Shown here: piece after piece, positions 1 through 25,194 of the stretch
Layout of the letters: every line of letters starts with the position of its first letter
How positions within the stretch are numbered: position 1 is the stretch's first letter
IMG/VR virus record: IMGVR_UViG_3300025769_000776
Location: 1-25,194 of that record
DNA length: 25,194 nt
Direction: 5' to 3' (one strand)
Source of the DNA: a virus
Notes under the pieces: model-generated
Database searches by the model: none
Seen by the model: the letters and a program-made list of their open reading frames with translations, nothing else
Told to the model about the DNA's origin: nothing
Position numbers and translations under genes: made by a program

Positions 1-1
1 A

Positions 2-187
2 CAGGCACTAGAAGGTGACTTCAAGTCTCAGGAACTGTTTCTTCGTAGTAAGGGCGGTTGGTCTCCTAACTCTACCCTGAACGAGCAGGAGCAGGACACT
101 GAGGCTGATATGGACGAATCCGCTATTGACGCCCTGATGACCCTCCTTGGCAAGTCCCGACCTGATGACTCTAGCGATAACGGCTGA
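2..187 (+). CDS. Probable terminase small subunit, C-terminal fragment
   Basis: This reading frame is open from the window edge to a TGA and ends in ...RPDDSSDNG. It gives 61 residues, including a segment reading SQELFLRSKGGWSPNSTLNE and an acidic, Gln/Glu-rich tail. The true start lies upstream of the window. It overlaps the large terminase start by about 20 bp, which is the usual position for the small terminase subunit, the DNA-recognition partner that brings the phage genome to the packaging motor. The visible part holds no diagnostic domain; the DNA-binding region would be upstream. The assignment therefore rests on position and length. It could be another small protein encoded ahead of terL. 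Confidence 0.5.
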   Translation, partial: QALEGDFKSQELFLRSKGGWSPNSTLNEQEQDTEADMDESAIDALMTLLGKSRPDDSSDNG

Positions 188-1520
188 CGATTTACGGAAG
201 CTCCCTGATGAAGAAGTAGCCTCCCTGATGGACCAGCTAGGTCCAGCTAAGGTAGAAGAGCTACAGCACACTTGGGAGTTCTGGGCTAGACCCAACCAAC
301 TGGAGCCTAAGGGTGACCATTGGGATATTTGGGTAGCCTTGGCAGGACGAGGCTGGGGCAAGACCAGAGCCGGTGCAGAGTGGGTAAGACACCGCATCCG
401 TAAAGGTGACAAGATTGTACATTGTGTTGCACCTACTAAAGGTGATGTACGCAAGGTGATGGTTGAAGGGGACTCTGGACTCCTTAATGTATGTTGGAAG
501 GGTGATAAGACATATAGAGGGAAGCATATCGGCTACCCTGAATGGTCACCCACTAATAACACCATGACATGGGAGAATGGAGCTAAGGCTGTATTCTTCT
601 CGGCAGAGGACCCAGAACGACTCCGGGGTCCACAGGCTTACTCTGCATGGTGTGATGAGTTGTGTGCTTGGCGTAACGCCCAAGAGACTTGGGATATGTT
701 GCAGTTTGGGTTACGACTTGGTAAGCACCCGCAAGTGTTTATCACCACCACCCCAAAGACCACTAAGCTCTTACGGAATATCCTTGGTGATGATAAGACG
801 GTAACCTCCACAGGTTCCACTTACGACAACCAAGCCAACTTAGCCTCTACGTTCCTAGACGCTGTTAGGAAGACCTACGAAGGCACTAGGCTAGGCCGAC
901 AGGAGCTATACGCAGAGATATTGGATGAGGCCTCTGGAGCCTTGTGGAGCCGTTCTCTGTTAGCCGAGTGTGAGATAGAGAAAGACAGCGTTCCTGATTT
1001 GAACAGGATTGTTGTCTCTATCGACCCTGCAATCACCAGCAACAAAGAGTCAGACATGACTGGCATTGTTGTAGCTGGGGTTGACGTTAATGGTATCGCT
1101 TACGTTCTGGCAGACTGCACTGGTCGCTACACGCCTCAGCAATGGGCTGCAAGGGCAGTGTCACTCTTTGAAGAGTATCAAGCTGACCGCATTGTCGCCG
1201 AACGTAATCAGGGCGGGGATATGGTTCGCCATACTCTGCAAACAGAGTCTGAGACGGTGCCTGTCAAGCTAGTCCATGCTAGTCGTGGCAAGATGGCCCG
1301 AGCAGAGCCTGTCTCCGCCCTGTATGAACAAGCTAAGGTGAAGCATGTAAAGGGCCTCAACGACCTAGAAGACCAGATGGTCACTTGGGAGCCACTAGGC
1401 TCTGTAGGCTCACCAGACCGATTAGACGCCCTTGTATGGGCCATTACAGACCTATCTCTACAGGGCTATGCCAAGCCCCAATTAAAGCTGGCGTATAGCT
1501 CTGCGAAAGGACTACGGTAG
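165..1520 (+). CDS. terL: Terminase large subunit (packaging ATPase and nuclease)
   Basis: The DNA-packaging motor. Counted from the ATG at 165 (451 aa), the Walker A motif GRGWGKT is at about residues 61-67, followed by RAGAEWV and VMVEGDSGLL, both typical of COG5323/Terminase_6 enzymes. Walker B with the catalytic Glu (AWCDE) ends at about 165, and the coupling motif ITTTPK follows at about 193-198. The C-terminal RNase H-like nuclease has its acidic residues in SIDPA (about D287), AERNQGGD (about E346) and DRLDALVWA (about D421). Full length for the family. A TTG at 147 in the same frame would add six residues; neither start has a clear Shine-Dalgarno sequence, so the start is uncertain. 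It overlaps the preceding gene and is followed by a 50-bp gap before the portal gene. Confidence 0.96.
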   Translation: MTLAITADDLRKLPDEEVASLMDQLGPAKVEELQHTWEFWARPNQLEPKGDHWDIWVALAGRGWGKTRAGAEWVRHRIRKGDKIVHCVAPTKGDVRKVMVEGDSGLLNVCWKGDKTYRGKHIGYPEWSPTNNTMTWENGAKAVFFSAEDPERLRGPQAYSAWCDELCAWRNAQETWDMLQFGLRLGKHPQVFITTTPKTTKLLRNILGDDKTVTSTGSTYDNQANLASTFLDAVRKTYEGTRLGRQELYAEILDEASGALWSRSLLAECEIEKDSVPDLNRIVVSIDPAITSNKESDMTGIVVAGVDVNGIAYVLADCTGRYTPQQWAARAVSLFEEYQADRIVAERNQGGDMVRHTLQTESETVPVKLVHASRGKMARAEPVSALYEQAKVKHVKGLNDLEDQMVTWEPLGSVGSPDRLDALVWAITDLSLQGYAKPQLKLAYSSAKGLR

Positions 1521-1570
1521 TCCAAGTCAGCTCTCTGATTAGACGCTTACAGCGACAGGATACCAGAACA

Positions 1571-2923
1571 TTGCCCAAGAAGCTCTCGGAAACAGAAGCC
1601 AAGAAGATTCTCGGTGTAGCCGGTGATAACACTCACAACGGCCAGATTCGGTCAGACGAGTTCCTTCCGGAGCTTCGTGGCAAGAAGGCTATCCGTAAGT
1701 ATCGTGAGATGCGGGACAACGACAGCACCATTGGTGCAGTTATGTACGCCACTGAGCAGGTACTCCGAGACGTAAAGCTGAAGGTAGTCGCAGCTAACGA
1801 CTCGGCAGAGGCTAAAGCAGAGAAAGAGTTTGTCGAGACGGTCCTGACGGACATGGACCATACTCTGGAAGATCATATCGCTGAAGCCCTTTCTTCTTTG
1901 TCGTATGGCTTTGCTTGGTTCGAGGTTGTCTACAAGCGTCGTGGTGGCCCCAACTTCCGAGACTACAAGCGCTACTCCAAGCACACTGATGGTCGTATCG
2001 GTGTTCGTAAGCTGGCCATCAGAGCGCCTTGGACGGTATCTAAGTTTGATGTAGACCAGAAGTCCGGTGATGTACTAGGTCTCTATCAGGAAGGCTCTCA
2101 GTTTGGCAAAAGCCATTATATCCCTGCTAACAAGTCTCTATACTACAAGACCACGGCAATTAATGGGGACCCTTCTGGTCGCAGCATTCTTCGCAATGCT
2201 TACACTTCTTATGAGTATCTGAACAACCTTCAGGCTATCGAAGCGATTGCAGTAGAGCGTGAGCTTGCTGGTATCCCTGTAGCCCGTATTCCCTCGGAAT
2301 ACCTCTCTTCAGATGCTTCCTCGGCTCAGGCGGCTTTCAGAACCAACCTAGAGGGTATCCTGCGAGATGTAAAGTTCAACGAGCAGGGTTACATCATCAC
2401 CCCGAGTGATACCTATCCTGACAAAGACGGTAGCCCAACTAACGTCCGTCTTGTAGACATCGAACTTATGTCGTCCAGCGGGACACGCAACATTGACATC
2501 GACCCGATTGTTAGCCGCTATCAGCATGACATTGCTCGTAGTGTACTGTCTGAGTTTCTTCTACTCGGCGCACACAGCGCCGGTGGCTCGTATGCGCTAT
2601 CTAAGTCTAAGACCGACCTATTTCTTAGAGCATTGGAAAGCTACATTGGTGCTATCACCGACGTACTCAACAAGCAGCTTATTGAGCGACTCTGGCAACT
2701 CAACGGCCTTTCCTACGATACTATGCCCTACATCGAAGCAGGTGATGTAGCTCCGCATGATCTCCGAGAGATCGCAGCCTTCCTGCGCAACCTTAATGGC
2801 GCAGACATCAACGTGTCTGACCACCCCGAAGTTATTCAAGACCTTATGGACATTGCGGAGCTTAGTTATGAACCTGATGCGACTTCCCGGCGAACTGTAT
2901 CAACGAATGAGCCGTCGAGCTAA
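1571..2923 (+). CDS. Portal protein (DUF935 / Mu gp29-like)
   Basis: The dodecameric ring at the capsid vertex through which DNA enters and to which the tail attaches. The 450-aa length, the position straight after terL and the sequence pattern all fit DUF935 (Mu gp29-like) portals. The N-terminal part contains REMRDNDSTIGAVMYATEQ, followed by KLKVV. A central GDPSGRSILRNAY motif at about residue 199 is followed by a long helical stretch, NNLQAIEAIAVERELAGIPV. The C-terminal helical region contains an FLRNLNGADINV segment. The start is a TTG at 1571 with a weak AGGA about 10 bases upstream; no in-frame ATG occurs before residue 47, so TTG is the best choice. The 3' end overlaps the next gene by 56 bp. 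Confidence 0.87.
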   Translation: MPKKLSETEAKKILGVAGDNTHNGQIRSDEFLPELRGKKAIRKYREMRDNDSTIGAVMYATEQVLRDVKLKVVAANDSAEAKAEKEFVETVLTDMDHTLEDHIAEALSSLSYGFAWFEVVYKRRGGPNFRDYKRYSKHTDGRIGVRKLAIRAPWTVSKFDVDQKSGDVLGLYQEGSQFGKSHYIPANKSLYYKTTAINGDPSGRSILRNAYTSYEYLNNLQAIEAIAVERELAGIPVARIPSEYLSSDASSAQAAFRTNLEGILRDVKFNEQGYIITPSDTYPDKDGSPTNVRLVDIELMSSSGTRNIDIDPIVSRYQHDIARSVLSEFLLLGAHSAGGSYALSKSKTDLFLRALESYIGAITDVLNKQLIERLWQLNGLSYDTMPYIEAGDVAPHDLREIAAFLRNLNGADINVSDHPEVIQDLMDIAELSYEPDATSRRTVSTNEPSS

Positions 2924-3032
2924 AGAAGCCCGAGAGCTTCAGCACCTCAAGAGCATGACTGATCGAGAGCTTGCTGACATCGGACTTACCCGTAACCAAA
3001 TTTATGAAGCCTTCTTTAAAGGACGTAAGTGA
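2868..3032 (+). CDS. Small DUF1127 (YjiS-like) protein
   Basis: A 54-aa basic protein. Its C-terminal half, HLKSMTDRELADIGLTRNQI, is an almost textbook DUF1127 motif, preceded by an Arg/Lys-rich helix (RRAKEAREL). The ATG at 2868 was chosen because GCGGAG lies seven bases upstream and because any longer reading is only a shadow of the portal gene. It overlaps the portal 3' end by 56 bp, and its TGA shares a base with the ATG of the next gene. DUF1127 proteins are small and abundant in alphaproteobacteria, where some act in RNA- or stress-linked regulation. A role in a phage head operon is not known to me; it could be host-directed or a small structural adaptor. Confidence 0.85.
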   Translation: MNLMRLPGELYQRMSRRAKEARELQHLKSMTDRELADIGLTRNQIYEAFFKGRK

Positions 3033-4141
3033 TGCCCTACAGCAGTAACGCAGACCTCCCAAAGGCAGTCCGTCAGACTGTCCCAGAAGAGAAGCAGGGC
3101 AAGTTCCGGCAAGTGTTCAACTCCGTTATGGAGGACACCGGCTCCGAACAACGTGCCTTTCAGGCTGCGTGGTCTGCTGTAGAGAAGGTAAAGACCTCCA
3201 CTCTGGCTGAGAAGGCCAAGAACTGGAATGCAAAGCATGGAGCTTCTAAGGGCCGCATCTCGGCTAAGACCCTTCGTGCTGTATATGACCGTGGTATCGG
3301 TGCTTACAAGACCAACCCCGGCTCTGTGAGGCCTAACGTCACGTCCAAGGAACAATGGGCAATGGCCCGAGTAAACAGCTTCCTAAAGATTGCCGCTGGC
3401 CAGAAGTCCGCTACGCATGACAAGGACCTACTGCCGGAGAAGTCTGTGAGCAAAGCCGAGTATCGTGGCAAGAAGGTAACTCTGGACAAGCCCTTCCGTT
3501 TGCCTGCTGGGTCCACCAAAAAGTTTGGTGTGTATGTAAAGTCGGGCGACAAGGTGAAGAAGGTTACCTTTGGTAGCCCCACTATGGAAATTCGTCGGGA
3601 TGACCCTAAAGCTAGGGCCAACTTCCGAGCTAGACACAACTGTGCTGGTAAGACAGATAAGACCACACCGGGATACTGGTCCTGTAAAATGTGGGAACCG
3701 GGTGTTTCTGTGAGCGAAATGCTCGCAAAGAACGAACCCGAAGAAGAACAAGCGAACCTTGAGGGTCAAATCCTAAAGACAGATGACGAGCAACGTCTGG
3801 TTTATGGTTGGGCCTCGGTCATCACTGAAGATGGTAAACCTCTGGTAGACCGTCAAGGTGATGTTATTGAAGCCGACACTATGGTAAAGGCCGTGAATAA
3901 ATTCATGGAACATATTCGTGTTGGTAAGATGATGCACAAGGGGGATCAAGTAGGCCAAGTGGTCCACTCGATGCCGCTCACTAATGAGATTGGTGAAGCC
4001 TTGGGCGTTTCCAGTAGCCGTGAAGGTTGGATCGTAGCATTGAAGGTATTCGATGATGAGGTCTGGTCTCTGGTAAAATCTGGCCAACTTACGGCCTTTT
4101 CTATCGGCGGCAAAGCTAAACGGAAGGAAGTCAATGACTAA
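3032..4141 (+). CDS. ChaB-domain / prohead protease fusion protein
   Basis: A 369-aa multidomain head morphogenesis protein. Residues 1-55 (MPYSSNADLP...AFQAAWSAVEKV) match the ChaB fold. Residues 60-125, with GRISAKTLRAVYDRGIGAYK and EQWAMARVNSF, resemble DUF5824. Residues 146-222 hold a beta-rich stretch and FRARHNC...YWSCKMW. Residues 245-369 resemble an S78-type prohead protease: VYGWASV, a likely catalytic His in MMHKGD (H302) and a likely nucleophile Ser in FSIGG (S357). The ATG at 3032 has AAAGGAC at a suitable distance; the GTG just before it (3029) is less likely. The protein ends soon after FSIGG, and the SLVDRPAN strand that normally follows lies in the next gene. It probably matures scaffold and capsid. 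The role of the ChaB part is unknown. Confidence 0.85.
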   Translation: MPYSSNADLPKAVRQTVPEEKQGKFRQVFNSVMEDTGSEQRAFQAAWSAVEKVKTSTLAEKAKNWNAKHGASKGRISAKTLRAVYDRGIGAYKTNPGSVRPNVTSKEQWAMARVNSFLKIAAGQKSATHDKDLLPEKSVSKAEYRGKKVTLDKPFRLPAGSTKKFGVYVKSGDKVKKVTFGSPTMEIRRDDPKARANFRARHNCAGKTDKTTPGYWSCKMWEPGVSVSEMLAKNEPEEEQANLEGQILKTDDEQRLVYGWASVITEDGKPLVDRQGDVIEADTMVKAVNKFMEHIRVGKMMHKGDQVGQVVHSMPLTNEIGEALGVSSSREGWIVALKVFDDEVWSLVKSGQLTAFSIGGKAKRKEVND

Positions 4142-4973
4142 CATCTTGCTCGACTTGGAGTTGGACGAACTGTCATTGGTAGACCGTCCGGCAAACCAAG
4201 CCGCTACAATCTGTCTTATTAAAAGGGACGAAAGCATGGAAGACATGGAAAAAGGGTACGACTCTTACCTCGATGAGCGTAAGATGTACTACATGGACAA
4301 AGGTATGGGTGAAGACGAAGCCATGAAGAAGGCCAAGGAAGAACTCGACAAGATGTCCGCTAAAGAAAAAGAAGAGCTTATGGCTCGTCTTGGTAAGGCT
4401 GATGAAGCTGAAGAAACCGAAGTAGATCAGGAAGCCCTGTTTCTGGCTGAGGTTGATGCTCTCAAAGCTGAAGTCTCCCGCCTCTCCAAGGCACTTGAAG
4501 ACAACGGGTTTGCTGTTACTGAAGAAGAAGTAACCAAAGCCGAAGAACCAGAATACCTCGAAGTCGAAGGCGAGAAGGTAGCTAAGTCGGACATTCCGGC
4601 TCCAGTCCTGAAAGCCCTCGAAGAAGCAGCGATTGAAAAGCGTATGGTTGAACTCCGTAAGCAAGCTGACGAAATCCTGCCTAACTTCGATAACGAAATT
4701 GCGGCCTCCCTCTTGGCTCATGTAGCTAAAGATGACGCAATCGTAGAGGCCCTCAAGGCTGCTGATGCAGCAATGGGTGCTTCGATGTCTGAGATCGGTG
4801 AAGCGTCGGTAGAAGCTGATATGCTTTCTTCCAGCGATAAGCTCGATGCTCTTGTTAAGTCCTACATGGACGAGAACAACCTTGCTAAGAAGGACCATGC
4901 TAAGGCGTACGCTGCTGTAGCTAAGACCGACGAAGGCAAGGCACTTATCACTAAGCTCTATAAAGGAGAGTAA
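4134..4973 (+). CDS. Capsid scaffolding protein with protease-like N-terminal tail
   Basis: A 279-aa protein, strongly charged (Glu/Lys/Ala-rich) and predicted helical, encoded between the prohead protease and the capsid genes: the usual place and composition of an internal scaffold that shapes the prohead and is then degraded. The first 32 residues (LDLELDELSLVDRPANQAA and following) are not scaffold-like; they match the segment that follows the catalytic Ser in S78-type proteases. The ATG at 4134 overlaps the protease stop as ATGACTAA and has GGAAGGAAG just upstream, suggesting coupled translation. A second start at 4236 also has a good ribosome binding site and would give a plain 245-aa scaffold beginning MEDMEKGYDSY. 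Function is inferred from context and composition. Confidence 0.78.
   Translation: MTNILLDLELDELSLVDRPANQAATICLIKRDESMEDMEKGYDSYLDERKMYYMDKGMGEDEAMKKAKEELDKMSAKEKEELMARLGKADEAEETEVDQEALFLAEVDALKAEVSRLSKALEDNGFAVTEEEVTKAEEPEYLEVEGEKVAKSDIPAPVLKALEEAAIEKRMVELRKQADEILPNFDNEIAASLLAHVAKDDAIVEALKAADAAMGASMSEIGEASVEADMLSSSDKLDALVKSYMDENNLAKKDHAKAYAAVAKTDEGKALITKLYKGE
4223..4238 (+). promoter_or_regulatory. Internal ribosome binding site and alternative scaffold start
   Basis: AAGGGA at 4223-4228 lies seven bases before an in-frame ATG at 4236 inside the scaffold gene. Initiation here would drop the 34 N-terminal residues carrying the protease-like SLVDRPAN segment. This is seen directly in the sequence; use in the cell is inference. 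Confidence 0.45.
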
Positions 4974-4976
4974 ATC

Positions 4977-5351
4977 ATGGCAACGATGTCTGGCCGCTTT
5001 AATACTATTTCCCTCGTCGCTGACGAGGCTCTGACGGCCCACACTTTTGTAACCCTGTCTTCGGACGCTCAGGCTGCTTACGTAGCTGCCGATGGCGATG
5101 ATGCCATTGGTGTGACCTACGGTGCTGCTGACGCTGGTAAGATGGTCACCGTTCAGATTGACGGTATCGCAATGGTTAAAGCTAACGAAGCTATTTCCGC
5201 TGGCGCTGCTGTAAGCACCGATGATGCTGGTGAAGCTATCCCTGCTGCTACTGGTGAAGCTCGCTTGGGCTACGCTCTGGAAGCAGCAACCGCCGCTGGC
5301 CAAATTATCTCCGTACTTCTGAAGCCTGCTGGCGCAGATGTACCTGCGTAA
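4977..5351 (+). CDS. Head decoration / capsid cement protein (DUF2190-like)
   Basis: A 124-aa Ala/Gly/Val-rich protein. It has the rhythm of DUF2190 proteins: VADEALTAHTFVTLSS, then DDAIGVTYGAADAGKMVTVQIDG, ANEAISAGAAVSTDDAGEA, and a closing ARLGYALEAATAAGQIISVLL. Proteins of this kind trimerise on the outside of the shell and stabilise it. The start has a strong AAAGGAG site. The gene sits three bases after the scaffold gene and 26 bases before the capsid gene, the usual place for a cement protein. Codon use is strongly biased, as in the capsid gene, which suggests high expression. It lacks enzymatic motifs. Confidence 0.85.
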   Translation: MATMSGRFNTISLVADEALTAHTFVTLSSDAQAAYVAADGDDAIGVTYGAADAGKMVTVQIDGIAMVKANEAISAGAAVSTDDAGEAIPAATGEARLGYALEAATAAGQIISVLLKPAGADVPA

Positions 5352-5377
5352 CTGAATAGCAAATAGGAGAATAAGAA

Positions 5378-6373
5378 ATGCCTTTGCTGACCCCATCGAG
5401 TGTGCATATTGATCAGCCGCTCACCAACCTGACGACTGCTTATGCTCAGTCTCAGGAAAACTTCATCGCAGATAAAGTCTTCCCTATTGTAGGTGTAGAC
5501 AAGCAGTCTGACAAATACTACCAGTACGACCGTGCGAACATGAACCGTACCGGCGACGTTAAGAAGCTGGCACCTCGCACTGAAGTAGAGCGTATCGGTA
5601 TGACCGTATCTAACGACAGCTACTTTGCTGACGTGTACGGCCTCGGTATGGACTTCGATGAGCAGACCCTCGCTAACGAAGATGCTGCTCTGGACATCCG
5701 TTCCGCCGGTGCGCAGACTCTGGCTATGCGTCTGATGATCCACCGTGAGAAGCAGTTCGCTGAGACGTTCTTTGCCGCTGGTGTATGGACGAGCCAAGAC
5801 CTTTTCTCTGGCCGTACCATCACCGAATGGGATGAGGCTAACTCTACCCCAATTAAGAACGTCACCGATGCGTCTCGTACCATCCAGCTTCAGTCTGGCG
5901 GCTTCCGTCCGAACACTCTGGTAGTTGGCCGTAAGGTACACGACTCTCTCGTTAGCAACTCTGACATCCTTGCTCGCTTGAACGGTGGTGCTACTGTCAC
6001 CAACACCGCTCTGGTTACCAAGGCAAAGCTGGCAGAAATCTTTGAGGTAGAAAACTACTACGTCATGGAAGCTGTCCAGAACGACACCACTGAGGGTGCT
6101 CCTGAGAGCAACAGCTTTATCGGTGGTCGTCACGCTATGCTTTGCTACACTCCGGGTAATGCTGGTCTTATGACCCCTGCGTCTGGTCTGACTTTCGCAT
6201 GGAACAGCATTCCGGGTGCTAACAACCTCGGCATCACCGTTGAGTCCTTCTCTGACGACGCACTGAAGCGTCAGCAGATTGCAGAGATGATTCAGGTGAA
6301 GATGTCCTACGATATGAAGATGGTTGGCGCTGACTTGGGCTACTTCTTCGAGAACATCGTAGCTGCCGACTAA
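5378..6373 (+). CDS. Major capsid protein
   Basis: A 331-aa protein in the canonical position after protease, scaffold and cement genes. The N-terminal region reads QSQENFIADKVFPIVGVDKQ, followed by an aromatic, charged stretch and RTEVERIGMTVSNDSYFADVYGLGMDFDEQTLANED. Later come RPNTLVVGRKVHDSL, VTKAKLAEIFEVENYYVMEAV and a C-terminal FENIVAAD. This order (an arm with 'ADKVFP', an E-loop-like stretch, then a 'PNTLVVG...AEIF' core) is that of HK97-fold capsid proteins of many environmental siphophages. The ribosome binding site is TAGGAG. Codon use is highly biased and the gene lacks rare codons, in keeping with the most abundant virion protein. No long N-terminal delta domain is present, so assembly relies on the separate scaffold. 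Confidence 0.93.
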   Translation: MPLLTPSSVHIDQPLTNLTTAYAQSQENFIADKVFPIVGVDKQSDKYYQYDRANMNRTGDVKKLAPRTEVERIGMTVSNDSYFADVYGLGMDFDEQTLANEDAALDIRSAGAQTLAMRLMIHREKQFAETFFAAGVWTSQDLFSGRTITEWDEANSTPIKNVTDASRTIQLQSGGFRPNTLVVGRKVHDSLVSNSDILARLNGGATVTNTALVTKAKLAEIFEVENYYVMEAVQNDTTEGAPESNSFIGGRHAMLCYTPGNAGLMTPASGLTFAWNSIPGANNLGITVESFSDDALKRQQIAEMIQVKMSYDMKMVGADLGYFFENIVAAD

Positions 6374-6385
6374 GGAAGCTAGAGT

Positions 6386-6793
6386 ATGACACCCGACTAC
6401 TCTCTTCTTCCTTTTCAACTAAACTGGGTTCAACTCGTTAGACAAGAGTTTAAGGGGTATGGAACCGAATGGAAGCGGGGGGATGTCTTTGACTGGGAAC
6501 AGCGAGGCATCCCTTGGCGAGACGTTATGTCTTTATTCAATCGGGGCTTTCTCATGCAGGAGGCCCCGACTGAAAACAACCAGAAGAAGGTTGTTGGAGA
6601 CGGTCTCGATGAACTTGGTCCCGACGAGCTTAAGGTTATCGTAGACAACATTAACGCTAAGGTCAAGCTCAATACGAAGACTGACCGTGAGTATCAGAAC
6701 AAGAAGTGTAAGGCTTCTACGATCACGAAGAAACAACGTGGTCATATTCGTACATGGCGTAACAGCCCTTGGGCTGATTGGGAGCAAGCATAA
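6386..6793 (+). CDS. Conserved phage protein between capsid and connector genes, function unknown
   Basis: A 135-aa protein with a Trp/Tyr-rich N-terminal half (FQLNWVQLVRQEFKGYGTEW, then IPWRDVMSLFNRGFLM) and a Lys-rich C-terminal half ending HIRTWRNSPWADWEQA. The middle contains a short DELGPDELKVIVDNINAKVK helix resembling a LEM- or SAP-like DNA-end-binding helix, but too short to assign. It is encoded immediately after the capsid gene (AAGGAAG site) and its stop overlaps the next start (TAATG). From position it should be a head-completion or neck component, or a minor capsid protein. I do not recognise a named family. Confidence 0.75.
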   Translation: MTPDYSLLPFQLNWVQLVRQEFKGYGTEWKRGDVFDWEQRGIPWRDVMSLFNRGFLMQEAPTENNQKKVVGDGLDELGPDELKVIVDNINAKVKLNTKTDREYQNKKCKASTITKKQRGHIRTWRNSPWADWEQA

Positions 6794-7251
6794 TGTCAGA
6801 CTTTACCTACGATATTGACGACCTCGGCACAGCTACAGCCACAGGCCGTAGGAATGCTGTACGGTTTCTCGTAGGTGATACTGACTCTACAGATGTCCAA
6901 GCAAAGGATGAAGAGATTGCTTTCGCTCTTGCTCAGTCCTCTGACAATGTTTACGAAGCTGCTGCTTATACTTGTCGAGCTATTGCAGCTAAGTATGCTC
7001 GTCGTGTTGACACTGATCTTGATGGCGCTCTTAGTGCTAGTTACTCTGATCTTCACGCCCATTATCTGGCCCTTGCGGAAACTCTTGAATCTGAGTCCAA
7101 GAAGCAATCGGGCCTCGGCATTAAAGCCGGAGGCATTAGTGAAGCAGCTATCTCTGTGGTGAGACAGGACACCGACCGTGTAGTTCCGTCTTTCCGTAGA
7201 GATCGTTTCCGCAACCCACCAAATTATGACGGGTCTGCGGACTACGAGTGA
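6793..7251 (+). CDS. Head-tail adaptor protein (connector, gp6/gp15-like)
   Basis: A 152-aa mostly helical protein. The pattern VRFLVGDTDSTDVQAKDEEI, followed by AAAYTCRAIAAKYARRVD, is typical of the small head-tail adaptors that add a ring beneath the portal (HK97 gp6 / SPP1 gp15 type). The C-terminal part, rich in Arg and Ser with FRRDRFRNPPNYD, is common in environmental siphophage versions. The ATG at 6793 overlaps the upstream TAA and has GGGAG at proper spacing; the longer reading from a TTG at 6778 is less likely. It is followed by the head-closure and tail-completion genes, the normal order. Confidence 0.8.
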   Translation: MSDFTYDIDDLGTATATGRRNAVRFLVGDTDSTDVQAKDEEIAFALAQSSDNVYEAAAYTCRAIAAKYARRVDTDLDGALSASYSDLHAHYLALAETLESESKKQSGLGIKAGGISEAAISVVRQDTDRVVPSFRRDRFRNPPNYDGSADYE

Positions 7252-7261
7252 GGAATAGTCC

Positions 7262-7618
7262 ATGTCGTTTAACGCTAGGGACCTTCTGAAGCTGGTCCAA
7301 GACTTTGGCGAAACCCTTACACTCCGCAAGGTCACCACAGATGGGACCTATGACGCATCCACCGGCACGCTGAGTGGATCGGCGACTACGGACTATTCCT
7401 TTACGGGATACTACTATAACCTAGCAGAGGGTACATCTGACCTCAGTCAGACTAGGAAGGGCAGACGTGCCTGTGTCATTCCGGCCAAAGGCCTTTCGGT
7501 TGTCCCAGACGACCAAGACCAGATTTTACGGACTGACGAGACGGTGGATATTATGACCGTTAAGACTATTCTCTCGAATGGTCAGGCCGTCTGTTACCTC
7601 TGTGAGGTGATGGAATAG
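7262..7618 (+). CDS. Head closure / head-tail joining protein
   Basis: A 118-aa beta-rich protein: an N-terminal FGETLTLRKVTTDGTYDASTG strand pair, an FTGYYYNLAEG segment, then CVIPAKGLSVVPDDQDQIL and an MTVKTILSNGQAVCYLCEVM close. The layout, with an early LxLRK...YD..TG strand, a mid-protein 'KG' strand and a final 'G..V.Y.C.V' strand, resembles the stopper or head-closure proteins (SPP1 gp16-like) that seal the capsid below the adaptor. It lies between the adaptor gene and an HK97 gp10-like gene, supporting this. Its TAG overlaps the GTG start of the next gene. The exact family is not certain. Confidence 0.7.
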   Translation: MSFNARDLLKLVQDFGETLTLRKVTTDGTYDASTGTLSGSATTDYSFTGYYYNLAEGTSDLSQTRKGRRACVIPAKGLSVVPDDQDQILRTDETVDIMTVKTILSNGQAVCYLCEVME

Positions 7619-8037
7619 TGGGGATCAAGGTTTCTCCAACTCTCCAGCGTAAGATTGATAGCATCAATGAGCTAACTGAAGATGCTGTCGAGCGCAAGAT
7701 GCTGCGGATAGCAGAGGACATTGTAAGGCTGTCACCCGTAGACACTGGAGCCTTTGTCAACTCTTGGAGCTTCAAGGACAACCTTGGTGGTGGACGAAGG
7801 AAGTCTTCCGCAGGCAAGCCCAGAGGCCGAAACAAAGAGTCTGAACGAGGCAAGAGCCTTAACAATTTGGTTAATGACATCCTGAAGACTGTGGACTCAG
7901 GTAGCACCCGAGGCTCTGTAAGATCAGGCCTAGAAGTCTCCGCCGCAAACTACTACTTCCTGAACCGTGCGCCTCACGCTATAAGCGTAGACCTGAAGCA
8001 CGGCATCCAAGCCCAGATTAGGAATTTACATGGCTAG
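7618..8037 (+). CDS. HK97 gp10-like neck / tail completion protein
   Basis: A 139-aa basic protein starting with GTG, overlapping the preceding TAG by one base; a GAGGTGATGG stretch upstream serves as ribosome binding site. An N-terminal helix is followed by IVRLSPVDTGAFVNSWSF, which is the signature of HK97 gp10-like proteins ('SPVDTGxLxxSW'). A charged, flexible Gly/Arg/Lys-rich loop follows, then YYFLNRAPHAISVDLKHGIQ. These proteins join the completed head to the tail terminator ring. The 3' end overlaps the tail terminator gene by 8 bp, suggesting coupled expression. Confidence 0.82.
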   Translation: MGIKVSPTLQRKIDSINELTEDAVERKMLRIAEDIVRLSPVDTGAFVNSWSFKDNLGGGRRKSSAGKPRGRNKESERGKSLNNLVNDILKTVDSGSTRGSVRSGLEVSAANYYFLNRAPHAISVDLKHGIQAQIRNLHG

Positions 8038-8452
8038 TATCTACAGGGACATCCGAGCCGCCTTAGAGACTAAGCTGATCGCAGTGTCGGGCATCCCGGC
8101 TATTTCCCACGAGAACGTCTCCTACGAGCGCACCAGCGGCACTTCTTATGTTGAGACTAGTTTTCTACCCACCGCCCGCAGATCCGCTGTACGAGGCTTA
8201 AATCCCCAGCAAAGGTATGATGGGGTTTTTCGTGTAGTCTGCTACACAGCAGAGGGCAATGGCCCCGGTGCGGCAGACGAACTCGCTGATAAGGTGCTAG
8301 AGGCCTTTGAGGCTACCACAGATGTCTCCTACACTAACAGCAGTGATGAGACGTTTGTTGTGTCTATCGACTATGCCGAGCGAGAAGGTGGCGGTTTAGA
8401 CACTCCGTTTTATTTTGTGCCGGTCAACATCGGCTTCTACATTTATAACTAA
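8030..8452 (+). CDS. Tail terminator protein (DUF4128-like)
   Basis: A 140-aa protein beginning MASIYRDIRAALETKL, with a central YDGVFRVVCYTAEGNGPGAADELADKVLEAFE and a C-terminal VNIGFYIYN. The helix, then strand, then 'G.G.A.ELAD.VL..F' helix pattern is that of DUF4128/gpU-like tail terminators, which cap the tail tube at its final length and give the surface that binds the head. It lies between the gp10-like and the tail tube genes, the standard order. The start ATG has TAGGA upstream and overlaps the previous gene by 8 bp. Confidence 0.82.
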   Translation: MASIYRDIRAALETKLIAVSGIPAISHENVSYERTSGTSYVETSFLPTARRSAVRGLNPQQRYDGVFRVVCYTAEGNGPGAADELADKVLEAFEATTDVSYTNSSDETFVVSIDYAEREGGGLDTPFYFVPVNIGFYIYN

Positions 8453-8463
8453 GGAGGAAGCAA

Positions 8464-9375
8464 ATGGCTTTCGCACAAGGTTCTCGTTCCCGCTTGGCTT
8501 TCGGTGTCGAAAGCACTTTCGGTACGGCAGCTACTTCTTACACTAATCTCCCATACAACACTCACTCACTGAACCTGTCGAAGGAGCGAGTAGCTGGCAA
8601 TGAGATCCAGCCAGACCGTATGCCTCGTGTAGACCGTCACGGTAACCGCTCTGTAGCTGGCGACATCACGGTAGACCTTCGTGACTCTGCTTATGACGAC
8701 CTGATTGAGTCGGCCATGCTGTCCACGTTCAGCACCGGCGTCATCAAAGTAGGCACCACCCCTAAGTTTCTGACTCTTGAAGACTACGCCGCTGACATCG
8801 ACCAAGCACGTCTGTTTACTGGCTGTGCAGTATCGACTATGGGTGTCTCGATGGCCCCTAATCAGATGGTGACTGCCACCTTCGGTATGGTCGGTAAAGA
8901 TATGACCATCTCTGCTACAGAGAAGACTGTATCTGCTGCTGGTGTTGGTGAGCCATTTGACGCCTACTCCGGCGAGCTGAAGGTAGCTGACGTAGATGGC
9001 ACCGGCGCAGCATCAGCACTTTCCATCGTGACCAGCGTAGACTTTACTGTCACTAACTCCTTCGCTCCTACCTTTGTTGTAGGTGATGACTCTGCTCCCG
9101 CTCTTGAGTTTGGTCGAGCAGAGATCGAAGGCACTATCACTGCATACTTTGAGGACCTGTCTCTGGTCAACCGCTTCCTGAATGAGACTGAGAGCGCCAT
9201 CGAAGTATCCGTAGCTGATCCGTCTGCTAACACCATGACCTTCCTTTTCCCACGGGTGAAGTTCAACGCAGCAGACATTCCGGTTGATGGCCCAACCTCC
9301 CGTGTAGTAAGCCTTCCGTTTGTGGCTCTGTACGACGATACGGAACTGACTAACCTGAAGATCACTACGGCATAA
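8464..9375 (+). CDS. Major tail tube protein
   Basis: A 303-aa tail tube subunit. The N-terminal region has RLAFGVESTFGTAAT, then LNLSKERVAGNEIQPDRMP, RVDRHGNRSVAGDITVDLRD and YDDLIESAML. This is the pattern of the Phage_tube_2 type of tail tube protein (ESTxGT... NEI..DR... RHGN..V.GDI... DDLLE). The C-terminal two thirds is beta-rich with conserved-looking turns, ending LPFVALYDDTELTNLKITTA. A strong AAGGAGG ribosome binding site and biased codons fit a highly expressed virion protein. An intrinsic terminator-like hairpin follows, which may end or reduce transcripts that must make more tube protein than tape measure. Confidence 0.93.
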   Translation: MAFAQGSRSRLAFGVESTFGTAATSYTNLPYNTHSLNLSKERVAGNEIQPDRMPRVDRHGNRSVAGDITVDLRDSAYDDLIESAMLSTFSTGVIKVGTTPKFLTLEDYAADIDQARLFTGCAVSTMGVSMAPNQMVTATFGMVGKDMTISATEKTVSAAGVGEPFDAYSGELKVADVDGTGAASALSIVTSVDFTVTNSFAPTFVVGDDSAPALEFGRAEIEGTITAYFEDLSLVNRFLNETESAIEVSVADPSANTMTFLFPRVKFNAADIPVDGPTSRVVSLPFVALYDDTELTNLKITTA

Positions 9376-9393
9376 GAATCCCTTGGCCGAGGG

Positions 9394-9437
9394 GAGAGAG
9401 GTGAGCTTGTCGGGTGGCTCCCTCTCTCATTCATTTT
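9394..9437 (+). terminator. Hairpin terminator or attenuator after the tail tube gene
   Basis: GAGAGAGGTGAGC (9394-9406) pairs with GCTCCCTCTCTC (9417-9428), leaving one bulged T and a 10-base loop. It is followed by ATTCATTTT, an imperfect U-run. It lies in the only sizeable intergenic gap (89 bp) of the window. The short U-run suggests partial rather than full termination, since all downstream genes share the strand and show no obvious new promoter. Confidence 0.65.
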
Positions 9438-9464
9438 CCCACCCGCCCATAAAGGAACCCGACT

Positions 9465-9866
9465 ATGGATTTGAAGAACCTTACCCCAGCTTCGGACACC
9501 ATCGAAGTTATTCTGGTACATCCAAACACTCTTGAGCCTCTGATGAACGAAGGCTCAGACAATGAAATGAGTATTACTCTGTATGCACCACACTCCAAGG
9601 AGTACAAGAAGCTGGTGCATGAGCAGACCGACAAGCGACTGGCTCAGATGCAGAAAAGCAAGAAAGTGCAAATCTCTGCTTCCGACTTAGAGAAGTCGTC
9701 TATTGACATTCTGGCTAAGGCTACAAAGGAGTGGGACATCACTTATGACGGTGAAAGCCCCAAGCTAACTGTACCGAAGGCACGGGAAATCTACTCAGAG
9801 TATTTCTGGATCAAAGACCAGCTTGAAGAGGCGATTAACGAAACTCTGGATTTTACGCAGGCCTAA
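9465..9866 (+). CDS. Tail assembly chaperone (lambda gpG-like)
   Basis: A 133-aa protein with an N-terminal beta part (IEVILVHPNTLEPLMNEG, then SITLYAPHSKEYKKLV) and a helical C-terminal part. The gene follows the tail tube and precedes the tape measure gene, as lambda G does. The ATG has AAAGGA upstream. It overlaps an open -1 frame, so most ribosomes should make this short form while a minority make the extended G-T form. The short form is expected to coat the tape measure protein and recruit tube subunits during assembly; it is usually not found in virions. Confidence 0.85.
   Translation: MDLKNLTPASDTIEVILVHPNTLEPLMNEGSDNEMSITLYAPHSKEYKKLVHEQTDKRLAQMQKSKKVQISASDLEKSSIDILAKATKEWDITYDGESPKLTVPKAREIYSEYFWIKDQLEEAINETLDFTQA
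9848..9854 (+). other. Candidate -1 ribosomal slippery site (GGATTTT)
   Basis: Zero-frame codons are CTG GAT TTT ACG CAG GCC TAA. The -1 frame is open only from 9839, so the slip must occur between there and the TAA at 9864. GGATTTT is the best match: the A-site TTT re-pairs perfectly after a -1 slip, while the P-site GAT to GGA is poor, so the site is not canonical XXXYYYZ. Confidence 0.5.
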
Positions 9867-10201
9867 TTGACGATTTGGTTGAGTTCGCAGAGTGGACTTT
9901 CGACCTATCTAAGAGTCAAGATGGCGCAACAAAACTAGAACATTTAGAGCAAGTAGAAAGGCAGACAGGACGTACTCCAAAGGAATTAGAAGGCCCCGAC
10001 TTCCCTATTTCCATCGAGTATCTCTGGTCTGCCTTTATTAGTTTGTCCTCTGCTAGGACATCAGGCTTCAGTGGCCCTAACCCGATAACCTACGAAGAAA
10101 TTAGAGCATGGAAGGAACTAACTCATACGCCGCTATCTGCCAGAGACGTAGAAGCAGTTAAACGGCTTGACTTAGTTTACATGAGGGTTATGAATGGCTG
10201 A
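9854..10201 (+). CDS. Tail assembly chaperone frameshift extension (gpT-like part of G-T)
   Basis: The -1 frame relative to the upstream chaperone is open from 9839 (after a TAA at 9836-9838) to 10201. The only candidate starts near its beginning, such as a TTG at 9875, have no ribosome binding site. It encodes YAGLIDDLVEFAEWTFDLSK, then a helical stretch and a C-terminal RDVEAVKRLDLVYMRVMNG. With a slip at GGATTTT the product would be about 245 aa: 130 residues of G plus 115 here. The tape measure ATG overlaps its TGA. This is the lambda G/GT arrangement found in most siphophages. I infer expression by -1 frameshifting; independent initiation looks unlikely. Confidence 0.8.
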   Translation, partial: YAGLIDDLVEFAEWTFDLSKSQDGATKLEHLEQVERQTGRTPKELEGPDFPISIEYLWSAFISLSSARTSGFSGPNPITYEEIRAWKELTHTPLSARDVEAVKRLDLVYMRVMNG

Positions 10202-12467
10202 CATTAAGATCACCATAGATTCTAGCCAAATACGGCAGGCACAGAAAGACACAAAAGCACTAGAGGATGCTACTACCCGTTTTTCTAAAAAGCTAGACCC
10301 TCTTCTTAAAAAAGAAAAGGCATTTGCTACTGCTGTAAAACAAGTCAACGATGCTATGCGACTGGGTGTTGCTACTCAGAAGCAGGCTATTGCTGAGATT
10401 GAACGTCTTGGCAAAGAGTTTGGACAGACTAAAGAACAAATAGACCGAACCACAGCGTCTATGACGGGTATTCGTAAGAATACTAACCGCATGAACGCTG
10501 TGATCCAAAATGCTGGCTATCAGTTTGGTGACTTTGCTGTTCAGGTTCAATCCGGACAAAACGTGCTTGTGGCTTTTTCTCAGCAGGGTGCGCAGTTAGC
10601 GGGCCTTCTTCCCGGTGTAGCTGGTGCGGTCACAGGTATAGCTCTGGTTATTGGGTCCAGTCTAGCTAGAGCATTAATGGAAGGCACCAATTTGTTTGTG
10701 TCTTTTACTGGCGCATCCGAAGATGCCAAAGAGGCTATTGAAGACCTTACCTCTACAGCAGATCGTTTTGGGGAGGCCTTGCAAGGTGCTGTTGGACCGG
10801 GTGCGGAGAAGTTTGCTGAGACCGTTATCAGAGGAAAGTTTAATGCTGCTATAAAAGAGGCTTCCGAGCAGCTAGAAACTTTGCGCAGGGAAATTGATCC
10901 CATGCGAGAGCGAAGTTTTTTTGATCCTACTGGAATTACTGGTATCATAGACGCAAACAGAACTTTATACCTGTTGAGAACTGGTGCATTTGAGGCTAGA
11001 GTTGAGCTTATGAAGCTCATAGATACAATTAATAAGCCTCTTGATTTTAATGATGTAGACGAGTTAGACCAGAGGCTTAGGGATATTACTAAGCTGATAG
11101 ACGAGTTTGAAGACCAACTTACCCCCAAACAGCTTGAAGGCCTTATTGAGGCATACTCCGCTGTTTATGATCGCCAAAGGCAGCTTCAAGAGCAACAAAA
11201 AGAAATAACAGACGAGTCTGATAACACCGCAGATTCGGTTGAAGAAATTGTCTTGCTGACAAAAGAGCTTGTAAGCCTCCACAGGCAGCTACAATCCCTT
11301 TCTGGCAGCATTGAAGAGACATTTAAGAGAACAGCCATTCAGGCCAGTCTTATTGGCGAGGGAATGGACAAAAGCATTTCGTCTCAAGTGGCCTCTATGC
11401 AGGTTCGTCTTGATCAAGAAAAAGAGCTACTATCGACCCTGCTAGACGAGGGGGTTCTCCCGTTAGGAGAGGTAGCAGAGACTGTTGCGAACCGAGAGCG
11501 ACAATTTAACGAATTTAAGGCAAACCTAGAGGCTATAAGGTCGGCTTCCTCGGCTGGGACTGGAGGTTCACGACGATCTCAAGTAGACGCTCATGTTAAA
11601 GAATACGAGCGGCTTCAGCAAAATATTGAGGACACTCTAAAGAGCTACCAGAAACAAGCTCAACTTGAACTCAAACTGATCGGCCTTTCTAAGGAAGAGG
11701 CGGAGCTTACTAAGTTTGTCTTTGACCTTGAGAAGAAGTTGGGAGTTACCCGAGAGCAGCTTAACGTAGACCAGCAAGCTCAATACGATGCTATTCTTGC
11801 GGCCAAGCAGAAAGAGATCGAGCTTACTAAGCAGCAGCAAGAAGAAGAAGAGAAGCTGGCTGAGGCTAAGAAGCGAGTAGAAGCCGTAGCCAGCAGCCTT
11901 GCCAGCGAGACCGTAGGCGCACTCAAGAGCATTGCGAACGGCACTAAGACTGCTTCTGAAGCGTTCCGAGACATGGCTCTGAATATCATTCAGCAGATCA
12001 TGGACATCCTCATTTGGCAACCGTTGATCGAGAGCCTTACTCGGTCCATCTCTGGTGCCTTTACTCCTGCTGGCGCTGGTGGCACAGGTATTGCGGGAGG
12101 CTTTATTAGCTCCCTCTTCGGGTTCCAGAATGGTGGTGCCTTTAGTGCTGGTAACGTGATCCCCTTCGCCAGAGGCGGGATTGTAGGCTCTCCAACCTAC
12201 TTTGGCATGGCTGGTGGTCGTACTGGTCTTATGGGGGAGGCTGGACCCGAGGCTATCATGCCCCTGAAGCGAGGCCCCGGCGGCAAGCTAGGTGTAGAAG
12301 GCGGCGGCAACGTAACTGTCAATCAGACCTTCCAGTTTGCAGCTAACGGTGACGACTCAGTTAAGAAGATTATAGCTGAGGCCGCACCGAAGATTGCCAA
12401 GCTGACTGAAGCACAGATCATTAACTCCCGTCAGAGAGGCGGTCAGATGCGGAGGGCCTTTAGTTAA
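10194..12467 (+). CDS. Tail length tape measure protein
   Basis: A 757-aa protein, mostly helical, that spans the tail lumen during assembly and sets tail length; at about 0.15 nm per residue this predicts roughly 110 nm. The N-terminal 100 residues are coiled-coil-like. A typical motif, NAGYQFGDFAVQVQSGQN, begins at about residue 106, followed by a hydrophobic Gly/Ala segment (about 135-162) suited to membrane insertion during DNA ejection. A Gln/Glu/Lys coiled coil covers about 489-569. The C-terminal region has FARGGIVGSPTYFG (about 657) and MGEAGPEAIMPLKRG (about 678), hallmarks of lambda H-like proteins. The ATG overlaps the preceding TGA and has a GAGGG site. The 5' half is visibly more AT-rich than the 3' end. 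Confidence 0.95.
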   Translation: MADIKITIDSSQIRQAQKDTKALEDATTRFSKKLDPLLKKEKAFATAVKQVNDAMRLGVATQKQAIAEIERLGKEFGQTKEQIDRTTASMTGIRKNTNRMNAVIQNAGYQFGDFAVQVQSGQNVLVAFSQQGAQLAGLLPGVAGAVTGIALVIGSSLARALMEGTNLFVSFTGASEDAKEAIEDLTSTADRFGEALQGAVGPGAEKFAETVIRGKFNAAIKEASEQLETLRREIDPMRERSFFDPTGITGIIDANRTLYLLRTGAFEARVELMKLIDTINKPLDFNDVDELDQRLRDITKLIDEFEDQLTPKQLEGLIEAYSAVYDRQRQLQEQQKEITDESDNTADSVEEIVLLTKELVSLHRQLQSLSGSIEETFKRTAIQASLIGEGMDKSISSQVASMQVRLDQEKELLSTLLDEGVLPLGEVAETVANRERQFNEFKANLEAIRSASSAGTGGSRRSQVDAHVKEYERLQQNIEDTLKSYQKQAQLELKLIGLSKEEAELTKFVFDLEKKLGVTREQLNVDQQAQYDAILAAKQKEIELTKQQQEEEEKLAEAKKRVEAVASSLASETVGALKSIANGTKTASEAFRDMALNIIQQIMDILIWQPLIESLTRSISGAFTPAGAGGTGIAGGFISSLFGFQNGGAFSAGNVIPFARGGIVGSPTYFGMAGGRTGLMGEAGPEAIMPLKRGPGGKLGVEGGGNVTVNQTFQFAANGDDSVKKIIAEAAPKIAKLTEAQIINSRQRGGQMRRAFS

Positions 12468-13111
12468 TGGCTATCTCTTACCCCCTTTCAACACCTACCA
12501 CAATAGGTATTGAGAAGATCGAGCTTCGTGCTAATAACGCTATTGGCGTAAGTTCGTCCCCTTTTACGTTTAAACAACAAGTGGTGCAGCATCAAGGACA
12601 GCGTTGGGAGGCCTCGGTGACTATCCCCCCTGTCCGTAAAGACCTTGCAGAAGAGTGGATCGCTTTCCTGCTCAAGCTACAAAGCCATGCAGGGGGGAAC
12701 ATGGGGACTTTCTATCTGGGAGACCCTAACATGACAAGCCCAAGGGGCATCGTTCAGGCGGCTACTTCTGTGACCTTAAATTCTGCGGCGTCAGTTGGAG
12801 ATGAGAGCGTAAGCCTGACTAAAAGTGGTGGCCCTTCTAAGACCAATTTTCTACTGCCCGGTGATTATATCCAGATCGGTTCTGGTGCTACGCAAACCTT
12901 GCACAAAGTTCTCAATGCAGTCAACCTAGATGGGTCTGGGGTAGGTTCTGCTGACATTTGGCCGCATATTCGTGGGACCATTGCTTCTGGGACTTCTGTA
13001 ATCCATCAGTCACCTAAAGGGGTCTTTCGATTAACGTCAGGTTTAACCTCTTGGTCTATTAATAACGCCAGCATGTATGGCATCTCTTTTGACGCTGTTG
13101 AGGTAATATAA
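12467..13111 (+). CDS. Distal tail / minor tail protein
   Basis: A 214-aa beta-rich protein encoded directly after the tape measure gene, sharing the A of its TAATG junction. The N-terminal half has FTFKQQVVQHQGQRWEASV, then AEEWIAFLLKLQSHAGGNMGTFYLGDPN, a pattern seen in environmental siphophage proteins annotated as distal tail proteins. A beta domain with GDYIQIGSG follows, and the end reads YGISFDAVEVI. The protein should form the ring that joins the tube to the tip complex. Placement and pattern support this; I cannot show homology to a solved Dit structure. Confidence 0.7.
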   Translation: MAISYPLSTPTTIGIEKIELRANNAIGVSSSPFTFKQQVVQHQGQRWEASVTIPPVRKDLAEEWIAFLLKLQSHAGGNMGTFYLGDPNMTSPRGIVQAATSVTLNSAASVGDESVSLTKSGGPSKTNFLLPGDYIQIGSGATQTLHKVLNAVNLDGSGVGSADIWPHIRGTIASGTSVIHQSPKGVFRLTSGLTSWSINNASMYGISFDAVEVI

Positions 13112-13485
13112 TGGCAAACATCAATCACAAACGTGGCGACACCTTCCAGTTAGATTTTACATTGGAGTCAAGCGGAGTTGCCATTGATCTTACCAACTTT
13201 ACCATTCGAGCGATGGCCAGAGACTCAAGCGGCACTACGCAAGTAGAGTGGAACCAGACTAACAATGGAGTAAACGTCACCGACGCCGCTGGTGGACTGT
13301 TTAACTTGAAATCAGAGGCCGAGTATTCCTCCTTACCCACCGGGCAAAAGGCCACTGAAGATTGGCCTATAGGCGTCCTAAGTGTGGATGTGGAGTTTAC
13401 TGACGGCTCTATCACTCCCAATTCAGTAAGCTCTTCTGATACATTCACTATTACTGTTATAGAAGACATTACAAGGAACGACTAA
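13111..13485 (+). CDS. Baseplate/fibre adaptor protein, copy 1
   Basis: A 124-aa protein, predicted as a single beta-sandwich. It begins NINHKRGDTFQLDFTL, with LTNFTIRAMARDSS and a C-terminal SSSDTFTITVIEDITRN. A second gene at 14824 encodes a clear paralogue: HK.GDT, TN.TI, RDS, SS.TF.I.V..DITR are shared in the same order. The pattern resembles the N-terminal domain of BppU-type baseplate proteins, which hook fibres to the tail tip. It is followed two bases later by a collagen-like fibre gene, as is copy 2. I infer that it is an adaptor linking the following fibre to the baseplate. Start: ATG sharing the A of the upstream TAA. Confidence 0.72.
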   Translation: MANINHKRGDTFQLDFTLESSGVAIDLTNFTIRAMARDSSGTTQVEWNQTNNGVNVTDAAGGLFNLKSEAEYSSLPTGQKATEDWPIGVLSVDVEFTDGSITPNSVSSSDTFTITVIEDITRND

Positions 13486-13487
13486 CA

Positions 13488-14066
13488 ATGGCAAAGTTTG
13501 ATCTAACAGCTACAGTTAATACGTCACTGGCAAGCACCACACTAGAGGGTGAACCGGGTTTTACTGTGGGGGTTCTCTCTGGAGTAGGCCAGCAGGGACC
13601 GGCAGGAAACGACGGCACGAATGGCACCGGGTTTAGTGGCGGAAGCTACGACAGTTCGACTGGTCGGGTCACTCTGGTTGGCGATGGTATCGCAAATGTT
13701 GTGACTGACGACCTTCGTGGGGCAGACGGCGCCGATGGAACAAATGGTACTGATGGCGTCGATGGTGACCGAGACATTCCTGCAAGCACTAGCACGACCA
13801 CTGTAGTCGCTGCGGATGCCGGATATCATTTGAACACTAGCTCTAATGTAACAATTAATACTTCTACTGCGTTTGGTGTTGGTGATGTTGTAACGATCTA
13901 CAACAGCGGAACCTCTTCCATTAACATCAACGCTGGCTCTGGTGTGACTTTTCAGCTTGCGGGGACTTCTACCACTGGTAACAGGCAGTTGGCCCAGAAG
14001 GGTGTCGCTTCGGCTCTTTGCGTGTCTTCCAATACTTATGTACTAGCAGGCGCAGGCTTAACTTAA
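13488..14066 (+). CDS. Collagen-like fibre protein, copy 1
   Basis: A 192-aa protein. After an N-terminal MAKFDLTATVN strand come two Gly-X-Y stretches, GQQGPAGNDGTNGTG (about residues 34-48) and GADGADGTNGTDGVDGD (about 79-95), with a beta segment between them that reads YDSSTGRVTLVGDGIANVV. The C-terminal domain contains GYHLNTSSNVTINTS and GVGDVVTIYNSGTSSININA, then a closing CVSSNTYVLAGAGLT, a beta domain common at the end of short phage fibres. Gly-X-Y repeats form trimeric triple helices, so a thin trimeric fibre is likely. The N-terminus (MAK-aromatic-acidic-L..TVN) matches that of the gene at 15162, the second member of the duplicated module. Confidence 0.8.
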   Translation: MAKFDLTATVNTSLASTTLEGEPGFTVGVLSGVGQQGPAGNDGTNGTGFSGGSYDSSTGRVTLVGDGIANVVTDDLRGADGADGTNGTDGVDGDRDIPASTSTTTVVAADAGYHLNTSSNVTINTSTAFGVGDVVTIYNSGTSSININAGSGVTFQLAGTSTTGNRQLAQKGVASALCVSSNTYVLAGAGLT

Positions 14067-14812
14067 TGTCTCAGACGCAAGCACTAATAATGGGGTATGA
14101 AGTCACAGAGGTCATCGACTCCTTTGATTTAGGCATTTCTAGTACCTCTGACACTATTGTTCTTCCCTCAAACGAAAGGGGTTGGTGTTTAGAAAGAACT
14201 ACAGCCTTTGGTTACACAGGATACCTCTGGCAAACAGACACAACTGATAACAGCTTGTTTCGTCGTTTTCAGTGGTCTGGGTCCGCTTGGACCAGTACGA
14301 GTACAACTGTGTCTCACGGCATGTCAGGCATACCAGCCGGGATGGCAGATAGTGGAACGTATCTATGTGCAGTCAGCACTTCTGGAGAGTTTACACGGGT
14401 TGCTAAGTCTAACTATGCTGTGGTGACTTCTACTCTTGACTCGTCTAACAATCTTCAAGGCCTTCTTTGGGACGGATCAAATTTTTATGCTGGTAGTTTT
14501 ACATACCCGACAAAAGTCTATAAGGTAAATAATCCCGCTGGCACTAGCCCAAGTATCACAGAATACACACTACCTTCTGGCGGCGACACTGGTGTAAACC
14601 GAAGTGCCACTTACAATCACGACAATCAGCACTACATCCTTGGGGACTCTAACGACTTAGACTTTTATTCGGGAAGTAATCTATCTACTTTTGTAAAAAA
14701 TGTTACCGCCTCAGACTCAACCTCTGACGAAATTGATTATTTTGAGCAATCAGATAATACTCGGTGGATTCTTGTCGGCGACAATGGCACTTTGTATGTG
14801 TATAATCCTTAG
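14066..14812 (+). CDS. Putative beta-propeller-like tail protein, function unknown
   Basis: A 248-aa protein rich in Ser, Thr, Tyr, Trp and Asp, without Lys-rich helices. It has repeated units in which an aromatic strand is followed by an Asp/Asn turn: GYLWQTDTTDNSLFRRFQW, GLLWDGSNFYAGSF, HYILGDSNDLDFYSGS and RWILVGDNGTLYVYNP. Such spacing suggests a beta-propeller or other blade-like fold. The ATG at 14066 shares the A of the upstream TAA; a longer reading from a TTG at 14018 would overlap the previous gene. It lies between the two copies of the adaptor/fibre module, so it is probably a tail-tip or receptor-binding protein. I do not recognise a family. Confidence 0.65.
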   Translation: MSQTQALIMGYEVTEVIDSFDLGISSTSDTIVLPSNERGWCLERTTAFGYTGYLWQTDTTDNSLFRRFQWSGSAWTSTSTTVSHGMSGIPAGMADSGTYLCAVSTSGEFTRVAKSNYAVVTSTLDSSNNLQGLLWDGSNFYAGSFTYPTKVYKVNNPAGTSPSITEYTLPSGGDTGVNRSATYNHDNQHYILGDSNDLDFYSGSNLSTFVKNVTASDSTSDEIDYFEQSDNTRWILVGDNGTLYVYNP

Positions 14813-14823
14813 TGAGAAATAAA

Positions 14824-15162
14824 ATGGCGACTATCACTCATAAGCAGGGTGACACTCTGGAGCTTACCTTCCAACTTAAGAGGGATGGTACGGCTGTGGA
14901 CATCACCAACTACACAATCACCAGTCAGTTGAGAGACTCTACGGACACTCTCCTGACCACGGATAACTTTAACGGCAGTCTCACCTTTACACTGATTGAC
15001 GCCTCTGCTGGTCAGTTCCAATTGTCTGCCTCTTCCACTGCTACAGCAGAGTGGGATACTCGCAAGTATGACTGTGACGTACAGCTTATTGATGGCGACA
15101 ACGAGACCAGTTCCTCTGAGACGTTCAAGATCAATGTAGTCAAAGATATTACGAGGGTCTAA
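14824..15162 (+). CDS. Baseplate/fibre adaptor protein, copy 2
   Basis: A 112-aa paralogue of the adaptor at 13111: MATITHKQGDTLELTF against MANINHKRGDTFQLDF, then DITNYTI, RDS and a C-terminal SSSETFKINVVKDITRV. The ATG at 14824 was chosen because it aligns exactly with the start of copy 1; a GTG at 14812 would add four residues and overlaps the upstream stop. The ribosome binding site is weak (GAGA). It is followed by a collagen-like fibre gene whose ATG shares the A of its TAA. Divergence is considerable, so the duplication is old or the copies were acquired separately. Confidence 0.75.
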   Translation: MATITHKQGDTLELTFQLKRDGTAVDITNYTITSQLRDSTDTLLTTDNFNGSLTFTLIDASAGQFQLSASSTATAEWDTRKYDCDVQLIDGDNETSSSETFKINVVKDITRV

Positions 15163-15896
15163 TGGCAAAGTATGAGTTGTCTTTAACAGTCAACAGCGCT
15201 AATGCAGACGTTTTGACTGTAGACTCAGAGACCTTAATACTAGATATAACACCCCAAGCTCCGGTAAGCCTGTCTGTATTAGAGCTTGTAGGTCCAAGGG
15301 GTGAGACAGGCCCTCAAGGTGACACTGGCCCACAGGGGCCTGCTGGCACTACTTCTTTTACTGGCCTTACGGACGTAGACAGCTCTAATGCTACCGTTGG
15401 TCAGCTTCTTCAAGCTGATGGAGATGATACTTTCAGCTTTGTTACGGTTTCCGGCGTATCAGACACTCTTGATGACGTTACTAGCCGTGGTAGTACAACC
15501 ACTAATGCAGTTACCGTAGGAGACCTCACAGCAGACGACACTGTTGTAGACTCCATTGAGGTGAACAACATCCAGCAGACTTCTGCAACTCAAACTACGT
15601 TATCTACAACTTCAGCCACCTCTGTTGCCAGCTTTAATGGCAGCACGTTTAACTGCGGAAAGATGATCATTCAGGTCAAAGATAACGTAACAAGTGAAGT
15701 TCAAGTCAGTCAGATTAGCGTAGCCCACAATACCTACAACGCCCACACCACAGAATATAGTAACCTGTTTACTAGCACCAACCCGTTAGCTACATTTGCA
15801 GCCGATATTCGTTCTGGCTCTGTCCATATAGATGCTACTGCTGCTTCCTCTAACTCGACAACTTATAAAGTATTAAAGACTCTCATCAGAGCATAA
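15162..15896 (+). CDS. Collagen-like fibre protein, copy 2
   Basis: A 244-aa fibre protein. It begins MAKYELSLTVN, like copy 1, and has one Gly-X-Y stretch, GPRGETGPQGDTGPQGPAG (about residues 45-63), followed by FTGLTDVDSSNATVGQLLQ, a short repeat unit common in phage fibres. The C-terminal ~110 residues (TQTTLSTTSATSVASF, then ISVAHNTYNAHTTEYSNLF and closing TYKVLKTLIRA) form a domain that recurs at the end of the next gene, so it is a reused tip domain. The rest of the C-terminus differs from copy 1, which suggests domain swapping. Likely a trimeric fibre involved in host contact. Confidence 0.8.
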   Translation: MAKYELSLTVNSANADVLTVDSETLILDITPQAPVSLSVLELVGPRGETGPQGDTGPQGPAGTTSFTGLTDVDSSNATVGQLLQADGDDTFSFVTVSGVSDTLDDVTSRGSTTTNAVTVGDLTADDTVVDSIEVNNIQQTSATQTTLSTTSATSVASFNGSTFNCGKMIIQVKDNVTSEVQVSQISVAHNTYNAHTTEYSNLFTSTNPLATFAADIRSGSVHIDATAASSNSTTYKVLKTLIRA

Positions 15897-15917
15897 CTAA
15901 AGATCGAGGACTAAATA

Positions 15918-17447
15918 ATGGCGAGCAAAAAGTTCGTAGTCAAAAACGGGTTGCAATCCGAGGGGACTGTACTCGTCAATAAAACTATTGATGACGGTAG
16001 CAATAAGCTGCAAGTCACAGGCAGTGCAAAAATTAGTGGCCAGTATATTTCCAGTCTGGCAGATGGCACTAAGCCTTTTGACATTCAAAGCACAACTCTA
16101 GTAGACAACCTGAACTCTGACTTTCTTGATGATCAAGAGGGCAGTTACTATTTAGACGCAGCTAACTTTACTGGCACTCTGCCAAACGATTTTGTTGCTC
16201 TCGGCACAATGACTACTGGGGATTATGTCCAGACTGTTACCGGAACGAGTAATGAGATCGAAGTTACCGGTGCTGGCACAGAGGGTCGAGATGCTGTTAT
16301 TGGGCTAACCGATGATGTAACTATCTCAAACAACCTGACCATTGGTGGCACAGGTAAAATCATCGGCCCAGAGACGTTTTACATTGATCCTGATGGTGAC
16401 GGTAGCACTAACGGCACTGTTGTTATTCAGGGCAGTCTGACTGTAACTGGCACCACAACCTCTGTAAACTCTAACGAAGTTAATATCGGCGACAGCATCA
16501 TTGTCCTGAACTCTGACGCCACTGGGTCCGCTACAGAGAATGCAGGCATTGAAGTAGGACGAGGTGATGACACAAATGTTGTGCTTCGTTGGAACGAGTC
16601 TACTGATAAGTGGCAAGTTACTGAGGATGGCTCTACTTACTACGACATCACCACCAGCAATGACTTTGCGTTTAAGACCTTTACTGATGGCACTAATAGC
16701 GCCGCTGCTGATACTAAAGATGATACCTTTAAGTTCCGGGCTGGGGGTCAGATTGAGGTCACTGTAACCAATGATGACGCTACTCACGGTGATAACATCC
16801 TTATTGGGCATGCGACATCGGGTGTAACGGCAGGTTCTTACGGTAGCGGGACTGCTATTCCTACTTTTACCGTCGATGATGAGGGTCACATCACCGCTGC
16901 GTCCACTGTAAACGTAGCGACTGACCTTTCAATCAGTGATGGCAATGGTGGTTCAGACACTATCTCCCTGTTGAGCGATACTCTAACTATTCAGGGTACT
17001 GCCGGTGAGGTTGAGGTAGACATCAGCGCCACTGACACTATGACTGTAGGCTTGCCCAATGACGTAACTATCGGCAATGATCTCACGGTTACAAACGACT
17101 TGGATGTCGGCAATGATATTGTCCAAGACAACCACGTTTACCGCAGTAAGACCCAGACCACAGCATCTACCGATGTTGTTAGCCTAGACACTTTTGGGGC
17201 TTCTACTTATGGCGCTGCCGAGGTTAATATCCTAGCTATTTCTAATGGCGAAAGACATATCACCAAACTTCTGGTAACGCATGATGGCACCACTGCTGAT
17301 GCCACAGAGTTTGGAGAGATTTTGACTAATGATTCTCTGGCCTCTTATGATGTAGACATTAGCGCAGGAGAAGTTCGTATTCGCTGTACGCCTGCTTCGG
17401 CTACTTCTACTAAGTTCCAGACCGCCGTTCTTCTGAGCAAGAATTAA
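15918..17447 (+). CDS. Tail fibre protein
   Basis: A 509-aa beta-rich fibre protein. The N-terminus [18 protein letters not shown] carries the 'F.VKNGL' motif also found at the start of the next gene, presumably the virion attachment peptide. The middle contains [40 protein letters not shown] and [19 protein letters not shown], a unit very common in cyanophage and other marine phage fibres. The C-terminal 100 residues ([54 protein letters not shown]) are homologous to the end of the preceding fibre. The ribosome binding site is GAGGA. No enzymatic motif is seen. Probably a side or tip fibre. Confidence 0.85.
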
Positions 17448-17473
17448 TAAGCATCTAAGGGGATAGTGAACCT

Positions 17474-20344
17474 ATGGCAAACAACAAAGACTTTAAGGTC
17501 AAGAACGGACTAGATGTCGGAAGCACTGTAACTCTTAATGCTTACGGCACTGGCACTAATACCGCTTTACCCACTCAAGCTCTGAATGTTGATGAAAACG
17601 GTAACGTAATTGAGGTAGACGCTGGCGTTCTTCCTTTTGTAGTACACAATGATACCGGGGCCACTCTTGTAAAAGGCACGGTTGTTTATGTAAGTGGCCT
17701 TAACGGCAATACCCCAGAAGTTAGTCTTGCAAGGGCTAACAGCAGCAGCACTATGCCTGCCTACGGTCTTGTAGAAGAGGATATTGCTGACACTGAAGAT
17801 GGGACTGTAGTTACTTTCGGCAGCCTTCGGGGCTTGGATGTATCTGACTTTGGTGAGACTGGGATCACTTTCTCACTCGGGGATACGGTTTACGTTAGCT
17901 CCAGTGAAGCAGGTAAGCTCACTAATGTTGCCCCGACTGGTGAGGCCAACTTCATTCAGAATATTGGCAAGATCGAGAGAGCAAGTCCCACCACCAACAT
18001 GACCATTAAGGTCGGTGGTGCTGGTCGTACAAACGCTACGCCTAACCTCAATCAAGGCAAAATCTTTATTGGCAACAGTTCCAACCAAGCTGTAGCTGGT
18101 AGCTTTGGAGATGGCATTAATGTAACCAACGAAGTAGTCTCCATTGGGCAGGCCGTTGGCACGACAGACAGCGTGACGTTTGGGCAGGTCAACCTGAACG
18201 ACAACGGCAAAGCGATTTTCGGCACAAGCGGCGATGGATTGGAAATCTTCCATGACGGGTCGCACAGCTACATCACAGATAGCGGCACGGGGCAGCTTCG
18301 GCTGCGAGCTACAGCGGCGATGGTGTTCCAGAATGCCGCCGGGACAAAAGGCTACGCCACGTTTGTTGAAAACGGTGCAGTCCAACTGTACCACAACGGC
18401 GCTGTGAAGTTTGAGACGGCAAGCACTGGTGTTGACGTAACCGGCACCGTTACGGCGGATGGCCTGACCGTAGACGGTAGCGGCGGGGGCAACCGATCAA
18501 TTGAATTGGGTGCTGGGCGAACCGCAGATGGAAACACCCTGCTCGATTTTGTGACGGACACTACTTACACCGACTACGGCATGCGGTTGGTCCGTTTTGG
18601 CGGAGCGAACTCGGCATCGCAGCTGATTCACCGTGGCACTGGCGTGTTTACGTTCCGGGCGGTTGACGGCGGCGGCGTCCAGTTCAAGACCGGCTCTGCT
18701 GGTCCGGGTGGCGCAGACACGCTGAACATGTTTGTTACAGCCAGCGGCGACATCCGGTTTTACGAAGACGATGGCACGACGCAGGGCCTGACGTGGGACG
18801 CCTCTACAGGGCGGCTGGGCATCGGGACTACCAACCCAGCATCAACCCTCGACGTGGACGGCGAAATCCGCAGCGTTGGCGTGAACCTAGCGCAAGGCAA
18901 TGCAGGCGTCGTCGACGCTCGTTTTGCGTTCAACCAAGACGGCACACAGGTCGGCTGGATCGGTGCGCCGCAATGGGACAGTGACGGGCTGTACATCTAC
19001 GGGCCGACCGCCAGCAGTAGCACTGAGCCAGTGCTGAAATACAGCGCCTCACAGCTCGAACTGCGCACCAGCAACACGAACCGTCTGGTGATCGACAGCT
19101 CCGGCAACGTGGGAATCGGGACTGCGCCTACAGGCGGCTACCGATTTGAGGTGAAGAACGACGGCGACACGAACGCACCGTTACAAATCTGGTATGCCGC
19201 CATGACTAACGGCACCAGAAACGCCGCCTTCAAAGGCCCGGAAGGTGGTGCAAGTGCGTCGCATAGTGCAAACCCGTTCGTCTGGGACACGGGCAACGCA
19301 TGGGAATGGCGGACAGACAACAGAGAGGCGTTTGGTATCGACAAAGACCGGGACGTGTTGTTCTACAAGGACGCCGGTGGCAGCGCTACGGAAGGCGCTC
19401 GATGGGACCATTCGTCTGGCAATTTCGGCATCGGGACTTCGTTGCCCCATGAGCTGCTTGAAATCGTTGACCGTGCGCCGATCCTGCAAATCCGAGATAC
19501 CAACACAGGCATCTCCGACAACAAGGCAACGCTGCGGCTGGCGGAGAGCGGCGCTGGCGGCTCGACAGATCAATATTATGACGTTGCGCTACAGGACGGC
19601 AATTTCGGCATAAACTACAATTTGACAAATCGGTTCAAAATTGACCGGACTACAGGCGGCGTAAGCATCGGAACGACGACCATTCTCGGCTCCGGCAGCA
19701 ATAGCAAGCTGTCAGTCAAATCAGGTGCCGACTACGCCCCCGCTATCGCTATTGGCAATGACGGCAGTGCTGCAAGCTGGGCACGGCTTGATTTCGTGAA
19801 CGATCAGGTGACTGGTGGCGGCACGGGAATTTTCTACTACGACCAAGGCGCTAACTTTGTCATGCGGAACGACGAAGTGGGGGCAGGCGTTTCTATAACC
19901 GTGACGGACACCGGCCCGACGCTGAGAGCGGGCGCTCTGCGGGTTGAAAGCTCTGGCGTCGTAAGGATACCCAACCTCACAGGCACAGGAACGCAAGACG
20001 TGCAGGCCGATGCTTCGGGTAATTTGGTCCGCATCACGTCCGACCAGCGGTTGAAGAAGGAAATCGCAGACAGCCCATACGGTCTCGCCGCCGTGCAGGC
20101 GCTTCGACCGGTCACTTATCGCTGGCGCAACGAAGCCAATATGGGCAGCGCAACAGAAGTCGGTTTCGTGGCGCAGGAAGTGCAGGCCGTCATTCCTGAA
20201 ATGGTCAATGAAACTCATGCGACCGGCATGCTGTCCGTAAGCTACAGCAAGCTGACCGCCGTACTTACCGCCGCAATCAAAGAACAGCAGACACAAATTG
20301 AAGCGCTTGAAGCCCGCCTCGCTGTGCTTGAAGCCACCCCGTAA
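17474..20344 (+). CDS. Large tail fibre with C-terminal S74 intramolecular chaperone
   Basis: A 956-aa fibre. Residues 1-225 (MANNKDFKVKNGLDVGSTV and following) share the attachment motif and codon style of the neighbouring genes. From about residue 225 the DNA becomes much richer in G+C. This part has repeated beta units ending in GIGT or SIGT at about residues 448, 546, 650 and 729. The C-terminal ~100 residues are a Peptidase_S74 chaperone: SDQRLKKEI with the Ser/Lys pair S856 and K861, then FVAQEVQAVIPEMV and a closing coiled coil (EALEARLAVLEA). In this family the domain trimerises the fibre and then cuts itself off before the Ser. The mature tip probably binds the host surface. Confidence 0.93.
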   Translation: MANNKDFKVKNGLDVGSTVTLNAYGTGTNTALPTQALNVDENGNVIEVDAGVLPFVVHNDTGATLVKGTVVYVSGLNGNTPEVSLARANSSSTMPAYGLVEEDIADTEDGTVVTFGSLRGLDVSDFGETGITFSLGDTVYVSSSEAGKLTNVAPTGEANFIQNIGKIERASPTTNMTIKVGGAGRTNATPNLNQGKIFIGNSSNQAVAGSFGDGINVTNEVVSIGQAVGTTDSVTFGQVNLNDNGKAIFGTSGDGLEIFHDGSHSYITDSGTGQLRLRATAAMVFQNAAGTKGYATFVENGAVQLYHNGAVKFETASTGVDVTGTVTADGLTVDGSGGGNRSIELGAGRTADGNTLLDFVTDTTYTDYGMRLVRFGGANSASQLIHRGTGVFTFRAVDGGGVQFKTGSAGPGGADTLNMFVTASGDIRFYEDDGTTQGLTWDASTGRLGIGTTNPASTLDVDGEIRSVGVNLAQGNAGVVDARFAFNQDGTQVGWIGAPQWDSDGLYIYGPTASSSTEPVLKYSASQLELRTSNTNRLVIDSSGNVGIGTAPTGGYRFEVKNDGDTNAPLQIWYAAMTNGTRNAAFKGPEGGASASHSANPFVWDTGNAWEWRTDNREAFGIDKDRDVLFYKDAGGSATEGARWDHSSGNFGIGTSLPHELLEIVDRAPILQIRDTNTGISDNKATLRLAESGAGGSTDQYYDVALQDGNFGINYNLTNRFKIDRTTGGVSIGTTTILGSGSNSKLSVKSGADYAPAIAIGNDGSAASWARLDFVNDQVTGGGTGIFYYDQGANFVMRNDEVGAGVSITVTDTGPTLRAGALRVESSGVVRIPNLTGTGTQDVQADASGNLVRITSDQRLKKEIADSPYGLAAVQALRPVTYRWRNEANMGSATEVGFVAQEVQAVIPEMVNETHATGMLSVSYSKLTAVLTAAIKEQQTQIEALEARLAVLEATP

Positions 20345-20910
20345 CGCCAGACAAGAAAGGAAACCACATGGCGATTACATACAACTGGTCGGTCTCCACG
20401 ACCGAATACGACACCGCCACGGGCGGCATCACGATCATCCACTGGCGGTGCAACGGCATCGACGACACCACCGGCACGACCGGCAGCAGCTACGGCACCA
20501 CCAGCCACCAGCCCGATCCCGACGCTGCTGGGTTCATCCCCTATGCGGACGTGACCGAAGCCGACGCCATCGGCTGGGCGCAGGGACAGCTAGACGTTGC
20601 GGCGGTTGAACAGGCCGTTGCGAACCGGATTGACGAACAAGACAACCCGACCGTGTCCAGCGGCACGCCGTGGGCAGCATAACCACCAACGAAAGGACCG
20701 AGACAATGGGCGAAGATAAAAAGCCGATTATCACGATCGACGACAAGGACTACACCGAAGACGACCTGACCCCGGAGCAGATTGCAATGGTCAACCACGT
20801 CATGTCGCTGGATCAGAAGGTAAAGTCCGCCGAGTTTAACCTGACGCAGCTACAGGTGGGACGCCAAGCGTTCATGGACATGTTGCAAAAATCCCTGAAG
20901 GAGGAAGAGA
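18150..20910 (+). other. Segment of foreign-looking composition (fibre tip cassette)
   Basis: Codon style changes inside the fibre gene near 18140-18160 and returns near 20911. Hand counts: 25 of 60 G+C at 17581-17640, against 35 of 60 at 18241-18300. Before the break codons such as GCT, GTA and CTT dominate; after it GGC, GCC, ACG, CCG and CTG dominate. The segment covers the distal part of the fibre and two small genes. No inverted repeats, transposase or attachment sites are seen at its ends, so homologous or illegitimate recombination between phages is more likely than a mobile element. Confidence 0.7.
20368..20682 (+). CDS. Small fibre-associated phage protein, function unknown
   Basis: A 104-aa acidic protein: MAITYNWSVSTTEYDTATGG, then ITIIHWRCNGIDDTTGTTG, AGFIPYADVTEADAIGWAQG and a C-terminal NPTVSSGTPWAA. 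I recognise the 'TY.W.V...EY....GGI...HWR' and 'F.PYADLTE...IGW' pattern from small proteins encoded near fibre genes of cyanophages and other marine phages; its function is unknown. The start has AAAGGA upstream and lies 23 bases after the fibre stop. Its composition matches the G+C-rich segment upstream, so it probably arrived with the fibre tip. It may be a small virion or fibre-assembly protein. Confidence 0.75.
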   Translation: MAITYNWSVSTTEYDTATGGITIIHWRCNGIDDTTGTTGSSYGTTSHQPDPDAAGFIPYADVTEADAIGWAQGQLDVAAVEQAVANRIDEQDNPTVSSGTPWAA

Positions 20911-20918
20911 ATGACTGA
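20706..20918 (+). CDS. Small coiled-coil phage protein (DUF6447-like)
   Basis: A 70-aa acidic protein beginning MGEDKKPIITIDDKDYTEDD, followed by a helical part (LTPEQIAMVNHVMSLDQKV, FNLTQLQVGRQAF) and ending in Glu-rich residues. The 'I.IDDK.Y..DDL..EQ' start with a following coiled coil resembles DUF6447, a small protein family of marine phages with no known function. The ATG at 20706 has AAAGGA nine bases upstream; the longer reading from a GTG at 20670 overlaps the previous gene and lacks a ribosome site. Its last 8 bp (ATGACTGA) overlap the holin-like gene, so the two are probably translationally coupled. Composition matches the upstream G+C-rich segment. Confidence 0.72.
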   Translation: MGEDKKPIITIDDKDYTEDDLTPEQIAMVNHVMSLDQKVKSAEFNLTQLQVGRQAFMDMLQKSLKEEEND

Positions 20919-21117
20919 TCAAAAGAAATGGTTTATGTCGAAGACTGTATGGGGGGTACTGCTTATGCTTGCCTCTTCTGTTCTGACCAGCTTTGGCCTT
21001 GAGCTAGATGCAGCTTCCCAACAACAGATTGTAGACCTTATCATGCAGGCTATCACTATAGGTGGTGGGGCCTTGGCTGTCTACGGTCGAGTGACGGCTA
21101 AAGCTGAGATTAAATGA
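20911..21117 (+). CDS. Holin-like small membrane protein
   Basis: A 68-aa protein with two hydrophobic segments: VWGVLLMLASSVLTSFGLEL (about residues 13-32) and IVDLIMQAITIGGGALAVYG (about 40-59), separated by a short DAASQQQ loop, with charged ends (MTDQKKW and TAKAEIK). Small phage membrane proteins with this 'SKTVWG.LLML.SS....G.EL' start are commonly called holins; they form the lesion that releases or activates the endolysin. The ribosome site AAGGAGG is strong. It overlaps the upstream gene by 8 bp and the tail hub gene by ATGA. Codon use is back to the style of the main phage. An alternative is a membrane protein of unknown role; the endolysin is 3.7 kb away. Confidence 0.7.
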   Translation: MTDQKKWFMSKTVWGVLLMLASSVLTSFGLELDAASQQQIVDLIMQAITIGGGALAVYGRVTAKAEIK

Positions 21118-21722
21118 GCAGGTCATTAAACTCGACAATCACTACAGCATTGACGGCTGATTTAATTCAGCCGTTCTTTGCTGTTGATTTGTTGTTTGAT
21201 TCCCCCAATCAAGTATATCTTTGGAATGGTGTAGGGACCCGTAGTCTTACGTCTGACTCAGGCACCAATAGCTATGCTGGTGCAGGAGAGTTGTTACAGA
21301 TTGACCCCATCGAGGAAGCCTCGGATATTTCCGCTAGGGGGGCTACTATTTCCCTCAGCGGCATTGATAACTCTTCTAGCTCTTTGTTTGTCAAAGCCCT
21401 TGGAACCCCTTATCAAGGTCGAGTGTGCAACATCTACTTCGGCGTCTTTGACAGCAGCGGGAACCCTAGCAATATCGAAGAGATATTCTCTGGGTATATG
21501 GATCAGATGAACATTGACGAGGGCGCTGAAACTACAACAATTACCCTGACAGTAGAAAACAAGCTAGTTTCCCTTGAGAGGCCTGCTGGCACTAGATACA
21601 CTTCTGCTTATCAGAGAGAAAGACACCCTGATGCTAATGGAACCGGTAACCCAGACTTGGGGCTAGACTTTGTAGTAGGCCTCCAAACAAAGAAGATTAT
21701 ATGGGGGGCTATTCCTGAATGA
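21114..21722 (+). CDS. Tail hub / minor tail protein
   Basis: A 202-aa beta-rich protein: LTADLIQPFFAVDLLFDSPN, VYLWNGVGTRSL, then YAGAGELLQIDPIEEASDIS, ARGATISLSGI and FSGYMDQMNIDEGAETTTIT, ending in VENKLVSLERPAGTRYTS. This order is typical of a conserved minor tail protein found in siphophages just before the J-like tip gene, where it probably forms part of the hub. It overlaps the holin-like gene (ATGA) and the GNAT gene (ATGA). The residues PYQGRVCNIYFGV are a good family marker. No enzymatic residues are seen. The hub role is from context. Confidence 0.75.
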   Translation: MSRSLNSTITTALTADLIQPFFAVDLLFDSPNQVYLWNGVGTRSLTSDSGTNSYAGAGELLQIDPIEEASDISARGATISLSGIDNSSSSLFVKALGTPYQGRVCNIYFGVFDSSGNPSNIEEIFSGYMDQMNIDEGAETTTITLTVENKLVSLERPAGTRYTSAYQRERHPDANGTGNPDLGLDFVVGLQTKKIIWGAIPE

Positions 21723-22171
21723 GGTATCAACAAGAGTTCTTAGCTACGGTTGAGGACGACATCCGACCTCTGATACAGCGGCATTGGGAAGATATTGCCC
21801 TTAATAAAGACAAGATTAAGTTAAACCCAGATTGGGACGCCTATCACACCCTAGAGCAAGCTGGTGTACTGAAGATATTTACAGCTAGAGAGGGTGACTT
21901 GTTAGTAGGATACTTTGTAGTCGTTATCCAATACAACATGCACTACAAGGACCACCTGTTCGCTTCTAACGACATTATCTTCTTGCACCCTGACTACAGA
22001 AAGGGCCGTACTGGTATCAAGCTGATCCAGTTCGCAGAGAAGTGCCTTAAAGAGGATGGTGTCTCAGTCTTGGCTATCAACACAAAGGTTCATAAGCCTT
22101 TTGACAAACTGATGCAGTTCCTGAAGTTTTCTTTAGTAGAGCGCATCTACTCTAAGTATATAGGAGACTAA
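21719..22171 (+). CDS. GNAT-family acetyltransferase
   Basis: A 150-aa protein with the GNAT layout: an N-terminal helical part, the beta pair VLKIFTAREGDLLVGYFVVV, then strand beta4 and the acetyl-CoA motif A, DIIFLHPDYRKGRTGIKLIQ, where RKGRTG matches the Q/R-x-x-G-x-G/A pyrophosphate loop, followed by a helix and a SVLAINTKVH strand. The last part, KLMQFLKFSLVERIYSKYIG, resembles the usual 'F.E....GF...E..Y.K' ending. It should transfer an acetyl group to an amine; the substrate is unknown. It is encoded between two tail-tip genes with ATGA overlap upstream and one base between its stop and the next ATG, so it is part of the late operon. Targets could be a virion protein or a host protein. 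Confidence 0.85.
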   Translation: MRYQQEFLATVEDDIRPLIQRHWEDIALNKDKIKLNPDWDAYHTLEQAGVLKIFTAREGDLLVGYFVVVIQYNMHYKDHLFASNDIIFLHPDYRKGRTGIKLIQFAEKCLKEDGVSVLAINTKVHKPFDKLMQFLKFSLVERIYSKYIGD

Positions 22172-22172
22172 C

Positions 22173-24419
22173 ATGGGTCAAAGCCTTATAGGCGGTCTCG
22201 TTGGTGGTGTCTCAGGAGCAATCTCTGGATTTATTACGGGAGGCCCCGCTAAAGCCCTTGCTCTTGGGGTGGTCGGTTTTATCGGTGGATTTGCCTCTAA
22301 CCTCTTAGCTAAAAGCAACGCCCCAGAAGCCCCAAATGCCGGAGCAGAGCCTAAGTTTGGAGGTTATACTGTCAATCGCAGAGGCGCTGCGTTACACCAT
22401 CAGGTCATTTACGGACAGACCAAGATTGGCGGGGTTATTGTTTTTGACGATGCTCATGGAGCTAACAACAAAAACCTGAGCCGAATTATTGCTTTTGCTG
22501 GCCATAAGGTCAACTCCTTTGAGAAAATCTACATGGGGCAGTATGAGCTTACTCTTAGCGGAGACAGTGTAACTTCTGCTCAAAAGGTTGATGAAAATGG
22601 AAACGCTGTAGGAAGCCCTACAAACCAGTTTAACAACTACATAAAAATCAGGCAAGTTTTAGGCAATCACACCGCAAGTTTGAATGGTACGTTCTCTTCC
22701 TTTAGTTCTGAGTGGACCACCAGCCATCGGCTTTTGGGTATTGCGCACCTTGCGATTGTCTTTACCTATGAAGATGACGTGTGGGATGAAGGCTTACCGG
22801 AGATCACTGCGCTGATTAAAGGTAAGGAGGTGTATGACCCTCGGACCTCTACAACCGCATGGTCTGATAACCCCGCATTAATTGTACGGGACTTCTTGAC
22901 TAACGACGAATATGGTCTTGGTGAGGATGCAGATAACATTGACGACACACTCATCTCTACTGCCGCCAATGTCTGTGAAGAGTCTGTAGACGTAACCGAC
23001 CCCGATAATCCGCCCGCTGTGATTACGGCTGATAGGTACACCTGCAATGGTGCTTGGACCACCTCTCAGGCCCCTGTAGACGTGGTGAGTCAGCTAATGA
23101 CCTCCTGTGCAGGGTATTTGTGGTATGCCCAAGGCCAATGGAGGCTCAAAGCTGGGGAGTATATAGCTCCCTCTATCTCGTTAGATGAAGGCGATCTTAG
23201 GTCTCCTTTGTCTGTAGCTACTCGGCACTCTCGCCGAGACAACTTTAATGCGGTAAGGGGAACATTCAAGGGGCCAAAAACAAACTACCAATTCACTGAC
23301 TATCCTACAGCTACTAGCTCTACCTTTGTCACCACAGATGGTGGGCTTGAAAGCACTCTGGACCTTACTCTGCCGTTTACAGACACGCCTGAAGAGGCTC
23401 AGAGGCTTGCTAACATCGCCTTGGAAAAGAACCGCAGTCAAATTACCGTGACTGGTAGCTTTGGGTTAAAGGCGTTTGAGTTGCAGATTGGAGACAATGT
23501 AAGCCTCACCAACGCTAGGTTTGGTTGGAGTTCTAAGCTGTTTGAGGTTGTGTCTTGGAGCCTTAGTTTTGAAGACTACGAATTGCTTGTAAACCTTGTT
23601 CTGAGAGAAACTACAACCACCACTTATGATGAGTTTCAAGATGTCTCTGGGTTTGAGTCAGATAACACGAACCTTCCCGGTGCTTTAGGAGAGGTCGTAG
23701 TAGATGCCGGAGTGACTGAAACTGACGATGTTACAGGACTTTTGGCTACAGGACAAGTAAGAGAAGTTATTGCAACTTGGAGCAATCCAATAAACAATAG
23801 CTTTAACTTTACCCGAATATATTGGAACACTTCTAGCACAAAAGACGTTAATCAGTATTTTGATGAGACAGGAGAAACGGTAAAGTTTACCTATTCTCCG
23901 ACTACAGCAAACCCTACTGTTACGATCTATGTATGGGCGCAAGCCTTTGATACCAGCAACAATGCTCTTGGAGCAGAGGCGGGTCCTGTCAATGCTGAGA
24001 CTAAACAAGCAGAAACCACAGACATCGTGGACAACGCTGTCAGTGAGCAAGAGTCTGCCCTAAACTCTGCAAACACAAGCGTGGGAACTAGTTTTGTCAC
24101 TGTGGCTCAAACAACTATCGCTAACCCGACTGGTGCAGATATTTTGCTTCAGTTTAGCGCTACTGTAGATGCTGACAACGGAGACCTTGAATACGAAGTC
24201 CGGCTTGTTCGAGGGTCTACTGTAATTTGGCAACAGTTAGACATTCCTATTGATTGGTCAAGTGCCGATAGGCAAATGATTGCTGCAAACTACAGAGATG
24301 TAGGAGCTTCTACAGGCAACAATACTTACTACCTACAGGTCAGGAAAGAGACTGGCTCTGGTAGTGGAACACTTCAGGTTGAAAATAGAATGTTGATTGC
24401 TACGGAGCTTAAGAAATAA
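22173..24419 (+). CDS. Tail tip / central fibre protein (lambda J-like)
   Basis: A 748-aa tip protein. Residues 1-50 are Gly/Ala-rich and hydrophobic (GGLVGGVSGAISGFITGG and following), resembling the membrane-active N-terminus seen in related tip proteins. Next comes LHHQVIYGQTKIGGVIVFDD, matching the 'P..YG...VGG' start of J-like proteins, then ALIKGKEVYDPRTSTTAWSD and NPALIVRDFLTNDEYGLG, a diagnostic J motif. A hub domain follows (about residues 290-480), then a likely fibronectin-III domain (about 515-620, IATWSNPINNSFNFTRIYW) and a C-terminal beta domain. Start has TAGGAGA. It receives the fibres and probably contacts the cell surface. At 748 aa it is shorter than lambda J (over 1,100), which fits a tip carrying separate fibres. 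Confidence 0.9.
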   Translation: MGQSLIGGLVGGVSGAISGFITGGPAKALALGVVGFIGGFASNLLAKSNAPEAPNAGAEPKFGGYTVNRRGAALHHQVIYGQTKIGGVIVFDDAHGANNKNLSRIIAFAGHKVNSFEKIYMGQYELTLSGDSVTSAQKVDENGNAVGSPTNQFNNYIKIRQVLGNHTASLNGTFSSFSSEWTTSHRLLGIAHLAIVFTYEDDVWDEGLPEITALIKGKEVYDPRTSTTAWSDNPALIVRDFLTNDEYGLGEDADNIDDTLISTAANVCEESVDVTDPDNPPAVITADRYTCNGAWTTSQAPVDVVSQLMTSCAGYLWYAQGQWRLKAGEYIAPSISLDEGDLRSPLSVATRHSRRDNFNAVRGTFKGPKTNYQFTDYPTATSSTFVTTDGGLESTLDLTLPFTDTPEEAQRLANIALEKNRSQITVTGSFGLKAFELQIGDNVSLTNARFGWSSKLFEVVSWSLSFEDYELLVNLVLRETTTTTYDEFQDVSGFESDNTNLPGALGEVVVDAGVTETDDVTGLLATGQVREVIATWSNPINNSFNFTRIYWNTSSTKDVNQYFDETGETVKFTYSPTTANPTVTIYVWAQAFDTSNNALGAEAGPVNAETKQAETTDIVDNAVSEQESALNSANTSVGTSFVTVAQTTIANPTGADILLQFSATVDADNGDLEYEVRLVRGSTVIWQQLDIPIDWSSADRQMIAANYRDVGASTGNNTYYLQVRKETGSGSGTLQVENRMLIATELKK

Positions 24420-24853
24420 TGTCCAGCATTACTGTTTTGGCTGCTGATGGCTTTGCATCTCCTGTAACCAGAAGGGCAGTTATTTATAGCACAGAAACCG
24501 GAGACATTGTAGCGTTTCGATCCGGTAGGATTGAGACGATTGAGTTGGACATTCTAGAGGGTCAGTCTTACCTTTTGACCGAAGAAGAGCCAACCTCGCT
24601 AAAAGACAAGCACGTTGTTAATGGAGCTTTGGTACCTCTTTCGACTGAGGTCTTAGAGAGTCGAGACACCGCTGCTGCGTGGAAAAAACTAAGAGCTAGA
24701 CGAAACCGGCAGCTATATAGCTCTGACTGGACTCAGGCTCCAGATTCTCCTGTTGACAGTGCAGCTTGGGCCACCTACCGTCAGCAACTTCGAGACCTAC
24801 CTGCTAACACCACAGACCCGAGAGACGTAACATGGCCCGTACCACCCTCGTAG
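24419..24853 (+). CDS. Tail fibre assembly-type protein (Phage_tail_APC-like)
   Basis: A 144-aa protein. The C-terminal half has WKKLRARRNRQLYSSDWTQ, PDSPVDSAAWATYRQQLRDL and closes DPRDVTWPVPPS. This is the Phage_tail_APC (PF16778) pattern of 'R..RN.LL..SDWT..PD....WA.YRQ.LRD.P....P....WP..P', found in small proteins near fibre genes. The N-terminal half is beta-rich (ITVLAADGFASPVTRRAVIY). The ATG shares the A of the upstream TAA. It may be an assembly helper or a minor part of the tip. Its last 22 bp overlap the endolysin start. Confidence 0.8.
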   Translation: MSSITVLAADGFASPVTRRAVIYSTETGDIVAFRSGRIETIELDILEGQSYLLTEEEPTSLKDKHVVNGALVPLSTEVLESRDTAAAWKKLRARRNRQLYSSDWTQAPDSPVDSAAWATYRQQLRDLPANTTDPRDVTWPVPPS

Positions 24854-25194
24854 CATTTATTGTAGCCTTTTGGGCAGCACTCTTTGGCCTCTTCTGGGCC
24901 AACAACTCATTTTCCCACGATGGGGGGTCATTTTCCCACGAGGGGGGCTTCTCAGAGCGATCTAAGGCGCATTTATCAGAAATACACCATGACTTGTATC
25001 ATGTCGTGATACTGGCTAGACAGCTCTCTGAGGTGCCGTTTGAGATCACTGACGGCCTTCGGACCCCAGAGGAACAGAGGCACTACTACGATACTGGCAA
25101 GAGCAAGACGATGAAGTCTAAGCATCTGACTGGTCACGCTGTAGACGTAGTACCTACTCCTGTAAGCTGGGAGCCGGAGGCCTTCTACCCGATT
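24832..25194 (+). CDS. Membrane-anchored M15 peptidase endolysin, N-terminal part
   Basis: The frame is open from the ATG at 24832 to the window edge (121 codons), so the end is missing. Residues 5-23 (TLVAFIVAFWAALFGLFWA) form a membrane segment, followed by a Gly/Ser/His linker with SFSHDGG and SFSHEGG in tandem. The catalytic domain starts at about residue 45. FEITDGLRTPEEQ (about 70-82) and SKHLTGHAVDVV are those of L-alanyl-D-glutamate or D-Ala-D-Ala peptidases of the M15/VanY type; HxxGxAxD supplies zinc ligands H98 and D105, and the third ligand should lie past the window. It would cut peptidoglycan crosslinks. The N-terminal segment suggests a signal-anchor endolysin exported before lysis. 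Confidence 0.87.
   Translation, partial: MARTTLVAFIVAFWAALFGLFWANNSFSHDGGSFSHEGGFSERSKAHLSEIHHDLYHVVILARQLSEVPFEITDGLRTPEEQRHYYDTGKSKTMKSKHLTGHAVDVVPTPVSWEPEAFYPI
24907..24941 (+). repeat. Tandem 14-bp direct repeat in the endolysin linker
   Basis: TCATTTTCCCACGA occurs at 24907-24920 and 24928-24941, a 21-bp period. It is in frame and codes for SFSHD/E-GG twice between the membrane segment and the catalytic domain. Each copy is followed by a run of six or more G, which could be a slippage point. Confidence 0.8.

Follow-up and report, generated by a model that had tools for sequence, protein, structure and literature searches.

The window, i.e. the whole 25,194-base virus record analysed here, belongs to a marine phage, and its head genes are arranged as portal (Mu-type), protease, scaffold, decoration and capsid (coordinates in Table 1). 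The protease gene was predicted to encode a Peptidase_S78_2 (XkdF) prohead protease, with a score of 67 bits against PF14550, above the gathering cutoff of 24. In its N-terminal part (3029-3700), ahead of the catalytic domain, profile searches placed a ChaB domain (E 2.5e-9), a DUF5824 domain (E 2.3e-9) and a further domain (phrog_7595). The protease ORF ends in ...AFSIGGKAKRKEVND (also written FSIGGKAKRKEVND), with the stop 10 codons past FSIGG. The scaffold ORF, read from the ATG at 4134 in the +1 frame relative to the protease, encodes MTNILLDLELDELSLVDRPAN, and this +1 frame shares 65 nt of open frame with the protease. The initial annotation had described a protease ending shortly after FSIGG, the following strand at the start of the scaffold ORF in the +1 frame, and this frame open from 4077; these points were borne out by the sequence and all coordinates were confirmed.

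Table 1. Features of the protease-scaffold region (positions in the window).
Feature	Position	Strand	Basis or remark
XkdF-type prohead protease ORF (predicted)	3029..4141	+	GTG 3029 or ATG 3032; ChaB, DUF5824, extra domain and catalytic domain; PF14550 E 2e-18, residues 247-367
Peptidase_S78_2 catalytic domain, without terminal strand	3767..4129	+	profile matched 4-126/126
Predicted catalytic His codon (MMHKG)	3935..3937	+	His in 66/66 representatives
Predicted catalytic Ser codon (FSIGG)	4100..4102	+	Ser in 66/66 representatives
Shine-Dalgarno of long scaffold, GGAAGGAAG, inside last codons of protease	4122..4130	+	synonymous-shuffle test
Scaffold ORF, long form opening with the protease strand	4134..4973	+	phrog_9427 (head maturation protease) matches protease at positions 10-127 and scaffold ORF at 144-385
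Start/stop overlap of protease and scaffold ORFs, 8 nt, ATGACTAA	4134..4141	+	sequence
Putative terminal beta-strand of protease fold, scaffold-encoded, NILLDLELDELSLVD	4140..4184	+	strand profiles, joined-chain matches, model, conservation
Internal Shine-Dalgarno AAGGGA for short scaffold, 7-nt spacer to ATG 4236	4223..4228	+	synonymous-shuffle test, 20 representatives
Short (plain) scaffold, internal ATG 4236, without strand (likely)	4236..4973	+	internal site conservation

Upstream of the protease, a DUF1127 domain (E 8e-11), unusual in a head gene cluster, is encoded by a small ORF (2757-3032) that overlaps the portal gene at its 3' end. DUF1127 is known mainly from alphaproteobacterial small proteins.

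The window family has 36 distinct junctions, and at each of them the protease domain is split between two ORFs. In the cultured Roseobacter phage CRP-6, the same two proteins are gp55 and gp54, joined by a TAATG stop-start in the opposite frame offset. IMG/VR relatives, with scaffold identity down to about 45-50% and protease domain identity of 67-76%, were all split wherever both halves were readable. Among 260 fetched loci, plus the window, the strand was located in a separate downstream ORF at 218 loci, at the N-terminus of the protease in 25 XkdF-type proteins, and as a C-terminal fusion in 2 archaeal-virus proteins. The distant isolates RDJL Phi1, KPP23, Mulvp2, 13VV501A and K459 are also split; RcZahn, RHph_TM16, DLP_3, R21Y, Ab03 and P26059A were considered as split by position and motif, profile support being not significant. 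The KPP23 protease, used as a query against IMG/VR, gave no relatives. The tree of protease domains is small, with poorly supported deep nodes, and does not resolve the number of split origins.

Several variants of the surrounding genes were observed in these genomes. CRP-6 gp55 is devoid of ChaB and DUF5824, and a BppU_N match (E 2e-6) was obtained for gp56 of the same phage (L002:2944-3267), which lies between portal and protease. At L209:2522-4129, the protease ORF runs about 400 residues past FSIEG in an unrelated extension, which is followed by a strand-bearing scaffold ORF.

The ribosome-binding sites of the scaffold were evaluated on 20 divergent representatives, using 2000 synonymous shuffles for each test. 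The scaffold start, be it ATG, GTG or TTG, is preceded at a short and similar spacing by a strong Shine-Dalgarno made up of the final codons of the protease (KEE, AAGGAGGAA-like), with a mean hybridisation of -9.2 versus -5.65 (sd 0.74) when the tail codons were shuffled, a value reached by none of the 2000 shuffles. The internal site before ATG 4236 gave -5.96 versus -3.12 (sd 0.51), again with 0/2000 shuffles reaching it, and no selected Shine-Dalgarno was detected by the same test at later internal scaffold ATGs. Both starts, at 4134 and 4236, which had been proposed in the initial annotation, appear to be kept beyond codon choice, and a plain scaffold nested in the long one is likely produced from 4236. 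Internal start candidates also exist in RDJL, KPP23, Mulvp2, Vibrio, gut, permuted and other phages; as they were chosen for having the best site, they are no more than suggestive. The long form starts with TTG in 10 of the 20 representatives, which would tilt the presumed ratio of the two products towards the short form.

The identity of the strand was assessed with profiles from which relatives were left out. With the window family and its nearest isolate excluded from the strand profile, the N-terminus of the window scaffold was recovered at E 7.5e-6, far above any other ORF segment of the window, and leave-out profiles also recovered the strands of RDJL (1.8e-8), KPP23 (9e-7), the fused psiM100 (9e-5) and a gut phage (8e-4). 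The permuted strand (at the protease N-terminus) was not found by a leave-out profile (E 0.94), nor was the strand of Vibrio 13VV501A by a profile with the whole KPP23 group left out. With a profile made solely from gut/soil scaffold starts, the window-family starts ranked next after gut phage L141 itself among 15,070 ORF segments. When the two frames were joined, TIGR01543 (E 9e-4) and PF04586 (E 0.0017) matched across the junction, both below their curated cut-offs, and neither was listed in profile searches with the protease alone or the scaffold alone. In 66 joined representatives, the strand motif (Val 66/66, Asp 61/66, Ala 66/66) was found to be as conserved as the active-site His (66/66) and Ser (66/66). 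Judging from these comparisons, the segment at the start of the scaffold is a homologue of the terminal strand of the protease and not a chance match.

The structure of the artificially joined chain was predicted with AlphaFold2 (pLDDT 84) from a shallow alignment of 45 rows comprising the window and IMG/VR sequences; in this model the Ser-containing strand (130-143) is followed by the scaffold-derived strand (147-161). VIA-align placed T4 gp21 first (5jbl_B; Z 12.8, rmsd 2.6, 126 residues, model residues 20-165) and herpesvirus proteases next, most of them reaching model residues 167-171. The gp21 match comes from VIA-align, Foldseek of the joined model against the PDB giving no match below E 0.001, and sequence searches of the PDB with the protease and with the joined profile returned nothing relevant. 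The joined model has the overall assemblin-like fold (herpes/gp21/HK97), here distributed over two polypeptides, and the scaffold-encoded segment is located, in this model, inside the fold.

The third triad residue of T4 gp21 is an Asp aligned with D178 of SPN3US gp245, 25 residues past its Ser (PMC5694885). It is taken to be gp21 Asp168, which is on the terminal strand and invariant in nine relatives, so that the scaffold-borne strand of the phage would sit where gp21 holds its third catalytic residue. No single residue of the strand can be named as catalytic, because the profile-profile (HMM-HMM) alignment with gp21 is weak (P 0.033) and the Asp of the motif is replaced by Lys or Thr in Vibrio/Enterobacter phages; the assignment of such a residue through this alignment was dropped.

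These results suggest that the protease becomes complete only on binding the scaffold. We consider, with a probability of roughly 0.68, that the region gives three separately initiated products (an incomplete protease, a strand-bearing long scaffold and a plain scaffold) and that the strand completes the protease non-covalently. According to this scheme, protease and scaffold would be translated as separate proteins. The protease ORF would yield an incomplete assemblin-type domain, in which the catalytic His and Ser are held and the last core strand is absent. Initiation at 4134, in probable coupling with the end of protease translation at the overlapping stop, would give the long scaffold, with the strand as its first ~30 residues, and internal initiation at 4236 would give the plain scaffold without the strand. 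The strand of the long scaffold would then dock into the protease by beta-strand complementation, completing the fold and also tethering the protease inside the scaffold core; loading and activity of the protease would thus depend on the scaffold. Of the three products that the initial annotation had listed as possible for this region, the separate protein initiated at 4134 and, likely, the plain scaffold from 4236 are retained; the frame-change fusion is not supported.

The main rival to this scheme is that the scaffold strand acts only as a docking peptide, or is a relic, the protease folding and working without it by means of its own tail or of an edge strand. The short form of the protease is indeed stable in evolution, its end being nearly at the same place in every split relative, and Pfam PF14550 ends there too. 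However, a segment that is as conserved as the active site, that corresponds to the C-terminal strand of the same domain in fused relatives (psiM100), and that is included in the gp21/herpes fold of the joined model makes this explanation the less likely one.

It had also been proposed that a +1 shift within 4077-4138 joins the two halves, i.e. that a programmed frameshift yields a protease-scaffold fusion beside the separate proteins, and homologous junctions were compared for a conserved overlap. In favour of it, 65 nt of the +1 frame are open in the window, and shifting can be stimulated by a Shine-Dalgarno-like sequence ahead of the shift site; the placement of the Shine-Dalgarno in this region, however, fits initiation. 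The frame relation between the halves was +1 in 24 and +2 in 11 of the 36 distinct window-family junctions, the remaining one (offset 0) being separated by an inserted gene, and +1 in 24, +2 in 17 and 0 in 20 of the 61 distinct gut/soil junctions. No shared open frame was present at 50 of these 61 junctions, and at 51 distinct junctions overall, distinct junctions not being equivalent to independent events. In many close relatives a stop closes the scaffold frame directly ahead of the ATG, and the shared open frame shrinks to 8-14 nt in many relatives, so that the comparison revealed no conserved overlap and the 65 nt of the window are incidental. In two contigs, L110 (3387-3821) and L113, an endonuclease VII/HNH-like gene lies exactly between the protease and scaffold halves, and in Curvibacter phage P26059A a GIY-YIG/NUMOD3 endonuclease gene (L276:1856-2461) occupies the same protease-scaffold junction. 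Neither the conserved offset nor the conserved shared open frame that characterize a programmed frameshift was found (offsets +1, +2 and 0), and a conserved shift is strongly disfavoured because frame offsets vary among junctions; the frameshift signal was rejected on the varying offsets and closed frames, and a fusion made in this way is regarded as highly improbable.

As a side observation, the last codons of the inserted endonuclease gene of L110 and L113 repeat the protease tail (AQKEEI*) with its Shine-Dalgarno.

A single-base error of sequencing or assembly, or gene decay, would leave just such a 65-nt shared open frame, yet this explanation, named in the initial annotation as a possible refutation of the split, is given a negligible probability and the error is ruled out by relatives, the same junction recurring in many independent metagenome assemblies and in isolates, including the cultured CRP-6 with its opposite offset.

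Coming back to completion of the protease by the scaffold strand, a stronger form of this reading is a natural split enzyme gated by assembly, in which a core strand and the position of the third catalytic residue are missing until the scaffold supplies them in trans. This form is put forward tentatively, its chances being estimated as somewhat below even. If it holds, the enzyme could act nowhere but inside the scaffold core, and the two starts, by setting the ratio of long to short scaffold, would fix the number of proteases loaded per prohead. It has long been asked how a prohead protease is brought in at the correct copy number and stays inactive until shell assembly is finished; a split domain with its missing strand on the scaffold would be a concrete and testable answer in a large and common phage group. 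The split would also explain the truncated look of these proteases, the end point of PF14550 and the annotation of the scaffold as "hypothetical protein".

XkdF proteases, nested scaffolds and strand complementation are each known. In the open-access literature, neither a description of a prohead protease core domain divided between protease and scaffold genes and conserved over a broad phage group nor published protein data on the split were found.

Among known systems, XkdF/Peptidase_S78_2 proteases (PF14550; phrog_3017, phrog_1530 and phrog_34096) have in common with the window the catalytic domain with its His and Ser motifs, as well as the gene order portal-protease-scaffold-decoration-capsid. 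The strand is C-terminal on the same chain in psiM100 and apparently N-terminal on the same chain in phrog_3017-type members, whereas in the window it is in the scaffold protein. Positions 1-32 of phrog_3017 match residues 1-33 of a split scaffold (E 0.0024), and L257 was matched by the gut/soil scaffold-start profile at E 0.033; from these sequence matches, a permuted, N-terminal strand appears to exist in some XkdF-type proteases. The AlphaFold model of a permuted relative had a pLDDT of 36. Circular permutation of this kind appears to affect some XkdF-type proteases (L235-L259, L143, L272, L274), for instance those of Lactococcus phage 28201 and, by eye, of Nonlabens phage P12024L. The PHROGs label of phrog_1530, "DNA methyltransferase", seems to have been given wrongly to XkdF-type prohead proteases, and it is found in GenBank records (L144:2177-2953, L271:1468-2100).

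HK97-type prohead proteases (PF04586, TIGR01543) and T4 gp21 (PF03420, PDB 5jbl) share the fold of the joined window frames, in which the terminal strand comes after the Ser strand; in gp21 this terminal strand bears the invariant Asp168. Unlike in the window, a single polypeptide carries the complete domain in these proteases. Lambda C/Nu3 and Mu I/Z are nested protease/scaffold genes, in which the plain scaffold is made from an internal in-frame start. The window has such an internal in-frame start, with a selected ribosome-binding site as in a Nu3-like nested scaffold, but its scaffold is encoded by a different ORF and is not the C-terminal part of the protease polypeptide: the nesting is internal to the scaffold ORF, with the protease made as a chain of its own from another frame.

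Follow-up and report, generated by a model that had tools for sequence, protein, structure and literature searches.

Background

The tail fibres of phages lambda, P2, Mu and the T-even group combine a conserved base with an exchangeable tip, and a small helper or adhesin gene lies just downstream. Exchange of fibre tips is held to drive host shifts of phages; natural exchanges of this kind often show only old, blurred boundaries. Two described systems resemble the locus analysed here. In the Alteromonas phages A5, V22 and P24 (PMC10579305), as in the present case, a fibre gene and its downstream partner gene are common to otherwise distant phages. In the carotovoricin of Pectobacterium (PMC13195805), the first half of the fibre gene is conserved, the rest is variable and recombination occurs at conserved flanks, and the locus shares this plan.

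The analysis concerns a 25,194-base virus fragment from IMG/VR (the window). Its backbone is related to that of phage CRP-6, with terminase, portal and capsid proteins 80.5%, 79.6% and 73.9% identical, respectively, and encoded in the same order. Phage CRP-6 infects RCA roseobacters and has been described as highly mosaic (PMC6918029); given this kinship and the RCA host of CRP-6, the host of the window virus is likely to be a Roseobacter. The CRP-6 genes matching positions 12467–13111 and 21114–21722 of the window adjoin, and thus the whole block 13111–21117, which CRP-6 lacks at the equivalent place, is additional at this position in the window lineage; the annotated fibre genes of CRP-6 lie elsewhere, near the portal gene. 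The analysis below indicates that, in this CRP-6-like Roseobacter phage, the receptor-side segment of the main fibre was very probably replaced through the import of a fibre-tip cassette.

Organisation of the main fibre gene

The main fibre is encoded by a single open frame (17474–20344, 956 aa). The features of the fibre gene and of the genes downstream are as follows:

17474..18091, + strand: retained N-terminal part of the fibre, residues 1–206; native codon use and DNA homology to locus L101
18092..18185, + strand: left seam interval with the second linker, residues 207–236 (...GDGINVTN..VSIGQAVGTTDSVTF), joining the parts in frame; defined by homology limits and a GC3 change point
18186..20344, + strand: putatively imported distal fibre, residues 238–956; GC-rich, donor-like codons, best matches in phages CRP-227 and CRP-7
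20039..20341, + strand: C-terminal intramolecular chaperone domain of the fibre, Peptidase_S74 (PF13884; score 56.2 bits, cut-off 22)
20368..20682, + strand: first companion gene, DUF7936, 104 aa (PF25590, E 5e-29)
20706..20918, + strand: second companion gene, DUF6447, 70 aa, hybrid (PF20045); donor-type to 20888, last ~10 codons recipient
20888..20895, no strand: right seam; donor-type identity (contig L112) ends at 20888 and recipient-type identity begins at 20895
20911..21117, + strand: native holin-like gene, right boundary of the exchange slot; 65–93% protein identity in ~40 related loci, weak match to the SPP1 holin

The earlier note, made from the letters of the DNA, had proposed that the distal fibre, its S74 domain and the two small genes were imported and that the N-terminal part is native, a reading that the seams, the codon use and the best matches support. 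Separate protein searches with the two parts of the fibre found their best matches in different phages: for residues ~35–202, these are fibritin-like proteins of a cyanophage and a Flavobacterium phage, and for the distal part, the Roseobacter phages CRP-227 (from residue 228) and CRP-7 (from residue 225), so that the distal alignments start at residues 225–228, as the note had anticipated. Homologues aligning over the full length of the fibre, which would have spoken against an import, did not appear: no record covered 80% of its length among the 50,697 phage records searched. With the BLAST composition correction switched off, weak alignments ran along the whole fibre in several relatives, as is expected for fibres built of repeats; the 20–40% alignments of tblastn run in this way blurred the seams and were set aside as uninformative.

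The S74 domain occupies fibre residues 856–911, and Ser856 lies within an SDQRLK motif; Ser and Lys are the residues with a role in S74 domains. A C-terminal domain above the Pfam cut-off that carries a Ser...Lys motif places the fibre among the proteins with a Peptidase_S74 (chaperone of endosialidase) domain.

Base composition and codon usage

The GC content in 500-base windows is 0.45–0.50 before position 18000, 0.55–0.61 over 18250–20750 and 0.45–0.48 from 20950. A two-change-point fit to the third codon positions of the tail region gave GC3 values of 0.44, 0.69 and 0.45, with the best change points at 18137 (18113–18170) and 20914 (20877–20992; ranges are positions within 2 log-likelihood units of the best) and a gain of 83 log units. 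The same fit to the remaining coding sequence (147–17447) gained 28 log units at best; the strongest composition step there bounds a stretch of low GC3 (0.37) at 9917–11052, around the start of the tape measure gene.

Synonymous codon choice was scored per codon with models of the window's backbone genes and of the genes of the GC-rich contig L112. Fibre residues 1–206 score −0.20 per codon and are backbone-like, and residues 207–236, with 30 codons, give an uncertain −0.10. Every block between residue 237 and the point in DUF6447 where the donor-like part ends (18182–20888) has a positive score (+0.08 to +0.27), and the holin and every later gene score negative again (−0.16 to −0.28); in a leave-one-out test, none of 16 backbone genes scored above −0.11. 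The abrupt change of composition and codon choice within one uninterrupted fibre gene, which the earlier note had described, is therefore confirmed by raw GC content, the GC3 fit and synonymous codons alike.

The protein composition of fibres varies and the corresponding region is GC-rich in some relatives (L033, L040) and not in others, which might be read as an effect of selection acting on a fibre rich in glycine and alanine, or of a locally biased mutation process, that raised the GC content with no import at all. This explanation has next to no probability: the step lies in the middle of a gene, is present in synonymous codon choice and hence does not simply follow from a protein rich in Gly and Ala, spans two unrelated small genes as well, and coincides with an abrupt loss and gain of DNA homology, so that the DNA seams refute it. 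The synonymous codon scores rule out both mutation bias and a protein-composition effect.

The left seam

Locus L101, found by a search with the fibre base, matches positions 16431–18092 of the window at 95.9% DNA identity, together with the upstream gene (15918–17447), and is unrelated beyond. The DNA homology of other relatives stops at 18075–18093, in L010, L019, L103, L104, L030, L032 and L035 among them at 18085–18093. This is the place where the linker IFIGNSSNQA ends (residues 197–206, 18062–18091), and this linker is found again in recipient-type fibres, as is a second linker, IGQAVGTTDSVTF (residues 224–236), in those of L005, L010, L016 and L019. Protein homology to donor-type distal relatives starts at residues 225–238 (18146–18185), and the left seam is thus the interval 18092–18185, from the end of recipient DNA to the start of donor-type protein homology. 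The break that the note had placed near 18140–18160 falls in the middle of this interval, but the recipient DNA already ends at 18092, and the interval replaces the narrower estimate. The crossover would have taken place in short linker motifs common to many marine fibres, which may have carried the reading frame and the trimeric fold through.

The left seam rests on a single assembly, that of the window itself. A search of the viral collection with a third-position-degenerate pattern found it in no second contig, and the near-identical contigs L002 and L003 begin inside the cassette, which might suggest that the left join is an assembly chimera; this is highly unlikely, however, as the two parts meet in frame where their linker motifs match, the flanking backbone is of a single lineage and three contigs have the right seam.

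The right seam

The GC-rich contig L112 matches positions 20601–20888 at 91.0% DNA identity and is unrelated thereafter. Locus L101, with different content in between, matches again at 20895–21121 (92% DNA identity), and recipient-type identity starts at 20898 in L016, L030, L032–L034, L036 and L038. Recipient- and donor-type relatives therefore bracket the right seam to about seven bases, and the same seam is found in L002 and L003. Around it, the donor reads GAGTAAGGACCGCAGCATGACCGAC, L101 reads CTTAAGGAGAATACCATGACTGATC and the window reads CTGAAGGAGGAAGAGAATGACTGATC; the donor and L101 sequences are alike in having a ribosome-binding stretch followed by a gene starting with MTD. The DUF6447 frame has no donor stop codon, reads through the ribosome-binding stretch of the recipient and stops in ATGACTGA; because the DNA is again of the recipient type from 20895, the end of the second small gene belongs to the recipient. 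A right break is thus real, as the note had claimed, but it lies at 20888–20895, inside the end of the second small open reading frame, and not at the start of the holin near 20911.

These features suggest that the right join was formed via short similarity at a gene boundary and not by site-specific recombination. The crossover would have fallen in the short stop/ribosome-binding/start stretch before the MTD gene, where donor and recipient resemble each other. Homology and composition break sharply at both 18092–18185 and 20888–20895, as is characteristic of an exchange of receptor-binding modules, and the two sites point to fibre linkers on one side and the ribosome-binding/start region on the other as splice sites for such swaps.

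The recipient slot

The recipient lineage was represented by 80 viral loci found via the tail gene 21114–21722. About 40 of them (L004–L043) have the window-type holin (65–93% identity where complete) and a gene for a GNAT-type acetyltransferase, and among the holin-sharing loci only the window and L002 and L003 have the distal fibre with its companions. The fibre base is kept in L101, L010, L019 and others with an unrelated distal part. When the kilobase before the holin was translated in 34 loci bounded by this holin, its contents fell into 13 groups without detectable similarity, and so the slot is a standing exchange site; the last gene in it ends 11–58 bases before the holin in the relatives.

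Several further observations concern this region. In L101 (4188–6760), the slot is filled by two fibre-tip-like genes in a row (354 and 366 aa), and behind each lies a similar gene of 64–67 aa; small partner genes seem to be usual in the slot. In the low-GC relatives L113 (1–1057) and L115 (792–1964), the holin is missing and DUF7936-DUF6447 immediately precedes the tail gene; the pair therefore either reached the slot more than once or was kept in another lineage. The GNAT gene (21719–22171) shows 91–99% protein identity in many relatives and its neighbours on both sides just 57–80%, which suggests strong constraint or a recent spread of that gene alone.

The donor side

The contig represented by L098 and L112 was found by the DUF7936 and DUF6447 searches. 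It has a GC content of 0.56–0.57 and encodes an integrase, an amidase and a methyltransferase; its holin is 44% identical to that of the window, and the downstream genes differ. Its own genes have a GC3 of 0.67, and the cassette (0.63–0.71 in the distal fibre, 0.75–0.81 in the companion pair, 0.81 in the DUF7936 gene alone) fits this composition and not that of the window, so the transfer probably went into the window's lineage. The distal part of the cassette is closest to another phage lineage in DNA for 20601–20888 (L112) and at the protein level for the fibre; L112 ends inside DUF7936, and the origin of the 2.2 kb of fibre was judged by composition, synteny and distant protein matches.

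Searches for a fuller donor returned, for the amidase of L112, L112 itself and two distant loci; for L112 DNA against phages, only 158 bases of CRP-5; for the distal fibre against viral contigs, only L002 and L003; and for plasmids, only S74 matches. Among bacterial genomes, the fused companion proteins had no match and no prophage donor was identified; one DUF6447 relative (54%) came from a contig assigned to an Opitutae bin (L143, 10001–10204), possibly a phage contig that was binned there.

The cassette could instead be composite, with the distal fibre and the two small genes acquired separately from distinct GC-rich sources. Direct donor-type DNA covers only 20601–20888, the GC content dips to 0.48 at fibre residues 701–750, where more than one transfer event could be recorded, and fibre parts are freely mixed in the relatives; set against this, codon scores are donor-like in every block of 18182–20888 and the order of S74 fibre, DUF7936 and DUF6447 is common elsewhere, and we regard such a composite origin as unlikely. 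Transfer of the whole segment in a single event, with the whole fibre part sharing its origin with L112, is the reading proposed here.

The companion genes

Family alignment indicates that the DUF6447 gene most likely starts at the ATG at 20706 and not at the GTG at 20670. The last 26 residues of DUF7936 are identical in L112, and the DUF6447 genes of the window and L112 differ at 4, 3 and 12 sites in codon positions 1, 2 and 3, respectively, a pattern of a protein under constraint. For DUF7936, a fold of three long strands with two helices is predicted at high confidence (pLDDT 94); for DUF6447, the prediction is a short hairpin and one long helix.

An S74 fibre followed within ~30 bases by DUF7936, and usually then by DUF6447, is present in CRP-5 (Zobellviridae), CRP-227 (Autographiviridae), CRP-7 and other contigs, and many contigs have DUF7936 immediately behind a long fibre gene. 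An S74 domain scoring above the Pfam cut-off is encoded by the reading frame upstream of DUF7936 in 7 of the 10 loci tested (L136, L137, L138, L089, L086, L122 and L117), and the fibre of L096 scores just under it. DUF7936 occurs in Cobavirinae (CRP-5), Autographiviridae (CRP-227, whose fibre has a T7-type base), CRP-7, CRP-902 and cyanophages; in the phage collection, DUF6447 was found in Roseobacter phages only (9/9). This recurrence in several other phage groups agrees with the earlier proposal that accessory genes travel with the fibre tip, and the two uncharacterised small families are likely parts of the exchanged unit.

It might also be supposed that only the fibre was swapped and the companion genes were native to the slot, given that the lower-GC loci L113 and L115 carry the pair beside the same downstream tail genes. 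We give this very little credence: the pair of the window has 91% DNA identity to L112 against 74% over 131 bases to L113, its GC3 is far from that of the backbone, and it was not detected in the holin-bearing loci L004–L041, several of which end early on that side. Import of the companions together with the distal fibre thus stands as the preferred reading.

DUF7936 was considered as a Tfa or gp38-type protein. Its gene lies directly downstream of the fibre, as theirs do, but neither sequence nor fold linked it to solved fibre helpers. DUF7936 had no sequence match in the PDB and no fold match there at E ≤ 0.001, and in the viral library all named fold matches at E ≤ 0.001 were DUF7936 proteins; the names DUF7936 and DUF6447 were absent from the literature searched. 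The position of both genes after the fibre suggests a putative folding helper, cap or adhesin, roles known for Tfa, gp38 and the Alteromonas chaperones (PMC10579305), but none of the tests assigned either protein to these families. We tentatively entertain, at somewhat less than even chances, that they represent an undescribed class of fibre-tip partners travelling with S74 fibres across Roseobacter and cyanobacterial phages, with the window catching one transfer with both seams visible.

Discussion

According to the proposed scenario, the fibre base (residues 1–206) and the holin-side flank stayed in place, and the distal shaft, the predicted self-cleaving S74 chaperone, DUF7936 and DUF6447 would derive from a lineage of GC-rich and probably temperate phages of alphaproteobacteria. 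The virion would still dock by its native base and show a different tip, and the companions would likely help to fold the tip or stay on it. Exchange of this kind is expected to change which bacteria a virus recognises, and the swap may accordingly have changed the receptor and altered the host range.

The exchange of receptor-binding modules is an already known process, of which the window is a well-resolved new instance, set apart by how finely its seams can be placed and by the two uncharacterised companion families. The downstream helpers of phages lambda, P2, Mu and the T-even group belong to the Tfa and gp38 families, and no relation of DUF7936 to them was found in sequence or fold. Carotovoricin is a tailocin of one bacterial genus whose variation is partly due to DNA inversion (PMC13195805); the window, in contrast, represents a free phage in which no inversion system was seen, and its donor had a clearly different base composition. 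The partners in the Alteromonas phages are a tested family with tentacle chaperones (PMC10579305), whereas DUF7936 and DUF6447 are candidates; unlike in those phages, the crossover in the window lies inside the fibre gene, and its seams can be placed at the DNA level.
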